A stretch of 64,000 nt of DNA from an uncultured Desulfatitalea sp. (GTDB lineage: Bacteria; Desulfobacterota; Desulfobacteria; Desulfobacterales; Desulfosarcinaceae), in contig CALMNL010000004.1 of assembly GCA_937868765.1 (NCBI GenBank), positions 1,500,749 through 1,564,748 of the forward strand. The letters are read 5' to 3'. A program made the position numbers and the translations under genes. The notes beneath the pieces were generated by a model. The model searched no databases. It saw nothing but the letters and a program-made list of their open reading frames with translations, and had not been told where the DNA came from. Positions 1 to 64,000 of this stretch are shown piece after piece (position 1 is the first letter of the stretch; each line of letters starts with the position of its first letter).

Positions 1-968
1 GCATCGGAGACACCATCGGCACCCGGGGCAGCGCCGTGGCGCTGCCGCGCATCCGGGTGGACGAACCCACCGTGGGCATGCGCTTTACGGTCAACACCTC
101 GCCCTTTGCCGGCCGCGAGGGGCGCTTTTCCCAGTCGCGCAACCTGCGCGAGCGCCTTCTCAAAGAGACCTTGCGCAACGTGGCGATCCAGGTGGAGGAG
201 ACCGACAGCCGCGAGGTGTTCCTGGTCAAGGGCCGGGGCGAATTCCAACTGGCCATTCTCATCGAGACCATGCGCCGGGAGGGCTTCGAGCTGGCCGTAG
301 GCCGGCCCGAGGTGATCTACAAAGAGAAGAACGGCGTGAAAACCGAACCCATGGAGCAACTCTTCGTCGACTGCGACGAACGCTTCATGGGTGTGGTGAC
401 CGAAAAGCTCTCGGTGCGCAAGGGGTTGATGACCAACATGATCAACCACGGCAGCGGCCGGGTGCGCATCGAATTCAGCATTCCCGCCCGGGGCTTGATC
501 GGCTACCGGGACGAGTTCCTCACCGACACCAAGGGCACGGGCCTGATCAACACCTACTTCGCCGGCTACGACACCTATCGGGGCGACTTTCCCAGCCGCT
601 TTTCCGGATCGATCGTCTCCGACCGTCAGGGCACCTCGGTGGCCTACGCATTGTTCAACCTCGAGCCCCGCGGCCAGCTCTTCATCGTGCCGGGGGTGCC
701 GGTCTACGAGGGCATGATCTTCGGCGAGCACAACCGCGCCAACGACCTCAACGCCAACCCCTGCAAGGAGAAGAAGCTCACCAACATGCGCGCCACGGGC
801 CACGACGAAAACGTGATCCTGGCGCCGGTCAAGCCCATGACCCTGGAGTGGGCCATCCACTTCATCCGCGAAGACGAAATGGTGGAGGTCACGCCCCAAT
901 CCATCCGGCTGCGCAAGACGATCCTTTCGGCCCAGCAGCGCTATCGCGCACGGGGAGAAAAGGGATGA
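1..968 (+). CDS. typA: GTP-binding protein TypA/BipA, C-terminal part (5' end outside window)
   Basis: This is the C-terminal half or more of the ribosome-associated translational GTPase TypA/BipA. The open frame is continuous from base 3, so the gene enters from the left. The GTG at 36 is an internal valine codon, not a start. Family landmarks are visible: a DEPTVGMRF stretch followed by NTSPFAGREG, the EF-G-like domain with the KGRGEFQLAILIE segment, and the BipA-specific C-terminal domain with IPARGLIGYRDEFLTDTKG and RATGHDENVILAPVKP. The GTPase domain lies outside the window. BipA acts on the ribosome in stress and low-temperature growth. The stop codon at 966-968 touches an inverted repeat that precedes the pqi operon. 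Confidence 0.95.
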   Translation, partial: IGDTIGTRGSAVALPRIRVDEPTVGMRFTVNTSPFAGREGRFSQSRNLRERLLKETLRNVAIQVEETDSREVFLVKGRGEFQLAILIETMRREGFELAVGRPEVIYKEKNGVKTEPMEQLFVDCDERFMGVVTEKLSVRKGLMTNMINHGSGRVRIEFSIPARGLIGYRDEFLTDTKGTGLINTYFAGYDTYRGDFPSRFSGSIVSDRQGTSVAYALFNLEPRGQLFIVPGVPVYEGMIFGEHNRANDLNANPCKEKKLTNMRATGHDENVILAPVKPMTLEWAIHFIREDEMVEVTPQSIRLRKTILSAQQRYRARGEKG

Positions 969-987
969 AACGAATTTTCGTTTGACT
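968..987 (+). promoter_or_regulatory. Palindrome AAACGAATTTTCGTTT with overlapping TTGACT
   Basis: The palindrome AAACGAA-TT-TTCGTTT fills 968-983, directly after the typA stop. It overlaps TTGACT (982-987), which resembles a -35 box, but no good -10 box follows at the right distance. It could be an operator for the pqi operon or a weak terminator of typA. A near-identical palindrome occurs at 37341-37356 ahead of a glycogen-island gene. Confidence 0.35.
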
Positions 988-1015
988 TTTCCTGTGCGCA
1001 TGCCCCAATAAGAGC

Positions 1016-1624
1016 ATGTCTCCGGATGCTTACCTCGCCTGCCATCACTGTGATCTGCTCCAGCGGCGACCCTCTCTGCCACCCAACGGCGTGGCGGTCT
1101 GCGCCCGCTGCGGCGCATTCCTATGCCGCGACCGGCGCAACAGCCTGGATCGCACGCTGGCGCTGGCGGTGAGCGGCATCATCTTTTTCATCATCGCCAA
1201 CAGTTATCCCTTCCTGTCGCTGAACATCGAAGGCCAGACGCAGGAGACCCGCCTGACCAGCGGCATCTTCGTCTTCTTCCAGGAGGGCATGCCCTGGATG
1301 GGGATTCTGGTGCTGGTCACGGGGATCGTCTTTCCCCTTCTGGAGTTGTTGGGCCTGATCTATGTGCTGCTGCCCCTCAAGGTCGGGCGCATATCCTGGA
1401 AAACGGCCGCCGTATTCCGCCTGATCCGGTCTCTGCAGCCGTGGGGCATGACCGAAGTCTTTCTACTGGGCATCCTGGTGTCCATCGTCAAACTCGCCAG
1501 CATGGCCACCATCATACCCGGCATTGCCCTGTACGCCTTTCTGGTTCTGATCTTCATGGTGGCGGCCACCACCGCTTCTCTGAACCCGGAGCTCATATGG
1601 GAACGGCTGAACCCCGAAAATTGA
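1016..1624 (+). CDS. pqiA: PqiA/LetA-family membrane protein, first half
   Basis: A 202-residue inner-membrane protein of the paraquat-inducible protein A (PqiA/LetA) family. It begins with a zinc-ribbon-like pair, CHHC (about 9-12) and CARC (28-31), followed by about four hydrophobic segments. Conserved family features include NSYPFLS and TSGIFVFFQEG. In E. coli, PqiA is one polypeptide with two such domains. Here each domain is its own gene. PqiA-type proteins pair with an MCE tunnel protein (PqiB) to move lipids between the inner and outer membranes. The 3' end overlaps the next gene by 28 bases, which implies translational coupling. Confidence 0.85.
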   Translation: MSPDAYLACHHCDLLQRRPSLPPNGVAVCARCGAFLCRDRRNSLDRTLALAVSGIIFFIIANSYPFLSLNIEGQTQETRLTSGIFVFFQEGMPWMGILVLVTGIVFPLLELLGLIYVLLPLKVGRISWKTAAVFRLIRSLQPWGMTEVFLLGILVSIVKLASMATIIPGIALYAFLVLIFMVAATTASLNPELIWERLNPEN

Positions 1625-2259
1625 ACACCATCGATCTCCGGGTGCCGACCACCGCGGCCCGGGCCGGCGTGGTCGCCTGCCATCATTGCGGCCTGCTCAG
1701 CCGCTTTCGTGTCGGCCCCCGGCTGCTTTGCCCGCGATGCGGCGGGGCGCTGCACCTGCGCAAGCCCAACAGCGAAGCCCGTACCTGGGCCCTGGTGATA
1801 GCGGCCATTCTCTTTTATATCCCGGCCAACGTGTACCCGGTCACCCATACCACCTATCTCGGCAGCACCCAGTCCGATACGATTCTCAGCGGGGTGTACT
1901 ACTTCATCACCACGGGCAGTTGGTACATCGCTCTGATCATTTTCGTGGCCAGCATCGTCGTGCCGGCCCTCAAGATCGTGGCCCTGGTCTTTCTGCTCGT
2001 TTCCGTGCGCCGGCATTCCACCTGGCGGCCGGAGGAGCGCACCCGGCTCTACCACATCACCGAGGTGATCGGCCGCTGGTCCATGGTGGATGTCTATGTG
2101 GTCACCGTCATGGTGGCCTTGTTGAGACTGGGGGCCCTGGCCAACATCGATGCCGGGGTGGGCATCGTCTTTTTCGGCGCGGTGGTGGTGACCACCATGT
2201 TCGCGGCCAACAGCTTCGACCCGCGCCTGATCTGGGATGCCATGGAGATAAGCGCATGA
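1597..2259 (+). CDS. pqiA: PqiA/LetA-family membrane protein, second half
   Basis: A 220-residue second PqiA-type domain. The ATG at 1597 is preferred because GGAG lies five bases upstream. The open frame reaches further 5', but only as an out-of-frame shadow of the preceding gene. The protein has CHHC and CPRC zinc-ribbon motifs near residues 28-50, then hydrophobic helices with PANVYPVT and TILSGVYYF, the counterparts of NSYPF and TSGIF in the first protein. It overlaps pqiB by four bases (ATGA). The two PqiA proteins probably form a heteromeric inner-membrane partner for PqiB. Confidence 0.85.
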   Translation: MGTAEPRKLNTIDLRVPTTAARAGVVACHHCGLLSRFRVGPRLLCPRCGGALHLRKPNSEARTWALVIAAILFYIPANVYPVTHTTYLGSTQSDTILSGVYYFITTGSWYIALIIFVASIVVPALKIVALVFLLVSVRRHSTWRPEERTRLYHITEVIGRWSMVDVYVVTVMVALLRLGALANIDAGVGIVFFGAVVVTTMFAANSFDPRLIWDAMEISA

Positions 2260-3944
2260 CTTCGGAAAATAGCCCGGAAGCCCCGATGCCCGAGGAGCTG
2301 CCCGAGGCCGCGGTGCGGCCCCCGCGGCGCTTCGGCCTGGTTTGGGTCATTCCCCTGGTGGCCCTGCTCGTCGGCCTTTGGCTGGCCTTCAAGGCCATCC
2401 ACGAAGCCGGCCCGACCATCACCATCACCTTCAAGTCGGCCGAGGGGCTGGAAGCCGGCAAGACCCGCATCAAGTACAAGGATGTGGTGATCGGCAAGGT
2501 GAACGCCATCCGTCTGAGCGAAGATCTGACCAAGGTCACGGTGACCGCCGATCTGCAAAAGGAGATGGAAGACTACCTCACCGAGAATACCCGCTTCTGG
2601 GTGGTGCGCGCCCGGGTGGCCGCCGGCGAAGTCTCGGGTTTGAGCACCCTTTTCTCCGGAGCCTATATCGGTTTCGAGCCCGGCAAGACCGGCGCGCACA
2701 CCACCCGTTTCGTGGGCCTGGAAGCGCCGCCGTCGGTCACCATCGACACCCCGGGGCGGCAGTATACGCTGCGGGCCAAGAACCTGGGCTCGCTGGACGT
2801 CGGCTCACCGGTCTACTACCGGCAGATCAAGGTCGGCCAGGTGATCGGCTATGCCATGACCCCCGACGGCTCGGCCGTGGATATCAAAATCTTCATCCAG
2901 GCGCCGCAAGACGAGCAGGTGCGCCGCAACACGCGCTTCTGGGAGGCCAGCGGGTTGAACGTGACCTTGGACACCGCCGGGGTGCGGATCAACACCGAGT
3001 CGTTGATGAGCCTGCTCATCGGCGGCATCAGCTTCGAGATCCCGACCAGTGAGCCGCCTGATAAACCAGCGACGGAAGAGTACCTTTTCACCCTTTACGA
3101 AAGCCGCGATCAGATCGAGGAGCCGGTCTACACCCAGCGCAACTACATGCTGGCCTATTTCGACGAAAGCGTGCGCGGCCTGAACAAAGGCGCGCCGGTG
3201 GAGTTCAGCGGCATCAAGGTGGGCGAGGTGGTGGATGTGCGCCTGGAGTTCGATGAGAAGAAGCTGGCGTTTCGCATCCCGGTGCTCATGGCCATCGAAC
3301 CCGAGCGCATCGCGGTGCTGGGGAATGCGAAAATCAACCGCGCCGAGCTGATCGCCAAGCTGGTGGCCAAGGGGCTGCGGGCCCAATTGCGCACCGGCGT
3401 GCTGCTCACCGGCCAACTCTACGTGAACCTGAGCATGTTTCCGGACGCGGCGCCCCAGCAGCTGGCCCTTTCGGGCAGCTATCCGGTGATCCCCACCGTG
3501 CCGGGCGCCACCGAGGAGATCACCGCGGGCATCGCTTCCTTTGTCGGCCGCCTGGAAAAACTGCCGATGGAGGAGATCGGCGGCGACTTGAAAGCCAGCC
3601 TGCACCAGATCCGCAAACTGGTCGGCTCCGAGGATACCGTGGCGGCCATTGCCGCCTTGCGCCGAAGCCTGGTCGAGCTGCAACAGTTCACAGCCACCCT
3701 CAACGACACCTCGGTGCCCCAGATGAATGCGGCGCTGGAGCAATTGCGCCAGGTACTGGCCCGCACCGAGAGCGCCGTGGCCTCGGCCGACGGCCTGATG
3801 AGCGGCAACACCGCCCTCACCTACGACCTGCAGCAGATGATGCAGGAACTGGCCAAAGCCGGCCGGGCCATTTCGGTGCTGGCCGACTACCTGCAGCGCC
3901 ATCCGGAAGCCCTGGTATTCGGGAAAGGAGAACCAACGCCATGA
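2256..3944 (+). CDS. pqiB: PqiB, MCE (MlaD) domain lipid-transport tunnel protein
   Basis: A 562-residue protein starting at the ATG that overlaps the pqiA stop. It has one N-terminal transmembrane helix (about 30-48, VWVIPLVALLVGLWLAF), then three MCE/MlaD domains beginning near residues 52, 165 and 300. Each holds the GxxVxYxxIxVGxV-like core (KTRIKYKDVVIGKV, GSPVYYRQIKVGQV, GAPVEFSGIKVGEV). The last 130 residues are predicted helical and coiled coil, matching the needle region of E. coli PqiB, which is of similar length. The family forms periplasm-spanning hexameric tunnels for phospholipids. Confidence 0.92.
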   Translation: MTSENSPEAPMPEELPEAAVRPPRRFGLVWVIPLVALLVGLWLAFKAIHEAGPTITITFKSAEGLEAGKTRIKYKDVVIGKVNAIRLSEDLTKVTVTADLQKEMEDYLTENTRFWVVRARVAAGEVSGLSTLFSGAYIGFEPGKTGAHTTRFVGLEAPPSVTIDTPGRQYTLRAKNLGSLDVGSPVYYRQIKVGQVIGYAMTPDGSAVDIKIFIQAPQDEQVRRNTRFWEASGLNVTLDTAGVRINTESLMSLLIGGISFEIPTSEPPDKPATEEYLFTLYESRDQIEEPVYTQRNYMLAYFDESVRGLNKGAPVEFSGIKVGEVVDVRLEFDEKKLAFRIPVLMAIEPERIAVLGNAKINRAELIAKLVAKGLRAQLRTGVLLTGQLYVNLSMFPDAAPQQLALSGSYPVIPTVPGATEEITAGIASFVGRLEKLPMEEIGGDLKASLHQIRKLVGSEDTVAAIAALRRSLVELQQFTATLNDTSVPQMNAALEQLRQVLARTESAVASADGLMSGNTALTYDLQQMMQELAKAGRAISVLADYLQRHPEALVFGKGEPTP

Positions 3945-4549
3945 CCCTGTCCGCAAATCTCCGCCGATGCATGGGAATGCTGCTGTTCGCCCTGATCGCC
4001 GGCTGCGGCGCGCATTCGTCCGCGGTCTCTTATTACAGCCTCGACGCTATGGCCGCCGGGCCTCAGGTTTCCACAGCGGACCTGAAAGGGCCGGCCATCG
4101 GCATCGCCGAGGTAATGCTGCCCGATTACCTGGACCGACCCCAACTGGTCTGGCGCACCGGTGAAAATCGCATGAACGTCGATGAATACCACCGCTGGGC
4201 CGGTCAGCTTCAGGACGAGATTTCCCGCGTCCTGCTGGAAAACCTGCGGACTCTCGGCCCGTCTCCGCGCATCGAGCGCGCACCCTGGCCCACCGGCTTC
4301 CGGCCCGATATCATCGTCACCCTCCAGTTGAACAACTTCGAGGCCTTCCCCGACGGCATGGTACGCCTCACCGGCAGCGTGACCCTGGCCGACCTGCGCC
4401 CCTCGGCCCAGCCGATTGTCTGGAACGTCCGCCTCCAGGAAGCCGCCGCGAGACGCAGCCCTTCCGCCTATGTGGCCGCCCAAAGCCGCCTGCTGGCCAC
4501 CCTGAGTCGGCAGATCGGCGATGCCATCGGCCGACGACCCCAGCCGTGA
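3941..4549 (+). CDS. pqiC: PqiC/YmbA-type outer-membrane lipoprotein
   Basis: A 202-residue lipoprotein with a lipobox near residues 20-23 (LIAGC), so the mature protein is lipidated at Cys23. The rest matches the ABC-transport auxiliary (PqiC, DUF330) family: YYSLDA near the start, GIAEVMLPDYLDRPQLVWR in the middle, then IIVTLQLNNFEA. The ATG overlaps the pqiB stop (ATGA). In the known Pqi system, PqiC sits at the outer membrane and receives the PqiB tunnel. It is the last gene of the operon. Confidence 0.88.
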   Translation: MTLSANLRRCMGMLLFALIAGCGAHSSAVSYYSLDAMAAGPQVSTADLKGPAIGIAEVMLPDYLDRPQLVWRTGENRMNVDEYHRWAGQLQDEISRVLLENLRTLGPSPRIERAPWPTGFRPDIIVTLQLNNFEAFPDGMVRLTGSVTLADLRPSAQPIVWNVRLQEAAARRSPSAYVAAQSRLLATLSRQIGDAIGRRPQP

Positions 4550-4860
4550 GCCACAGGACCGCATGCCTTTTTGATGGCAGGCCCCGGCGTGGCGCGCGGG
4601 GGCGATCTCGCTTTCATGCCTTCCGGGGGAGCATCATGCATGAATACGGCGTATTGCATGGATGCCTGGCATATTGATGGTGCGCGGGCATTGACACCCC
4701 GACATCGTTTTGACATATTCGCCCGAAAAAAATCCGTTTCGCCAGGATATCCGCGCGTTTTTAGAGCCAGTGAATTGATGGCAGAGGCTATTTTACATCT
4801 CGTGGAACTTTTTAAACACAAAGCATCTTGAACAAGCCAACAGGTGAGGCTAGGGGGCCG
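4550..4860 (+). other. Intergenic stretch before the polysaccharide island
   Basis: No convincing gene. An 86-codon open frame (4571-4831) has no family resemblance and no clear ribosome site. Base composition drops from GC-rich to AT-richer here, marking the left edge of the polysaccharide island. The stretch holds the promoter candidate at 4691-4719. Confidence 0.6.
4691..4719 (+). promoter_or_regulatory. Sigma70-like promoter for the polysaccharide island
   Basis: A perfect -35 TTGACA (4691-4696), a 17-base spacer and CATATT (4714-4719, four of six consensus bases). It points into the run of + strand genes beginning at 4861. The genes that follow are mostly separated by fewer than 110 bases, so this could drive much of the island. 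Confidence 0.5.
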
Positions 4861-5472
4861 ATGCTCCAATCAATAAAGAGATTCGCGGAAATATGCGCTA
4901 AGACCTTGCCGGTTGTGGAGCCTATTTATGAGTTCGGCGCGCTCAGGGTTCCCGGGCAAGAAGAGATTGCCGACTTGCGTCCCTTATTTCCAGGGAGAGC
5001 TTATATCGGGACGGATTTTCGAGAGGGGTTGGGGGTGGATAAGGTCGTCGATCTCCACAATATCAAGCTTCCCAAGCGTTCGGTGGGCACCGCGATCATG
5101 CTTGAAACCCTCGAGCATGTCGAATATCCCCGAAAAGCGCTCGAAAACCTCCACCGTGTACTCAAGAACGATGGCATCCTGATTATAAGCTCCTTGATGA
5201 ATTTCCCGATTCACAATTACCCATACGATTATTGGCGTTTCACGCCCGAGGGGTTTAAAAGTCTGCTGAAGGGGTTCGCGTTTTCCTTTGTCGAGTTTTT
5301 CGGGGATCCTGAATTTCCGGTATCGATCCTCGGCATTGCCTCCAAGGCGCCCATCGCCTTGAATCCGTGGGAAAATTTTATGAGAGCGTTTCAGAATGAA
5401 AAGAGACGATGGGCCATAATTGAGGAGGCCGTAAGGAAAAAGAAAAACGGTTGCGCCGGGGTTCAGGAATAA
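4861..5472 (+). CDS. SAM-dependent methyltransferase (class I, type 11-like)
   Basis: A 203-residue protein. The ATG at 4861 is chosen because AGGGGG lies four bases upstream. A TTG at 4828 would add 11 residues but lacks a ribosome site. The core looks like a small class I methyltransferase: YEFGALRVPGQEEIADLRPLFP, IGTDFREGLGVDKVVDLHN (an acidic residue after the second strand), AIMLETLEHVEYPRKAL and HRVLKNDGILIIS. The DYWRFTPEGFKSLL segment is common in methyltransferases of surface-polysaccharide clusters. It probably methylates a sugar in the exported glycan. The substrate is not knowable from sequence. Confidence 0.8.
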   Translation: MLQSIKRFAEICAKTLPVVEPIYEFGALRVPGQEEIADLRPLFPGRAYIGTDFREGLGVDKVVDLHNIKLPKRSVGTAIMLETLEHVEYPRKALENLHRVLKNDGILIISSLMNFPIHNYPYDYWRFTPEGFKSLLKGFAFSFVEFFGDPEFPVSILGIASKAPIALNPWENFMRAFQNEKRRWAIIEEAVRKKKNGCAGVQE

Positions 5473-5478
5473 ACGCCG

Positions 5479-6231
5479 ATGCAGGGTATGCTGTTCGATT
5501 TTTTGACTAAAAATATGAAGCCCAAGACAAGTCCCGCTCAAAAGGTCATTGCCGTGCTTGGGATGCATCGTAGCGGTACGAGCTGTTTGATCGGCTCATT
5601 GCAGGCAGCAGGCTTGTTTCTGGGCAAGCACAATACCTGGAATGATCATAATCTGAAAGGCAACCGTGAAAACGACGACATCGTAAAACTGAATGACGAA
5701 CTATTGGTTGAAAACGGCGGATCGTGGAAAAATCCACCCGCGGCGGTCAACTGGTCAAAGAAACATTTAAAGAGAGCGCGGGAGATCATTGCATCCTATC
5801 ACGATCATGAAATGTGGGGTTTTAAAGATCCGCGAACGCTCCTCACGCTGGCTGGTTGGAAGAAGCTGATCCCTGATATGCTTTTAATTGGTATCTTTCG
5901 GCACCCGTTGGCGGTCGCCCGATCCCTGCAAAACCGCGGATCTGGAATCGGGGTTGAAATCGAAAAAGCCTTCGACCTATGGAGTCATTACAACCGCATT
6001 TTGTTGAGGGAATATAAGCAAAATCCATTTCCGGTGATTTCATTTGATTGGGATCAGAAGGTATTGCACGAAAAGCTCAATGGGTTGCTGTTGGATCTGG
6101 AGCTGAACCGCATCGATCCCGAGAATGGATTTTTTTCACCTGACTTGCGCCATCACATGCAGCTGCAAGAAGATTCGGTCCCGCCCTCCTGCTGGCGGCT
6201 CTACCGGGAATTGCAAGCGATTTGTTTGTAA
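5479..6231 (+). CDS. Sulfotransferase-family protein (island copy 1)
   Basis: A 250-residue protein with the P-loop-like 5'-phosphosulfate-binding motif GMHRSGTS (about 28-35), then FKDPRT and the 3'-phosphate region IFRHPLAVARSL near residue 140. This is the layout of PAPS-dependent sulfotransferases and related nucleotide-binding proteins found in bacterial capsule and O-antigen loci. The GNRENDDIVKLNDELL segment is typical of the subgroup next to glycosyltransferases. It starts six bases after the methyltransferase. It could sulfate a sugar, although some family members are only assigned by fold. Three more such genes lie in this island. Confidence 0.8.
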   Translation: MQGMLFDFLTKNMKPKTSPAQKVIAVLGMHRSGTSCLIGSLQAAGLFLGKHNTWNDHNLKGNRENDDIVKLNDELLVENGGSWKNPPAAVNWSKKHLKRAREIIASYHDHEMWGFKDPRTLLTLAGWKKLIPDMLLIGIFRHPLAVARSLQNRGSGIGVEIEKAFDLWSHYNRILLREYKQNPFPVISFDWDQKVLHEKLNGLLLDLELNRIDPENGFFSPDLRHHMQLQEDSVPPSCWRLYRELQAICL

Positions 6232-6257
6232 TGCGATTTTAACAGATAGGTACAACG

Positions 6258-7229
6258 GTGTTTTTTCGAAAAGCGAGGCATAAGAAGAATTTTCTTGCAA
6301 TGGTGGTTGTGGTTTACCGAATGCCCGAGCAGGCCCGGAATACCCTGCTCAGCCTGACACCTGCGTTTCAGCATAATGTGACAGAATCAGACTATGAAGT
6401 GATTGTCGTCGAAAATGCTTCGGATCAGGTTCTAGGTGAAAAAGCCGTTTTATCGTACGGAAGAAATTTTAAATATTATTATAGAGACGACAATACCGTT
6501 TCGCCGGCGGGCGCTATCAATTTTGCGGTGGAACGATCCGATTCCGACATGGTCGGCATCATGGTCGATGGAGCGCGCATGGTAACGCCCGGCGTACTTC
6601 AATTTGTACTGGCCGCGCAAAGAATGTCCGCCAATGCGGTCGTGGCGGTTCCTGGATATCACATAGGGGAAGGTTTACAGCAGGATACGATCCACTCCGG
6701 ATATGATGAAGAAGCCGAAAAGGCATTGCTGAAGAGGATCGGTTGGCCGGACGAAGGTTATCGCTTATTCGAAATTTCATGCCTGAGCGGCTCCTGCGCG
6801 CACGGGTTTTTCAATCCAAACGCCGAAAGCAATTGCCTTTGTCTTTCCAAAAAAATCTATGATGCGGTCGGGGGATGCGATGTGCGTTTCGATCTGCCGG
6901 GTGGGGGGCTTCTAAACCTCGATTTTTATAAGCGTGTTTGTGAGTACAAGCAGAGCGAACTTTTCATACTCCCTGGTGAAGGCACCTTTCACCAATTCCA
7001 CAAAGGTGTCACCACGGGGGATCGTCCTGAAAGCAGAGAGGAACTGTTGGAGCGAATGAGACAACAATATGTAAATATCCGCGGTGAGAAATACAGGCCC
7101 CCGGTGAAGGAGGCCATATATCTCGGTAAACTTTCGCCACCTGCCATGAAATTCATCCTCCATTCGGCCGAACGCGCCATCAGTCGCCGAGTGCGGGAAA
7201 TGGCCTCGCAACAGAACGGTAGGAACTAA
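6258..7229 (+). CDS. Family 2 glycosyltransferase-like protein (paralogue A)
   Basis: A 323-residue protein beginning at GTG 6258. The GT-A fold is suggested by FLAMVVVVYRMPEQARNTLLSL, then YEVIVVENAS and MVGIMVDGARMVTPGVL, in which VDG stands where DxD is usual. The C-terminal half contains GYRLFEI and FDLPGGGLLNLDFY, which recur almost unchanged in the gene at 15088-16113, so the two are paralogues. No membrane helices are evident. It probably adds a sugar to the exported polysaccharide or acts on a glycan-linked acceptor. The donor is unknown. Confidence 0.75.
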   Translation: MFFRKARHKKNFLAMVVVVYRMPEQARNTLLSLTPAFQHNVTESDYEVIVVENASDQVLGEKAVLSYGRNFKYYYRDDNTVSPAGAINFAVERSDSDMVGIMVDGARMVTPGVLQFVLAAQRMSANAVVAVPGYHIGEGLQQDTIHSGYDEEAEKALLKRIGWPDEGYRLFEISCLSGSCAHGFFNPNAESNCLCLSKKIYDAVGGCDVRFDLPGGGLLNLDFYKRVCEYKQSELFILPGEGTFHQFHKGVTTGDRPESREELLERMRQQYVNIRGEKYRPPVKEAIYLGKLSPPAMKFILHSAERAISRRVREMASQQNGRN

Positions 7230-7251
7230 AATGACATGCACAGGGCTGTAA

Positions 7252-8235
7252 ATGGTGACAGGTAGCATATCGGGGTTCAGCTTCTCAGAGAACGGTCTGC
7301 CCCCTCCGTTGATTCATGTCGGATATCCCAAGTGCCTTTCCTCCTGGCTTCAACACCATCTTTTCCAGAAAGAGGCGGGATTTGAGGTCATCATGAATCC
7401 GGTGGTCGTTCAACTGAATCTGATAGATCCGCCACCGCTGGCCTTTGAGCCGACTCGCGTGAATGGGTTTCTCAACGACAGTATTCCCCCTGGGCGCATC
7501 GGCGATCGCATCCCGGTGGTCACCTCCGAAGCTTTGTCAGGGAATATGTTTTGCGGAGGATACAACGGCAAGGAGCTGTCCGACCGATTGCGCCAGGTTT
7601 TTCCTGAAGGTCGAATACTGATCATCGTGCGAGAACAAAGAACGATGCTTCGTTCGCTTTATAGCTCATTCATCTCATGGGGAATGCCCCATTCCATCGA
7701 TCGGTATTTGAATCCGGTGGACGGCCGAAAGGTCCCCCAGTATAACCCGTCCTATTTACAGTATGATAGGTTGGTGACGTATTATTTTCGGTTATTTGGA
7801 GAGAGAAATGTGCTGGTGCTGTGTTTTGAGCAGTTCGCGGAGAATCCCAAAAGATTCGTGCGATCGATATGCGATTTTTCGAAGAATGCCGCATTTTCGC
7901 AAAATGCACTTGATAGCCTGCCCTTCGATAAAAGAGTAAACAAAGGCCGGATTCTGATGAATTTGATGTTACAAAGGTGGCTCAATTATTTTTTTGTGGC
8001 GAACGGCTTCAATTATTCCGGCCTTTTTAAAGACACATCGGCGACGGCTAGAAAGAGATTAAATGCCTGTAAGCGGCGCAATGACCTTTTCCCACGATTT
8101 ATGCACAATTGGTTTGAAAAAACCTTCGAAAAGAAAATAATAGAGAAAACGAAAGGGCTGTTCGGCGAAAGCAATCGAAATCTGAGCCAGATCATGAAGG
8201 TGGATTTAGCTTCTTATGGTTATGACGTGCAATAG
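7252..8235 (+). CDS. Sulfotransferase-family protein with altered P-loop (island copy 2)
   Basis: A 327-residue protein with the sulfotransferase start signature LIHVGYPKCLSSWLQ (about 20-34). The usual PKTGTTWLQ loop is changed to PKCLSSWLQ: the lysine is kept, but the glycine and both threonines are replaced. A downstream IIVREQRTMLRSLYSSFI matches the 3'-phosphate region. The C-terminal part is basic and AT-rich. The changed loop leaves catalysis uncertain. It could be active with serines replacing threonines, or a degenerate copy. Its neighbours are a glycosyltransferase and an FkbM methyltransferase. Confidence 0.7.
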   Translation: MVTGSISGFSFSENGLPPPLIHVGYPKCLSSWLQHHLFQKEAGFEVIMNPVVVQLNLIDPPPLAFEPTRVNGFLNDSIPPGRIGDRIPVVTSEALSGNMFCGGYNGKELSDRLRQVFPEGRILIIVREQRTMLRSLYSSFISWGMPHSIDRYLNPVDGRKVPQYNPSYLQYDRLVTYYFRLFGERNVLVLCFEQFAENPKRFVRSICDFSKNAAFSQNALDSLPFDKRVNKGRILMNLMLQRWLNYFFVANGFNYSGLFKDTSATARKRLNACKRRNDLFPRFMHNWFEKTFEKKIIEKTKGLFGESNRNLSQIMKVDLASYGYDVQ

Positions 8236-8339
8236 CGGCAACGAAACGATATGGGAAAATTACTTCTTGGAAATTCGCGGCAGACGATCCTGGTCAGCCA
8301 ACGTGCATCATTCAAGAACAAGGTGTCCAAAGGTGTGGC

Positions 8340-9071
8340 ATGCTCTGCTATAAATTGAAAAAGATTCTTTTTCTCCCCTATGTGCTCATTCAGCGCCGGT
8401 GGAACAGAAATCTCGAACATCATATGAAGATGGTGCTGGAGGTCTTCAACTATTCTCCTAACATCTTCAAATTTCTGCGGAACAAGACGTTGTTGTACGA
8501 GCACACGCTCGATCATAACAGCGTCGTGATGGATGTCGGCGGATTCAGCGGCGAGTGGGCCAAAGAAATCAATTCACGCTATCATTCGAACCTGCATGTG
8601 TTTGAACCGAATCCGACTATGCTTACCGGCCTCAACAAGGCCTTTTCAAATGCGCCGAACATCAGGGTGCATGATTATGGTTTATCAGACCGGGACAGCG
8701 CTTCGATGCTTCTGCTCAGGGGGCCTGGCTCCAGTGTCTATAAACATCCAAAAGTTGAAATAGAAAACCATAAGGCGGTTGAAATAAATCTGCGTGACAT
8801 AAAAAGGGTTCTCGATGAACTCGATGTAGGCGAGATCGATATGATCAAGATCAACATCGAAGGCGGCGAATACCCGTTGCTATATAGAATGATCGAGGAG
8901 AACCTTCTGAAGCGGTGCAAGCAGTTGATGATTCAATTTCACGAGTGGTACCCGTGGGCCCGATGGCATCGCTGGAAGATCGCCAGGAAGCTTCGAAACA
9001 CGCATAAAAGGGTATGGTGTTACCCATTTATTTGGGAAAAATGGGTTCGCCGGGAAATCGCATCCGAGTGA
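8340..9071 (+). CDS. FkbM-family methyltransferase
   Basis: A 243-residue protein. The SAM-binding motif VMDVGGFSGEWAKEI (about 63-77) is followed by LHVFEPNPTM and by the family hallmark IDMIKINIEGGEYPLL. AAAGGTG lies six bases before the ATG. FkbM proteins O-methylate sugars or polyketides and are common in polysaccharide loci, so this may cap or decorate the chain made by the neighbouring glycosyltransferases. The 104 bases before it show no gene. Confidence 0.85.
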   Translation: MLCYKLKKILFLPYVLIQRRWNRNLEHHMKMVLEVFNYSPNIFKFLRNKTLLYEHTLDHNSVVMDVGGFSGEWAKEINSRYHSNLHVFEPNPTMLTGLNKAFSNAPNIRVHDYGLSDRDSASMLLLRGPGSSVYKHPKVEIENHKAVEINLRDIKRVLDELDVGEIDMIKINIEGGEYPLLYRMIEENLLKRCKQLMIQFHEWYPWARWHRWKIARKLRNTHKRVWCYPFIWEKWVRREIASE

Positions 9072-9135
9072 ACATAAATTCTCGGATCCCGGACATTGTT
9101 TTAAATTCTGATTGTGCCGCAAGGGCAAGCTTGTC

Positions 9136-9894
9136 ATGCTCAATGTGATCGAATTGATGCTCTATAAAGCCTATGCTGATTTGAAGGCCGAAGCATCACG
9201 ATATTATGCCAGCATTTTATGGTGGCTCGTCGAGCCCGTCATTTACATGGTGGCTTTCTATGTGGTGTTTGGCATCGTGTTTAAAAGAGGCGGTCCAGGC
9301 TTTATTCCCTTTCTGCTGTGTGGTCTGATTGTCTGGAAATGGTTTGCGGGCTCGGTCAACCAGGGCTCGAATGCAATCATCATGCACTTGGGGCTGATCC
9401 GGCAAATTCGACTGGAAAAGATCATTTTGCCAGGTGCCGCACTGCTGAATAATTGCTTTCATTTCTTTTGCGCCTTTTCCATGTATCTCGTTTTTTTGAC
9501 TATTTATGGATATAAGCCGAGCCTTTCATGGATATTCCTGGTTCCGCTCATTGCAATCCAATTCCTGCTCAATTCAGCTTGCGGGTGTCTCTTGTCGGTG
9601 ATCGTTCCATTTGTCCCGGATATCAGACAACTCATCGAAAAATTGCTTATGCTCGGATTTTTCATGTCAGGCATTTTCTTTGATATCAATACGATATCGG
9701 GGAGCTACCGAAATTTCTTTCTTATGAATCCGATGGCGCGCATTATCGACGGATATCGCTCCATACTGCTTCATGACAAAGCCCCTCATTGGGGTCCCTT
9801 CCTTTTCATAGCATTATTATCCATTTGCCTGATTTGGGCGGCCCAGCGCCTTCTGAAAAAATTCGATCGGTTATATCCCAAGGTGATGTATTGA
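9136..9894 (+). CDS. wzm: ABC-2 type polysaccharide export permease (Wzm-like)
   Basis: A 252-residue membrane protein with about six hydrophobic helices, matching the ABC-2 permease of O-antigen or capsule exporters. Motifs include YKAYADLKAEASRYYASILWWLVEPVIYM at the N terminus (shortened here to its role: the cytoplasmic amphipathic entry) and MNPMARIIDGYRSILL near the end. ATG 9136 is preferred over the TTG at 9112, with AAGGG about ten bases upstream. It overlaps the ATPase gene by one base (TGATG), so the two are translationally coupled. It should export an undecaprenyl-linked glycan across the inner membrane. Confidence 0.88.
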   Translation: MLNVIELMLYKAYADLKAEASRYYASILWWLVEPVIYMVAFYVVFGIVFKRGGPGFIPFLLCGLIVWKWFAGSVNQGSNAIIMHLGLIRQIRLEKIILPGAALLNNCFHFFCAFSMYLVFLTIYGYKPSLSWIFLVPLIAIQFLLNSACGCLLSVIVPFVPDIRQLIEKLLMLGFFMSGIFFDINTISGSYRNFFLMNPMARIIDGYRSILLHDKAPHWGPFLFIALLSICLIWAAQRLLKKFDRLYPKVMY

Positions 9895-10655
9895 TGCACA
9901 ATGGCGGACCAGACAGCGAAATAATACGGCTCGAAAATACCGGCGTTTTTTACTGGAAAAAAGGCGGACTTTTTCGAAAAGAGCGTTTTTGGGTCTTGAA
10001 TGACATTTCCTTTTCAATACGCAAAGGAGAGACTTTAGGAATAATAGGCCGTAATGGCGCGGGCAAGAGTACCCTGCTGAAACTGCTCGCAGGCATTATC
10101 GCTCCGAACAAGGGCACCATCGTCAGCAACGGGTGCCGGGCCTCCTTGCTCTCATTGCAGATCGGATTTACGCCACATCTCAGCGGCCGTGAAAACGCGA
10201 TATTCAGCGGCATGCTATTGGGAATGAAACGCAGCGAGATCGAAGCAAAATTGCCTGCGATCATTGACTTTTCAGAGCTGGAAGGATTCATCCACGATCC
10301 GATACGCACCTACTCCTCTGGAATGAAGGCGAGGCTTGGATTTGCGATCTCGTTGCATGCCCCCACGGAGCTGTTGTTGATAGATGAGGTGATCGGGGTG
10401 GGGGACGCAGCATTCAGGGAAAAATCGGTCGCTGCAATGAAAGAAAGGATCAAATCCAACCTGACGGTCGCCATTGTTTCCCATATGCCCGGATTGATCA
10501 AAGAGATATGCGATCGGGTGGTGTGGATTGAAAATGGGATCACACAAGATCAGGGAGAGCCTGAACAAATAATAGGAAGTTACGAAGCATTCATCAAAAA
10601 ACATAAATTCGGCATACGACGAAAAATGAACAACAGCGCAACAGCAATGCGATAG
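9894..10655 (+). CDS. wzt: ABC transporter ATPase of polysaccharide export (Wzt-like, short form)
   Basis: A 253-residue ATPase. Walker A is GRNGAGKST (about 52-60), the signature is YSSGMKAR (about 140) and Walker B is LLLIDEVIGVGD (about 160), followed by a switch histidine in VSHM. The start is ATG 9894, which overlaps the permease stop. A longer upstream open frame is a shadow of the permease gene. The protein ends soon after the nucleotide-binding domain, so it lacks the C-terminal carbohydrate-binding domain of O-antigen Wzt proteins that read chain caps. It resembles the KpsT/TagH-type short ATPases. Confidence 0.9.
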   Translation: MHNGGPDSEIIRLENTGVFYWKKGGLFRKERFWVLNDISFSIRKGETLGIIGRNGAGKSTLLKLLAGIIAPNKGTIVSNGCRASLLSLQIGFTPHLSGRENAIFSGMLLGMKRSEIEAKLPAIIDFSELEGFIHDPIRTYSSGMKARLGFAISLHAPTELLLIDEVIGVGDAAFREKSVAAMKERIKSNLTVAIVSHMPGLIKEICDRVVWIENGITQDQGEPEQIIGSYEAFIKKHKFGIRRKMNNSATAMR

Positions 10656-10662
10656 GTCAAAA

Positions 10663-11409
10663 ATGAAAAAGCCCCCATTTTTTATCGTGGGTTGCGTCCG
10701 ATCCGGCACGACCCTACTCCGCGATGTTTTGAGAATCCACCCCAATCTTGAATGCCCGGAAGAAACCCATTTCTTCCGATGGGGTGATCCGTTCGCAACT
10801 CACCGTTACGGTATTCAATATTTCAAAAACAAGCACATTCAAAAACACAGAGAAATCGATGGAATTTCAGAGCAAGAATTCCTGGCGATTTACAGGACCT
10901 CCGTGTCGAGAAAGATGCTGGCGGAAAGATATGCGGAGCTATATCTGCAAAAACGCGGGAACATAAACGCAAGATGGTTTGATAAAACGCCTCAGAACAT
11001 ATATGGGATTCTGCTCTTGAGCGCCGCTTTTCCAGAGTCGAAGTTTATCCATATCCATAGGAATCCATTGAATGTCGTCTGCAGTCTGATGGAAGGCAAA
11101 GTAATGCCGGTGCATTCACTGATGGGTGGGGTCAATTATTGGGTCGAGGCCATGCAGATTATAAATGCTTTCAAACTGGGCGAGCCTGAAAAATTACTAG
11201 AAATATCTTATGAAGAATTTACGAACAGACCGGAGGAGCCCATCCAAAAGTTGCTTGCTTTCATCGAAGAAGATGCCGGCCCTCTTGAGATTCCGGCTCA
11301 CTATATCCACAAGGAAAACAATAAATACAAGAACAAGCTGAGCCAAGCGCAAATTGCCGCCGTAAGGAAAAGATGCGAACCGTACTTTACTCAATACAAC
11401 TACGAATAA
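10663..11409 (+). CDS. Sulfotransferase-family protein (island copy 3)
   Basis: A 248-residue protein with an intact PAPS loop, VGCVRSGTTLL (about 9-19), the WFDKTPQN segment, and FIHIHRNPLNVVCSLMEGK as the 3'-phosphate-binding strand and helix. Of the island sulfotransferases this is the closest to the classical bacterial sulfotransferase pattern (Sulfotransfer_1/3). It begins seven bases after wzt and lies in the same probable operon. It likely sulfates the glycan or a lipid-linked intermediate in the cytoplasm before export. Confidence 0.85.
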   Translation: MKKPPFFIVGCVRSGTTLLRDVLRIHPNLECPEETHFFRWGDPFATHRYGIQYFKNKHIQKHREIDGISEQEFLAIYRTSVSRKMLAERYAELYLQKRGNINARWFDKTPQNIYGILLLSAAFPESKFIHIHRNPLNVVCSLMEGKVMPVHSLMGGVNYWVEAMQIINAFKLGEPEKLLEISYEEFTNRPEEPIQKLLAFIEEDAGPLEIPAHYIHKENNKYKNKLSQAQIAAVRKRCEPYFTQYNYE

Positions 11410-11451
11410 CCATTTTTAATAACCTAATTATTGGTTTACCGCGGTACCGCC

Positions 11452-12531
11452 ATGGGTGACATCGACAAACTGGAAAAAATTGTCTTCATATTGGGCATGC
11501 ATCGGAGCGGTACATCCGCGCTGACGCGGATGGTCAACATACTCGGCGTAAGTTTGGGCGGGAATCTGTTAAAGGGCCACCACGAAATAAATGCCAAAGG
11601 TTTTTGGGAGAACAAGGAGCTGATCGCAGTACATGAGCGGATTCTGGCCGGCTTGAATTCGACTTGGTTCGATGGGCGTCCATTGCCGGAGCACTGGTGG
11701 CTTAGGAGCGATATGAGCCATTTTGGCGATCAAATTCTCGAAATCCTCAAAAAGGATTTTGAGGACAGCCCAACGATCGCTTTGAAGGACCCCCGGCTCT
11801 GCCGCCTGTTGCCATTCTGGTTAAACCTCCTGCAAAAATTAGGGGCTCAACCCTATTGCGTCCTGACCGTTCGAAATCCCATCGAGGTCTGGCGATCCCT
11901 GCAGAAACGTGACGGTTTCGACGAGGGAACGGCCTTTCAATTATGGCTTACCTATGTCCTGGAAGCCGAATATTATTCACGTAATCTTCCACGAACGCTT
12001 GTCAGCTATGACGATCTTTTAACGGACTGGATCGGCACCGCCCAAAAAATGGCATGCGATCTGGATTTTGAATGGCCGAATTCTATCGAAAAGGTCACCC
12101 CGGTCATTAGGGAAGAACTGACTTCGGAATTGAGGCACCACAAGGTGACGGAAATCGGGAAACACGGCCGCGATGAACTGCAGAAAAAGGCGAACGAGGT
12201 GTATGAAAAATTGATTTCAAACGGCCTGGATTCGGAAGCGTATTTCGACGACGCCCGGCAGTGCCTTAAGGCGCAAGCGCCGTTTGCCCACGCGCTTGCC
12301 GATGCTTTGCACAGGACCAATCTTCTTTTGGTGGAAAAAACGAAACAGTGGATGTCCCTTGGAAAGGCGTATGGCGAGCTTGTTGAAAAGTACAATCAAG
12401 AACGTGAAAGATATAATGAAAAATTAAGGGAGCATGATGAAGCTAAAAAGGTGATCGATGAAATATCATCGCGCAGATTATACAGGGTGGCGCGATTTTT
12501 ATCTGAGAAGAGGACTCGGTGGCTAAAATAA
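11452..12531 (+). CDS. Sulfotransferase-family protein with C-terminal coiled coil (island copy 4)
   Basis: A 359-residue protein starting at ATG 11452 (a TTG at 11431 is also in frame). It has GMHRSGTSALTRM (about 15-27), GFWENKEL, ALKDPRLCRLLPFW and a VRNPIEVWRSLQKRDGF block, the same architecture as copy 1. The last 50 residues, rich in Glu, Lys and Arg (NQERERYNEKLREHDEAKK), look like a coiled coil, as seen in multidomain capsule proteins where it joins sulfotransferase and glycosyltransferase modules. It overlaps the next gene by 13 bases. Confidence 0.8.
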   Translation: MGDIDKLEKIVFILGMHRSGTSALTRMVNILGVSLGGNLLKGHHEINAKGFWENKELIAVHERILAGLNSTWFDGRPLPEHWWLRSDMSHFGDQILEILKKDFEDSPTIALKDPRLCRLLPFWLNLLQKLGAQPYCVLTVRNPIEVWRSLQKRDGFDEGTAFQLWLTYVLEAEYYSRNLPRTLVSYDDLLTDWIGTAQKMACDLDFEWPNSIEKVTPVIREELTSELRHHKVTEIGKHGRDELQKKANEVYEKLISNGLDSEAYFDDARQCLKAQAPFAHALADALHRTNLLLVEKTKQWMSLGKAYGELVEKYNQERERYNEKLREHDEAKKVIDEISSRRLYRVARFLSEKRTRWLK

Positions 12532-14759
12532 ACATAATCATTCCTGTCTATCTCGGATTAGAAGAGCTTAAAAAGTGCCTGAGCAGCGTACAGCAGTACT
12601 CCCAGCAAAACGACTGCGAAATAGTGATAATAGATGACGACTCGCCCGATAAGGCGATTAAGTTCTGGCTCGAAAGCCTGCAAGACAACCCCGACGGCTT
12701 GCATCTGATCCGCAATACAAAAAATGCCGGTTTCGCTGCGAGTGTCAATAATGGCATGCGCCTGCATCAGGACCGTGACGTGGTGCTTCTTAATAGCGAC
12801 ACGATCGTTTCCAACAATTGGGTCGATCGCCTTTGCCGAATCGCCTATAGTCGGGCGGACATCGGTACCGTTACCCCATTTTCGAATAATGCAACCATTT
12901 GCAGCTTTCCTAAAAACTGCCAGGACAACGCCCTCAGCGAAGATTTGTCGTTAGAAGAGCTGGACAAGATTTTCGCAACCGTAAATTCGGAAGCATTTGT
13001 GGAAATACCCACCGCGGTCGGGTTTTGTATGTACATTAAGCGGGCCTGTATTGATGCCGTCGGCTACTTCGATGATAAGAACTTCGGCGCCGGATATGGA
13101 GAAGAGTGCGATTTTTGCATGCGCGCGAAAGCTAAAGGGTGGAAACATGTACTCGCTGCCGATACCTTTGTCTACCACGCAGGCAGTGTGAGTTTCGGAA
13201 GCGGAAAAAACCCATTGCACAATAATGCCCAGAAGAAGCTGGATATGCTCTACCCGTCGTATCACCGGCTGGTTCGTGAACATATAACTGAAAATCCGGC
13301 TCAAACATACCGTATTAATGCGACGATGCACCTGATGAGAGCATCGAAAAAGCAAAACATTCTTTATGTGTTGCATAATATGGGAGGGGGTACTGAAAAG
13401 CATATATGCGATATAGTGGAGCATTTGAGTGCTGAGATCAATCCGTTTACGCTGATGCCATCCAATAATGGGTTGAAAATGACGCTCAGGTTTGGGGTGA
13501 CCCCTCAATCAGACAGTTTATGCTTTTCAATACCCGAAGAATATGAGGAGTTATTAAAAGCCTGCAAACATCTCAAAATTGCTCGAGTTCATTTCAATCA
13601 TATCATTGGAATAAATTCCGCAATATGGAAGATCGGAAAGGATTTGGGCGTTCCCGCAGACATTACTTTGCATGATTACTATTATATAAATTCAAATCCC
13701 ACGCTTGCGGATGAAAACGGCAAATTTCAAAAAGATCTGATTCATGGAAATGACCTGCCACATCAAGGAAGCCTGCCGGCTGGCGATTCTGGTTTGCCCG
13801 ACCTTGACGCGCGAGCGATGCATGAGCTTTTGGGATCGGTCGACCGGATCTTTGCCCCTTCCGCGTTTACCTGCGAGATATACAAGCGGAAATACCCCGA
13901 CCTACAGCCCATCATAGCCTATCACCCGGATTGGGAAAAAGATTATCCTTACCCACCGGTGCAATTGAATTCGGTTTCAGCGGATCAGCCGCTTAAAATA
14001 TTAGTCTTGGGCGCGCTGAGTCGTGAAAAGGGGGCGGATATATTAGAATCTTGTGCCGTTTTGGCTCAAATTCGAAAAATCCAATTGGATTTTCAACTTC
14101 TTGGATATGCGTATCGGCCGTTGAGCAAAGAGGTCCATCAGCATGGCCCTTACCGCGACGAAGATCTGCAGACTCTGATTTCCAATCTTTCTCCTCATTT
14201 GATCTGGTTTCCAGCGCAATGGCCCGAGACCTACAGCTACACCCTTAGCGCCGCTCTGCGCTCTGGTCTGCCGATCGTAGCGCCCAATTTCGGTTCCTTT
14301 CCTGAGCGGCTGCAAATGCGGCCCTTTACGTGGATAGAAACATGGGACAGTTCCCCATCCCAGTGGCTTGACCTTTTTGCGTCCATTCGAGATCAGCTAA
14401 TCGCTACCTGCCATAAACAGAGGTTGTTTTCATGGCCAGAGCAGCCGATTCCTTCCGGTTTTAAATATCAGACCGATTACTGTACTGCTCCAAATCCTCC
14501 AGCCGCAAATTCGGATTCAGGCGGAAATTCTGAATATGAGCTCGACATAGAATGGATTCGGCGCTTTGAGGGCGCAAAAATAAGCGCTCGCGCCGGAAAC
14601 CTGGCATTATCCCGAAGGGAAAGATTGCTGAGGCTGCTTCTATATTTAAGGCAAAACATCATTATTTCATGGCTACTCAGGTTGGTTCCATTTGAAATAC
14701 AGAGAAGAATCAAAAGGCGGCTTTCCTCAAGGCCTGCCCACGAATTGTTGATTCGCTAA
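12519..14759 (+). CDS. Two-domain glycosyltransferase (GT2 fused to GT4)
   Basis: A 746-residue protein from GTG 12519, with GAAGAGGA upstream. Residues 1-270 are a GT2 domain: INIIIPVYLGLEEL, CEIVIIDDDSPD, NAGFAASVNNGM and VVLLNSDTIVSNNW (DxD in NSD), plus AGYGEECDFCMRA. Residues 280-640 look like a GT4/GT-B protein: ILYVLHNMGGGTEKHI, ILVLGALSREKGADILE, and the donor-site segment WPETYSYTLSAALRSGLPIVAP. The last 100 residues are basic and hydrophobic, perhaps for membrane contact. Such fusions often add two different sugars in succession. No membrane-spanning helix is certain. Confidence 0.85.
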   Translation: MAKINIIIPVYLGLEELKKCLSSVQQYSQQNDCEIVIIDDDSPDKAIKFWLESLQDNPDGLHLIRNTKNAGFAASVNNGMRLHQDRDVVLLNSDTIVSNNWVDRLCRIAYSRADIGTVTPFSNNATICSFPKNCQDNALSEDLSLEELDKIFATVNSEAFVEIPTAVGFCMYIKRACIDAVGYFDDKNFGAGYGEECDFCMRAKAKGWKHVLAADTFVYHAGSVSFGSGKNPLHNNAQKKLDMLYPSYHRLVREHITENPAQTYRINATMHLMRASKKQNILYVLHNMGGGTEKHICDIVEHLSAEINPFTLMPSNNGLKMTLRFGVTPQSDSLCFSIPEEYEELLKACKHLKIARVHFNHIIGINSAIWKIGKDLGVPADITLHDYYYINSNPTLADENGKFQKDLIHGNDLPHQGSLPAGDSGLPDLDARAMHELLGSVDRIFAPSAFTCEIYKRKYPDLQPIIAYHPDWEKDYPYPPVQLNSVSADQPLKILVLGALSREKGADILESCAVLAQIRKIQLDFQLLGYAYRPLSKEVHQHGPYRDEDLQTLISNLSPHLIWFPAQWPETYSYTLSAALRSGLPIVAPNFGSFPERLQMRPFTWIETWDSSPSQWLDLFASIRDQLIATCHKQRLFSWPEQPIPSGFKYQTDYCTAPNPPAANSDSGGNSEYELDIEWIRRFEGAKISARAGNLALSRRERLLRLLLYLRQNIIISWLLRLVPFEIQRRIKRRLSSRPAHELLIR

Positions 14760-14851
14760 ATTATCTTAATAAAAGTTGCATTCATTATGACGCTTACATA
14801 AAGTAGGGGCGTGCTATTAACCCCATCCCACGGATGGCGGGCAAGGCGTGA

Positions 14852-15094
14852 AGCGCACGACATGAAGCAAAGGAATCTCAGGCCGCAAAAGCAGCGGACG
14901 CCGAGGCAAAGACATTGATGCAGCTCGCCAATGCCAAGTGAAAATTCTTTTGGCGCGAATTCAGAGAGAAACATTGTTCCGACAGAGTGTACGAATCCTG
15001 ATCGCCGTCCAAAAAGAGGTTGAACGCGGCTGCTAATTTTTGCCCTGATCTAAATGACATCGAAACCACCGGCATGAAGATGGAAATATGCTAA
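14852..15094 (+). pseudogene. Possible degraded reading frame in the island
   Basis: The 328-base gap 14760-15087 holds no intact gene. One forward frame from 14852 reads like protein, with an Ala- and Glu-rich helix (SQAAKAADAEAKTLM) and then FFWREFREKHC and ANFCPDLNDIETTG. It is broken by TGA at 14939-14941 and 14999-15001 and ends at TAA 15092-15094. The family is not recognised, and the opposite strand is also open here, so chance is a real alternative. Confidence 0.25.
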
Positions 15095-16113
15095 ACGCTA
15101 TTTCGCTTATGAAAAATAGGCTGAAAACGATTGCAAAAAGGCTATGTCGATCGGCTATATCCAAATCCATGGGGCAGACCCATGAGGCATCCTCAAATTC
15201 TGGGCGCATGCTTTCCATCATCGTTATCGTTTACAACATGCAGCGCGAATCACCTCGCACGCTGCGTTCGCTCCAGGAAGAGTACCAGGAGGGGGTTTCG
15301 GCCAAAGATTACGAAGTGATTGTAATCGAGAACGGATCGGCCAAACCTTTGCAAGAGAACGACGTTTGCTCTAATGGAACAAATTTCAGCTATTATCGTT
15401 TGAATAACCCACCGCCATCTCCGGCGTATGCCATTAATTTCGGTGTCGGCAAAGCGAAAGGAGATATCGTCTGCGTCATGATCGATGGGGCCTGCATTTT
15501 GACCCCCGGTGTGCTGCGGATGGCGCTGAAAGCTTTCTCGGCCTTTCCCAATCCTATTGTCATGACGCGCTACTTTTTTCTGGGACCTGGAAGGCAGAAT
15601 ATTACTATCGGGCAAGGCTATAATCAACAGGTCGAGGACAAATTGCTGGAAAAGATCGGCTGGCCCAAGGATGGGTATCGGTTGTTTGAAATCGGAGTGC
15701 CGCTGCCACGGCCCAATTCAGACATAACACCCGACGAGTACAGGGTGATCTGGTTCGCCAGATTGTTCGAAAGCAATTGCATTTTCTTTAAAAAAGAGAC
15801 GTTCATCAGGTTCGGTGGGTGCAATGAAAAGTTCGATTTGCCCGGAGGCGGCTTTCTCAATCTTGATATGTTTCGAGAGGCGGCTCGGCTGGAGGACACC
15901 GAAGTCGTGCAATTGATCGGCGAGGCCGTATTTCATCAGGTTCATGGTGGCACGACGACGAACATCCCGATGGAAGAAAAGAGATTGGAGATCGAACGTT
16001 ATAACAAGCAGTACAAAGAAATCAGAAAAGAAGATTATGCGGTACCGCAAAAGAGGATCTATCTGCTCGGTAGCGCGTCCAGCCCGTGTGCATTCAAAAA
16101 TAGCCAATGCTGA
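15088..16113 (+). CDS. Family 2 glycosyltransferase-like protein (paralogue B)
   Basis: A 341-residue protein from ATG 15088. It follows the same plan as the gene at 6258-7229: SIIVIVYNMQRESPRTLRSL, YEVIVIENGS, VCVMIDGACILTPGVLRM, IGWPKDGYRLFEIG, and FDLPGGGFLNLDMF followed by FHQVHGGTTTN. It has about 40 extra basic N-terminal residues and an insert near residue 200. The conserved ExN/IDG positions suggest a GT-A fold with an unusual metal site. It is the last gene of the polysaccharide island. The two paralogues probably act on related acceptors or donors. Confidence 0.75.
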   Translation: MLNAISLMKNRLKTIAKRLCRSAISKSMGQTHEASSNSGRMLSIIVIVYNMQRESPRTLRSLQEEYQEGVSAKDYEVIVIENGSAKPLQENDVCSNGTNFSYYRLNNPPPSPAYAINFGVGKAKGDIVCVMIDGACILTPGVLRMALKAFSAFPNPIVMTRYFFLGPGRQNITIGQGYNQQVEDKLLEKIGWPKDGYRLFEIGVPLPRPNSDITPDEYRVIWFARLFESNCIFFKKETFIRFGGCNEKFDLPGGGFLNLDMFREAARLEDTEVVQLIGEAVFHQVHGGTTTNIPMEEKRLEIERYNKQYKEIRKEDYAVPQKRIYLLGSASSPCAFKNSQC

Positions 16114-16142
16114 TGACAGATTCCAAAATCAAGGGGAAGAGA

Positions 16143-16541
16143 ATGAATCCTTCGCAGGACACCCACCTCAAGACCGTCGGATACATCTTGTGGATCTTCG
16201 GCTTTACCGGCTCCCACCGGTTTTACTACGGCAAGCCGGTAACGGGAACCATCTGGTTTTTTACCCTGGGGCTCTTCTTCATCGGCTGGATCGTGGATCT
16301 CTTCCTGATCCCATCCATGGACCGCCAGTCCGACCGGCGATTTCGGGCGGGGCGACTGGATTATACGGTGGCCTGGATCCTGCTGACCTTCCTGGGACTG
16401 TTCGGCATCCACCGGTTTTACATGGGCAAATGGTTTACGGGGATTTTGTACCTGATCTCGGGCGGCATCTTCGGCCTCGGCTACCTGTACGATCTATGGA
16501 CCATCAATGATCAGATCACGCAGATCAACAGCACTCCGTAA
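16143..16541 (+). CDS. TM2-domain membrane protein, two tandem TM2 units
   Basis: A 132-residue protein from ATG 16143, chosen because AAGGGGAAGAG lies directly upstream. In-frame ATGs at 16107 and 16113 overlap the previous gene. It has two TM2 units, each with a G-x-HRFYxGK turn between two hydrophobic helices: FGFTGSHRFYYGKPVTG, then LGLFGIHRFYMGKWFTG. Each unit ends in an aspartate-containing D-L-F/W motif. TM2 proteins are small membrane proteins of unknown biochemical role. Base use is GC-rich again, so the gene belongs to the chromosome backbone rather than the island. Confidence 0.85.
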   Translation: MNPSQDTHLKTVGYILWIFGFTGSHRFYYGKPVTGTIWFFTLGLFFIGWIVDLFLIPSMDRQSDRRFRAGRLDYTVAWILLTFLGLFGIHRFYMGKWFTGILYLISGGIFGLGYLYDLWTINDQITQINSTP

Positions 16542-16562
16542 CCGTGCAACGGGCATTAGATT

Positions 16563-17207
16563 ATGAGCAGAACAGCCATTGTCATCGGCGCCACCGGGCT
16601 CATCGGCCAGGCCTTGGTCGATCAGCTGGCGGCGGCGGACTTCATCGGCCGGGTCGTGACCCTCACCCGGCGGCCGGCCGTGCACCCGTCGGCCAAGGTT
16701 CTCAATCAGGTGGTGCATTTCGCGCAGCTGGAGGCACACGCCGAAGCCTTCTCCGGCGACCTGCTCTTCTCTTGCCTGGGAACGACCCGCAAACAGGCCG
16801 GATCCATCGCCGCCCAGCGCGTCGTCGATGTGCACTACCAGTTCGAGGCCGCCCAGCTGGCCGCCGGGCAAGGGGTGCCGCATTACCTGCTGGTTTCGTC
16901 CAGCGGCGCCAATGCCCGCAGCCGTAATGCCTACTTGCAGATGAAGGGCGAGTTGGAGCAGCGCGTGCAGGGCCTGGGTTTCGGCCGCATCTCTATTTTC
17001 CAGCCTTCGCTGCTGCTCGGCCGGCGGGCCGAGCCGCGTCCCGGCGAGCGACTGGGGAGTTGGATGTTACCCCTCCTTTGCTGGCTGCCGGGCTTGCGTC
17101 GGTTCCGTCCTATCCGTGCGGATCAGGTGGCCGCCAAAATGGTCCAGGTGAGTCAAATGCCGGGCCCGCCGCTTGAGTGGTTCCGGCTGGATGAAATCTT
17201 TGCTTAA
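16563..17207 (+). CDS. NAD(P)-binding atypical SDR (HTATIP2/TIP30-like)
   Basis: A 214-residue Rossmann-fold protein. The N terminus AIVIGATGLIGQALVDQL (about 5-22) is the dinucleotide loop of atypical short-chain dehydrogenases. FSCLGTTRKQAGS and YLLVSSSGANARSRNAYLQMKGELE follow, with the Ser and Y-x-x-x-K-like positions as in the oxidoreductase HTATIP2 group. C-terminal IFQPSLLLGRRAEPRPGER is also typical. It lies 21 bases after the TM2 gene. The reaction is unknown; members may be flavin- or NADPH-linked reductases or binding proteins. Confidence 0.8.
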   Translation: MSRTAIVIGATGLIGQALVDQLAAADFIGRVVTLTRRPAVHPSAKVLNQVVHFAQLEAHAEAFSGDLLFSCLGTTRKQAGSIAAQRVVDVHYQFEAAQLAAGQGVPHYLLVSSSGANARSRNAYLQMKGELEQRVQGLGFGRISIFQPSLLLGRRAEPRPGERLGSWMLPLLCWLPGLRRFRPIRADQVAAKMVQVSQMPGPPLEWFRLDEIFA

Positions 17208-17517
17208 TCCGGCCCCGAACCGGCATCCGGCATCCGGATTCCAGAATTCATCTGCCGGTCGGCATCCTTTTGGTCGGGACATCTACCTTATTAAAAGGGG
17301 CTGTCAAGCCGTTGTCCCCCCACGGGCCTCGCAATAACCAGCATCATTTCAGCCGCTTCAGCAACCCCCTTTCTCCTTGACATGACGTGCCGATCTTGAT
17401 TATAGGTCGAAGCTTGCTCGGGGGTCGGCCCTGCGATCCGTCAGTGCTGTCGGGGGTCGTGAGCGAGGGGAAGCACGCAATTCACATTAAATTCTGGACA
17501 GTTGGACGACACGCCCC
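17208..17517 (+). other. Intergenic stretch ahead of the dsr operon
   Basis: 310 bases without a gene. It contains short CGGCATCC direct repeats near 17221-17240 and the promoter candidate at 17377-17406. No intrinsic terminator is obvious after the SDR gene. Confidence 0.6.
17377..17406 (+). promoter_or_regulatory. Sigma70-like promoter for the rsbRD-dsrMKJOP operon
   Basis: A perfect TTGACA (17377-17382), an 18-base spacer and TATAGG (17401-17406, four of six bases). It points towards the RsbRD-type gene at 17518 and the dsr genes behind it. Transcription would start near 17413 and give a leader of about 105 bases. Confidence 0.5.
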
Positions 17518-18033
17518 ATGAGTGTGATGGCGCCGCTAGGATCGCAAAAAGAAGCCATTCTGGGCCGATGGCTCGCACGGGTAATCGATACCTACCCCCC
17601 TGAGACCGCTCGCTTTCTGCGAAGCCAGAAGGATCCTTTCGCCAACCCGGTGGGCCACGCCACCCGCCAGAGCCTGACGGCCCTGATCGATCTCCTGGTT
17701 GCAGGCTTGGACGAGGCGGCGGCCAGAGCGGCTCTCGATCCTGTTATCCGGGTGCGCGCCATTCAAGCCTTTTCTCCCGCCCAAGCCGTAGGCTTCGTGT
17801 TCGACCTCAAGGTCATCCTGCGTGAAACGCTGGGCACCCTGCCCAAGGCCGCCGACGAACTTTCGCTGCTCGACGGCCGCATCGATCGTTTGGCGCTGAT
17901 AGCCTTCGACATTTACATGCAATGCCGTGAAAAGATTTACGAACTCAAAGCCAACGAAATGAAAAATACGACGTACAAGGCATTTGCCAGAGCAGGCCTT
18001 ATCAAAGATCAAGATCAAGGAGCCGGACAATGA
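17518..18033 (+). CDS. RsbRD-type N-terminal domain sensor protein upstream of dsr
   Basis: A 171-residue soluble, all-helical protein resembling the RsbRD N-terminal domain (RsbT co-antagonist, PF14361): ILGRWLARVIDTYPPETARFL, then NPVGHATRQSLTALIDLLVAGLD and FSPAQAVGFVFDLKVILRE. Proteins of this type precede dsrMKJOP in many sulfate-reducing Desulfobacterota. The STAS half of RsbR proteins is absent. Nearby, only the dsr operon follows on the same strand, so it may sense redox or ligand state for the Dsr complex or its expression. No ribosome site is obvious before the ATG. Confidence 0.8.
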   Translation: MSVMAPLGSQKEAILGRWLARVIDTYPPETARFLRSQKDPFANPVGHATRQSLTALIDLLVAGLDEAAARAALDPVIRVRAIQAFSPAQAVGFVFDLKVILRETLGTLPKAADELSLLDGRIDRLALIAFDIYMQCREKIYELKANEMKNTTYKAFARAGLIKDQDQGAGQ

Positions 18034-18107
18034 GTGATCCCGGCTCCGGCGGGGGCGCGGACAGGACCGCGGCCGCCCGAACGAGTTTAAACCCTTTTCA
18101 TATGGAG

Positions 18108-18127
18108 GGCCCCGATCGGTCGGGGCC
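18108..18127 (+). other. Strong RNA hairpin between rsbRD-type gene and dsrM
   Basis: A perfect 8-bp stem, GGCCCCGA-TCGG-TCGGGGCC, with a four-base loop, 19 bases ahead of the dsrM ATG. No U-run follows, so it is not an intrinsic terminator. It may set an mRNA processing or stability boundary so that dsrMKJOP is produced at a different level from the sensor gene. Confidence 0.5.
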
Positions 18128-18146
18128 AAGAGTGAGGTGCGGGTAG

Positions 18147-19208
18147 ATGAATAAATTTTACTTATCATCATTGCTGGCGGTTTTTGTGCTGGCCCTGATC
18201 GCCTGGGCGGGAGGCCCCGCTCTCCCCTGGCTGTTTGGGATTGTTCTACCGTATGCGGCCGTCATCCTTTTCGTCGTGGGGGTGATCCGCAAGGTCATGG
18301 GCTGGTCGCGGTCGGCTGTGCCGTTCGCCATTCCCACCACCGGCGGCCAGCAGCGCTCCATGCCGTGGATCAATCAGAACAAGATCGACAATCCCTCGAC
18401 CAAGTTCGGTGTTTTCATCCGCATGGCGCTGGAAATCCTGACGTTCCGGTCGCTTTTCCGCAACACCCGCATAAAGATGACCGAGGAAGGCCGCTTCAGC
18501 TACAACCTGGAGCTCTTCCTGTGGATCGGCGCCCTGGCCTTCCATTACGCCTTCCTGGCCACCCTGGTGCGTCACCTGCGCTTTTTTCTGGAGCCGGTGC
18601 CCTTATGCATCAAGGCCATCGAGACCATCGACAGCTTCTTCCGCTTCGAGATCTCCTACGACGCCATCCAGTTCGGTCTGCCCGGCGTTTACATCTCGGG
18701 CATCGTGCTGTTTGCCGCGGTGAGCTACCTTTTCCTGCGGCGCCTGTTGATTTCCAAGGTGCGCTACATCTCCCTGGCCCAGGACTATTTCCCCCTGTTT
18801 CTCATCATGGGCATCGCCTTCACTGGCATCCTGATGCGCTATTTCACCAAGGTGGAGATCGCGGCGATCAAGGACCTGACCATGAGCCTGGTCACCTTCA
18901 AGGCCCTGGCCTTCAACGTGCCCCAAGGCATCGGACCGCTTTTCTATATCCACCTGATCCTGGTCTGCACGCTGCTGGCCTATTTCCCCTTCAGCAAGCT
19001 GATGCACATGGGCGGCATCTTCCTGAGCCCGACGCGCAACATGACGGCCAACACCCGCGAGGTGCGGCATGTGAACCCCTGGAACTATCCGGTCAAGGTG
19101 CACACCTACGAGGCCTACGAAAACGAGTTCCGCGAAAAAATGATCGAGGCCGGACTGCCGGTGGACAAGATGCCCGATGAATCGACCGCGGAAGAGGAAA
19201 AGGAGTAA
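18147..19208 (+). CDS. dsrM: DsrM, menaquinol-oxidising cytochrome b subunit of DsrMKJOP
   Basis: A 353-residue integral membrane protein, homologous to the NarI-type gamma subunit, that carries two b hemes and oxidises menaquinol. The N terminus has two close hydrophobic helices (about 4-50), and five more follow. AFHYAFLATLVRHLRF contains candidate heme histidines, and PFSKLMHMGGIFLSPTRNMTANTREVRHVNPW is a DsrM hallmark near the C terminus. The following dsrK starts six bases later. DsrM passes electrons to DsrK, which faces the cytoplasm, in dissimilatory sulfate respiration. Confidence 0.95.
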   Translation: MNKFYLSSLLAVFVLALIAWAGGPALPWLFGIVLPYAAVILFVVGVIRKVMGWSRSAVPFAIPTTGGQQRSMPWINQNKIDNPSTKFGVFIRMALEILTFRSLFRNTRIKMTEEGRFSYNLELFLWIGALAFHYAFLATLVRHLRFFLEPVPLCIKAIETIDSFFRFEISYDAIQFGLPGVYISGIVLFAAVSYLFLRRLLISKVRYISLAQDYFPLFLIMGIAFTGILMRYFTKVEIAAIKDLTMSLVTFKALAFNVPQGIGPLFYIHLILVCTLLAYFPFSKLMHMGGIFLSPTRNMTANTREVRHVNPWNYPVKVHTYEAYENEFREKMIEAGLPVDKMPDESTAEEEKE

Positions 19209-19214
19209 ACGACC

Positions 19215-20846
19215 ATGGCAGACGAAACACCCAAACCCTCCGAACTCTTATCGAACATCGATTATCGTCCGCCCGCCAAGCAGTGGATGGACGTGCCGGT
19301 CAATATCCGCAAGGGCATGTACTGCTACGCCGCCAACCCCAAGAGCGTCGAGTACCTGGGCCTGCCCAATGCCCGGGCCTGGAACCCCACCGACGAGGAT
19401 TGGAAGCTGCCCGAAAACTGGCAGCAGATCCTCCACGAAGGGTTCAAGGAGCGCCTGGAGAAGTTCCGTTCCATCAAGGTCTTCATGGATATCTGCGTGC
19501 GCTGCGGCGCCTGCGCCGACAAGTGCCACTTCTTCATCGGCACCGGCGACCCCAAGAACATGCCCGTTCTGCGCGCAGAACTGCTGCGCTCGGTCTACCG
19601 CAACGACTTCACCCTCATGGGCAAACTGCTGGGCCGCTTCGCCGGTGCGCGCCCCATGACCATCGACGTGCTCAAGGAGTGGTGGTACTATCTGTTCCAG
19701 TGCACCGAGTGCCGGCGCTGCTCGCTCTATTGCCCTTACGGCATCGACACCGCCGAGATCACCATGTTTGGTCGCGAGCTGATCAACCTGCTGGGCCTGA
19801 ACATCGACTGGATCGCCACCCCGGTGGCCAACTGCTACCGCACCGGCAACCACCTGGGCATCCAGCCGCACGCCTTCAAGGACATGATCGATTTCTTCGT
19901 GGACGACATCGAAGAGATCACCGGCGTTCGCATGGAGCCCAATTTCAACAAGAAGGGCGCCGACATCCTCTTCATCACCCCCTCGGGCGATGTCTTCGCC
20001 GACCCCGGCACCTACACCTGCATGGGCTACCTGATGCTGTTCCACTTCCTCAAGGAGAAGTACGGCCTGGACGTGACCTGGAGCACCTACGCCTCCGAGG
20101 GCGGCAACTTCGGCTCGTTCACCTCCCACGAGGTGATGAAGCGGCTCAACGCCAAGATGTATCTGGAGGCCCGGCGCCTGGGGGTCAAATGGATCCTGGG
20201 CGGCGAGTGCGGCCACATGTGGCGCGTGATCAATCAGTATATGGACACCATGAACGGCCCGGCCGACTTTTTGGAAGTGCCGGTCAACCCCATCACCGGC
20301 ACGCGCTTCGAAAACGCGGCCTCCACCAAGATGGTGCACATCGCCGAGTTCACCGCCGATCTGATCAAGCACGGCAAGCTGGACCTTAAGCCCGAGCGCA
20401 ATGACAATAAGATCCTGACCTTCCATGATTCATGCAACCCGGCCCGCGGCATGGGCATGTTCGACGAACCGCGCTACGTGATCCAGAACGTGGCCAATCA
20501 CTTCTACGACATGCCGGCCAACACCATCCGCGAGCAGACCTTCTGCTGCGGCAGCGGTTCGGGCCTCAATGCCGGTGAAAACATGGAAGAGCGCATGGCC
20601 GGCGGTCTGCCCCGGGCCAACGCGGTCAAATACGTCCATGAGAAACACGGCGTGAACATGCTGGCCTGCGTCTGCGCCATCGACCGGGCGGCGCTGCCCA
20701 CCTCCATGGCCTATTGGGTGCCGGAGGTACAGGTCACCGGTATGACCGAACTGGTGGCCAACGCCCTCGTCCTGCCTGGAGAACAAGAACGCACCACGGA
20801 CCTGCGCGGCGAACCGCTGCCGGGAATGGAGGAAGCCGATGAATGA
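19215..20846 (+). CDS. dsrK: DsrK, HdrD-like iron-sulfur subunit of DsrMKJOP
   Basis: A 543-residue cytoplasmic iron-sulfur protein. Two ferredoxin-type [4Fe-4S] motifs are visible: C94, C97, C100, C104 and C163, C166, C169, C173. Two CCG-type cysteine-rich regions follow (CMGYLMLFHF to GGECGHMWR, and HDSCNPARGMG to FCCGSGSGLN) and would hold the unusual cluster of heterodisulfide reductases. AGGAG lies before the ATG. The length is typical of DsrK. It is thought to reduce the DsrC trisulfide formed by dissimilatory sulfite reductase. It overlaps dsrJ by eight bases. Confidence 0.97.
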   Translation: MADETPKPSELLSNIDYRPPAKQWMDVPVNIRKGMYCYAANPKSVEYLGLPNARAWNPTDEDWKLPENWQQILHEGFKERLEKFRSIKVFMDICVRCGACADKCHFFIGTGDPKNMPVLRAELLRSVYRNDFTLMGKLLGRFAGARPMTIDVLKEWWYYLFQCTECRRCSLYCPYGIDTAEITMFGRELINLLGLNIDWIATPVANCYRTGNHLGIQPHAFKDMIDFFVDDIEEITGVRMEPNFNKKGADILFITPSGDVFADPGTYTCMGYLMLFHFLKEKYGLDVTWSTYASEGGNFGSFTSHEVMKRLNAKMYLEARRLGVKWILGGECGHMWRVINQYMDTMNGPADFLEVPVNPITGTRFENAASTKMVHIAEFTADLIKHGKLDLKPERNDNKILTFHDSCNPARGMGMFDEPRYVIQNVANHFYDMPANTIREQTFCCGSGSGLNAGENMEERMAGGLPRANAVKYVHEKHGVNMLACVCAIDRAALPTSMAYWVPEVQVTGMTELVANALVLPGEQERTTDLRGEPLPGMEEADE

Positions 20847-21243
20847 TAAAAAATGGATCGTATTGGGACTGGCGGTTTTCCTGGTCCTGTTTCTGTCGCC
20901 CTTCTTGTACAACGTCCTGATAAAAGGGGCCAAGGCGGCGCCCATGCCCGAGGTGGTCCTGACGGAAAAGGCCAAGGCCGCCAAGCAATGCGTCATGCCC
21001 ACCGAGTTCATGCGGGCCAATCACATGCAATTGCTCGACGAGTGGCGGCTCAAGGTGGTGCGTTCCGGTCTGCGGGACTTCACCAATGCCGAAGGCAAAA
21101 CCTTCAACATGAGCCTGTCCAACACCTGTCTGGATTGTCACAGCAACAAGGCCGACTTTTGCGACCGTTGCCATAATTATGCGTCCGTCGCCCCCTACTG
21201 CTGGGATTGCCACATTCAAAACCCCCAAGGAGAAACGAAATGA
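20839..21243 (+). CDS. dsrJ: DsrJ, triheme cytochrome c of DsrMKJOP
   Basis: A 134-residue periplasmic cytochrome anchored by an uncleaved N-terminal helix (about 6-28). Three CxxCH sites bind heme c: CLDCH (97-101), CDRCH (108-112) and CWDCH (121-125). The conserved cysteine in CVMPTEFMRANH (C51) matches the residue proposed as an unusual His/Cys heme ligand in DsrJ of Allochromatium vinosum. GGAGGAA precedes the ATG. The gene overlaps dsrK at its start and dsrO at its end, indicating tight coupling. Confidence 0.97.
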   Translation: MNDKKWIVLGLAVFLVLFLSPFLYNVLIKGAKAAPMPEVVLTEKAKAAKQCVMPTEFMRANHMQLLDEWRLKVVRSGLRDFTNAEGKTFNMSLSNTCLDCHSNKADFCDRCHNYASVAPYCWDCHIQNPQGETK

Positions 21244-22031
21244 AAAGCAGCCGCAGACGCTTTATTAAGTTGGCGGGCATCGCCGCTTTGGGGCTTGGCG
21301 CTCAGCCGGCGATCAAGGCCATCGCCCCTGCCGCCGAACATGGGTCCCAGATGCAATTCACCCAAAGCCCCAACGCCTTGACCGCCAAACAGTGGGCCAT
21401 GGTGATCGACGCCCGCCGTTTTAAAACTCCGGCGGATCTGGAACCGATGATCGAGGCGTGCCACAAGCTTCACAACGTCCCCCATTTCACCGAGAAGCGA
21501 CATGAGATCAAATGGATATGGGAAACTCACTACCATAATGCGTTTCCCAACGTCCCCAACCGTTTCATCAGCGAAGAGACAGAGGAGCGTCCTTATCTGG
21601 TGCTCTGCAACCATTGCCAGAATCCCCCTTGCGTGCGGGCCTGCCCAACCCAGGCCACTTTCAAGCGCGCGAGCGACGGCATCGTCATGATGGACATGCA
21701 CCGTTGCATCGGCTGCCGTTTCTGCATGGCGGCCTGTCCTTACGGCTCGCGCAGTTTCAACTTTGTCGATCCCCTCAAGGGTCTGGTGGAGAGCGAGATC
21801 AACCTGAAATATCCACGCCGGATGAAGGGTGTCGTTGAAAAGTGCACCTTCTGCGTGGAGCGCCTGGCCGAAGGTCAGATGCCGGCCTGCGTGGAAGCCT
21901 CCAACGGCGCCATCGTCTTTGGCGATCTGGAAGATCCCGAATCCGAAGTGCGGCAAGTCCTGCGAGAGAATTTTACCATCCGGCGCAAACAGAACCTAGG
22001 CACCGAACCATGCGTCTATTACATCGTGTGA
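21240..22031 (+). CDS. dsrO: DsrO, Tat-exported iron-sulfur subunit of DsrMKJOP
   Basis: A 263-residue periplasmic ferredoxin-like protein. The start is the ATG overlapping the dsrJ stop (ATGA). The N terminus MKSSRRRFIKLAGIAALGLG is a twin-arginine signal. Cysteine motifs for several [4Fe-4S] clusters follow: CNHCQNPPCVRACP (about 123), CIGCRFCMAACPYG (about 160) and CTFCVERLAEGQMPAC (about 203). It resembles HybA/NrfC-type subunits and connects DsrJ with the membrane protein DsrP. Confidence 0.96.
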   Translation: MKSSRRRFIKLAGIAALGLGAQPAIKAIAPAAEHGSQMQFTQSPNALTAKQWAMVIDARRFKTPADLEPMIEACHKLHNVPHFTEKRHEIKWIWETHYHNAFPNVPNRFISEETEERPYLVLCNHCQNPPCVRACPTQATFKRASDGIVMMDMHRCIGCRFCMAACPYGSRSFNFVDPLKGLVESEINLKYPRRMKGVVEKCTFCVERLAEGQMPACVEASNGAIVFGDLEDPESEVRQVLRENFTIRRKQNLGTEPCVYYIV

Positions 22032-22038
22032 GGTGGGT

Positions 22039-23196
22039 ATGCTCGAATTAGCCTTAAAAGGAAGCAAAGCTTATTGGACATGGGTGGTGGCCCTGCTGGG
22101 GGTCATCGGTGCCGGTTTCGTGCTCTATCTGGGGCAGCTGCAAATCGGCTTGGGCATCACCGGTATGAGCCGGGATGTCTCCTGGGGTTTTTACATCGCC
22201 AATTTCACCTACCTCGTCGGCGTGGCCGCCGGAGGCGTGATGGTCGTGTTGCCCTATTACCTGCACGACTACAAGGCCTACGGCAAGGTCACCATCCTGG
22301 GTGAATTCCTGGCCATCGCCGCGCTGGTCATGTGCCTGCTCTTCATCCTGGTGGACCTTGGCCAGCCCATGCGCGGTCTCAACGTGTTTCTCTACCCCAC
22401 GACCAACAGCGTCTTGTTTTATGACGCCCTGGTGCTCAACGGCTATTTGCTGATCAACCTGGTCGTGGGCTGGAACGTGCTGGAGGCCGAACGCAACGGC
22501 GTACACTACCAGAAATGGCTCAAACCGATCATCTACATCTCCATCCCGTTTGCCGTCAGCATCCACACGGTCACGGCCTTTCTGTATTCGGGCCTTCCCG
22601 GCCGCGGTTTCTGGCTCACGGCGATCCTGGCCCCGCGCTTCTTGAGTTCGGCCTTCGCCGCCGGACCGGCCCTGCTGGTGCTGCTGTGCCTCTTTATCCG
22701 CAAGACCACCAAGTTCGACCCGGGCAAGGAGCAGATCCAGAGCCTGGGCCTGACTGTGGCTTACGCCATCTGCATCAACGTGTTCTTCTTCCTGTGCGAG
22801 ATCTTCGTGGCCTTCTACAGCCAGATTCCCGAGCACATGGATCACATCAAGTACCTGTTCGTGGGCCTGCACGGCCACGGTGCCCTGGTGCCCTGGATGT
22901 GGACCTCCATGGCCCTGATGGTGATCGGCATCATCCTGACCGTCAACCCCGGCACCCGCAAGAATGAAACCACCCTGGCCGTGGCCTGCGCTTTAATCAT
23001 CGCCGGTACCTGGATCGACAAAGGCCTGGGCATGATCTCGGGCGGGTTCGTGCCCAACCCCCTGCACGAGGTGAACGAGTATGCGCCCACCCCGTGGGAG
23101 ATCGGCATCACCGTCGGCGTGTATGCCATCGGCGCCCTGGTGTTGACCATCCTCTACAAGATGGCTGTCGGCGTGAAGGAAGAGGTCAGGGCATAA
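22039..23196 (+). CDS. dsrP: DsrP, NrfD-like membrane subunit of DsrMKJOP
   Basis: A 385-residue protein with about ten hydrophobic helices. ATG 22039 is preferred over GTG 22033 because GAGGTGGG lies just before it. NrfD-family features include MSRDVSWGFYIANFTYLVGVAAGG in helix 2, LGQPMRGLNVFLYPTTNSVLFYD and SIPFAVSIHTVTAFLYSGLPGRGFW. NrfD proteins exchange quinol with periplasmic iron-sulfur partners and have no cofactor of their own. It is the last gene of the operon and is followed by an intrinsic terminator. Confidence 0.95.
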   Translation: MLELALKGSKAYWTWVVALLGVIGAGFVLYLGQLQIGLGITGMSRDVSWGFYIANFTYLVGVAAGGVMVVLPYYLHDYKAYGKVTILGEFLAIAALVMCLLFILVDLGQPMRGLNVFLYPTTNSVLFYDALVLNGYLLINLVVGWNVLEAERNGVHYQKWLKPIIYISIPFAVSIHTVTAFLYSGLPGRGFWLTAILAPRFLSSAFAAGPALLVLLCLFIRKTTKFDPGKEQIQSLGLTVAYAICINVFFFLCEIFVAFYSQIPEHMDHIKYLFVGLHGHGALVPWMWTSMALMVIGIILTVNPGTRKNETTLAVACALIIAGTWIDKGLGMISGGFVPNPLHEVNEYAPTPWEIGITVGVYAIGALVLTILYKMAVGVKEEVRA

Positions 23197-23222
23197 CCTG
23201 ATCGTTCCGTATTAGAAAAGGT

Positions 23223-23257
23223 AAAGGCCCGTCGGCGAGTCCGGCGGGCCTTTTTTC
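23223..23257 (+). terminator. Intrinsic terminator of the dsr operon
   Basis: GGCCCGTCGG (23226-23235), a five-base loop and CCGGCGGGCC (23241-23250) form a 10-bp stem with one G-U wobble, followed by six T. Three A precede the stem, so it could also stop transcripts arriving from the minus-strand gene that faces it. Confidence 0.85.
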
Positions 23258-23271
23258 TGTTGCCGAAGACG

Positions 23272-24087
23272 CTAGAATTCCATCACCTCGCCGACGTCGG
23301 GAACCCGGACTGAAACATTTTGTGCATATTCCTGGATAGCGCGGATGAATCCCGGCATGTCGATCAACGGCATCGGGCGGGTTTTGGTTCCCGGCAGGTG
23401 GGGTTTGGAAAAGTTGTCGTAGTGGAACAGCACCACGGTGCTGGGTCGGGTCATCGCGATGAGTCGCTGGGGATAGCCCTGCCGGCGCTTCCAGCCGGGC
23501 ACACACAGGAAGAGCACGTCGCAGGCGTGACCCTGGAGCGCTTTTTCCTCGAAATTGGCGCTGCCCACATGCAGAAAACGAATACCCTGCAACTGCAACA
23601 TGGGCGCGAACACCGTGCCTACCCGGTAGCCGCTGGCCTTCATAGGCAGCGTCATCGAGGGTCGGATCTCGCCCTCGAACGGTACCTTGCCCATGGCCAC
23701 CAGGCCGTGGGCCGAGCGAATCATGGTCACGGAGGCTGTATCGGTCAGGGTTACGGATTCGCCGCCGGCGCAGACGCGGGTGCGCTGCGGCAGGCCGTTC
23801 AGGGACATCAGGATATCCAGGGAGCGGCTGCCCACCACCGCGCAGTTGTTGCGCGCAGCGATCCAGGGCACGTCCAGGGCGTGATCCGAGTGGGTGTGAC
23901 CCACCACGATGGCCGCAACTTTCTCCGGATCGGGCAGGGCGGCATTGATGGCTGCCGGATCGGGCGTGATGCTCCTAAGCAGGGTATTGAAGATGTCGAC
24001 CCGGGTGTAATAAGGGTCGATGAGAATCACTTCCTTCTCGGTTTGAAACCGAAGTCCGGCCGCGCCGGTCCAGGTGACATGGGTCAT
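23272..24087 (-). CDS. MBL-fold metal-dependent hydrolase
   Basis: A 271-residue metallo-beta-lactamase-fold protein. The metal-binding signature HTHSDHALD starts at about residue 64, preceded by ILIDPYYTRVDIFN with the first-strand aspartate. The later SAHG, GSANFEE and FHYDNF segments supply the remaining probable metal ligands. It resembles the UlaG/YtnP-like hydrolases of broad function. It converges on dsrP across the terminator, so it is a separate unit. No signal peptide is seen; it is probably cytoplasmic. The substrate is unknown. Confidence 0.8.
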   Translation of the reverse strand: MTHVTWTGAAGLRFQTEKEVILIDPYYTRVDIFNTLLRSITPDPAAINAALPDPEKVAAIVVGHTHSDHALDVPWIAARNNCAVVGSRSLDILMSLNGLPQRTRVCAGGESVTLTDTASVTMIRSAHGLVAMGKVPFEGEIRPSMTLPMKASGYRVGTVFAPMLQLQGIRFLHVGSANFEEKALQGHACDVLFLCVPGWKRRQGYPQRLIAMTRPSTVVLFHYDNFSKPHLPGTKTRPMPLIDMPGFIRAIQEYAQNVSVRVPDVGEVMEF

Positions 24088-24339
24088 ATGGCTTTAGCCC
24101 TCCGTTTTTAGCGGCCGATAGATAGCGGCATTCAGCCTTCTATGCTATAAAATCAGTGGTCGGGCAACCGAAACATCCCTCTTTTCGATTCCGGGGCCAT
24201 TGGCGGCGAAAAAGAGCTAAATGGCGGTCCAGCCTAAAGAGATCAGTGGGGTGGCCGATAGATTAGGATGGGATATGGCCATTAGCGGGAAAGGATACCC
24301 CCGTCGGCTCCGGCAAGGGCAAGGGGAAAGGGATCGGAT

Positions 24340-24789
24340 ATGCAATTAAAAATGGAGGATCTGGCGCCCTTCCAGGAAATTTGCCGGAAAATCTGCCTGA
24401 ATATTCCACCCTCCTACCAATGGCAATGGGACCAAAAGCGGGGCATGGCCGTGGTGGTGCTTTGCGGTGAAGAGACCGAGCTGGTCTTTTTCCCGCTCTT
24501 CAAGGAGTTTCGCCACCATTGGAATTTTACCACGGAGCCGCCCGAAACCGTGGATGTCACTCAATGGGTCAACGATAAGTTCGGTCTGATGCCGGGCCAG
24601 GCGGTCTTCACCTCCCTGCCATTGCACAACCTGGTGCTGTGTGTGGCCTGGTGGCCCTGGGGCGACGACGATAAGGTTTCCATGCGGGTGGGCCTGATCC
24701 CCACCCACGGCATCAAGCTGCGGGATGAGATCGCTTATGAATGCCTGCGTCGCTGGTTGAAGATCCAACCCTGCGATCCCTCGAAATAG
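24340..24789 (+). CDS. Conserved hypothetical protein
   Basis: A 149-residue soluble protein that I do not recognise. AGGGGAAAGGGA lies shortly before the ATG, and codon use fits the backbone. It is acidic and rich in Trp (QWQWDQKRG, VAWWPWGDDD), with mixed alpha/beta segments (MAVVVLCGEETELVFFPLF). The ending LRRWLKIQPCD is helical. There is no signal peptide or membrane helix. The 252 bases before it show no gene, only a TATAAAA near 24140. It is followed closely by the promoter of the MFS gene. Confidence 0.65.
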   Translation: MQLKMEDLAPFQEICRKICLNIPPSYQWQWDQKRGMAVVVLCGEETELVFFPLFKEFRHHWNFTTEPPETVDVTQWVNDKFGLMPGQAVFTSLPLHNLVLCVAWWPWGDDDKVSMRVGLIPTHGIKLRDEIAYECLRRWLKIQPCDPSK

Positions 24790-24790
24790 G

Positions 24791-24819
24791 TTGACGCCTT
24801 TTTTATCAATGCCTATAGT
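24791..24819 (+). promoter_or_regulatory. Sigma70-like promoter for the MFS transporter
   Basis: TTGACG (24791-24796), a 17-base spacer and TATAGT (24814-24819): five of six bases in each box. A leader of about 95 bases would follow, containing a terminator-like hairpin. Confidence 0.6.
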
Positions 24820-24874
24820 CCGCCCTTCCTTTCGGTCCGCGACACCTTGATGATTGTTTTCAGATATTGAGGGG

Positions 24875-24901
24875 TTCCCGGGGACGCGGGAAGATTTTTT
24901 T
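24875..24901 (+). terminator. Terminator-like hairpin in the leader of the MFS gene
   Basis: TTCCCG (24875-24880), the loop GGGACG, and CGGGAA (24887-24892), then GA and seven T (24895-24901). It lies between the promoter and the start codon of the transporter, so it could act as an attenuator. It may instead simply end the transcript of the hypothetical gene upstream. Confidence 0.5.
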
Positions 24902-24923
24902 GTTTCTGGAGCGATGCCCACGC

Positions 24924-26081
24924 ATGTCCCCCAGCGCCAAAGCTAACGTCAAAGTGCTCTTTGCCCTTACCCTGGTGCATTTCACCGGTGACTTTTACAG
25001 TTCGTTCACCACGCCGCTTTTCCCCCTCTTCGTGGAGAGGCTGGGGCTGTCCCTGACCCAGGTGGGGCTGATCGCCGGCATCAACCGCATGCTGGCCTTT
25101 GTCGTGCAACCTTCGGTAGGCTACCTGGCCGACCGGTACCAGACCCGTGGTTTCATCATGGTGGGCCTGATCATGGCTGTGGTGTTCATTCCCCTTTCAG
25201 GGATCGCCACCGGTTTCTGGACCCTGCTGCTGGCCGTTTCGGTGGGCTCGGTGGGTTCGGCCATGTTTCACCCCTCGGTGACCGGGCTGGTGCCGCTTTA
25301 TTCGGGCAACAAGGCCGGGTTTGCCATGTCGGTGTTCAACACGGGCGGGACGCTGGCCTTCGGACTGGGTCCGCTGTTCATCACCTGGTATGCTTCGCGG
25401 TACGGTTTGGGGGCGCTGCCGCTGACCATGGTGTTGGGGCTGATTTCGGTCGCCTACCTGTTCGTCGCCGTTCCGATGCCCCAAAGCGAAGGCCTGGGCG
25501 CTCTCGGGTTTCTGGGATCGATCAAGGAGAGCCTGGGGGATGCCTGGAAAAGCGTGGCCCTCATCTGGATGGTGATGGTGCTGCGGGCTTTGGTGGGGCA
25601 GTCCTTTCTGACCTTCATGCCGGTGCTCTATGTGCAGCGGGGCAATTCGGTGGTGGCGGCCGGGGTGATTTTCACCTTGTTCACCATGTCGGGCACCATC
25701 AGCGGACTGACCGCCGGCCATCTGTCCGACCGTATCGGCTTCAAAAAGATCTTTTTTTTCACCCACAGTCTGATGGCGCCGGTGATGCTGCTCTTTTTGC
25801 ACCTTTCGGGCCGCTGGGTCTATCTGGGCGCCGTGCTGGCCGGCATGTTCGTCCTGGCCACCATGCCCCTGGGGGTGGCCCTGGCCCAGCAACTGGCGCC
25901 CAAGGGCCGTTCCATGGTCTCCAGTCTGATGATGGGATTTGCCTTCGGTCTGGGCGGCATCCTTACGCCCATCGTCGGCAGGATGGCCGATCTTTACACT
26001 ATCGAGCCGGTCCTGACCGTGGTTTCTCTGCTGCCGCTGCTGACCCTGCCGTTGATCTGGGCGTTTCCCAAAGGCCGGTAA
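24924..26081 (+). CDS. MFS transporter, fosmidomycin-resistance (FSR) type
   Basis: A 385-residue 12-helix major facilitator. ATG 24924 is chosen; the frame extends upstream through the terminator-like hairpin to a TTG with no ribosome site. The N terminus LVHFTGDFYSSFTTPLFPLFVERLGLSLTQVG and the GYLADRYQTRG loop are typical of the fosmidomycin-resistance-like MFS subfamily. GHLSDRIGFKK is the second-half counterpart. Substrates of the family include drugs and unknown metabolites, exported with proton exchange. The gene ends four bases from the convergent response-regulator gene. Confidence 0.82.
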   Translation: MSPSAKANVKVLFALTLVHFTGDFYSSFTTPLFPLFVERLGLSLTQVGLIAGINRMLAFVVQPSVGYLADRYQTRGFIMVGLIMAVVFIPLSGIATGFWTLLLAVSVGSVGSAMFHPSVTGLVPLYSGNKAGFAMSVFNTGGTLAFGLGPLFITWYASRYGLGALPLTMVLGLISVAYLFVAVPMPQSEGLGALGFLGSIKESLGDAWKSVALIWMVMVLRALVGQSFLTFMPVLYVQRGNSVVAAGVIFTLFTMSGTISGLTAGHLSDRIGFKKIFFFTHSLMAPVMLLFLHLSGRWVYLGAVLAGMFVLATMPLGVALAQQLAPKGRSMVSSLMMGFAFGLGGILTPIVGRMADLYTIEPVLTVVSLLPLLTLPLIWAFPKGR

Positions 26082-26085
26082 AATC

Positions 26086-26703
26086 TCATTTGACCGAGCG
26101 CGGCGGATAGAAATCGGGGTAGAGCGTCTGGGCACACTCCGGGCAGATACCGTGGGAGAAGTCGGCCTCCGAATGGGTGTGAATGTAGTGTTCGATGGGC
26201 TGCCACCGGTTGTTTTCGTCCCGGATTTTTTTGCAGGAGGCGCAAATCGGCAGCAGGCCGCTGAGCCGCTTGACTTCCGTCAGCGCTTTTTCCAGCTGAC
26301 CGATCAGGTTCTCCCGCTCTTTGGCCGCCTGGTATTTGACCAGGGCGATCTCGATGGTGTAGCGCAACTCGGCATTGTCATAAGGCTTAAGAATATAGCC
26401 GTAGGCATTGGCTTTGACGGCCCGGTCCAGCATGGAGTGGTCGCTTAAGCAAGTGATGAAGACCACGGGCACATCCACCTGGTTATGAATCAATTCGGCG
26501 GCTTCCACGCCGTTCATATCCCCTTCCAGCAGTATGTCCATCAACACCAGATCGGGGCGGTGCTCCACAGCACCCCGCACGGCGGCAGGTCCGCTGCGCG
26601 CGATATCACACACATCGTGGCCGAACGACGCCAGCCGCGCTTCCAATACGGTGGCCACATGGGCATCGTCTTCGACCACGAGAATTTTTGCCGCTGAGCT
26701 CAT
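26086..26703 (-). CDS. Response regulator with C-terminal zinc-finger-like domain
   Basis: A 205-residue protein. The receiver domain (1-125) has the acidic pair EDD (11-13), phospho-acceptor D56 in DLVLMDILL, the T in ITCLSD and K in LKPYDN. A helical linker follows (KERENLIGQLEKALTEVKRL), then a cysteine-rich tail, LPICASCKKIRDENN to GICPECAQ. This CxxC...CxxC tail is seen on many desulfobacterial signalling proteins and has no known function. There is no DNA-binding domain. No cognate kinase gene is adjacent. AAGGGGA lies before the ATG. Confidence 0.88.
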   Translation of the reverse strand: MSSAAKILVVEDDAHVATVLEARLASFGHDVCDIARSGPAAVRGAVEHRPDLVLMDILLEGDMNGVEAAELIHNQVDVPVVFITCLSDHSMLDRAVKANAYGYILKPYDNAELRYTIEIALVKYQAAKERENLIGQLEKALTEVKRLSGLLPICASCKKIRDENNRWQPIEHYIHTHSEADFSHGICPECAQTLYPDFYPPRSVK

Positions 26704-27089
26704 AAAAAATCCCCTTTCGCCAGGTTCATCAGGAGCACCGCCGAACCAGCCGGTGTTCCCAAGGGGTTGCTGTGCATGCAGCCGGTTGTCCGCCCCGTTG
26801 CAAAACCGGTGGCGTTGGAGAGCCGGCGCGTTGAATCCTGCCTGTACTTTAGTGAACAGGTGTCACTTTTTAGACACCCGGCGCGGGGGTTCGCAGATCA
26901 TCCTCAGTGGGGCGGAATTCAGGGTAATTGATACGATCCGGTACAATTTCAATTTGTTATGCGCTGGTACAACCACCGCGCGGCCATTTGGGCGGCCCTG
27001 ATGAAATCCGGCCCTCTATGGCTGCAGTATAGTTTAGCAATAGTCTTGCCAGGTTTGGGAAATGAGGAATGAGACCTGCATGGCGGGCT
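26704..27089 (-). other. Intergenic stretch with inverted repeat and sigma54-like site
   Basis: 386 bases without a recognisable gene between two minus-strand genes. It holds the short inverted repeat GGTGTC (26859-26864) and GACACC (26873-26878), and a minus-strand sigma54-like element at 27036-27051. Confidence 0.5.
27036..27051 (-). promoter_or_regulatory. Sigma54-like promoter element, minus strand
   Basis: Read on the minus strand the sequence is TGGCAAG-ACTA-TTGCT. It matches the consensus TGGCACG-N4-TTGCW at all positions but one, with the required 10-base spacing between GG and GC. The first gene downstream is the response regulator, with a leader of about 320 bases, which is long and weakens the case. 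Confidence 0.4.
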
Positions 27090-27941
27090 TCAATCCTCCT
27101 GATGAAAGCGCTTGATGATGTAGCCGCCCGATTTTTCGTCCGGTTCGAGTTCCATCAGGTCGCGGGCCGCCGCTTCTTCCAGAAGCTTGTTGAACGAGCG
27201 GAAACCATAATAGGACTCGTTGAAGCCGGGGCGCCGGCGCTTTAGGGTCTGCTTGACCATGGAGCCCCAGATCTTTTCCTCGGACCCGCGCTCTTCGGCC
27301 AGGGCCTCCAGGGTTTCCATGATCAAGTCGAGGGCCTCCTGGGTCCGTTCTTCGGGATCCTTTTCTGCAGAGGTCGCGGCCGCATTGGCGGGGGCGGCGG
27401 TCTGGGCCGCCGGCTTGGCGCCCTGGCGGGTGGTTTTGCGGGTGGCCTTCTTGCGTGCTTTTTTCTTGCGCACCAGATCGTCATAATAGATGAACTCGTC
27501 GCAGTTGGCGATGAGCAGATCCGAACTGGAGTTCTTGACCCCCACGCCGATGACGATCTTGTTGTTTTCCCGCAACTTGCTCACCAGAGGGGAAAAATCG
27601 GAGTCGCCGCTGACGATCACGAAGGTATCCACGTGGGATTTGGTGTAACACAGATCGAGGGCGTCGACCACCATGCGGATATCGGCGGAGTTTTTTCCCG
27701 ACTGGCGCACATGGGGAATTTCGATGAGTTCGAAGGCCGCCTCGTGCATCACGGCCTTGAACTCCTTATAGCGCTCCCAGTCGCAGTACGCCTTTTTGAC
27801 CACGATGCTGCCCTTGAGCAGCAACCGTTCGAGCACCTTGTCGATGTCGAAGGCATCGTAGCGGGCGTCGCGCACCCCCAGGGCCACGTTTTCGAAGTCG
27901 CAAAACACGGCCAGATTCTCGGTTTCGGTGGTCTTGCCCAT
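27090..27941 (-). CDS. NYN-domain (PIN-like) protein with C-terminal LOTUS/OST-HTH domain
   Basis: A 283-residue protein. Residues 8-150 form a NYN/PIN-like nuclease fold with acidic motifs FCDFENVA (D15), SADIRMVVDALD and VSGDSDFSPLV, which would bind metal. A basic Lys/Ala-rich linker (about 160-200) leads to a winged-helix OST-HTH/LOTUS domain (about 210-280: RGFNESYYGFRSFNKLLEEA-like). The family is linked to RNA binding and cleavage. AGGAG lies six bases before the ATG. It sits just downstream of the esterase gene on the same strand. Confidence 0.87.
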   Translation of the reverse strand: MGKTTETENLAVFCDFENVALGVRDARYDAFDIDKVLERLLLKGSIVVKKAYCDWERYKEFKAVMHEAAFELIEIPHVRQSGKNSADIRMVVDALDLCYTKSHVDTFVIVSGDSDFSPLVSKLRENNKIVIGVGVKNSSSDLLIANCDEFIYYDDLVRKKKARKKATRKTTRQGAKPAAQTAAPANAAATSAEKDPEERTQEALDLIMETLEALAEERGSEEKIWGSMVKQTLKRRRPGFNESYYGFRSFNKLLEEAAARDLMELEPDEKSGGYIIKRFHQED

Positions 27942-27980
27942 GAGGTCTCCTGTTGAAGGGAAGGGTAATTGTCTTCGTGG

Positions 27981-28733
27981 CTAGGGATACAGCCGGCCTA
28001 AGAAGTAGTTCATCTGCTTGTACCACCAGGGCCAGTCGTGGTTGACGTCATGTCCCCAGATGTCGATCCAGGCCGGAATGTGCTTCTCCTGGCAGATGAC
28101 CGCCAGGTTACGCGTGTCGGCCAGCGCCTCCTCGTCCCAGGCCCCTTGTCCGGCGCAGACGATGATCGTGCGCCGGGCATATTGTTCTAAATACCACGGG
28201 TCGGACAAATTGGCCAGATAGGTCAGGGGCGAATTGAAATAGACGTCGGCGAGGCCGTTGCCGCCGTCCAGGCCGAACTCCGAGCGGTCGAGGCGGTAGA
28301 GACCGCTCAGGGCGATGGTGCCCTGGAAAAGGTCGGGGTGCTTGAAGAAGAAGTTGAGGGCATGGTAGGCGCCCATGCTGCAACCGTTGGTCATGGGCCG
28401 TACCGCCGGCTGGCGGCAGTGATCGCGCATGAACGGCACCACTTCATCGCACACGTATCGGTCGTAGGTTTCGTGGCGCGCATTGCGCACGGCCGGCGGC
28501 ACGCCGAAGTCATACCAGGACTCGCTGTCCACGCTGTCCACGCAGAAGAGTTTGATACGGCCGCCGTCGATGTAAGGGGCGATGGCCGCGATCATCCCCA
28601 GTCCCTCGTAATCGTAATAGCGCCCCCGGGAGCAGGGAAAGACGATGAACGGATCGCCCCAGTGGCCGTAGACCTTCAAAGCCATCTCGCGTCCCAGGGC
28701 CGGGCTGTGCCAGCGGTGTTCTTCGATCAGCAT
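27981..28733 (-). CDS. Alpha/beta-hydrolase fold esterase (esterase D-like)
   Basis: A 250-residue protein of the putative esterase family. The nucleophile elbow GCSMGAYHAL has S119. FKHPDLFQGTIALSGLYRL follows, and the C-terminal WGHDVNHDWPWWYKQMNYFL supplies the probable catalytic histidine, with an Asp in between. There is no signal peptide. It lies downstream of an ATP-grasp ligase gene with 104 bases between them. That neighbour suggests it acts on a peptide- or amide-type product, or releases it as an ester. This is inference from context only. Confidence 0.8.
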   Translation of the reverse strand: MLIEEHRWHSPALGREMALKVYGHWGDPFIVFPCSRGRYYDYEGLGMIAAIAPYIDGGRIKLFCVDSVDSESWYDFGVPPAVRNARHETYDRYVCDEVVPFMRDHCRQPAVRPMTNGCSMGAYHALNFFFKHPDLFQGTIALSGLYRLDRSEFGLDGGNGLADVYFNSPLTYLANLSDPWYLEQYARRTIIVCAGQGAWDEEALADTRNLAVICQEKHIPAWIDIWGHDVNHDWPWWYKQMNYFLGRLYP

Positions 28734-28744
28734 ATGTTCTTTAT

Positions 28745-28832
28745 GGTTTTAAGTTTTAGGTCTTTGGTTTTAAGTTGAGGTTGAAAATCTATCAGATGGC
28801 ATGCCGCCACCTAACACCTAAAACTTAAAACC
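28745..28832 (-). repeat. 17-bp perfect inverted repeat between esterase and ATP-grasp genes
   Basis: The arm at 28745-28761 (GGTTTTAAGTTTTAGGT) is exactly complementary to 28816-28832, with a 54-base loop. Inside the loop a second near-copy of the first arm begins at 28766. The sequence is AT-rich, unlike its neighbours. It would fold in the mRNA of both genes. It resembles small dispersed repeats in related genomes, but I cannot test that here. Confidence 0.8.
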
Positions 28833-28837
28833 CACAT

Positions 28838-29998
28838 TTATTTTGTTTCATGAATGAACGCCGTAATCTCTTCGATCCGCGCGATCTCCGGTGACCGGAA
28901 GATATAGCCGATGTCGCCCAGCGCGCTGCTGAACACCCCGGGCACGCTGGCCACCTGGACGATGCTGTCACCGTACCGTCGCAGGACCTCTTCGTGCCCG
29001 AAGCGGTAGGGGATGCCGTGTTTGCGGCTGGCGTAGCAGCAGTGATACTTGCGCGTGTAGTTCAAGCCGGCATCGCCGTTGACCAACAGGTGGGCCCAGG
29101 CCCGGTAGATGTCGATGTCGCAGGCGTAGTTGAACATGTCGGTCGTATAGCCGCCGGGCGGCCGCATGTTGACTTCCAGAGCCACGTACTGCTCCGGTCC
29201 GGTCTGGAAGAACTCCATATGGAAAAATCGCTCGCGGACATCGAAGATCTGCACGCATCGTCGGCCCAATGATTCCAGGGCCGGCGGCACCACGCGCAGG
29301 GAGTGGTAGCTGACATGGCGTGCTTCGTTGACCGTTTCCATGATGCCCTGGCTGTAAACGTGCGCCGTGTAGAAGACAATTCGTCCTTCCCGGTCGGTCA
29401 GACCGTCAAACGAGCAGATGCCGCCGTGGACGAACCCCTCCATGATGTAGGGCACCGGCGGCTTGTCCTGGAAGAAGGCGGCCAGATCCAGGTCGTTGTC
29501 CAAACGGTATGTGTTGAGGGCCCCCACGCCGGCGTCGGGCTTGGCCACCACGGGGTAGCCGGTTTCGGCGATCAGCGCCCGGGCCTCGTCCCGCGTGTGC
29601 ACCACGCGGCCCGGCGCCACAGCCGCGCCGGCTGCGCGGAACTTCTCCTTCATCATCGATTTGCGCCGGATGTGGCCGATGGTGCCGCCCCGGACGCCGA
29701 AGATATTGAAGTCGTCCCGCAACCGGGCTTCGGTCTCGAGCCAGTACTCGTTGAGCGAATCGAGCCGCTCCAGCTTGCCGTAGCGGTGGGTGAAGTAGCC
29801 GCAGGCGCGCACCAGCTGGTCGTAAGAATGCATGTCGTCCACGCGGTAGTATTCGGTCAGCGCGTGGCGCACCTCGGGCGCCAGCTGGTCGTAGGGCGCG
29901 TCGGCGATGCCCAGTACGTTGGCGCCGGCCTCTTTCAAATGCCGGCAGAACTGATGGTACTGGGGTGGAAAATGGGGCGACAGGTAAACGACGTTCAT
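28838..29998 (-). CDS. ATP-grasp ligase (carbamoyl-phosphate-synthase/PurK-like)
   Basis: A 386-residue ATP-grasp enzyme. The preATP domain starts MNVVYLSPHFPP. The ATP-grasp core includes KSMMKEKFRAAGAAVAPG, YPVVAKPDAGVGALNTYRL, and the metal-binding VALEVNMRPPGGYTTDMFNYA. Such enzymes join a carboxylate to an amine or thiol through an acylphosphate. GAGGAT lies before the ATG. The next gene on the strand is an esterase. The substrate pair is unknown; formation of a dipeptide or an amide-linked compound is plausible. Confidence 0.85.
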   Translation of the reverse strand: MNVVYLSPHFPPQYHQFCRHLKEAGANVLGIADAPYDQLAPEVRHALTEYYRVDDMHSYDQLVRACGYFTHRYGKLERLDSLNEYWLETEARLRDDFNIFGVRGGTIGHIRRKSMMKEKFRAAGAAVAPGRVVHTRDEARALIAETGYPVVAKPDAGVGALNTYRLDNDLDLAAFFQDKPPVPYIMEGFVHGGICSFDGLTDREGRIVFYTAHVYSQGIMETVNEARHVSYHSLRVVPPALESLGRRCVQIFDVRERFFHMEFFQTGPEQYVALEVNMRPPGGYTTDMFNYACDIDIYRAWAHLLVNGDAGLNYTRKYHCCYASRKHGIPYRFGHEEVLRRYGDSIVQVASVPGVFSSALGDIGYIFRSPEIARIEEITAFIHETK

Positions 29999-30118
29999 GG
30001 CGATATCCTCAAACGTGGTATTCGACCGGTTTGCGGCGTGGCGGATCCGGCGCCCGCAACCGACGATCCCAAAGATGCGGCCCTTCCATCGCCCCTTTCC
30101 GGCGGATGGAGGGCAGGC

Positions 30119-30622
30119 CTATTCGGCCGAGGCCACCACCGAAGCCTTGACGATTACCACCGGCTCTTTGGGCACGTCGTCGTGCATGCCGCTGCGGCCC
30201 GTGGCGACGGCCTTGATCTTGTTGACCACGCCTTGGCCTTTGGCCACTTTGCCGAACACCGCGTAACCCCATCCCTGTGGATTCTTGGCTTTGAAATTGA
30301 GAAAATCATTCTTCTTCACGTTGATGAAAAACTGGGCGGTGGCGCTGTGGGGGTCCGAGGTGCGGGCCATGGCCACAGTGTAGGTATCATTCTTCAAACC
30401 GTTGTCGGCCTCGTTCTCGATGGGCGCGCCGGTCTGCTTCTCCCGCATGTCGGCGGTCATGCCGCCCCCCTGGATCATGAAGCCGTCGATCACCCGGTGA
30501 AAGATGGTGCCGTCGTAATGCCCGGCATTCACATACCCCAGAAAGTTGGCCACCGTCTTGGGGGCCTTGGCCTCGTCCAGTTCCAAAAAGATGTCGCCCA
30601 TGCTGGTTTCCAGTTTGACCAC
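30119..30622 (-). CDS. ppiB: Peptidyl-prolyl cis-trans isomerase, cyclophilin type
   Basis: A 167-residue cytoplasmic cyclophilin that speeds proline isomerisation. Active-site features are [14 protein letters not shown] (about 41-54), [16 protein letters not shown] and YAVFGKV. It starts at GTG 30622 with AAAGGAG seven bases upstream. There is no signal peptide, so it matches PpiB rather than PpiA. It is one of the better supported housekeeping genes of this region, and it is divergent from ilvE. Confidence 0.92.
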
Positions 30623-30982
30623 GATAGACTCCTTTCACGAGCACGGCGGCGCGTTCCCGCCATGCCATTCAAATTCAAATCGCCTCCTACATCCGAGAGG
30701 CTTCCGGCCACGGGCCGGACACATGATTTGCCCTTATACATGAAACCGCCCCTGATTGCTACAATCAGAGCGGCCGATGCGCATCCCCTGCGCAGCCGAC
30801 CGTGCCAGGCAATACGCAGGTAATATAAAGGTCCCCGATCGGGCGCGAAGCCTTTGAATATAGGTTGCGGGCTTGCATGGGACCGCCGGTGGTGTTATGG
30901 TTTTGCTCACTTGTGCCCGCCGATCGCCACAGCGGACAAAATCCTCAAAATATCGAAGCCTTTGAAGGTCCAGGAGAATCGC
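30623..30982 (+). other. Divergent intergenic region between ppiB and ilvE
   Basis: 360 bases without a gene. It contains the hairpin-forming palindrome CTGATTG-CTA-CAATCAG (30752-30768), whose flanks CCGC and GCGG extend the stem. A weak + strand promoter is TTGCAT (30873-30878), 17 bases, TATGGT (30896-30901), placed about 80 bases before ilvE. Confidence 0.4.
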
Positions 30983-32047
30983 ATGCAGTTGACCATCACC
31001 CAGAGCAAGATGTTGAAACCCAAGCCGGACGAGACCAAACTCGGCTTCGGCACAGTGTTCACCGATCACATGTTCAATATGGATTACAATCCGCAAAAAG
31101 GGTGGCACAATCCGCGTATCGAACCCTATGCCCCGCTGGTCCTGGAGCCGTCCACCATGGTCCTGCACTACGGCCAGGGGATATTCGAGGGGCTCAAGGC
31201 CTATCGCACGGCCCAGGGAAAGATCCAGCTGTTTCGGCCCCGGGAGAACTTCAAGCGCTTGAACTATTCGGCGACCAAGCTGTGCATTCCGAATTTCGAC
31301 GAAGGCTTCGCCCTCGAAGCGCTCAAGGCGTTGCTGCGGCTGGAAAAGGGGTGGGTGCCCAGCGCGCCCGGCACTTCGCTGTACATTCGCCCGACGATCA
31401 TCGCCACCGATCCGTTCCTGGGGGTGCGCGCCTCCCACACCTACCGTTTTTTCATCATCCTGTGCCCGGTGGGAGCATACTATCCCGAAGGGTTCAATCC
31501 GGTGAAGATCATGGTGACCCGTGAACATGTGCGCGCCGTGCGCGGCGGCATCGGCGACACCAAGACCATGGGCAATTACGCGGCCAGCTTGTTGGCCGGC
31601 GAAAAGGCGCACCAGGCGGGCTACACCCAGGTGTTGTGGCTGGACGGCGTGGAGCAGAAGTATGTGGAAGAGGTGGGTTCCATGAACATCCACTTCGTCA
31701 TCGACAACCAGATCGTGACCCCCATGCTTAACGGCAGCATCCTCTCGGGCGTCACCCGCGATTCGGTGCTGGCCCTGGCCCGGCATTGGGGCATGGCCGC
31801 CAGCGAGCGCAAAATCAGCATCGATGAAGTCTTCGCAGCGTACGAGAGCGGGCGGCTGTCGGAAGTGTTCGGCTCTGGCACGGCGGCGGTGATCTCTCCG
31901 GTGGGCGAGCTCAAATACGAAGACAAGCGCATCGCCATCGGCCAGGGCAAGGTGGGACCGGTGGCCCAGCGGCTGTTCGATACCATCATGGACATCCAGT
32001 ACGGCCGGGCGGAGGATCCGCTGGGCTGGATCGAGGCGGTGGAGTAA
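30983..32047 (+). CDS. ilvE: Branched-chain amino-acid aminotransferase
   Basis: A 354-residue fold-type IV PLP enzyme making leucine, isoleucine and valine from their 2-oxo acids. ATG 30983 has AGGAG eight bases upstream; the longer open frame has no ribosome site. Motifs include HYGQGIFEGLKAYRT, YIRPTIIATDP, GDTKTMGNYAAS with the PLP lysine near 194, and GTAAVISPVG. Its length fits the BCAT2-like group (about 350 residues), longer than E. coli IlvE. galU follows 60 bases later. Confidence 0.95.
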   Translation: MQLTITQSKMLKPKPDETKLGFGTVFTDHMFNMDYNPQKGWHNPRIEPYAPLVLEPSTMVLHYGQGIFEGLKAYRTAQGKIQLFRPRENFKRLNYSATKLCIPNFDEGFALEALKALLRLEKGWVPSAPGTSLYIRPTIIATDPFLGVRASHTYRFFIILCPVGAYYPEGFNPVKIMVTREHVRAVRGGIGDTKTMGNYAASLLAGEKAHQAGYTQVLWLDGVEQKYVEEVGSMNIHFVIDNQIVTPMLNGSILSGVTRDSVLALARHWGMAASERKISIDEVFAAYESGRLSEVFGSGTAAVISPVGELKYEDKRIAIGQGKVGPVAQRLFDTIMDIQYGRAEDPLGWIEAVE

Positions 32048-32107
32048 AGGTCAGACAGAAAGTTGAATCGGCTGTAAACGCCAGTATCCAAAGAAAAGGA
32101 GCGTTTC

Positions 32108-32974
32108 ATGCAAGTTCGCAAAGCGGTCTTTCCGGTGGCCGGTCTCGGCACCCGGTTCCTGCCGGCGACCAAAGCCATGCCCAAAGAGATGCTGACGGTG
32201 GTGGACAAACCTTTGATCCAGTATGCCGTGGAAGAAGCCCTTTCCTCGGGGATCACCGAGATCATATTCGTCACCGGCCGCAGCAAGCAGGCCATCGAAG
32301 ATCATTTCGACCACTTTTGCGAACTGGAGCAGACCCTGATGGCCCGCAGCAAAAACGCCCTGCTGCGGGAGATCAACCACCTGGTGCCGGAATCGGGCAC
32401 TTTTATCTACACCCGCCAGAACGAGCCGCTGGGGTTGGGGCACGCCATCTGGTGCGCCCGCAAAATAGTGGGCAACGAGCCTTTTGCCGTGTTGCTGGCC
32501 GACGATCTGATCAAATCGGAAAAGCCGGTCATCGGGCAGATGATCGAGCAGTTCAACCGCCTGAATGCTTCCATCGTGTGCGTGGAAGAGGTGGATCGCA
32601 GCGCCACCGCCAGCTATGGTATCCTGGACGCCGATATGCCCAAGGATCGACTCACCAAAGTGCGCGGCCTGGTGGAAAAGCCCCAACCCGACCAGGCGCC
32701 TTCGAACCTGGCCATCATCGGTCGCTATGTTCTGACCCCTGAAATCTTCGACATCCTGGAACTCAAGGAGACCGGCGCCGGCGGCGAGATCCAGATCACC
32801 GACGCCATGGCCCGGCTGCTCGACCAGCAGGCGCTGTACGGCTATCGCTACCAAGGCACCCGCTTCGATTGCGGCAGCAAGGTCGGTTTCCAGATGGCCA
32901 ACATCGCCTTTGCCCTGGAACGGCCCGATATGCGCGTGCGATTGCTGCCTTTTCTCCAGCAGCTCTGCAAATGA
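32108..32974 (+). CDS. galU: UTP-glucose-1-phosphate uridylyltransferase
   Basis: A 288-residue nucleotidyltransferase that makes UDP-glucose. The N-terminal signature AVFPVAGLGTRFLPATKAMPKEMLTVVDKP, the LADD metal site at about residue 131 and the LVEKPQ segment are standard for GalU. AAGGAG lies before the ATG. It directly precedes the glycogen island. UDP-glucose could feed both the surface polysaccharide and, unusually, glycogen synthesis, since no glgC is present in the window. Confidence 0.95.
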   Translation: MQVRKAVFPVAGLGTRFLPATKAMPKEMLTVVDKPLIQYAVEEALSSGITEIIFVTGRSKQAIEDHFDHFCELEQTLMARSKNALLREINHLVPESGTFIYTRQNEPLGLGHAIWCARKIVGNEPFAVLLADDLIKSEKPVIGQMIEQFNRLNASIVCVEEVDRSATASYGILDADMPKDRLTKVRGLVEKPQPDQAPSNLAIIGRYVLTPEIFDILELKETGAGGEIQITDAMARLLDQQALYGYRYQGTRFDCGSKVGFQMANIAFALERPDMRVRLLPFLQQLCK

Positions 32975-33009
32975 TCGCAGCGATAATGCGTTAGTCCCAC
33001 GGAGTATCC

Positions 33010-36000
33010 ATGTCCGCAAAGGCAGCGAGGCGCGATTCTCTCTTCCAGGAACCCGGCCCCGGACAGCATCTGCTTCGTTTCAAAGGCGACGTGGCGGTGT
33101 TTCGGCTGCGGGTGGGCCCCGACCGAAGCGGCCAGGCCTATGTGCGCACCAATCTCGGCCGTGGCCGGATCATCCGCCGGGAGATCATCCGCAGTGTGGA
33201 GCTCAACGAAGCGCCTCTGGCCCGGGATTGGTTCGACATCCCCATGGCATGCACCGAACCGGGCCTTTTCGAGGCGCGGCTGGCCCTGAACGAGGTGGGG
33301 CATTTCGAAGCCAAGTGCCTCTTCATGCCCGAGGGAGCGGCCGATCCGCTCTGGCCCGAAGGCCCCAACACCGCCATCAACGTTGAGCCGGCCGACACCG
33401 TTTGCGGCAATATCGTCTACAACGCCTTCGTGCGCCAGTTCGGCCCGCACAAGAACTGCCCCCGCAGCGACGGCTCGGCCACGGCCGAATGCATCAAGCA
33501 GCTGGATGGCGTCGGCTTCACGGTGATTCCACCTTCGGGCACCTTCCGCGACCTGATCGCCGAACTGGATTTCATCATGGGTCGCCTGGGTTGTCGGCTG
33601 CTGCAACTGCTGCCCATCCATCCCACGCCCACCACTTACGCCCGCATGGGGCGTTTCGGCAGTCCCTACGCCGCGCTGAGTTTTACCGCCGTGGACCCGG
33701 CCCTGGCGGTTTTTGACCCCAAGGCCACCCCCCTGGAGCAGTTCATCGAGCTGGTGGACGCCGTGCACGCCCGGGGCGGCAAGGTGATCATCGACATCGC
33801 CATCAACCACACCGGCTGGGCGGCCAGCCTGCACGAAACCCATCCCCAGTGGTTGGCCCGCAAGGAGAACGGCGAGATCGAGAACCCCGGGGCCTGGGGC
33901 GTGGTGTGGGCCGACCTCACCCGCCTGGACTACCGCCACAAAGAGATGTGGACCTATATGGCCGACGTCTTTCTCACCTGGTGCCGCCGGGGGGTGGACG
34001 GCTTCCGCTGCGACGCCGGATACATGATCCCCATGCCGGCCTGGCAGTATATCATCGCCAAGGTGCGCGACCAGTTTCCCGACACCCTCTTTCTGCTCGA
34101 GGGATTGGGGGGCAAGATCTCGGTGACCCGTGACCTGCTCAACCGGGGCAATTTCAACTGGGCCTACTCGGAACTCTTTCAGAACTACGACCGGAGCCAG
34201 ATCGAGTGGTACCTGAGCGAGGCCAACGAGATCAGCACCGCCGAAGGGATCGCCATCCACTTCGCCGAGACCCACGACAACAATCGCCTGGCGGCCACCT
34301 CGGCGCTCTACGCCCGCATGCGCACCGCTCTGTGCGCGCTGCTGGCGCCCCATGGCGCCTTCGGTTTCGCCAACGGCGTGGAGTGGCTGGCCACCGAAAA
34401 AATCAACGTGCACGATGCCTGCGCCCTGAACTGGGGCGCGGCGGACAACCAGGTGGATGCCATCGCCCACCTGTGCCGGCTGCTCAAGACCCATCCGGCC
34501 TTCGGCGCCGGCGTGACCCTGCGCCTCATCGCCCAGGGCGAGGGCAATTTCGTGGCGCTGGCGCGGCACCATGAAGCCAGCGGCCGGGGGGTTCTGGTGC
34601 TGGTCAACCTGGACGTCGCGCATGCGGTCAATACGGGCTGGGACGCCCGTTTTATCGATTTCCTCAAGGCGCCGCTGGTGGACCTTATCGGCGGCCAGCA
34701 GGTTTCCTCTCGTCTAGGCAAACGCATCGGCCATCTGCAACTGGCCCCCGGGCAGGCGGTGTGCCTGGCCAACGCCGACGATCCCTGGCTGGCGGAAACC
34801 CACCGGGATGCGTCGGCCGCGCCGCCCCAGGCGGTCCGCCAGCGGCTCAGGGCCAAGGCCCTGGAGATTGCCGCAATGTTCCATGCGCAGGGGCCACTGG
34901 AAGCGCCCGACCAGGCGGCTCTGGCACTCCAGGCCGACCCCGAAGGGTTTTGCCGGGATCTGAACCCAGACGGGGAGGCGGCCCAAGTGATCTTCTGGGA
35001 ATTTCCCCAGGACCTGCGGCGCCAGGTGATGGTGCCGCCCGGATTTTTGCTGATGGTGCGCGCGCCCCAGGCCTTTCGGGTGAGGATCAGCCAGGCTGGG
35101 CAGGTCCTGGCTGCCGAAGCGAGTCTGTCCGATGCCCAGGGCCGTCCGTTCGCGCTGCTCGGCCCTCTGGCGCCGCCCGAAGTGCACACCCTGCATGACC
35201 TCGAGCTCACCATTTTCGAGCCGCCCCAACCCAGGCATTGCAAATCCCAATTGCTGTACCTCGAGGACGGCTCCCGGGCCCGGGTGCGCATGGCCTTTAC
35301 CCGCAACGAGTGCCACCGCCTGCCCTTGCGGGTGCTGGGCAGCAACGGCCGCGGCGCCGCCATGCGGGTGCACGCCGACGGTGGGCTGGAAAGCCGCTAT
35401 GACGCCCTGCTGGCGGCCAACCTGAATCCCGATTTCCCGGAAGACCGCCACATCATGCTCGCCCGCCTGCGCGCCTGGGTGGTTTATCAGGGTTACTCCC
35501 AGGCGGTGGCCCCCGAGGCGCTGGAGGAGTTCGGCTTCGACTACCGCGGCGGCGCCTGGTGGCGCTACCAGATGCTGGCCGGCCAGGGTGAGCATATCGT
35601 CCTGCGCATGCGCGCCATGATGCCGGCCGAGCCGGCCAACACCGTCCTGATCCAGGTGGAACGGCTGCGTTGCCTCAGCGGCAAGGACGAACTGGCCGAC
35701 GATCAGGCCGTGACCCTCATCATCCGGCCCGATGTGGAGGACCGCAATTTCCACCATGTCACCAAGGCCTTCACCGGGCCCGAACATCAATGGCCGGCGG
35801 CGGTCACCGCCCTGGAAAAAGGCTTCCGGTTCACTCCGGCCCCGGAACGCAACCTCTGGATGCAGGTGGACAACGGCCGGTTCTTTAGCGCCCCCGAATG
35901 GTACTACATGGTGCACCGGCCCCTGGAGGCCCAGCGCGGACTGGACCCCGATTCGGACCTCTTCGGACCAGGCTACTTCTCCTGCCGGTTGAAGGGCGGC

Positions 36001-37293
36001 GAGCGGGCCACCCTAATGGCCCGGGTGACCGGCGCCCGGACCCAGGCCATGCCGGCCGCGCCCGAGTTCAACCCGCCGCCGCCTTCGGCGGGCGACCTGC
36101 CCCTGGGCGAGGCCCTGGCCGCGGCCCTGGACCAGTACGTGGTGCGCCGGGGCGACTTTCATACGATCATCGCCGGCTTCCCCTGGTTCCTGGATTGGGG
36201 CCGCGACACGCTCATCGTGGTGCGCGGTCTGATCGCGGCCGGGCGGCTTAAGACCAGTCGGGCCATTCTGCTGCAGTTCGCCCAGTTCGAAGAGCGCGGC
36301 ACCCTGCCCAACATGATCCGGGGCAACGACGCCAGCAATCGGGACACCTCGGATGCACCCTTGTGGTTCTTCATCGCCTGCGCCGACCTGGCGGCCGCCG
36401 AAGGGCACGACGGCTTTCTCGCCGAGACCTGCAATGGCCGCACGGTGCGCCAGGTGCTGATCGACATGGCCCGCGCCCTGATGACCGGCACCGCCAACGG
36501 CATCCGCATGGACCAGGCCACGGGGTTGATCTACAGCCCTTCCCATTTCACCTGGATGGACACCAACTTTCCGGCCGGCACCCCGCGCCAGGGATACCCC
36601 ATCGAGATCCAGGCGTTATGGTACGCGGCGACCGCTTTACTCGAGCGCATCGATTCGGGCCGGGACAAGCCATGGGCGGATCTGGCCCGGCGCATCCAGG
36701 CCAGCATCGTCGATCTCTTCTGGCTGCCCGGGCAAGGCTATCTGAGCGACTGTTGCCATGCCGAGCCGGGTCAGACGGCCCGGCAGGCGCGGCCCGACGA
36801 CGCCCTGCGCCCCAACCAGCTTTTGGCCGTGACCCTGGGCGCCTTCCGCGACCCGGAGATGATCCGGCAGATCCTCTCCGCCTGCCAGGCGCTGCTGGTG
36901 CCGGGCGCCATCCGCTCCCTGGCCGATCGGCCGGTGGAGGTGCCTTTGGCCGTGAATCGCGATGGTCAACTGCTTAACGACCCCCACCATCCTTACTGGG
37001 GGCGTTATCTGGGGGACGAGGACACCCGCCGCAAGCCGGCCTACCACAACGGCACGGCCTGGACCTGGCCCTTTCCCTCTTTTTGCGAAGCCTGGGCCGC
37101 CCGCTACGGCGAGGCGGGCAGGGCTGCGGCCAGGGCCTGGCTTTCCAGCAGCCTGCAACTGATCAACACCCACTGTGTGGGCCAGGTGCCGGAGATCGTC
37201 GATGGGGATGCCCCGCACGTCCACCGGGGCTGCGATGCCCAGGCATGGGGCGTCAGCGAATTGCTGCGGGTGTGGAAGAAGTTAGGTTGTTGA
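33010..37293 (+). CDS. Bifunctional glycogen debranching enzyme (GH13-like plus GH133 amylo-1,6-glucosidase)
   Basis: A 1427-residue protein. Residues 100-550 form an alpha-amylase-type barrel with candidate catalytic residues D335 (DGFRCDAGY), E364 (FLLEGLGG) and D423 (ETHDNNR), suited to glucan transfer. The C-terminal part (about 1020-1420) is the amylo-1,6-glucosidase (GDE_C) barrel: GFPWFLDWGRDTLIV, NMIRGNDASNRDTSDAPLWF and KPAYHNGTAWTWPF. The middle holds a beta-rich GDE N-terminal-like module. The two-barrel plan recalls eukaryotic debranching enzyme. ACGGAG precedes the ATG. Confidence 0.9.
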   Translation: MSAKAARRDSLFQEPGPGQHLLRFKGDVAVFRLRVGPDRSGQAYVRTNLGRGRIIRREIIRSVELNEAPLARDWFDIPMACTEPGLFEARLALNEVGHFEAKCLFMPEGAADPLWPEGPNTAINVEPADTVCGNIVYNAFVRQFGPHKNCPRSDGSATAECIKQLDGVGFTVIPPSGTFRDLIAELDFIMGRLGCRLLQLLPIHPTPTTYARMGRFGSPYAALSFTAVDPALAVFDPKATPLEQFIELVDAVHARGGKVIIDIAINHTGWAASLHETHPQWLARKENGEIENPGAWGVVWADLTRLDYRHKEMWTYMADVFLTWCRRGVDGFRCDAGYMIPMPAWQYIIAKVRDQFPDTLFLLEGLGGKISVTRDLLNRGNFNWAYSELFQNYDRSQIEWYLSEANEISTAEGIAIHFAETHDNNRLAATSALYARMRTALCALLAPHGAFGFANGVEWLATEKINVHDACALNWGAADNQVDAIAHLCRLLKTHPAFGAGVTLRLIAQGEGNFVALARHHEASGRGVLVLVNLDVAHAVNTGWDARFIDFLKAPLVDLIGGQQVSSRLGKRIGHLQLAPGQAVCLANADDPWLAETHRDASAAPPQAVRQRLRAKALEIAAMFHAQGPLEAPDQAALALQADPEGFCRDLNPDGEAAQVIFWEFPQDLRRQVMVPPGFLLMVRAPQAFRVRISQAGQVLAAEASLSDAQGRPFALLGPLAPPEVHTLHDLELTIFEPPQPRHCKSQLLYLEDGSRARVRMAFTRNECHRLPLRVLGSNGRGAAMRVHADGGLESRYDALLAANLNPDFPEDRHIMLARLRAWVVYQGYSQAVAPEALEEFGFDYRGGAWWRYQMLAGQGEHIVLRMRAMMPAEPANTVLIQVERLRCLSGKDELADDQAVTLIIRPDVEDRNFHHVTKAFTGPEHQWPAAVTALEKGFRFTPAPERNLWMQVDNGRFFSAPEWYYMVHRPLEAQRGLDPDSDLFGPGYFSCRLKGGERATLMARVTGARTQAMPAAPEFNPPPPSAGDLPLGEALAAALDQYVVRRGDFHTIIAGFPWFLDWGRDTLIVVRGLIAAGRLKTSRAILLQFAQFEERGTLPNMIRGNDASNRDTSDAPLWFFIACADLAAAEGHDGFLAETCNGRTVRQVLIDMARALMTGTANGIRMDQATGLIYSPSHFTWMDTNFPAGTPRQGYPIEIQALWYAATALLERIDSGRDKPWADLARRIQASIVDLFWLPGQGYLSDCCHAEPGQTARQARPDDALRPNQLLAVTLGAFRDPEMIRQILSACQALLVPGAIRSLADRPVEVPLAVNRDGQLLNDPHHPYWGRYLGDEDTRRKPAYHNGTAWTWPFPSFCEAWAARYGEAGRAAARAWLSSSLQLINTHCVGQVPEIVDGDAPHVHRGCDAQAWGVSELLRVWKKLGC

Positions 37294-37326
37294 CAAATGT
37301 CCCGTTCAAAAATAATGATAAGAACA

Positions 37327-37356
37327 TTGACGGCTCGACCAAACGATTTATCGTTT
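37327..37356 (+). promoter_or_regulatory. Promoter candidate with overlapping palindrome AAACGATTTATCGTTT
   Basis: TTGACG (37327-37332), a 16-base spacer and TATCGT (37349-37354). The palindrome at 37341-37356 covers the -10 box, as an operator would. It matches the palindrome at 968-983 in 14 of 16 bases. Confidence 0.4.
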
Positions 37357-37541
37357 CAACTTATTAGAGCCATACGGCGACCCTGAGCATCTCCCATTCC
37401 GAGTCCCTTTTTGGTGATCTTCTTCCTAAGCCCGAGATTACGTATGGCGCAATGACAGCCTGGACCGCGCATTTTCCTGGGTCGAATCGCTATTGGGAAA
37501 ACAAGCGGTCGAGGGCAAACACCGGCGACAGGGAGGCCCCG

Positions 37542-37844
37542 ATGAGCATCAAGAAACAGTACCTGAAAGACAAATGCAAAGTCACCTTCAAACTCGACAA
37601 AAAAAATGTCGGCCAAGCGACCAAAGCCAGCCTCGTAGCAGAGTTCAACGAATGGAAGATCGACAAGACCCCCATGAAGGCGCTCAAGAACGGCGATTTC
37701 AGCGTCACCGTGACCCTGGACAAGGGGCGCGAATATCAATACCGTTACGTGGTGGACGGTCAACGCTGGGTCACCGACGATGCCGCCGACAAATATGTCC
37801 ACAGCGGCATCGCCAACGCCCAGAATGCGGTGGTGGTGGTTTAA
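37542..37844 (+). CDS. Small stand-alone glycogen-binding protein (CBM48/isoamylase early-set)
   Basis: A 100-residue protein from ATG 37542, with GGGAGG six bases upstream. It is a single early-set immunoglobulin-like domain: CKVTFKLDKKNVGQATKASLVAEFNEWKID, then FSVTVTLDKGREYQYRYVVDGQRWVTDDAADKY. This is the AMPK-beta/CBM48 pattern, with the N-E-W and Y-x-Y-R-Y-V-V-D-G positions. No catalytic domain is attached. It lies between the debranching and phosphorylase genes, so it probably binds glycogen or tethers enzymes to it. Confidence 0.85.
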   Translation: MSIKKQYLKDKCKVTFKLDKKNVGQATKASLVAEFNEWKIDKTPMKALKNGDFSVTVTLDKGREYQYRYVVDGQRWVTDDAADKYVHSGIANAQNAVVVV

Positions 37845-38008
37845 CCCCGCGTACGACCGGCCGTCCGGGAAAAACGGGCCGTTTGCTCTTGGTGGGACCG
37901 CATCGGGCGCAGTTCAAACAAAAACATAGACATCCGTATTGGTTGTGATTAAGTTGGCCCTCGTAGAACGGAAACCCCTCGCAGACCGAATCCCATGGGA
38001 GCAATATA

Positions 38009-40558
38009 ATGAAGCATGTCCTCGCGTTTCAAGTTTTCCCCCGGTTGCCCGGCTCCTTGAGCTTTCTGGGGGTGCTTTCTCGTAATCTTTGGTGGTCATG
38101 GAAACCGGATGCCATCGAACTCTTCCGGCGCGTCGATCCGCGCCTGTGGGAAGAGTCCGGACGCAACCCCATTGTCTTTGCCACTCAGGTTTCCCAGGAG
38201 CGGCTGCTCAAGCTCTCCAAGGACGACAGCTTCCTGGCTCACCTGGACCGCGTCCGTCAGCAATTCAAAGAGCGGGTGCTGGCCACCCCCGACCTCGGCC
38301 AGAACCCCTACGGCACCGGTGCGCGCATCGCCTATTTTTCCATGGAGTTCGGAATCCACGAAAGTCTTCCGCTATTCGCGGGAGGTCTGGGCGTGCTTGC
38401 CGGCGATCATCTCAAATCTTCCTCCCACATGTGTTTGCCCATGGTGGCCGTAGGGCTGCTCTACCGTCAGGGATATTTCCAGCAACTGCTCGATCCCAAC
38501 GGCTGGCAGCAGGAGACCTATCCGGAAACCGATCTTTACACACTGCCCCTGATGCGGGTCAAAGACAGCAATGGACTCGATTTGCGCATCAGCGTAACCG
38601 GTCCCCAGGGGGAGATCCTGGCCGATGTATGGAAGATCATGATCGGCCGCATCCCCCTGGTGTTGCTGGATACCAACGTGATGGAGAACCCGCCGGCCAT
38701 CCGGGACATCACGGCCCGCTTGTACAACAGCGAGCCGGGCATCCGCCTGGCCCAGGAAGTGCTGCTGGGCATCGGCGGCATGCGGGCCCTGACCGCCATG
38801 GGCATCGAGCCCACGGTGTCGCACATGAACGAGGGGCATAGCGCCTTCTGCAATGTCGAACGCCTGGCCCAGATCAAGAACCAGTATCGTCTGGATCTGC
38901 CGACGGCCATGGAGATCGTGACGCGCAGCTCGGTTTTTACTACCCATACGCCGGTGGCGGCCGGCCACGACGAGTTCCCCACGGAGCTCGTGCGTCCCTA
39001 CATCCGGGCGTTGGCCAAGCAGATGGAGATCAGCGAAGACGAACTGCTCTCCTGGGGCCGAACCGGCAACTCCCATCCCCAGGGCCCCTTCTCCATGTTC
39101 ATTCTGGGACTGCGCATGTCCCAGTACTGCAACGGCGTCAGTCGGCTGCACGGCCGGGTGGCCCGGCGCATGTGGTCGCATGTCTGGCCGGATCGTTCGG
39201 AGGAGGACACCCCCATCACCCACGTCACCAACGGTGTGCACATCTCCAGTTTCATCGCTCCGGAGATCGTCATGCTCTTCGAGCGCTACCTGGGGCCGGA
39301 ATGGCATTACTCCAGCCGCAAGATCGAAAATGTGGAGCGCATCGACGAGATCTACGACGAAGAGTTGTGGCGCGCCCATGAAATGAACCGGACCCGGCTG
39401 ATCAGCAAGGTGCGCGAGCTGCTGGTCAAGCAGTACAGCCGCCGCAACGCCCCTACCTCCGTGGTCAAAGCGGCCGAGAACGCATTGGATCCGGAGATCC
39501 TGACCATCGGGTTCGCCCGCCGCTTCGCCACCTACAAGCGCGCCAATCTCATCCTGAGGGACCCTGAGCGGCTCAAGGCCATTTTGACTTCCAAGGACCG
39601 GCCGGTGCAGATCATCTTCGCCGGCAAGGCCCATCCCCAGGACAACGAAGGCAAGGAACTGATCCGCAATATCATCCAGTTTGCGCGCCAGCACAATGTC
39701 TCGAGCAACATCGCTTTCCTCGAAGACTACGACATGGGCATTGCCCGGCATTTGGTCCAAGGGGTGGATGTTTGGCTCAACACACCCCGGCGTCCCATGG
39801 AAGCCTGCGGAACTTCGGGCATGAAGGCGGCCATCAATGGCGCCCTCAACCTGAGCATTCTGGACGGCTGGTGGGACGAAGGCTATACCCCGGCCACCGG
39901 CTGGAGTATCGGCAGCGGTGAGGAGTATTCCGATCCCTCCTATCAGGATGCCGTGGAGAATCAGGCCTTGTACAATGTTTTGGAAAACGATGTGATCCCC
40001 TGTTTTTACAATCGCGCATCGGGCAACATGCCCACGGAGTGGCTGGCCAAGATGAAGGCCTCCATGAAGATGGCCATGGCCGAATTCTGCAGCCACCGCA
40101 TGGTTTCCGAGTATCAGCAGCGCTTCTACCTGCCCGCTGTGCAGCGCTACAAGGAGCTGCTGGCCGATAAGGGGGACGAGGCCAAGCGCTTGAGCGTGCT
40201 GCACAAACGGCTCAAGGATCTATGGAAGGATATCAAGGTCGGACTGCCCGAACGGGATCATGAGGGGCCATTCCAGGTGGAAGACTCCTTTTCGGTGAGC
40301 AGCATTGTGGAGTTGGGCGATTTGAAGCCTGAAGAGGTGGACGTCGAGCTTTACTACGGCCGCATGAAACGCACCGCCGAGTTGAGCAAAGGCCAGACCC
40401 AGGAGATGACCATGGTCGAGGATCTGGGCGGCGGCCGCTACCTTTACCGCTGCAACCTGGCCTGTCGGGATTCGGGCCGTTATGGGTTCACGGTACGGGT
40501 GGTGCCCCACGCGGACGATTGGATCCGGGTGACGCCTGGATTGATTACCTGGGCTTAG
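38009..40558 (+). CDS. glgP: Alpha-glucan (glycogen) phosphorylase
   Basis: An 849-residue GT35 enzyme that releases glucose-1-phosphate. The N terminus LGVLSRNLWWSWKPDAIELFRRVDPRLWE belongs to the DUF3417 region of the short bacterial and archaeal alpha-glucan phosphorylases. IAYFSMEFGIHESLPLFAGGLGVLAGDHLKSSS forms the substrate loop. GTSGMKAAINGALNLS holds the PLP lysine (K606). A C-terminal extension of about 150 residues (from about 700) looks like the domain common in this subgroup. GGGAGC lies before the ATG. Confidence 0.95.
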   Translation: MKHVLAFQVFPRLPGSLSFLGVLSRNLWWSWKPDAIELFRRVDPRLWEESGRNPIVFATQVSQERLLKLSKDDSFLAHLDRVRQQFKERVLATPDLGQNPYGTGARIAYFSMEFGIHESLPLFAGGLGVLAGDHLKSSSHMCLPMVAVGLLYRQGYFQQLLDPNGWQQETYPETDLYTLPLMRVKDSNGLDLRISVTGPQGEILADVWKIMIGRIPLVLLDTNVMENPPAIRDITARLYNSEPGIRLAQEVLLGIGGMRALTAMGIEPTVSHMNEGHSAFCNVERLAQIKNQYRLDLPTAMEIVTRSSVFTTHTPVAAGHDEFPTELVRPYIRALAKQMEISEDELLSWGRTGNSHPQGPFSMFILGLRMSQYCNGVSRLHGRVARRMWSHVWPDRSEEDTPITHVTNGVHISSFIAPEIVMLFERYLGPEWHYSSRKIENVERIDEIYDEELWRAHEMNRTRLISKVRELLVKQYSRRNAPTSVVKAAENALDPEILTIGFARRFATYKRANLILRDPERLKAILTSKDRPVQIIFAGKAHPQDNEGKELIRNIIQFARQHNVSSNIAFLEDYDMGIARHLVQGVDVWLNTPRRPMEACGTSGMKAAINGALNLSILDGWWDEGYTPATGWSIGSGEEYSDPSYQDAVENQALYNVLENDVIPCFYNRASGNMPTEWLAKMKASMKMAMAEFCSHRMVSEYQQRFYLPAVQRYKELLADKGDEAKRLSVLHKRLKDLWKDIKVGLPERDHEGPFQVEDSFSVSSIVELGDLKPEEVDVELYYGRMKRTAELSKGQTQEMTMVEDLGGGRYLYRCNLACRDSGRYGFTVRVVPHADDWIRVTPGLITWA

Positions 40559-40677
40559 CCGGCCCGGCCGGAAACGAAACCAGTGGTGACATGTAGACCT
40601 TGGAGATATACCGCCGTCGTTAAGAAACGCTCAACAAGACCGCTTTCAGCCTGGCCTTGGGCCGGATAGTAAACTCG

Positions 40678-42189
40678 ATGTCCATAAAAAGAAGAAAACC
40701 AAGGGTGCTCATCGTCACCCCGGAAGTGACTTATCTGCCGGATCGCATGGGCAACCTGGCCCATTTTCTGACCGCCAAAGCCGGCGGCTTGGCCGATGTT
40801 TCGGCCGCTCTGGTCAGCGCCCTGTTCGAGCAGGGGGCCGACGTGCATGTGGCCCTGCCGGATTATCGCTCCATTTTCGAGGACCGGCTGGCCCCCTTCC
40901 TGCGCAAGGAACGGCGCACGTTGCGGCGGGTGATGCCCAACGACCGCGTCCACCTGGCCCAGGACCGCGCCTTTTTCTACCTCAACCGGGTCTACTCCAA
41001 CTACGGCGATCAGAATACCCACATCTCCCTGGCCTTCCAACGCGAAGTGATCAACAACATCGTGCCACGGGTGCGGCCGGACTTGATCCACTGCAACGAC
41101 TGGATGACCGGCCTGATACCGGCCATGGCCCGGGAGATGCACGTCCCCTGCCTGTTTACGATCCATAACATCCACACCGTAAAGACCACCCTGGCCCATA
41201 TCGAAGACCGCGGCATCGATGCCGCCTACTTCTGGGATCATCTATACTATATGCATTACGCAGAGTCCTATGAAAGCGCCCGGGATGCCGATCCGGTGGA
41301 TTTCCTGGTGAGCGGGGTGTTCAGCGCCCACTTCGTCAATACCGTCAGCCAGCATTTTCTGGACGAGATCGTCCAGGGGCGCCACGACTTCATCGAGCCC
41401 CACCTGCGTCAGGAGTTGATCAACAAGGCCAGCGCCGGGTGCGCCACCGGCATCCTCAACGCCCCCGATCCGGCCTTCAACCCCCAGAAGGACTCTTTTC
41501 TGGCGGCAACCTATAAACCCAAGGATCACGCCCGGGGCAAGCTCGAAAACAAGCGCCGTTTGCAGCGGCTGCTGGGCCTGATCGAAGACGACAATGCGCC
41601 GATCTTCTTCTGGCCGTCGCGCCTGGACCCGGTCCAGAAGGGCTGCCAGCTGCTGGCCGACATCTTCTACCAGATGATTTCCGAGTACTGGGAGCAGAAC
41701 CTGCAGGTGGTCTTCGTGGCCGACGGGCCCTACCAGCATGTCTTCCGCAACATCGTCAACGAGCACCAGTTCCATTCGCGCGTGGCGGTTTGCGATTTCA
41801 GCGAAGACCTCGAGCACTTGACCTACGGCGCGTCCGATTTCGTTCTGATGCCCTCGCTCTTCGAGCCCTGCGGGCTGCCCCAGATGATCGGTCAGATCTA
41901 TGGCTCTCTGCCCGTGGCCCACGAAACGGGTGGCATACATGATACCGTGACCCTCCTGGATGTGGCCAACGACCGGGGCAGCGGATTTCTCTTCAATGTG
42001 TACGATGCCGGCGGCTTGAAATGGGCGGTCGACCAGGCCATGGCGTTCTACCTGCTGCCGGCCGAGGTCAAAGCCCTGCAAGTGACCCGGATCATGCGTC
42101 AGGCCGCGGAGAGGTTCACCCACTCGGTCAATGCGCGCCAATACATCGATCTTTACGAACGGATGCTGGAAAGGCCTTTGTTGACCTGA
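40678..42189 (+). CDS. glgA: Glycogen/starch synthase, GT5
   Basis: A 503-residue GT-B enzyme. ATG 40678 is preferred; a TTG at 40657 is possible. The donor-site motif AKAGGLADVSAAL lies near residue 30, DLIHCNDWMTGLIP near 140, and FVLMPSLFEPCGLPQMIGQIYGSLPVAHETGGIHDTV near the C terminus, with the catalytic Glu in LFEPCG. It is a divergent GlgA. The nucleotide sugar donor, ADP- or UDP-glucose, cannot be read from sequence. glgB follows five bases after its stop. Confidence 0.9.
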   Translation: MSIKRRKPRVLIVTPEVTYLPDRMGNLAHFLTAKAGGLADVSAALVSALFEQGADVHVALPDYRSIFEDRLAPFLRKERRTLRRVMPNDRVHLAQDRAFFYLNRVYSNYGDQNTHISLAFQREVINNIVPRVRPDLIHCNDWMTGLIPAMAREMHVPCLFTIHNIHTVKTTLAHIEDRGIDAAYFWDHLYYMHYAESYESARDADPVDFLVSGVFSAHFVNTVSQHFLDEIVQGRHDFIEPHLRQELINKASAGCATGILNAPDPAFNPQKDSFLAATYKPKDHARGKLENKRRLQRLLGLIEDDNAPIFFWPSRLDPVQKGCQLLADIFYQMISEYWEQNLQVVFVADGPYQHVFRNIVNEHQFHSRVAVCDFSEDLEHLTYGASDFVLMPSLFEPCGLPQMIGQIYGSLPVAHETGGIHDTVTLLDVANDRGSGFLFNVYDAGGLKWAVDQAMAFYLLPAEVKALQVTRIMRQAAERFTHSVNARQYIDLYERMLERPLLT

Positions 42190-42194
42190 TCGCC

Positions 42195-44240
42195 ATGCCG
42201 AATCTTTCCGAAAAAGAGCGACTGAAGCGCTTTCTATCCTCCGATACCTATTTGGGGGCCCATCGCGAGGCGATTGCCCGGCGCATCGCCCATATCGTCC
42301 GGACCGGCCGCCGGCTCACCCCCAAGGGCAGGCGGCTGGCCGATTTTGCTTCCGGTCACGAATACTTCGGGCTGCATCGCGAGGCCGAGGGCTGGGTGCT
42401 GCGGGAGTGGGCGCCCAATGCCACGGCGGTTTATCTCATCGGCGACCTGTGCGACTGGCAAGTGCGCGAAGAGCTGGCCCTGGCGCGCATCGACGGCAAC
42501 GGCACCTGGGAAATCCGGCTGCCGGCCTCCCGGCTGCGCCACCAGGATCTGTACCGGTTGCACCTCCGGTGGCCCGGCGGCAGCGGCGACCGGATTCCGG
42601 CCTGGGCCCGGCGGGTGGTGCAGGATCCGCAGACCCTGATCTTCAACGCCCAGGTGTGGCAACCGCCCAACCCCTACGTCTGGCAGCTGCCAGACTTCAG
42701 GGCGTCCCGCCGGCCACCACTGATCTACGAAGTCCATGTGGGCATGGCCACCGAAGACCAGCGCATCGGCACCTATGCCGAATTTACGGCCCAGGTGCTG
42801 CCCCGGGTGGTGGCCGCCGGTTACAACACCCTGCAGATCATGGCCATTCCCGAGCATCCCTACTACGGCAGTTTCGGATACCACGTCTCGAGCTTCTTCG
42901 CCGCCGCCTCCCGCTTCGGAACCCCCGAAGAGCTCAAGGCGCTGATCGATGCGGCCCATGCGGCCGGGCTGCGGGTGCTCATCGACCTGGTGCACTCCCA
43001 CGCGGCCAACAACGAGGTGGAAGGCATCAGCCGCTTCGACGGCACCGAGTATCAATTTTTTCACGAGGGCGGCCGGGGGCGGCACATCGCCTGGGATTCG
43101 CGCCTTTTCGACTACGCCAAGCCCCAGGTGCTCCATTTCCTGCTCTCCAATTGCCGCTACTGGCTGGACGAATTCCGGGTGGACGGCTTCCGCTTCGACG
43201 GCATCACCAGCATGCTCTACCTGGACCACGGTCTGGGCAAAGCCTTTACCAGCTATGGCGATTACTTCAACGACAACACGGACGAGGATGCGCTTTGCTA
43301 CCTGGCCCTGGCCAACCAGGTCATCCATCAACTGCGGCCCGACGCCGTCACCATCGCCGAGGATGTCAGCGGCATGCCCGGTCTGGCGCGGCCCTGGAAA
43401 GAAGGCGGCATCGGCTTCGACTACCGATTCGCCATGGGCGTTCCCGACTATTGGATCAAACTGACCAAGGACACCCGCGATGAGGATTGGCACATGGGCG
43501 GGCTGTGGTGGGAGCTGAACAACCGGCGCCATGACGAACGCACCATCTCCTATGCCGAATCCCACGACCAGGCCCTGGTGGGCGACAAGACCTTGATCTT
43601 CCGGCTCATGGATGCCGACATGTACTACCACATGCAAGTGCAGGACGATAGTTTATCGGTGGCCCGCGGCATCGCCCTGCACAAGCTGATTCGCCTGATC
43701 ACCCTGGCCACGGCCGGCCACGGCTATCTGAACTTCATGGGCAACGAATTCGGCCACCCGGAGTGGATCGACTTCCCGCGCGAAGGCAACAACTGGTCCC
43801 ACTACTATGCCCGACGGCAGTGGTCCCTGGTGGACAATCCGAACCTGCGCTATCAGCAGCTCGATCGCTTCGACAAGGATATGATCGCCCTGGTCCGCAG
43901 GTACAAGGTGCTGGAGGCGCCTTGGGCGCACCATATCTGGGAGCACAACGACGACAAGATTTTGATTTTCGAACGGGCCGGCCTGATCTGGGCCTTCAAC
44001 TTTCATCCCGTGCGGTCATTCTCCGATTATCAATTCCCGGCTGCGCCGGGGCGCTATGAGATCGCATTGAATTCGGACGCGCTGCAATACGGTGGTCACC
44101 AGCGCGTGGAGACCCGGCGGCCCCACTTCACCCTGCCGGCCGAGACCCCGAATCAGACCCCCCACCGCCTGAGCCTCTACCTGCCCAGCCGCACGGCCCT
44201 GGTGCTGGCGCCACGCCAATCGCGAAAAGCGCAGAAGTAA
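42195..44240 (+). CDS. glgB: 1,4-alpha-glucan branching enzyme, eukaryote-like (GH13_8)
   Basis: A 681-residue branching enzyme from ATG 42195. The barrel residues are D335 (DGFRFDGITSMLY), E389 (AEDVSGMPG) and the Asp in ESHDQALVGDK. The sequence follows the animal/plant/fungal GBE pattern closely: YEVHVGMATEDQRIGTY, IMAIPEHPYYGSFGYHVSSFFAA, RFGTPEELKALID, LNFMGNEFGHPEWIDFPREGN and HYARRQWSLVDN. Typical bacterial GlgB (GH13_9) differs at these places and is longer. It overlaps no gene and converges with the lytic transglycosylase gene. Confidence 0.93.
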   Translation: MPNLSEKERLKRFLSSDTYLGAHREAIARRIAHIVRTGRRLTPKGRRLADFASGHEYFGLHREAEGWVLREWAPNATAVYLIGDLCDWQVREELALARIDGNGTWEIRLPASRLRHQDLYRLHLRWPGGSGDRIPAWARRVVQDPQTLIFNAQVWQPPNPYVWQLPDFRASRRPPLIYEVHVGMATEDQRIGTYAEFTAQVLPRVVAAGYNTLQIMAIPEHPYYGSFGYHVSSFFAAASRFGTPEELKALIDAAHAAGLRVLIDLVHSHAANNEVEGISRFDGTEYQFFHEGGRGRHIAWDSRLFDYAKPQVLHFLLSNCRYWLDEFRVDGFRFDGITSMLYLDHGLGKAFTSYGDYFNDNTDEDALCYLALANQVIHQLRPDAVTIAEDVSGMPGLARPWKEGGIGFDYRFAMGVPDYWIKLTKDTRDEDWHMGGLWWELNNRRHDERTISYAESHDQALVGDKTLIFRLMDADMYYHMQVQDDSLSVARGIALHKLIRLITLATAGHGYLNFMGNEFGHPEWIDFPREGNNWSHYYARRQWSLVDNPNLRYQQLDRFDKDMIALVRRYKVLEAPWAHHIWEHNDDKILIFERAGLIWAFNFHPVRSFSDYQFPAAPGRYEIALNSDALQYGGHQRVETRRPHFTLPAETPNQTPHRLSLYLPSRTALVLAPRQSRKAQK

Positions 44241-44258
44241 ATGACGCTGACCTCCTGA

Positions 44259-44879
44259 TCAGCCGTTTTTATAGATTCGAAAGAAGCGCATGACCTTCTT
44301 GACGTAATCTTCGGTCTCTTTGTAAGGCGGGATGTCGTTGTAGCGTTCCACGGCCGAAGGACCGGCGTTGTAGGCGGCCAGGGCCAGGGGCAGCTGGAAG
44401 TTGAAGCGTTCGAGCATGGCCCGGAAATAGCGGGCGCCGCCCATGATGTTTTCCCAGGGATCGAAGGGATCGTTGATGTTCAGCGGGCCGAGGTTGTCGG
44501 GCATGATCTGCATCAGGCCCATGGCGCCCTTCTTGGAAACCGCCTTGGGATTGAAATAGGACTCCACGTGGATCATGGCCTTGAGCAGATAAGGGGAGAG
44601 GCCGTGGAGTCGGGCGGCTTCGGCGATGACATCGTCGTAGCTTTCGATGCTGAACCAGGGCCTCGGTTCGGCGCTCCGCTCCTCACGGTGGGTCTCCTTC
44701 ATGTAGACTTTGTAGTTGCTGGAGGTGGGGGTGTTGGTGAAGTGCATGACCCCCTGGTGATCCACGTAGACGTAGATGTCGGCCCGGGCCCCGGCGCCGG
44801 GCAAAAGCGTCAGGCACAGAAAAATTAGAATGCCCAGCCAGTGGTTCACCTGTCGTGTCGGTATCATCGCCGTGCGCAT
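44259..44879 (-). CDS. Periplasmic lytic transglycosylase (SLT domain) with DUF4124-like N terminus
   Basis: A 206-residue exported protein. A signal peptide is clear (WLGILIFLCLTLLPGAGARA). The ATG at 44879 is chosen over a TTG at 44918; the ATG at 44867 is also possible. A DUF4124-like stretch follows (IYVYVDHQGVMHFTNTP). The SLT domain has the catalytic glutamate E106 in MIHVESYFNPKAVS, then GAMGLMQIMP and LALAAYNAGPSAVERY. It cleaves peptidoglycan glycan strands. Related proteins with this layout are common in Desulfobacterota. Confidence 0.9.
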   Translation of the reverse strand: MRTAMIPTRQVNHWLGILIFLCLTLLPGAGARADIYVYVDHQGVMHFTNTPTSSNYKVYMKETHREERSAEPRPWFSIESYDDVIAEAARLHGLSPYLLKAMIHVESYFNPKAVSKKGAMGLMQIMPDNLGPLNINDPFDPWENIMGGARYFRAMLERFNFQLPLALAAYNAGPSAVERYNDIPPYKETEDYVKKVMRFFRIYKNG

Positions 44880-45016
44880 TTCCCCGTCTTGGCGCTTGGA
44901 AGTTCCGATGCGTTGCAACCTTGCCGTTGATCACCGGCCGTTATTGGGCATATCGACCGCTGGCAAAAGATGTTGAGTTCAAAATGGCGCAGCAAAAAAT
45001 ATGCCTGTATCGGATC

Positions 45017-45445
45017 CTAACCCGGAAGGCTTTCGCCGGTCATGGGGACGATCTCGAATTCTGTCGTGATTTCAGATATTCCACGCACCGTGGCGGCCAC
45101 GGAACAATATTTTTCCTGGGAAAGCTGGATGGCCTGGGTCAAGGCCTTGGGTGTCAAGCCATTGCCGCTGACCCGGTATTTCAGATGAATGCGGCGGTAG
45201 GCCCAGGGCGGTTTGGGATCCTGCTCGCCGTTGGCGACAATCTCCAGCATGGTCAGCGGCTGGCGTTTCTTGGCCATGATGTCCAACACATCGTAGGCAG
45301 TGCAGGCGGACAGGCCGACCAGCAGCATCTGGGACGGGCTGACGCCTCTGGCCGGATCGTCGCCGGAAAGCACCACCGACTGGTTGCGTGAGTCGGTGCC
45401 CACAAACTGTTTACCCGTTACCCAGCGTACCGTCGTGATCGGCAT
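45017..45445 (-). CDS. OsmC-family peroxide/thiol-reactive protein
   Basis: A 142-residue protein. ATG 45445 is chosen because AAAGGAG lies seven bases upstream; the frame runs 11 codons further. OsmC/YhfA-type features are both reactive cysteines, C48 in LVGLSACTAYDVLDIM and C114 in EKYCSVAATV, and the PSQMLL helix start. Members reduce organic peroxides or act on thiols. It lies upstream of the lytic transglycosylase gene on the same strand and diverges from the PAS/HisKA gene. Confidence 0.9.
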   Translation of the reverse strand: MPITTVRWVTGKQFVGTDSRNQSVVLSGDDPARGVSPSQMLLVGLSACTAYDVLDIMAKKRQPLTMLEIVANGEQDPKPPWAYRRIHLKYRVSGNGLTPKALTQAIQLSQEKYCSVAATVRGISEITTEFEIVPMTGESLPG

Positions 45446-45551
45446 GATGTGCTCCTTTTGTCGTGAAGGCGGTGGCATACTGCTCGGAACCCGGCCATCA
45501 TTATATATATGCGCTCAAATTGGCAACAATTTCCTGATCCTCAGGCCGGGC

Positions 45552-45579
45552 TTGACAAAAGGCGGGCTGGGGATATTGT
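45552..45579 (+). promoter_or_regulatory. Sigma70-like promoter for the PAS/HisKA gene
   Basis: A perfect TTGACA (45552-45557), a 16-base spacer and TATTGT (45574-45579). The expected transcript start, near 45586, leaves a short leader ending at ATG 45642, which has AAAGGA upstream. This supports 45642 as the start over ATG 45594. Confidence 0.5.
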
Positions 45580-45641
45580 GGAAGAAACTGCGTATGCCCC
45601 CTTGGGACCCGGGGGTTCCAGGATTCAAAGGAATTGCGCTC

Positions 45642-46553
45642 ATGCCCGTCTACGCCTGGATCATTGTGCTGCTCGGCCTGGCCTGGGGGGCTGCTGCGAC
45701 GATATACCTGCGGCGCAAAACCCGGGACCTGCGACGGGCGCAAGCCGGACTGGGCGAGGCCGCCTCGAAAATCGAACGGCTGGAAGCCGAACATCTTCAA
45801 AAAGAAGCTTACCGCGGAAACACCGAAGATCGTCTGCGAGGCTATTTACAGCTACTGGATGCCCTGATCAACACCATCCCCAACCCTATTTACTTCCAGG
45901 ATGCCCAGGGGATTTTCCAGGGATGCAACAAGGTTTTCGCCAAAGAGATTCTGGGGCTGACCCGGGATCAGATCATCGGACGGCGTCCGCTGGAGATGCC
46001 CGATCAGATTCCGCCCGATCTGGCCGCCACGTATCAGCGCCAGGAGATGATCATGGCCCGCAAAGGCGGCGGCCACAGCTTCGAAGCCCAGGTGCATTGC
46101 GCCGACGGGGCGCGCCGGGATTTTCTCTTCAGCATGGCCCCCATCCAAAATCCCGGAGTGGACGCCATCGGCACCGTGGTGGTACTCTCCGATCTGACCG
46201 AGAAGAATCGAGCCGCCCGGGACCGGCTGCAGAAAGAGAAGCTGGAAGGGGTCCTGGAAACTGCGGGGGCGGTGTGCCATGAATTCAATCAGCCGCTCCA
46301 GGCATTGTCCGGTTTCCTGGAAATCCTGGCGGTCCAGCGGAATGCTTCCGAGGGCGGACCTGTCATGGAAAGAGCCTTGGCCCAGATCGAACGCATGCGG
46401 GGTATCACCGCCAAACTCCAGGGCATCACCCACTATGAAACCATGCCTTACGGTGAAAGGACCAAGATCATCGACATTCACAAGTCTTCCGAGGCCGGCG
46501 CTGCCGGAGAAGAAAAATGCGCGGGCGGGCCGGCGGGGAACGCTCCAAAATAG
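45642..46553 (+). CDS. PAS-HisKA membrane protein lacking the kinase ATPase domain
   Basis: A 303-residue protein. One N-terminal membrane helix (about 4-23), a coiled-coil linker (to about 65), a PAS domain (about 72-190: IPNPIYFQDAQGIFQGCNKVF) and a dimerisation/phosphoacceptor region with H213 in CHEFNQPLQALSGFLEIL. It then ends with GITHYETMPYGERTKIIDIHKSS and a short polar tail. The N, G1 and G2 boxes of the ATPase domain are absent. The stop is followed by non-coding sequence, so this looks like the natural length. It may be phosphorylated by another kinase, or act as a scaffold. Confidence 0.85.
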   Translation: MPVYAWIIVLLGLAWGAAATIYLRRKTRDLRRAQAGLGEAASKIERLEAEHLQKEAYRGNTEDRLRGYLQLLDALINTIPNPIYFQDAQGIFQGCNKVFAKEILGLTRDQIIGRRPLEMPDQIPPDLAATYQRQEMIMARKGGGHSFEAQVHCADGARRDFLFSMAPIQNPGVDAIGTVVVLSDLTEKNRAARDRLQKEKLEGVLETAGAVCHEFNQPLQALSGFLEILAVQRNASEGGPVMERALAQIERMRGITAKLQGITHYETMPYGERTKIIDIHKSSEAGAAGEEKCAGGPAGNAPK

Positions 46554-46968
46554 AGACTCTTCAATACCGTATTGGCGTCCAAAAAAAGAACTGTAATTTC
46601 CTCTTCTTTCGATTCGGAACAGCCGGCGCCGGGTTTGTATGTGCATAAATACCAATGAGTTGTATTTTCCTCCGACCCGGTTTGGGGGCGGGATGGCACC
46701 AGACCGGAGGCAAAAGCGGAACAGTCGGTTCCGGTGCTGGGATGTAAATAAAATTTAAGTGTTTGATTTTTTGACCGATTGTAAGGTGGCACGCGTTTTG
46801 TTATGGAGCGTTCCACAAATAGGACGCGACGCAAAGGAACAGCCGATGCGCCAGGTGTACCAGAGGACCCAAACGGATGCGGCATCTTGGTAGAAACCCC
46901 GGATGTCGGGTCCCCAAAAAGACAACGGGCAGAAACAGATTCTTCTTTAGAAGGAGAGAGAAAAAACG
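46554..46968 (+). other. Intergenic stretch upstream of the aminomutase gene
   Basis: 415 bases, AT-richer than the flanks, with no recognisable gene. The open frame starting at 46803 is a shadow that runs into the aminomutase gene in another frame. It contains the sigma54-like element at 46787-46801. Confidence 0.55.
46787..46801 (+). promoter_or_regulatory. Sigma54-like promoter element ahead of kamA-like gene
   Basis: TGGCACG-CGTT-TTGT matches TGGCACG-N4-TTGC except for the last base, with correct spacing. It lies 168 bases before the start of the aminomutase gene, on the same strand. Confidence 0.4.
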
Positions 46969-48276
46969 ATGCATCGCAACCCTTGTCGCCAGGTAATTGC
47001 CAAAGCCGATGTCAAGACCACATGTTCTCCGGAACTCGGCGCGGAGGTAGAAGAAGAACCTCCAAGCCAGCAGGCTTGCTGTCCATCCGCCTTACAGCCG
47101 CCTGCCAAAAACAGATCCACCCGCAAGCTGGTCATTCAAAGCTTGCCCCTCGACACCCCGACCCCTCGACGCCGTTTCAAACAGTGCTACTACCCCAACA
47201 TCACCGAGCGCCAATGGAACGACTGGCAGTGGCAGATCGCCAATCGTGTGCGCGGACTGGGTCAGCTCGAAAGTTTTCTGCGCCTGACTCCCCAAGAGAA
47301 AATGGCGGCCGAGTGCCTGCAAAACAAGCTGCCCCTGGCCATTACGCCCTACTATTTGAGCCTGCTGGTGGGGCATGCCGCCGATTATCCCCTGCGGCGC
47401 ACGGTGGTGCCGGTTATCGACGAGTTCGTGAAAATGGAAGGGGAGGACGACGACCCCCTGGGAGAAGAAAACCAAAGCCCGGTACCGGGACTCGTGCATC
47501 GCTATCCCGACCGGGTCCTGTTTTTGACCCTCGATTTCTGTTCCACCTACTGCCGTTACTGCACCCGCTCCCGGGTGGTGGGCCACGGCCGGCTCTTCTT
47601 CAACCGCCGGCGCCTGGAAAACGCCCTGGAGTATATTCGCCGTACCCCCACCATCCGCGACGTGCTGTTGTCGGGCGGAGACCCCCTGACCCTCAGTGAC
47701 GCGCGTCTGGATTGGCTGTTGACCCGATTGCGACAGATCAAGCATGTGGAGATCATTCGCATCGGCACCAAGATTCCGGCCGTGCTGCCCCAGCGCGTGA
47801 CGCCCCAACTGGTGCGCATGCTCAAGCGCCATCACCCCCTGTGGATGAGCCTGCACTTCACCCATCCGGACGAGTGCACGCCCGAAGCCTACCGGGCCTG
47901 CCAGCGGCTGGCCGATGCGGGCATTCCATTGGGATCCCAAACCGTGCTGCTGCGCGGCATCAACGACTCGGTGGAAACCATGCGCAGCCTGGTGCATCAT
48001 CTGCTCCAGATGCGGGTGCGGCCCTACTACCTCTACCAGTGCGATCCCATTTCCGGTTCCGCCCACTTCCGCACCCCGGTGCAAACAGGTGTGGATATCA
48101 TCCGCGGCCTGCGGGGCTTTACCAGTGGTTACGCCATTCCCACCTATGTCATCGACGCTCCCGGTGGCGGCGGCAAGATTCCGATCACGCCCGATTACTG
48201 CCAGGGTCGCGACGGCGACAAGGTGGTGCTCAAGAATTACGAAGACAAAATATTCCAATATCCGGATGCCCTCTGA
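46969..48276 (+). CDS. KamA-family radical SAM enzyme, probable lysine 2,3-aminomutase
   Basis: A 435-residue radical SAM/PLP enzyme, with GAAGGAGA shortly before the ATG. The cluster cysteines are C191, C195 and C198 (CSTYCRYC). The PLP lysine is K403 in PGGGGKIP. The residues that bind the lysine side chain in clostridial lysine 2,3-aminomutase (D293 and D330, with PLP K337) have counterparts D359 and D396 at exactly the same spacings of 37 and 7 residues. Glutamate 2,3-aminomutase has Lys and Asn at these places. An N-terminal extension of about 60 residues is Cys- and Glu-rich. It should convert L-lysine to beta-lysine. Confidence 0.88.
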   Translation: MHRNPCRQVIAKADVKTTCSPELGAEVEEEPPSQQACCPSALQPPAKNRSTRKLVIQSLPLDTPTPRRRFKQCYYPNITERQWNDWQWQIANRVRGLGQLESFLRLTPQEKMAAECLQNKLPLAITPYYLSLLVGHAADYPLRRTVVPVIDEFVKMEGEDDDPLGEENQSPVPGLVHRYPDRVLFLTLDFCSTYCRYCTRSRVVGHGRLFFNRRRLENALEYIRRTPTIRDVLLSGGDPLTLSDARLDWLLTRLRQIKHVEIIRIGTKIPAVLPQRVTPQLVRMLKRHHPLWMSLHFTHPDECTPEAYRACQRLADAGIPLGSQTVLLRGINDSVETMRSLVHHLLQMRVRPYYLYQCDPISGSAHFRTPVQTGVDIIRGLRGFTSGYAIPTYVIDAPGGGGKIPITPDYCQGRDGDKVVLKNYEDKIFQYPDAL

Positions 48277-48286
48277 TGAGAGTGAC

Positions 48287-48326
48287 GCCGAAGATCGAGG
48301 CCTGAAGCGAGGCCTCGATCTTCGGC
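48287..48326 (+). other. 17-bp perfect RNA hairpin downstream of the aminomutase gene
   Basis: 48287-48303 and 48310-48326 are exactly complementary, with the six-base loop GAAGCG. It starts ten bases after the kamA-like stop. No U-run follows. It may protect the 3' end of the aminomutase mRNA or separate expression of the genes on either side. Confidence 0.8.
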
Positions 48327-48351
48327 ACGTACGTCCGGCCGCGATGGATCA

Positions 48352-48373
48352 GCCCCTTTGAAAGGGGCGTTTT
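48352..48373 (+). terminator. Short intrinsic terminator-like hairpin
   Basis: GCCCCTT-TGA-AAGGGGC (48352-48368), then G and four T. The short T-run makes it a weak terminator that would partly separate the aminomutase gene from the three genes that follow. Confidence 0.5.
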
Positions 48374-48470
48374 GCGTTCAGGCGGTTGTGGCCAGCAGTC
48401 GGATTTGCAAAACAGCCGCTTCGATGTCGCGGCCTGCCGGGGCATTCGCGCCGGAAAGGAGGCCGATGGT

Positions 48471-49046
48471 ATGAGTGGTTCATGGAATGCGATCAACGGT
48501 CAGGGAATTTCAGGGGCGGTGACCGCCGCTACGCACGACCAGAGCCGGTTATGCAGTGAGTGCGCCCGGGCCGGCCGCACCTGCTGCCAGGGACACGAAA
48601 TTTACGTTACCTGGGGCGATTGCCGCAGGATCGGCTATCATACCCAGCGCCGGGATTTTTACGAGTACCAGGGATGCGACGATCTGGCCTACGCCGATCA
48701 GACGGAAGATCCCATCTGGCAACAACATGTCTTCCGGCCGGACGGCAGCCGCCGGGTGCTCAAACGCAAGGCGAACGGCGACTGCTGCTTTCTTTCGCCC
48801 CAGGGTTGCCAACTGCCGCTGACTGTGCGACCCTTGGTTTGCCGCCTCTTTCCCCATACCTACTCGGCAACGGGGATTTTCGAGGGCTGGGACCAGGAGT
48901 GCCCGGCCGCGCGGGCCATCGCCAAGGTAAGCCTGGAGATCGGCATTGCCGGCGTGGCTGAAGAGGAGGCGGCCCGATGGCATCAATTGCTTTACGACGA
49001 GGTGGTGTGGGAGGGGCTTGTCGATGAAAGTTGGATTAACTTATGA
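48471..49046 (+). CDS. YkgJ-like cysteine-cluster protein
   Basis: A 191-residue protein from ATG 48471, with AAGGAGG eight bases upstream; the longer frame is discounted. It has the cysteine spacing of the YkgJ/UPF0153 zinc- or iron-chelating family: CSECARAGRTCCQG, then GDCCFLSPQGCQLPLTVRPLVCRLFP, and a late cysteine in WDQECPAAR. About ten cysteines in all. Its last 23 bases overlap the first ligase gene, so it is coupled to it. It may bind a metal cluster or modify partner proteins. The true activity is not known. Confidence 0.82.
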   Translation: MSGSWNAINGQGISGAVTAATHDQSRLCSECARAGRTCCQGHEIYVTWGDCRRIGYHTQRRDFYEYQGCDDLAYADQTEDPIWQQHVFRPDGSRRVLKRKANGDCCFLSPQGCQLPLTVRPLVCRLFPHTYSATGIFEGWDQECPAARAIAKVSLEIGIAGVAEEEAARWHQLLYDEVVWEGLVDESWINL

Positions 49047-50037
49047 CCTGCGCTCCGATTATCTCGAGGCCGGATACGGAGAAGAAGAGACGGCCGAGTT
49101 CGATCGGGAAGAGACCATCGAAGCCCTGGAAAAGGCGCTCATCGCCCTGGGGTACGCCACCGACCGCATCGGCCACATCCGGCACCTGACCCAGCGCCTG
49201 GCCGCCGGAGACCGCTGGGACCTGGTCTTCAACATCGCCGAAGGTCTGTACGGCATCGGCCGCGAAGCCCAGGTGCCGGCTCTGCTCGATGCCTACGACA
49301 TTCCGTATACCTTCTCCGATCCGCTGGTGATGGCCCTGACCCTGCACAAAGGCATGACCAAGCGCGTGTTGCGCGACGCCGGCATCCCCACCTGCGACTT
49401 CGCCGTGGTGGCCGGCCCGGACGACCTGCGCGCGGTGCACTTCTCCCCGCCTTACTTCATCAAGCCGGTGGCCGAGGGCACCGGCAAGGGGGTTTCCCCC
49501 GACTCGATCATCCGGCGCCGGGACGATCTGGGGGCCGCCTGCCGCAACCTCATGGTCACCTTCCGCCAGCCGGTGCTGGTGGAGAAGTTCCTGCCCGGCC
49601 GGGAGTTCACCGTGGGGGTCGTCGGCACCGGCGCCGATGCCCGGGTGCTGGGCACCATCGAAGTCCATCTGCTGCAATCCGCGGAACCCGAGGTTTACTC
49701 CTACATCAACAAGGAGCAGTGCGAAGAGCGCGTGCGCTACGAACTGGGGCGCCCCCAGGAGGACCCGGTGGTGGCCCAGGCCGAAAAGGTGGTCCTGGAT
49801 GCCTGGCGGGTGCTGGGTTGCCGGGATGCCGGCCGGGCCGACATCCGCTGCGATGCCGACGGCAACCCCCAGTTCATGGAGGTCAACCCCCTGGCCGGGT
49901 TGCATCCCGAGCACTCCGACCTGCCTATCATCTGCACCCATGTGGGCATCCCCTTCGTCCAACTCATCGAACGCATCATGAACTCGGCCCGCCAGCGCAT
50001 CCGGCGGGCGCAGAAGAGTTCGGAGAAGGGGAAGTAA
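49024..50037 (+). CDS. D-Ala-D-Ala-ligase-like ATP-grasp enzyme, copy 1
   Basis: A 337-residue ligase from ATG 49024, with GGGAGGGG six bases upstream. Features of the Ddl fold: KVGLTYDLR at the start, DLVFNIAEGLYGIGREAQVPALLDAYDIPYTFSD, YFIKPVAEGTGKGVS as the ATP loop, VLVEKFLPGREFTVGVVG, and the metal site MEVNPLAGLHPEHSDLP. Unlike in real Ddl, the N terminus has a long acidic insert (EEETAEFDREE). It probably joins an amino acid or similar carboxylate to an amine. The next ligase gene starts one base after its stop. Confidence 0.88.
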   Translation: MKVGLTYDLRSDYLEAGYGEEETAEFDREETIEALEKALIALGYATDRIGHIRHLTQRLAAGDRWDLVFNIAEGLYGIGREAQVPALLDAYDIPYTFSDPLVMALTLHKGMTKRVLRDAGIPTCDFAVVAGPDDLRAVHFSPPYFIKPVAEGTGKGVSPDSIIRRRDDLGAACRNLMVTFRQPVLVEKFLPGREFTVGVVGTGADARVLGTIEVHLLQSAEPEVYSYINKEQCEERVRYELGRPQEDPVVAQAEKVVLDAWRVLGCRDAGRADIRCDADGNPQFMEVNPLAGLHPEHSDLPIICTHVGIPFVQLIERIMNSARQRIRRAQKSSEKGK

Positions 50038-50038
50038 A

Positions 50039-51049
50039 ATGCGCATTGCGGTGGTGCACAACGCCTTGAGCAACCAGAGTTCCCCCGACGAACAGGATGT
50101 GCTGGTCCAGGCCGATGCGGTCACGGCGGCCCTCGAACGGCTGGGCCATACCACCGTGCGCCTGACCTGCGACCTGAACCTTTTTGCCGTCCAAAAGCAG
50201 CTCGTGGCCGCACGGCCCGACCTGGTCTTCAATCTGGTGGAGTCCCTGGCCGGCACGGGCCGCCTGCTGCACTTCTTTCCTTCCCTGCTCGATGCCCTGG
50301 GGCTGCCCTATGCCGGCGCCTCGGCCGAAGCGCTCTTTCTGACCTCCAACAAGGCTTTGGCCAAACAGCGCCTTTCGGCCGGCGGACTCGCCACACCGGC
50401 CTGGGTGGGTCCCTGCGACGGCCGCCGCCTGTGCAAGCTGCCGCCCAAAGAGACATGGCCCGACCGCTGGATCATCAAGTCGGTATGGGAGCACGCCAGC
50501 ATCGGCCTGGACGAGCAGGCCCTGGTAACGCGCGCCGAAACCCCCGGCCTGCCCGAGCGGTTGCGACGGCGCGCCCCCTATTTGGGCGGCCATTGCTTCG
50601 CCGAAACCTTCATCGAGGGCCGCGAGTTCAATCTCTCGGTCCTGGACGGCCCCCAAGGGCCGCGGGTGCTGCCGCCCGCCGAGATCATCTTCGAGGGCTA
50701 CGGCGACGACCGGGCCAGGATCGTGGACTACAACGCCAAGTGGGACGAATCCTCCTATGCCTATCACCACACCCCCCGGCGCTTCGACTTCGGCCCGGAG
50801 GACGGTCCGCTGCTCCAGCGCCTCCAGGATCAGGCCCTGGCCTGCTGGGAGCTCTTCGACCTGTCCGGCTACGCCCGGGTGGACTTTCGGGTGGACCTGT
50901 CCGACCGTCCCTGGATCCTGGAGATCAACGCCAATCCCTGCATCGCGCCGGACGCCGGTTTCGCCGCCGCCATTGCGCGCGGCGGCCTGAGCTATGACGC
51001 GGCCATCGGGGCCGTTATCGCCGCCGTTCCCAGGGTAACCGCGTTTTGA
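50039..51049 (+). CDS. D-Ala-D-Ala-ligase-like ATP-grasp enzyme, copy 2
   Basis: A 336-residue ligase of the same fold as copy 1 but clearly divergent: RIAVVHNALSNQSSPDEQDV, LVFNLVESLAGTGRLLHFFPSLLDALGLPYAGA, RWIIKSVWEHASIGLDEQALV, CFAETFIEGREFNLSVLDG, and the metal site WILEINANPCIAPDAGFAAA. Its 3' end (VTAF, stop) is part of a direct repeat; a second copy lies 1.15 kb downstream. Two successive ATP-grasp ligases suggest stepwise assembly of a small peptide-like product. Confidence 0.87.
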   Translation: MRIAVVHNALSNQSSPDEQDVLVQADAVTAALERLGHTTVRLTCDLNLFAVQKQLVAARPDLVFNLVESLAGTGRLLHFFPSLLDALGLPYAGASAEALFLTSNKALAKQRLSAGGLATPAWVGPCDGRRLCKLPPKETWPDRWIIKSVWEHASIGLDEQALVTRAETPGLPERLRRRAPYLGGHCFAETFIEGREFNLSVLDGPQGPRVLPPAEIIFEGYGDDRARIVDYNAKWDESSYAYHHTPRRFDFGPEDGPLLQRLQDQALACWELFDLSGYARVDFRVDLSDRPWILEINANPCIAPDAGFAAAIARGGLSYDAAIGAVIAAVPRVTAF

Positions 51050-51057
51050 AATCAGCC
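51030..51057 (+). repeat. Direct repeat, left copy (spans the 3' end of ligase 2)
   Basis: 28 bases covering the last codons and stop of ligase 2, matching 52184-52211 in 25 of 28 positions. The pair brackets the AT-rich sulfotransferase segment. Confidence 0.85.
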
Positions 51058-51307
51058 TTTCAAGATCCTCAACAAATAATCGTTACCCCAATCGGCCCTA
51101 AAGCGCTTGACCTTGATGCTCTGTTGCTTAAGTGACGTTCGTTTATTAATCCTGTTCGAGGCTATCTGTCTGAACACGATCAATCGCCTTATCTCCCTGC
51201 TAACCAGTAGAAAAAGGGAATCTCATTACCCTGAGCGGCGTATCAAATATTCTGCATTGAAACAAAAGCAACAACAATTGTGCATCACCGGATGGACACA
51301 AATTCAC
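51058..51307 (+). other. AT-rich non-coding part of the inserted segment
   Basis: 250 bases with no supported gene. A forward frame of 88 codons (51107-51373) runs antisense into the sulfotransferase 3' end and shows no family features. Base composition is far from that of the flanking ligase gene. Confidence 0.55.
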
Positions 51308-52129
51308 CTAAGGAGCAAATTGTTGAATATAATCGACGGATGTTATCCGATTGATCGGTTTCCGACTAAATAATGAATAATCATTCTCATAGCCAAAAAA
51401 GTTAATGTAATCGTGAAAAATCGGCTTGAAAAACGCAATATCTTCGTCAGTAAACCAATTTCTCCACTCCCCATATGATTTTGATCGTTCAACGCGTTTC
51501 AACTTCTCGGATACCGTGACGTTACAGTTTATGTTAAAGCCCAGATAGTCAACCAAATCATTTATATGACCATCAATATAATTTTCATATTTGACAATAA
51601 ATAGTTCAGCTGAGGTCTTGGCAAAATCAACGGTATTCAGACATGATTTTTTTAAACCAAAGCCGATGCCGAAAGATGCATTCCTTCCCAACAGGGTGGC
51701 GGTTTCCTCAAATAGATATTTAACCGATATGGCATCGGGTTTTTCAACTTTCAATTTGATCAGCTTTAAAAACTTGTTAAAAGATTGAGAATCATTTTGT
51801 TTTTGAAACAGGTTGGCTCGATATAATAACCGGCTTACAAGGTTGTCACGCGGGTCTCGGACAATCAGAATTGCTTTTTCAATCCGTGAGGTATCTATGC
51901 CGAATTGATGTATTTGGCCTATCAGGATTTTTGCCAACGTATGGTCATAACCCGGCTTAACTGAATAGACACCTTCAAGATGCTGCTTCTGATGGGGTTC
52001 AAATATTGTATCCACCTTTCCGGCGAGTCCTTGGAGAACACTGCTAAATAATGCTGTCGTGCCAGATTTTGCTTGTCCTATAACGGCGATTCTCATGAGA
52101 AGCCTACATCGATTAGGAGATAACGTCAT
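51308..52129 (-). CDS. Sulfotransferase-family protein in an AT-rich insertion
   Basis: A 273-residue protein on the strand opposite to its neighbours. ATG 52129 is chosen, with AGGAGG six bases upstream. The PAPS loop GQAKSGTTALF lies at about 18-28, and ILIVRDPRDNLVSRLLYRANLF is the 3'-phosphate region with the R-D-P-R pattern. SKSYGEWRNWFTDEDIAFF near the end resembles the KG-x-x-GxWKxxFT motif of true sulfotransferases. It is AT-rich, unlike the ligase and GNAT genes, so it was probably acquired by transfer. The acceptor is unknown. Confidence 0.83.
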   Translation of the reverse strand: MTLSPNRCRLLMRIAVIGQAKSGTTALFSSVLQGLAGKVDTIFEPHQKQHLEGVYSVKPGYDHTLAKILIGQIHQFGIDTSRIEKAILIVRDPRDNLVSRLLYRANLFQKQNDSQSFNKFLKLIKLKVEKPDAISVKYLFEETATLLGRNASFGIGFGLKKSCLNTVDFAKTSAELFIVKYENYIDGHINDLVDYLGFNINCNVTVSEKLKRVERSKSYGEWRNWFTDEDIAFFKPIFHDYINFFGYENDYSLFSRKPINRITSVDYIQQFAP

Positions 52130-52183
52130 TTTTGGCCTCCTACCATAAATAAAGAAAGATAGAAAGATAGGAAGCGGGTAACT

Positions 52184-52211
52184 CCAGGGTAACCGCATTT
52201 GGAAATCAACC
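52184..52211 (+). repeat. Direct repeat, right copy
   Basis: 25 of 28 bases match 51030-51057; the three differences include the base that destroys the stop codon. It lies 106 bases before the start of the GNAT-HDAC-GNAT gene, at the outer edge of the inserted segment. Confidence 0.85.
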
Positions 52212-52317
52212 GTCGTTCATTCCTTCGGTTGACAATCCGCACATTTCATTCAACACTGCATCGACGGCATAGCGCCAAAGGCCGCGGGCCGAAGCAAACA
52301 CAGATGAGGAATTGACC

Positions 52318-54570
52318 GTGCTCAAAATTCGCCGAATTTACGATGACGTCCTGCCCGTCAATCGCGAAATCATCCAGCAGGTTCAGACGATCCTTCGCAC
52401 CCGCTTCGGCGCGGCGCCCGAAGAAGAGATCGCCCAGATCGGCGAAAAACTGCGCAACCCCTTCAAACAGCGGTTCCGCACCATCCTGCTGGTGGCCGAA
52501 AACCTGCGCCGCCGGGTGCAGGGTTTCGCCATGCTGCTGCATGAACCGGAGATCGGTTTCTGCTACCTGGACTGGATCGCCCTGGCCGGCGGCAAGACCG
52601 GCGGCGGGCTGGGCAGCGCCCTCTATGACCGGGTGCGCGGCGAGGCCGTGGCCCTCGAGGCCAAAGGGCTTTTCTTCGAGTGCCTGCCCGATGAGGCCGG
52701 GCAATGCCCGGACGAGGCCATGCTTCGTCAGAACCGCCAGCGGCTGCGCTTCTACGAACGCTACGGCGCCCGGCCCATCGTCCATACGGGCTACGAATTG
52801 CCCATCAAGCCCGGCGATACCTGCATGCCCCATCTGGTATACGACGGCCTGGACCGGGGAAGCCCGCTGCGCCGGGAGTTCGCGCGCAAGGTGGTGCGGG
52901 CCGTCCTCGAACGCAAATACGCCGCCTACTGCCCCCCCGACTACGTGGACCGGGTGGTGGCCTCGTTCAAGGAGGACCCGGTGGCCCTGCGGGCTTATCG
53001 CTACGTCAAGCCCGAAGCGGTGCACACGGCCGTCGATAGCCGCTCCCTGGAGCAGATCGCCCTGGTGGTCAACGACAAGCACGACATCCACCATGTCCAC
53101 GAGCGCGGTTACGTGGAGGCGCCGGTGCGCGTGCGCAGCATCCTGGTGGCCCTCAACCCCAGCGGCCTGTTCGCCCTGAGCCGGCCGCGCCCCTTCGCCG
53201 ACAAACACATCACGGCCGTGCACGACACCGACCTCGTCAACTACCTGCGCCGGGCCTGCGAGGAGATGCCGCCGGGCAAATCGCTCTATCCCTATATCTT
53301 CCCCATCCGCAACCAGACCCGGCCGCCCAAGGAACCGTCGGTGCTTTCGGGATACTACTGCATCGACACCTTCACCCCCATCCACCACGAGGCGTACCCG
53401 GCCGCGCGCCACGGCGTGGATTGCGCCTTGACCGCCGCGGCCCAGATCCTGGCCGGCCGTCGCATCGCCTATGCCCTGGTGCGGCCGCCCGGGCATCACG
53501 CCGAGCGCCGCGCGTTCGGGGGGTTCTGCTACTTCAACAACAATGCCATTGCCGCCCAGTTCCTCAGCGCCCACGGCCGGGTGGCGATCCTGGACATCGA
53601 TTACCACCACGGCAACGGCCAGCAGGAGATCTTTTACCGCCGGGCCGATGTGCTCACCGTCTCCATCCACGGCCATCCCCAGTTCGCTTACCCTTACTTC
53701 ACCGGATTCGAAGACGAGCGCGGCGAAGGCGAAGGCGAAGGCTTCAACTGCAATCTGCCCCTGCCCGAAACCGTGGACGGGCCGACCTACGCCAAGGCCC
53801 TGGAAAAAGCACTCCAACGCATCCGGGCCTTCAAACCCCAGTTCCTGGTGGTGGCCCTGGGCCTGGACACGGCCAAGGGCGACCCCACCGGCACGTGGCA
53901 ACTTTTGGCCAGGGATTTCGAAACCAACGGCCGCCTGATCGGGGAAATGAACCTGCCCACGCTGGTGGTCCAGGAGGGGGGCTACCGCAACCGCACCCTG
54001 GGCGCCAACGCCCTGGGCTTCTTCAAAGGTCTGGCGGCGGCCAGCGCCCGGGTCACGGCGCGCCAGCAGCCCGAGGCCGACACCATGCACGGCCTGCGCT
54101 GGCGCTACGTGCTGCAACCCGAAGATCCCGAACGCATCCGGCGGCTGGTGACCCTCACCGGCTACTTCAACCCCGATGAGATCGGCATCGCCGAAGAATT
54201 GGTCCAAGAGCGCCTCGCCAAGGGCGAGCCCAGCGGCTATTACTTCGTCCTGGCCGAGCACTACGGCCGCCTGGCCGGCTACACCTGCTACGGCCCCATC
54301 GCCGGCAGCGCCAACAGCTTCGATCTGTACTGGATCGCCGTGCACCCCGACTTCCAGCGCCGCGGCCTGGGTCGTCGCCTCATGCGCGAAAGCGAACGGC
54401 TGATCCACAAGGCCGGCGGCCGCCGCATCTACGTGGAGACCTCCACCCGGGCCCAGTACGCCAGCACCCGCATCTTCTACGAAAACTGCGACTACCGCCA
54501 GGAGGCGGTCCTGGATGATTTCTACGCGCCGGGCGACGGCAAGGCGATTTACTGCAAGGTGATGAAATGA
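52318..54570 (+). CDS. Three-domain GNAT - histone-deacetylase-like - GNAT protein
   Basis: A 750-residue protein. GTG 52318 has GAGGA seven bases upstream; a TTG at 52312 is too close to it. Residues 1-190 look like a GNAT domain (FRTILLVAENLRRRVQGFAML, then GGGLGSALYDRV). Residues 330-580 are an HDAC/acetylpolyamine-amidohydrolase domain with PPGHHAE (about 391), zinc ligands in LDIDYHHGNGQ (about 428) and LGLDTAKGDP (about 516), and EGGY, so it appears active. Residues 590-750 are a second GNAT: IAVHPDFQRRGLGRRLMRESE and a DFYAPGDGKAIYCK ending. It could acetylate and deacetylate an amine such as beta-lysine. Confidence 0.9.
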   Translation: MLKIRRIYDDVLPVNREIIQQVQTILRTRFGAAPEEEIAQIGEKLRNPFKQRFRTILLVAENLRRRVQGFAMLLHEPEIGFCYLDWIALAGGKTGGGLGSALYDRVRGEAVALEAKGLFFECLPDEAGQCPDEAMLRQNRQRLRFYERYGARPIVHTGYELPIKPGDTCMPHLVYDGLDRGSPLRREFARKVVRAVLERKYAAYCPPDYVDRVVASFKEDPVALRAYRYVKPEAVHTAVDSRSLEQIALVVNDKHDIHHVHERGYVEAPVRVRSILVALNPSGLFALSRPRPFADKHITAVHDTDLVNYLRRACEEMPPGKSLYPYIFPIRNQTRPPKEPSVLSGYYCIDTFTPIHHEAYPAARHGVDCALTAAAQILAGRRIAYALVRPPGHHAERRAFGGFCYFNNNAIAAQFLSAHGRVAILDIDYHHGNGQQEIFYRRADVLTVSIHGHPQFAYPYFTGFEDERGEGEGEGFNCNLPLPETVDGPTYAKALEKALQRIRAFKPQFLVVALGLDTAKGDPTGTWQLLARDFETNGRLIGEMNLPTLVVQEGGYRNRTLGANALGFFKGLAAASARVTARQQPEADTMHGLRWRYVLQPEDPERIRRLVTLTGYFNPDEIGIAEELVQERLAKGEPSGYYFVLAEHYGRLAGYTCYGPIAGSANSFDLYWIAVHPDFQRRGLGRRLMRESERLIHKAGGRRIYVETSTRAQYASTRIFYENCDYRQEAVLDDFYAPGDGKAIYCKVMK

Positions 54571-54609
54571 AATAGACAGGGCCGGGGTCATTCCAGCGCC
54601 GAAAACATT

Positions 54610-54649
54610 GAGGCCGCACTGCACGCGAGGTGCAGGGCGGCCTCTTTAT
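54610..54649 (+). terminator. Intrinsic terminator after the GNAT-HDAC-GNAT gene
   Basis: GAGGCCGC pairs with GCGGCCTC, and inside it CTGCAC pairs with GTGCAG around a five-base loop, giving a 14-bp stem with one unpaired A and G. TTTAT follows. It lies between convergent genes and may act on both. Confidence 0.75.
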
Positions 54650-54677
54650 CAATAAGCTTTTTGGGAGGCAATGGCTG

Positions 54678-55106
54678 CTATTCCGGCTTTTCGCTGGTCC
54701 ACTGCCAGCTGGCGCCGTCAGCCACGCGTTTGATATTGATACGATGCGCCACGCGGCCCCCATTTTCTACAGAATAACTCACTTCAGCATCGCAGGGTAC
54801 CAACATTTTTTTGATACTCACCTCTTTGCCATCCGTCCCAATGATAAGGGTTTCAGGGCTTATTCCGAACTTGCCACTCATGGTGAAGATATGCTCGAGG
54901 CTCTTTTTCTCAATGGTGACATTCACTTTGGATAAGACCAGCGGCAGCCCTTCCTCGGTGGAGTTGTTTTTCCGGTGTTCCGGAGGCGCGGCCGAAACCG
55001 GCAGAACCCACCCAAGCAGTAAAATTATCAGTCCGGTGAGCAGGACGTGTTTAAGGGATGGTCTCACAGATTGATTCATCGTATATGCCATCGAGAAGAA
55101 TTTCAT
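54678..55106 (-). CDS. Small exported protein of unknown function
   Basis: A 142-residue protein that I do not recognise. GGGAG lies eight bases before ATG 55106. The N terminus carries a signal peptide with a hydrophobic core, HVLLTGLIILLLGWVLPVSAA (about 20-40). The mature part is short and beta-rich (LPLVLSKVNVTIEKKSLEHIF, TLIIGTDGKEVSIKKMLVPCDAEVSY). One cysteine. It follows pilY1 on the same strand with a strong hairpin between, so it may be a late gene of the pilus operon or independent. Confidence 0.7.
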   Translation of the reverse strand: MKFFSMAYTMNQSVRPSLKHVLLTGLIILLLGWVLPVSAAPPEHRKNNSTEEGLPLVLSKVNVTIEKKSLEHIFTMSGKFGISPETLIIGTDGKEVSIKKMLVPCDAEVSYSVENGGRVAHRINIKRVADGASWQWTSEKPE

Positions 55107-55158
55107 GGTTGTACTCCCATTGGGTTTTTTTACCTAAGCATCAATCGTTTGCCGAGAT

Positions 55159-55192
55159 CCCCATCCCCTCCCCTCAAGGGGAAGGGATGGGG
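55159..55192 (-). repeat. Strong GC-rich hairpin between pilY1 and the next gene
   Basis: CCCCATCCC-C-TCCCCT on one side and AGGGGA-A-GGGATGGGG on the other, with a two-base loop: 15 base pairs and one mismatch. No T-run on either side. It resembles the CCCCTCAAGGGG-type palindromes dispersed in many genomes. Confidence 0.7.
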
Positions 55193-55204
55193 CTTGTTAG
55201 CTTT

Positions 55205-58200
55205 CTATGGACAAGTCAGTGTGTCCGGTGGGGCGGCCACTTTGCCACTTTTCACCGCGCCGGGGTTGTCCTGCTCCAGCGGCTTGATGGCACCGGTACT
55301 GGTCTGGATATAGGCCCGGGAGCCCTCCTCACGGCCCACATGGATGTTGGGCGTGATGGTCATGCCTTGTCCCAGGGAAGATCTTTTGAGCACCAGGGCG
55401 TTGTCGCCGGCCATATCGCTGGTGTCCAGCCCGATGATGGGCAGGTAGTAGGCGGTGCCGGTACGATAGTACAGCACATAAACCTGGCTTTCACCGGAGA
55501 TCACGCAGGGATCATCGGAAGGCGTATAGGTGGTGAAAGTCAACACATCACCGGCCAGCACGGCCTCACCCAGGTTGCGTTCGCCCTTCGCATAGTCGAA
55601 CTCCAGTCGCCAGCCACTGTAATCTTCCTCGATCTTGTCCACCAAGGCCTGGAAGTCGGTATATCCTGTCACGGTTTCGCCGTTGTTGTAGACCTTGATA
55701 TTGGTGGTGTCCAACAGGTCATCGAAGCCCACTTCATTGTAATTGAACTTCTTTTCATCGTTGACGATGGTGTATGGCTCTTTCACTCCATAATAGGACT
55801 GCTGATCGGTATTCAGTTTATCCTCTTGGGAATACAATCGGCCGGTGCCGAAGTAGAGCCAGCGATTGCCGGCCTTGTCGGTGCCGGCGGTGGCCGAGGC
55901 CATGATCGGCTGGCCGTTGTCCAGGTTGCTGCTGATCTTGTCGGTCAAATCCAGCAAGGTGCTGTTGACGGTCCAGTTGGTTGACACTGTTGGGTTGGTG
56001 CCGTTTTCCATGACGATGCGACGCAGCTTGCCGTTCCATCCATCGGTATGGTTGCCGAAGCTGATGCCGAAATAGGCCGCATCGGCGTTGAAGTCCAGGT
56101 TCCAGTCCACGGTGATGGGCTTGGAAACGCTGCTTTCGGCCTCCGGGAAGCGCACCAGATAATAGCCAGCGGATGCAGCGGCAGCCGTATAGGTCTTGGG
56201 GCCGCTGCTGGTGAGGGTTACCACCCGGTGGTTGTTGGCCAGTTCCACCAGATCCACGGCGTACATCGCTGCCTGCTGGGTGCTGGTGCCGTCGATGAGG
56301 GCGTCATAGTTGGCGCCGTTGACACTGGCGCTATCCTTGGAAATCGGTCCTGACCCGAAGAGCAGATACCATTGGTTGGTCTTTTCGGTGTGATTGGCGA
56401 CATCGAAATCACGCATGGGAATCACGCCCGGATGGCAGGTGGTGAAGCCAAGCTCGGGGAAGGCGATTTCGCCCAACAGGATCGGCGGCGCTTCCGGATT
56501 TGTGATATCGAAGATAGCGAAGGCCGAACTCATGGCCTTATCCACAGCAGAGTTATAGAGTCCATCCGATTTGTCGATATCGGCCGCGATTTTGCCGCCG
56601 CCGAAGCGCATGCCGGCCACCAGCACCGTCGCCCAGCCATTGGGGTTGGTCGGATCATTGGCCCCTTTGCTGGGATAGATGCGGGCGTCGAAAATACGTG
56701 GCTGCAGATCCATGTAGTAGACATGCTCGTAATCCGGCTGGGTCCGCCAGTAGAGATGGGGCAGCAGGTTCTGGGGAATATAGGCCCACAGCTCGGCGCC
56801 CAAGTCCCATTGATGGTAAGGACCGCCCGTGGTCACCTCGATACCGGAGGTGTCGTAGGGCTTTAAGGTGAACTCGTTCTGGGTTACATTGAAAAAGCCG
56901 CTGTTGAATGCGTGCACCATGCCGTCGTTGGCGCCCACATAGACCACGTTGCGACGGAACTGGTAGCGTTTATAGAAAGTGGCATACCCCTTGTCCCGGT
57001 AGATCAGGTCAAAATCCTCGGCCGGCGCGCCCACCACGGTGGGGGTGGAGAACACGATGTCGCCCAGGCGCCAGGTTTCGAAGTTACCGTCACCGTTGCC
57101 ATCGTACTGTCGGTTGCGGAAAGCCGCCAGTTCCTGGGCGCCGACAGCGTCGGAACTCTGGTCTTCACCCCGGGTGAAGTTGATCACCCTGCGGATCTGT
57201 CGGCTGACCAGGGGTTGAAAATCGGTGTCGGTAGTTGCGATGGGCGGGCTGTACGGGGCAAAGGCATGGATATAGGCGAAGAAGTCGCCTGGGTCGACCA
57301 CCTGGGACCAGGCCGGATCGGCCAGGGCCACGAAATCCTTGACTTCGCCGCTGTCCGCGGCCATATCGCCATCCGCGTCCGCAAAGGTGAAGATGTAACG
57401 CTGGGCATCGGTGGACCCGTAGGTTCGCTGGTGGGTCGCATCGGTCAAGTTGTTGAGCCAGCCATTGGAAGACCAGAGGAAATTGAGCTCGCTCAATTTA
57501 AATTCGGTTTTGCCGTCTATGGTCAGCGGGCCGGCGTCCGTGGCGTCCAGGATGCCGTTGGCATCCGAATCTCTATATTTTTGAGCGGTTTCGTCCCCGA
57601 ATACGATGAACAGGTCATCCGCCAGGTCCAGTTTATGATTGTTGTTGGTATCCTCGCGCACATTGCCGTGGGCATCGGCCAGAAGGGCGTGGACTTGGCC
57701 GACCCACTTCACGGTCTGTCCGTTCACGGTTTCCGCTGGATAGAAGATGGACTGGTAGATGGCGCCTTCGCCGGACCTGGAGTTGGAGACCACCGAAGCG
57801 GCAGTACCGGAAGAGGCCCGTTTCAAGATGCTTTCGATGGCCGCCAGCAATTGTTTTTCCAGCTCGTAACCATCGTTGGCTTCATAGTAGGTGTCAGGCA
57901 CGCCGTCGCTGTCGGCATCCCACTCCAGGCGCTGGTCGGCCGGATCGGTATAGGTGCCGTTGGGTTTGCCATCGCTGTTCAAATCATCGAAACCGCCGTT
58001 GCGCGCCGCATCCTGCAAAAGACTGCGGCCGTTGGGGTCCTTGTCGAAGGCATACACAGTGTAGAGGATGAGGTTCTGGGCGTCGTTCAGATCCGGCCGC
58101 AGATCCGTGGTGCGGGCATAAAGGGCGACGTCATCGAGATAATCGGTGCCGCCGGATGGATAGTTACAGCCGGAATCGGTGGATTCGTTGCAGGCTGACA

Positions 58201-59938
58201 GATCTTTGCCGTCACCATCAAAATCTTTGAGAGAGCTGGGAATTTTGCTGTCTTTGGTGGAGGCGCCGTCGGTAAGCAGCAAAACAAAGCTTTTGGCGCA
58301 AGGCACCGACTTCTGCGCGGCTTTGTCCCAGTAAGGATCCTTGAGAGAGTTGATGCCGATACCGAACAACTGGGATTGATTGGGATAATCCAGGCCGGTG
58401 GCGACCGCCTCTTGTTTGAAATACTGGGTAGCCACGTAAAAAGCTTCAGACAGAGGCGTCCAGGTGTTGCACTTCTTGCTCTGCAAGTCGGGGAGAAAGT
58501 TGATTCCGAAGCCGTTGTCGATGGTGTTGGCGACATATCCGCCGCTATTGTTGGTGCCGCTGCCGGCATTGAACCACATGTTGCCCCAACGGGCGCGGTC
58601 GCCGATGCGCTGGAGCACGCCGGCCAGGTTGCCCTCGAAGAAATCCAGGGGCTCGATGGCGATGTATTTCTGGATATCGAGCTTGTAGTTGGTGCTGCTG
58701 ACGTTCAGATACCCGGTTTCCGTAACCCCATAGGTATAGCTTCCCTTGTAGGGGGTTGTGGCCGGCCCCGAAGCGCTGGAGAAGGTCTTCCAGTAGGTCC
58801 CATACCCTGTGGCGGCCGATTCGCACTGGTTTTGCTGGTTGCCGCCACCGGTGCGCGAGGTGGCCTTGCCACCCATGAGTACCTTGCGCAGGACATCCAC
58901 ACGACGCATGGCCATCCAGTTCATCCAGTTGCCGTCCCACAGCCCGTTGCTCTTGACCGCCGGCGCAATGGTGGCATCGTTGAGCGTGGCCGAGGCGCCG
59001 GCCAGGGTCTTCACGTTCCAGGTGTTGGTGGCCGGCACGTAGCTGACCTTTTTATAGGTCGGCCAGAAGACGTTGCTGCTGAACTTATAGAAATAGTCGG
59101 GATTAAAATAGCCGTAGTAGCGGGTTCCGGCGGCCTGGTCAATATAGGTGACATACAGGGTCGGGCCTACTGCCTGGCCCACTTCCCGGGACTGGGCCTC
59201 GCGATGGCCGGTGAGCGTCGAGGGAAATGCACTTCCTTCGAAGCGGAAGAACATGGCGTTGCCCGCTGCCCACCCGCCGCGGTTGACGATCTCCTGGACA
59301 ATGGCGGTCAGGTCGGAGGTGCTGTAGCGCATGCCATCCACCCAATCGCCGGGGGTCCAGGCCGCAGAGGCCGCGGTAGCGGTCCGGCTGGAGATATTGT
59401 AAGCGACCGCACTGTCCAGGAAGGCCGCATCGTCGGAGGCCTCCCCCTTGATGACCAGATCGGTGATCACCGAGGCCCAGCTGCCTTTGGAGGTGAATTC
59501 GATGCGGGCCGAAACGATGGTCGCGCCCTGGGGGATGGAGACCTCCTGGAAACGCACGCCGATATAATCGGTGCCGAAATCCAGGTCGTTGGCGCCGGCG
59601 CTGCCATCGCGCATGGCGCCGCCAGACGGGCCCTCTTCCATATCATCCCTGGCCAGGGATACAGGGAAGCTCACCGTGGTGCCGTTATACGGTGTGCCGG
59701 TATAGCCGTCGGCATAGGCCAGGGAGTTCATGCTGCCAGAGTTGTCCAGCATGATCATGATGTTGGGTTTGGCCGAGGTTGAAGCAAAAACCGGCACCTT
59801 GACATAGTCGGCCATAACGGGCGACTGCCAATCGGCATGGCTCGGTGTGGCGAAAGTCCAGGTGATGACGCCCAACAGAGCCAGTCTCATGGCCGTAGTT
59901 TTCGTCTGGTCGATAATTTTAGCGAAGATGCGTTTCAT
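55205..59938 (-). CDS. pilY1: PilY1-like type IV pilus tip adhesin with VWA domain and beta-propeller
   Basis: A 1577-residue exported protein. ATG 59938 is preferred over 59944 because GGAG lies seven bases away. After a signal peptide (to about 35) comes a VWA-like start, IMIMLDNSGSMN (D65, MIDAS DxSGS), interrupted by a beta-rich insert (about 100-260). The VWA part resumes with SFVLLLTDGAS near 555. Calcium-type Asp loops follow (DFDGDGKD, DADSDGVPD, DTNNNHKLD, DSDANGILD). The C-terminal 600 residues match the PilC/PilY1 propeller. PilY1 primes pilus assembly and mediates adhesion. Confidence 0.93.
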   Translation of the reverse strand: MKRIFAKIIDQTKTTAMRLALLGVITWTFATPSHADWQSPVMADYVKVPVFASTSAKPNIMIMLDNSGSMNSLAYADGYTGTPYNGTTVSFPVSLARDDMEEGPSGGAMRDGSAGANDLDFGTDYIGVRFQEVSIPQGATIVSARIEFTSKGSWASVITDLVIKGEASDDAAFLDSAVAYNISSRTATAASAAWTPGDWVDGMRYSTSDLTAIVQEIVNRGGWAAGNAMFFRFEGSAFPSTLTGHREAQSREVGQAVGPTLYVTYIDQAAGTRYYGYFNPDYFYKFSSNVFWPTYKKVSYVPATNTWNVKTLAGASATLNDATIAPAVKSNGLWDGNWMNWMAMRRVDVLRKVLMGGKATSRTGGGNQQNQCESAATGYGTYWKTFSSASGPATTPYKGSYTYGVTETGYLNVSSTNYKLDIQKYIAIEPLDFFEGNLAGVLQRIGDRARWGNMWFNAGSGTNNSGGYVANTIDNGFGINFLPDLQSKKCNTWTPLSEAFYVATQYFKQEAVATGLDYPNQSQLFGIGINSLKDPYWDKAAQKSVPCAKSFVLLLTDGASTKDSKIPSSLKDFDGDGKDLSACNESTDSGCNYPSGGTDYLDDVALYARTTDLRPDLNDAQNLILYTVYAFDKDPNGRSLLQDAARNGGFDDLNSDGKPNGTYTDPADQRLEWDADSDGVPDTYYEANDGYELEKQLLAAIESILKRASSGTAASVVSNSRSGEGAIYQSIFYPAETVNGQTVKWVGQVHALLADAHGNVREDTNNNHKLDLADDLFIVFGDETAQKYRDSDANGILDATDAGPLTIDGKTEFKLSELNFLWSSNGWLNNLTDATHQRTYGSTDAQRYIFTFADADGDMAADSGEVKDFVALADPAWSQVVDPGDFFAYIHAFAPYSPPIATTDTDFQPLVSRQIRRVINFTRGEDQSSDAVGAQELAAFRNRQYDGNGDGNFETWRLGDIVFSTPTVVGAPAEDFDLIYRDKGYATFYKRYQFRRNVVYVGANDGMVHAFNSGFFNVTQNEFTLKPYDTSGIEVTTGGPYHQWDLGAELWAYIPQNLLPHLYWRTQPDYEHVYYMDLQPRIFDARIYPSKGANDPTNPNGWATVLVAGMRFGGGKIAADIDKSDGLYNSAVDKAMSSAFAIFDITNPEAPPILLGEIAFPELGFTTCHPGVIPMRDFDVANHTEKTNQWYLLFGSGPISKDSASVNGANYDALIDGTSTQQAAMYAVDLVELANNHRVVTLTSSGPKTYTAAAASAGYYLVRFPEAESSVSKPITVDWNLDFNADAAYFGISFGNHTDGWNGKLRRIVMENGTNPTVSTNWTVNSTLLDLTDKISSNLDNGQPIMASATAGTDKAGNRWLYFGTGRLYSQEDKLNTDQQSYYGVKEPYTIVNDEKKFNYNEVGFDDLLDTTNIKVYNNGETVTGYTDFQALVDKIEEDYSGWRLEFDYAKGERNLGEAVLAGDVLTFTTYTPSDDPCVISGESQVYVLYYRTGTAYYLPIIGLDTSDMAGDNALVLKRSSLGQGMTITPNIHVGREEGSRAYIQTSTGAIKPLEQDNPGAVKSGKVAAPPDTLTCP

Positions 59939-59992
59939 TTCCATTCTCCATTTGGATTACGAAAATCGGCTTCGGAATGTTTTGAAGGACGC

Positions 59993-60541
59993 CTAAATCA
60001 AATGACGCCAACCGGTCACGACCCGAGCCTGGCTCTTGGCCGGGCCGTTGCCAAGGCCGCTGATGGTGTAAACGATCTGGGCGCCGCCGCCGGCCAGCCC
60101 TTTGCCGCGCCCATGGTACCCTTCGGGAAGCTGAAGGGCGTTTCCCGGAGAGAGGGTGGTGTTTCCGAAGATGGCAACCTGGACAGCTGTTTCAGATAGA
60201 TTGTCCACTTGCATATCGGCTCCGTTGCACGCTTCGTTCAGGTAGAATTCGCTGTTGTGAACCCAAAGATCGCTGGTAGGGCCGTAATTGAAGGGCGGCG
60301 TCTGGCTGCCGAACCCGCGACTTTCGATGTTCTGCTCGATCATTTCGGGTGCCAAGCCGTCGCAAACCGCCTCGGTGGTATACCAGGTCATCTTGTGCAG
60401 CTTGTCGTGGGAGGCCACCTGCAGCTCGATGGTGCTGGTCCTCGTTGCCAGCACACCGAGCACGGTAATTACCATTAATACGAGAATCACAACGATTAAT
60501 GCGGATCCATTTTCGTTTTGAAGATGCGTACGGTATTTCAT
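59993..60541 (-). CDS. pilX: PilX-like minor pilin
   Basis: A 182-residue protein. ATG 60541 is chosen, with AGAGG five bases upstream, over GTG 60547. The N terminus NENGSALIVVILVLMVITVLGVLATRTS is the PilX pattern: a short basic leader, Gly before Ser-Ala-Leu, then a long hydrophobic helix, with Glu near position 5 of the mature protein replaced. Two or three cysteines follow. Minor pilins of the PilVWX group form the priming complex with PilY1, which is encoded directly downstream. Confidence 0.85.
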   Translation of the reverse strand: MKYRTHLQNENGSALIVVILVLMVITVLGVLATRTSTIELQVASHDKLHKMTWYTTEAVCDGLAPEMIEQNIESRGFGSQTPPFNYGPTSDLWVHNSEFYLNEACNGADMQVDNLSETAVQVAIFGNTTLSPGNALQLPEGYHGRGKGLAGGGAQIVYTISGLGNGPAKSQARVVTGWRHLI

Positions 60542-60554
60542 AACCACCTCTGAA

Positions 60555-60962
60555 TTAAATCGTATCGTGTTTGATATAGACCATATTCATGGTTTTGGGA
60601 GCGCCGCGCTCCAGCCAGTTGACCGTGATATTCACCAGCATGGTGTTTTGAAGAAGTGCGTTGCGCTGGACGTTGTAAGTGACCGTATAGTTATCAACCT
60701 GGATGGGGCCATGAATGCCTTCTGTCAGATTATCGTCTGTCATGTAGTCCAACGGTCTGAGGTTCTCGACTTCATTGGCGGCCTCATTGGCTCCCATGGT
60801 CAAGTCGCGCGCCGTGCTGTTCCCGTTGATGGCCGTTACCTGCATGCTGACGGCTGCAAGAATGCCGACGGTGAAGACGAACATGCCAATGATCGCCTCA
60901 ATGAGAGTGAATCCCCGGGCGCAATGATTGTCGCCTAGCATATTTCTAAACTTTCTGTTCAT
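60555..60962 (-). CDS. pilV: PilV-like minor pilin
   Basis: A 135-residue prepilin. ATG 60962 is preferred, with AGGAG seven bases upstream; ATG 60968 is too close. The cleavage motif ARGFTLIEAIIGMFVFTVGILA (G at -1, F at +1, E at +5) is typical of PilV. The short globular part ends in VNWLERGAPKTMNMVYI. It lies between pilW and pilX, the usual order of the minor-pilin operon. Confidence 0.9.
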   Translation of the reverse strand: MNRKFRNMLGDNHCARGFTLIEAIIGMFVFTVGILAAVSMQVTAINGNSTARDLTMGANEAANEVENLRPLDYMTDDNLTEGIHGPIQVDNYTVTYNVQRNALLQNTMLVNITVNWLERGAPKTMNMVYIKHDTI

Positions 60963-60995
60963 GCCCATTCTCCTTGCTGGCCCTACTGGGTGGGA

Positions 60996-61919
60996 TTAAA
61001 GCCCCATATTACGAAATTGAACGGTATGATCCATCAACTGGCGCCGGAAATTGTCCTGATAACCACCGGCCTGGGCGGGCACGATTTGGTTGCTCACCAC
61101 ATACTGGTTCGTATTGCGGTATCTTTGATCAGCGTTGCGGGCCCGCGCCACCATCCAGATGCGCACCATGCGGATGCTGGCGCGGTCGGCCTGGGGATTG
61201 ATGAGACCCGCGGGGCCGTCGGCACTTTCGATCACAAAGTTCCCGCCGGCATCGTTGATATCGACAAAACCGTCGTCATTGGTGTCCAGGTTGGTATCCA
61301 GCAGATTGTCGTTGTTGGAATCCACCGCCCAAATTAAATTGCCGCCGGCGGTTCGGTCCAGCACACCGTCGTTGTCAGAATCGATCGCATAGGCAAACCC
61401 GATAGCTTCGATGCCCTCGGCGACTAATTGGCGCGTCACATTTCCGGCCACGATGACATCCTGCACCAGATCGTTAATATTATCGCTGTTGTCATCATAG
61501 AGGCGATAAGCATGAATCGGTTCGTCCGAAACCCCGTTGCCGCTGGCAGCTGCATTGGTCGGGTCCCAATCGTAGGCTATAATCAACGAGGGGCTGCCTA
61601 ATGGCGCGGCCGTTACCGCTGGAGCTGTCACCTCGTTGGTGATGCTGTAATGCCGTACATCCATGATGCCAAAAAGACCTGATGCTTCTGGGTCGTATCC
61701 CGCAATGCGGATATCCCCTTCCATGATATAGATGGCGCCCCGCAGCTGCTGCTGCAATTGGGCCGTTTCGCGCACCATGGTGGCGTTGCGCTGCTGGCTG
61801 ATGGAGTTGGAGACCATGGCAATTCCCACGATGGAAGTAACAATCATGGCCACCACCAGCTCGAGAAGGGTGAAGCCGGCATTGGTCGTTTTGGGGGGCT
61901 TGTTTTTCTTGGCGTTCAT
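60996..61919 (-). CDS. pilW: PilW-like minor pilin with calcium-loop-like motifs
   Basis: A 307-residue prepilin with the cleavage motif NAGFTLLELVVAMIVTSIVG. The globular part carries RGAIYIMEGDIRIAGYDP, typical of PilW. Near residues 180-220 it holds successive Asp-rich loops: DSDNDGVLDR, DSNNDNLLD, DTNDDGFVDIND. These look like EF-hand or dockerin-type calcium loops. The C terminus (RYRNTNQYVVSNQIVPA) is conserved in PilW. It is encoded upstream of pilV. Confidence 0.9.
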   Translation of the reverse strand: MNAKKNKPPKTTNAGFTLLELVVAMIVTSIVGIAMVSNSISQQRNATMVRETAQLQQQLRGAIYIMEGDIRIAGYDPEASGLFGIMDVRHYSITNEVTAPAVTAAPLGSPSLIIAYDWDPTNAAASGNGVSDEPIHAYRLYDDNSDNINDLVQDVIVAGNVTRQLVAEGIEAIGFAYAIDSDNDGVLDRTAGGNLIWAVDSNNDNLLDTNLDTNDDGFVDINDAGGNFVIESADGPAGLINPQADRASIRMVRIWMVARARNADQRYRNTNQYVVSNQIVPAQAGGYQDNFRRQLMDHTVQFRNMGL

Positions 61920-61928
61920 TTCAGTCTC

Positions 61929-62435
61929 CTAATTCCATTTGCCCGTGCCGGGGTTATAGAGCTTTTCGGAGATGCCGCCGGCCGCCGAGACCCTCACGCG
62001 GAATGTCAGCACACCATTCTGGTTGGTCAGCAGGACGGCCGCAGGAATGGTGGTGCACAGCCCCTGGGGGGTGAAAGTGATGGCCGCGGAAGTCGCCTCC
62101 GGATTATTGGTAAAGGCGACGCTGCCGGGATATCTGCCAAGGTCCACCACTTCGTTATTGAGGGAGATAGTATATTGATTCGCAGCTGGAGTGTTGGTCG
62201 TGATGGTGCAATTGGCATTTTCCTTGATGGCCATTAATTTGGCGCGCTGAAGATCCATCGCCAGTTGATCAGCGGCATTGCGAACCCCCCGCTCCCGTAG
62301 CCAAGCAATGGTTGTTGGCGCGGCGATGGCCATCACAACGGCGGCGATGACCATGACAATGACCAGTTCAATCAGCGAGAAACCAGAATTGTTGTCAATC
62401 TGCCTGCATTTATGGTTCTTAATCAACGGGCTCAT
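61929..62435 (-). CDS. GspH/FimU-like minor pilin
   Basis: A 168-residue prepilin from ATG 62435, with GAGG five bases upstream; the frame runs 38 codons further without a ribosome site. The cleavage site is NSGFSLIELVIVMVIAAVVMAIAAP, and RNAADQLAMDLQRAKLMAIKENANCTI follows, as in GspH/FimU. The C-terminal LTFRVRVSAAGGISEKLY is typical too. It is the first gene of the minor-pilin operon. Confidence 0.9.
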   Translation of the reverse strand: MSPLIKNHKCRQIDNNSGFSLIELVIVMVIAAVVMAIAAPTTIAWLRERGVRNAADQLAMDLQRAKLMAIKENANCTITTNTPAANQYTISLNNEVVDLGRYPGSVAFTNNPEATSAAITFTPQGLCTTIPAAVLLTNQNGVLTFRVRVSAAGGISEKLYNPGTGKWN

Positions 62436-62960
62436 GCTTTCCTCTGATATGGTTTTGCGTCGAGCACCGAAATTGGCGCTTGCAATTGCGACAGCAAATA
62501 GCGCGCCATATGGATAGACGCAGGGTGTCCGGCCGCCTGTAGAAATCAAATTATTTTATAAAAAAAAGGGGTTAGTTAATTATAAATTCGATAAAATGAA
62601 TCGAGAGGGTGATCCAAAAGGACAGCCAGCGGTCAACCATCTAATGAACTCTTATTAAATCTTTTAAGGGTTCTTACAAATTTTTGGCAAAATTTGACCA
62701 GTTCTATGAGCTCCGCCGGGATCTTGATTGAAGAGCTGCTTTCTGAGATGACTTGTAAATCTTTTTAAGAGCCAAATTAGGTAATTGTTATGTATGCTCG
62801 TGATGCCAACCTCAGATCCATATAGTTCCGAGAAATGTAAAGGAAAAGCGCCAGGTCAATATTTGAATTGTACGGTCCCTCTTCGTGGTATATGAATCGT
62901 GCTTGTCACCTGAGCCAATATTGAAACTTAACCATAGTCGAGGGATACAGGAGTGAGGCT
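62436..62960 (-). other. AT-rich intergenic region between the pilus operon and the tolC-like gene
   Basis: 525 bases without a recognisable gene. On the minus strand a perfect TATAAT occurs at 62584-62579, followed by an A/T-rich tract, as a possible -10 box of the pilin operon, but no good -35 box is present. The first 110 bases next to the pilin start form its leader. Confidence 0.45.
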
Positions 62961-64000
62961 ATGCGATTAGTAGAGCATCTCTGTTCTGTCATGTTATGGG
63001 TTGCAGCCATTTTGCTTATGACCAATACTATCCCCCATCCAGCCATGGCCCAACCGCCCGATCCGGCCCTGGCCGAGTTGGAAAAGATCGAGGTGCTCGA
63101 TCTGGCGACGGCCGCCCGTATCGCCCTGGTTACCAATCCATCGCTCGAGGTGGCCCAGGCGCGGGTGATGGAGGCCTCCCAGATCGTCAAGCAGGCCCAG
63201 GCGCCCTATTGGCCCCAGGTGGACGCCTCGGCCAGCGTGTCCAGGGTCGATATGGCGGAAAATAGCTTTCGAACCCAGCAGGCCATCGCCCAGCTTTTCG
63301 GCTCGGACCTGGCCAACCCGGAGGATTATTACAACGCCGGGCTGACGGCCAGCTGGCTGGTGTTCGACGGTTTTGCACGGGAATTTCGGCTCTCGGCCGC
63401 GCGGTATGGCGAAAAGGCCAGCGAGGCGGCCCGCCAGGATGCCCGACGCCTGTTGTTGTCGGCGGTGGCCTTTGCTTACCTGCAGGCCCAACTGTCCAAG
63501 GAAAATGTGGCCATCGCCATCGCCGACGAAGAGTTCAACCAGCGGCTGCTCACCGAATCGCGCCTGCGCTACGATGTGGGCACCGGTGCCCTGAGCGATG
63601 TGCTCAACTTCCAAATTCGGGGCAACAGCGCCCACAGCCGTCGAATCCAGGAGGAGACCAATTACCGCCGGGGCCTGATCAGCCTGTCCGCTTTATTGGG
63701 CGTCCCCCAGGGGCGCTTTCCCGAAAAGCTGAAACTGGCCGATTTGACGCCGACCAGCGAGGTCGAACTGGCCGTTCCGCGACCGGCTGAACAGGTGGAA
63801 ACGGCCTTGCGCCTGCGGCCCGATCTGCAGCAGGGTGACTGGTCCGTGCGCCAGGCCGAGGCCACTGTCAAGGTTGCCCGGGCAGGCTATTTCCCGACCG
63901 TTTCCCTCATGGGCAGCTACAGTGGAGAGCGTCCCGGGGACATGGATTTCGAAGGCGACGATTTCGGGAACACAGTGGGCGTCGGGTTGAACTGGAACAT
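62961..64000 (+). CDS. TolC-family outer-membrane efflux protein (3' end outside window)
   Basis: The gene starts at ATG 62961, with AGGAG seven bases upstream, and is still open at the right edge, so about 346 residues are seen. A signal peptide precedes AQPPDPALAELEK. The TolC/OEP repeat follows: LDLATAARIALVTNPSLEVAQARVMEAS, WLVFDGF, then AFAYLQAQLSKENVAIAIADEEFNQRLLTESRLRYDVGTGALSDVLNFQ, and after the internal duplication LRLRPDLQQGDWSVRQAEATVKVARAGYFPTVSLMGSYS. It forms the outer-membrane channel of a tripartite exporter, whose other genes are probably beyond the window. Confidence 0.93.
   Translation, partial: MRLVEHLCSVMLWVAAILLMTNTIPHPAMAQPPDPALAELEKIEVLDLATAARIALVTNPSLEVAQARVMEASQIVKQAQAPYWPQVDASASVSRVDMAENSFRTQQAIAQLFGSDLANPEDYYNAGLTASWLVFDGFAREFRLSAARYGEKASEAARQDARRLLLSAVAFAYLQAQLSKENVAIAIADEEFNQRLLTESRLRYDVGTGALSDVLNFQIRGNSAHSRRIQEETNYRRGLISLSALLGVPQGRFPEKLKLADLTPTSEVELAVPRPAEQVETALRLRPDLQQGDWSVRQAEATVKVARAGYFPTVSLMGSYSGERPGDMDFEGDDFGNTVGVGLNWN

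Follow-up and report, generated by a model that had tools for sequence, protein, structure and literature searches.

A GNAT-HDAC-GNAT fusion protein tied to a putative beta-lysine amide pathway in an uncultured Desulfatitalea sp.

Genes of the locus

The window analyzed in this study, a stretch of 64,000 nucleotides from the genome of an uncultured Desulfatitalea sp., contained one open frame of 750 codons on the forward strand (52318-54570) with no internal stops. The frame was already open from 52312, and the GTG at 52318 (MLKIRR...) was the start favored by the alignment of relatives. The encoded protein of 750 amino acids comprised, in order and all on the forward strand, an N-terminal GNAT domain (N-GNAT; 52318-52851, residues 1-178), a conserved helical linker (52873-53052, residues ~186-245), a class II HDAC domain of the acetylpolyamine amidohydrolase (APAH) type (53056-54042, residues ~247-575), and a second, unrelated GNAT domain (C-GNAT; 54085-54570, residues about 590-750).

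Upstream on the same strand, we identified a gene encoding a KamA-type radical SAM lysine 2,3-aminomutase (46969-48276), which matched PDB entry 2a5h with an E-value of 3.2e-135. The radical SAM cysteines were present, and D293, D330, R134, and K337 were retained in comparison with 2a5h; none of the four varied among the 89 aligned KamAs of the pathway. D293 and D330 bind the epsilon amine of the lysine side chain, and both aspartates are replaced in glutamate 2,3-aminomutases. Because every specificity residue of lysine 2,3-aminomutase was retained, beta-lysine is likely the product of KamA and the precursor of the pathway.

KamA was followed on the forward strand by genes for two ATP-grasp amide ligases, named Lig1 (49021-50037; D-Ala-D-Ala-ligase-like; Pfam Dala_Dala_lig_C, E = 1.6e-24) and Lig2 (50039-51049; more divergent; Pfam, E = 3.9e-14). 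The ATP-grasp core was retained in both (R272, D274, E287, and N289 in Lig1; R280, D282, E295, and N297 in Lig2). Against the D-alanine--D-alanine ligase models they scored 151.1 and 88.7 bits (cut-off 243), and all Ddl cut-offs were missed. Lig1 and Lig2 share the catalytic core of Ddl, but differ from it in forming a tandem pair, usually with KamA, and in their altered substrate-end residues. In addition, a second KamA-family gene was observed elsewhere in the same genome (C4:695410-696372), away from the ligases and scoring 348 bits to AblA.

A gene for a CxxCxxCC-type cysteine-cluster protein (48465-49046, forward strand; PF03692, 22.1 bits against a cut-off of 23) followed KamA and overlapped the first codons of Lig1; it was found in some operons only. 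Lig2 was separated from the fusion gene by a sulfotransferase-like gene on the reverse strand (51308-52198; PF00685, E = 5.4e-6) with a GC content of 0.37-0.42, against 0.63-0.68 in its surroundings, and the gap at this position was short in most relatives. This island is a probable recent foreign insertion lying outside the system. Beside the operon, a PAS-HisKA frame without HATPase (45300-46553, forward strand) resembled a truncated or decayed sensor kinase. On the other side, a PilY1-like gene and then pilin-like genes (55205-62549, reverse strand) probably formed a type IV minor-pilin cluster, and the N-methylation motif was found in 60555-60968, the one pilin-like gene tested. Riboswitches or other RNA control elements had no Rfam matches up to E = 1 in positions 44000-56000 of the window, and in 15 related loci no match relevant to the operon reached the Rfam gathering score. 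A role in anti-phage defence was rejected on the lack of any PADLOC model match.

Domains of the fusion protein

The preliminary description of this DNA had proposed two acetyltransferase domains around a deacetylase domain, and this three-domain reading was borne out by Pfam, the AlphaFold2 (AF2) model, Foldseek, and the conserved catalytic residues. Pfam, AF2, Foldseek, and conservation spoke against the refuting case named there, namely outer domains without the GNAT fold or a site for acetyl-CoA: both kept the glycines of the acetyl-CoA loop and the motif-B tyrosine. The two GNATs had no significant sequence similarity to each other. In the full-length model, the individual domains were good and their mutual arrangement was uncertain (pTM 0.57).

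The N-terminal domain had no Pfam match at E <= 1e-3 in the scan of the full protein. When the domain was scanned by itself, the sequence of the window matched Acetyltransf_7 (E = 5.8e-4), and Acetyltransf_1 and Acetyltransf_7 were matched by 27 of 27 aligned relatives (best 8.9e-8). Its AF2 model reached a mean pLDDT of 90.7, and Foldseek returned many GNATs, among them GCN5, PCAF, aminoglycoside 6'-N-acetyltransferase, and 2r7h, with a probability of 1.00 and a TM-score of up to 0.78 by target length. By its modeled fold, the domain can be confidently regarded as a GNAT, although it lies below the Pfam cut-off. It contained a P-loop (G97xG99), a motif B (R142/F145/Y146), and an acidic motif (E121-x-x-P124-D125), and G97, G99, E121, D125, R142, F145, and Y146 showed no variation in 109 relatives. 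In the acetyl-CoA loop (Q/RxxGxG/A), the GxG was invariant, as was the motif-B Tyr, and the first Q/R was not kept. A match to the streptothricin acetyltransferase 3pp9 was weak (E = 0.006) and serves as a lead only. The adjoining linker had the alignment consensus LERKY...CP..Y...DPV.LR..RY, with helices at residues 186-200 and 207-215 in the structure models.

The HDAC domain matched Pfam Hist_deacetyl at residues 266-569 (E = 1.3e-75) and PDB entry 6phr (E = 2.2e-73), and every top Foldseek match was an APAH. The features of class II HDACs and APAHs were all present, namely the HDAC fold, the His dyad, the Asp-His-Asp zinc site, and the catalytic Tyr. The dyad H393/H394, D426, the zinc ligands D428/H430/D517, and Y556 were invariant in 109 of 109 relatives, in agreement with the earlier suggestion, made from the visible ligands and dyad, that the middle domain is probably active. 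The APAHs 6phr, 3q9b, and 9gkz resemble this domain in the HDAC fold, in ~35-40% identity, and in all catalytic residues; however, their chains (~341-362 residues) correspond to the HDAC region alone, whereas the HDAC of the fusion has a GNAT on both sides. Characterized APAHs remove the acetyl group from acetylputrescine and acetylcadaverine (PMC4784309, PMC11532494).

The C-terminal GNAT matched Pfam Acetyltransf_7 (PF13508) at residues 641-727 (E = 1.8e-17, 64 bits against a cut-off of 27). The QxxGxG loop (Q680/G683/G685) and the motif-B Y721 were present, and Y721 and W672 never varied in 135 relatives. The putative D-alanine N-acetyltransferase 2r7h of Desulfovibrio aligned along the entire domain (E = 4.2e-39), but it is a stand-alone protein, whereas the C-GNAT is part of a fusion; we know of no test of the function of 2r7h. 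In other genomes, the C-GNAT ortholog was a separate gene or was joined to Lig2. The fusions to the end of Lig2 (L148, L150, L160, L165, L175, and L181) were open frames of ~510-610 codons, whose NCBIfam matches were mainly to D-Ala-D-Ala-ligase and RimI-like models. One of them also matched the streptothricin acetyltransferase model STAT (E = 4.7e-5), a weak similarity taken as a lead only. Streptothricin acetyltransferases act on a beta-lysine group.

Since the C-GNAT occurs in HDAC-free operons and in fusions with Lig2, it would be the enzyme that carries out acetylation in the ligase pathway, and GNAT-HDAC would have acquired it in the lineage of the window. It corresponds to the last gene of a core operon, KamA-Lig1-Lig2-GNAT, and was joined to GNAT-HDAC in Desulfobacterota and a few Alphaproteobacteria. 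GNAT-HDAC itself is an ancient two-domain unit that occurs across many bacterial phyla.

Distribution of GNAT-HDAC and the core operon

We surveyed 80 GNAT-HDAC loci from other genomes. GNAT-HDAC was fused to the C-GNAT in 28 of them, and this recurrence of the identical architecture rules out an artefact or a chance fusion. At 33 of the 80 loci, including those showing only as much of the operon as the contig reaches, GNAT-HDAC was a separate gene within the KamA-Lig1-Lig2-C-GNAT operon, and it stood alone at the other 19. Some fused copies (e.g., L043, L056, and L061) had no core genes in the stretch examined. The gene set was seen in sulfate reducers, planctomycetes, Bacteroidota, and others. 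Gene order within the operons took at least three forms (KamA-Lig1-Lig2-GNATHDAC-GNAT, KamA-GNATHDAC-Lig1-Lig2-GNAT, and KamA-Lig1-Lig2-GNAT-GNATHDAC); therefore, the association of GNAT-HDAC with the operon is not due to one inherited arrangement.

The genomes with a lone GNAT-HDAC all had Lig1 elsewhere (19 of 19; 15 at >=54% identity, three at 36-37%, and one as a fragment), where it was mostly seen adjoining KamA, Lig2, and the C-GNAT. Among 297 Desulfobacterota genomes, Lig1 was found at E < 1e-41 in 27 of the 28 with GNAT-HDAC and in 77 of the 269 others (Fisher p = 8e-13, a value that ignores shared ancestry), and the 28th had a Lig1 fragment within the operon. These gene contents indicate that GNAT-HDAC depends on the ligase pathway. 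The reverse did not hold, as core operons without GNAT-HDAC alongside had all four genes in 17 of 20 Desulfobacterota loci examined.

When 79 GNAT-HDAC proteins were placed on a tree, fusion to the C-GNAT was limited to two groups, one within Desulfobacterota and one made up of three Alphaproteobacteria-type sequences, and the lone state required at least eight changes over well-supported branches. Neighbor clustering revealed no further conserved partner gene, and lone copies likewise had no recurrent partner; of the extra families, the one looked at that recurred in several loci was a sigma-54 activator, too general to use. Plasmid-borne copies were also considered and rejected, as the only matches had <60% identity and none spanned 80% of the protein.

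Putative role in beta-lysine amide synthesis

Taken together, we propose, at a probability of about one half, that the three domains of the fusion form an enzyme belonging to a conserved beta-lysine amide pathway inside the cell, in which the GNAT-HDAC pair would act on a beta-lysine amine. KamA would convert lysine into beta-lysine, as its invariant substrate residues suggest, and Lig1 and Lig2 would use ATP to form amide bonds, building a small amide or peptide from beta-lysine. The C-GNAT would then acetylate the ligase product, in keeping with its operon position and the Lig2-GNAT fusions. The N-GNAT and the HDAC would add an acetyl group to, and remove it from, one amine of the beta-lysine unit, either timing a sequence of protection, ligation, and deprotection or controlling the fraction of acetylated product. 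Four carbons lie between the two amines of beta-lysine, the same number as in putrescine, and this spacing would suit an acetylpolyamine-type deacetylase. Some known compatible solutes are beta-lysine derivatives, and sodium can control genes for lysine 2,3-aminomutase (PMC9337991); for this reason, the likeliest end product would be an N-acetylated beta-lysine peptide serving as a compatible solute. No osmotic regulator, riboswitch, or transporter was found to be consistently tied to the operon.

Two known pathways share parts of this gene set. The AblA/AblB pathway, by which methanogens, green sulfur bacteria, and Bacillus make the osmolyte N-epsilon-acetyl-beta-lysine, likewise has a lysine 2,3-aminomutase at its first step and acetylation by a GNAT (AblB) at its last. 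In contrast, the present system has two additional ATP-grasp ligases and an HDAC, its KamA scored 482 bits against the AblA equivalog (cut-off 525.4), and AblB (TIGR03827) had no match across the whole genome. With KamA under the cut-off and AblB absent, the system is distinct from the known route to N-epsilon-acetyl-beta-lysine. The synthesis of N-acetylglutaminylglutamine amide (NAGGN) employs a GNAT plus an ATP-grasp enzyme, and similarly yields an N-acetylated small peptide by pairing a GNAT, as a linked or fused partner, with an ATP-grasp ligase. However, a lysine aminomutase is present here, and the NAGGN family model was unmatched by Lig1, Lig2, or the Lig2-GNAT fusions in NCBIfam. In the open-access literature, we found no published account of this GNAT-HDAC architecture or of the KamA/ATP-grasp operon, and an earlier mention is possible.

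The preliminary description also held that acetylation and deacetylation in one chain would make a futile cycle unless the substrates differ or the domains are regulated. Its premise that substrates or timing must differ still stands, but the two GNATs are not equivalent: as the C-GNAT would be an enzyme of the pathway in its own right, any futile cycle would be limited to the N-GNAT/HDAC pair. Since the genome comparison ties the fusion to the beta-lysine gene set, acetylation and deacetylation most likely belong to separate steps within a single pathway. The N-GNAT/HDAC pair may act on the same compound or on different ones. A less likely, more specific version of the proposal is that one chain is both writer and eraser for the same beta-lysine amine, where acetylation would reversibly protect the amine, or provide a set-point control, while the ATP-grasp enzymes form peptide bonds. 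The core operon is found in many genomes that have no GNAT-HDAC, so an obligatory protection step is not general.

A rather unlikely alternative is turnover or recycling, in which the HDAC would do no more than deacetylate the finished or salvaged product, the N-GNAT would take a different amine (e.g., free beta-lysine, for storage), and the fusion would serve co-regulation with no cycle on one compound. This would be consistent with the operation of the core pathway without GNAT-HDAC and with the catabolic role of known APAHs, which permit growth on acetylputrescine and acetylcadaverine (PMC4784309), whereas the retention of the GNAT-deacetylase fusion and its linker over many phyla suggests a shared compound or a channelled step. 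It is improbable that GNAT-HDAC is a polyamine acetylation switch acting on putrescine, cadaverine, or spermidine, with the beta-lysine operon as an incidental neighbor. Although the HDAC domain is nearest to APAHs, the ligase genes occurred in all GNAT-HDAC genomes, even where GNAT-HDAC was placed elsewhere, and the lone copies lacked a recurrent partner. Acetylation and deacetylation of protein lysines by one chain, targeting for example KamA or the ligases, is very doubtful. GCN5 and PCAF were among the best fold matches of the N-terminal domain, and certain bacterial members of the APAH family can remove acetyl groups from lysine derivatives (PMC4784309); however, the GCN5 match is generic to GNATs (~14% sequence identity), and the HDAC falls with small-molecule deacetylases and is linked to a small-molecule pathway. 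It is equally doubtful that one domain is degenerate and non-catalytic, with for example a structural or sensing function. The N-GNAT does have a divergent sequence that scores under Pfam's threshold and has not kept the first Q/R of the acetyl-CoA motif; however, its seven motif residues and the HDAC site are invariant in 109 relatives.

If the fusion does write and erase on the same amine, an enzyme of the HDAC fold would carry out deprotection from within a widespread pathway for beta-amino-acid peptides. The joining of opposite activities in one chain, recurring across phyla, makes the futile-cycle question testable on a small enzyme. The five-component set delineated here (lysine aminomutase, two ATP-grasp ligases, GNAT, and GNAT-HDAC), with its predicted beta-lysine product, also provides a biosynthetic context for bacterial HDACs, few of which have a known natural substrate. 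Additionally, divergent relatives of Lig1 and Lig2 were observed in one frame of ~680-700 codons, an apparent tandem ATP-grasp fusion, at L196 (G304:C134), G254:C66:185340-187289, and G295:C44:46720-48732.
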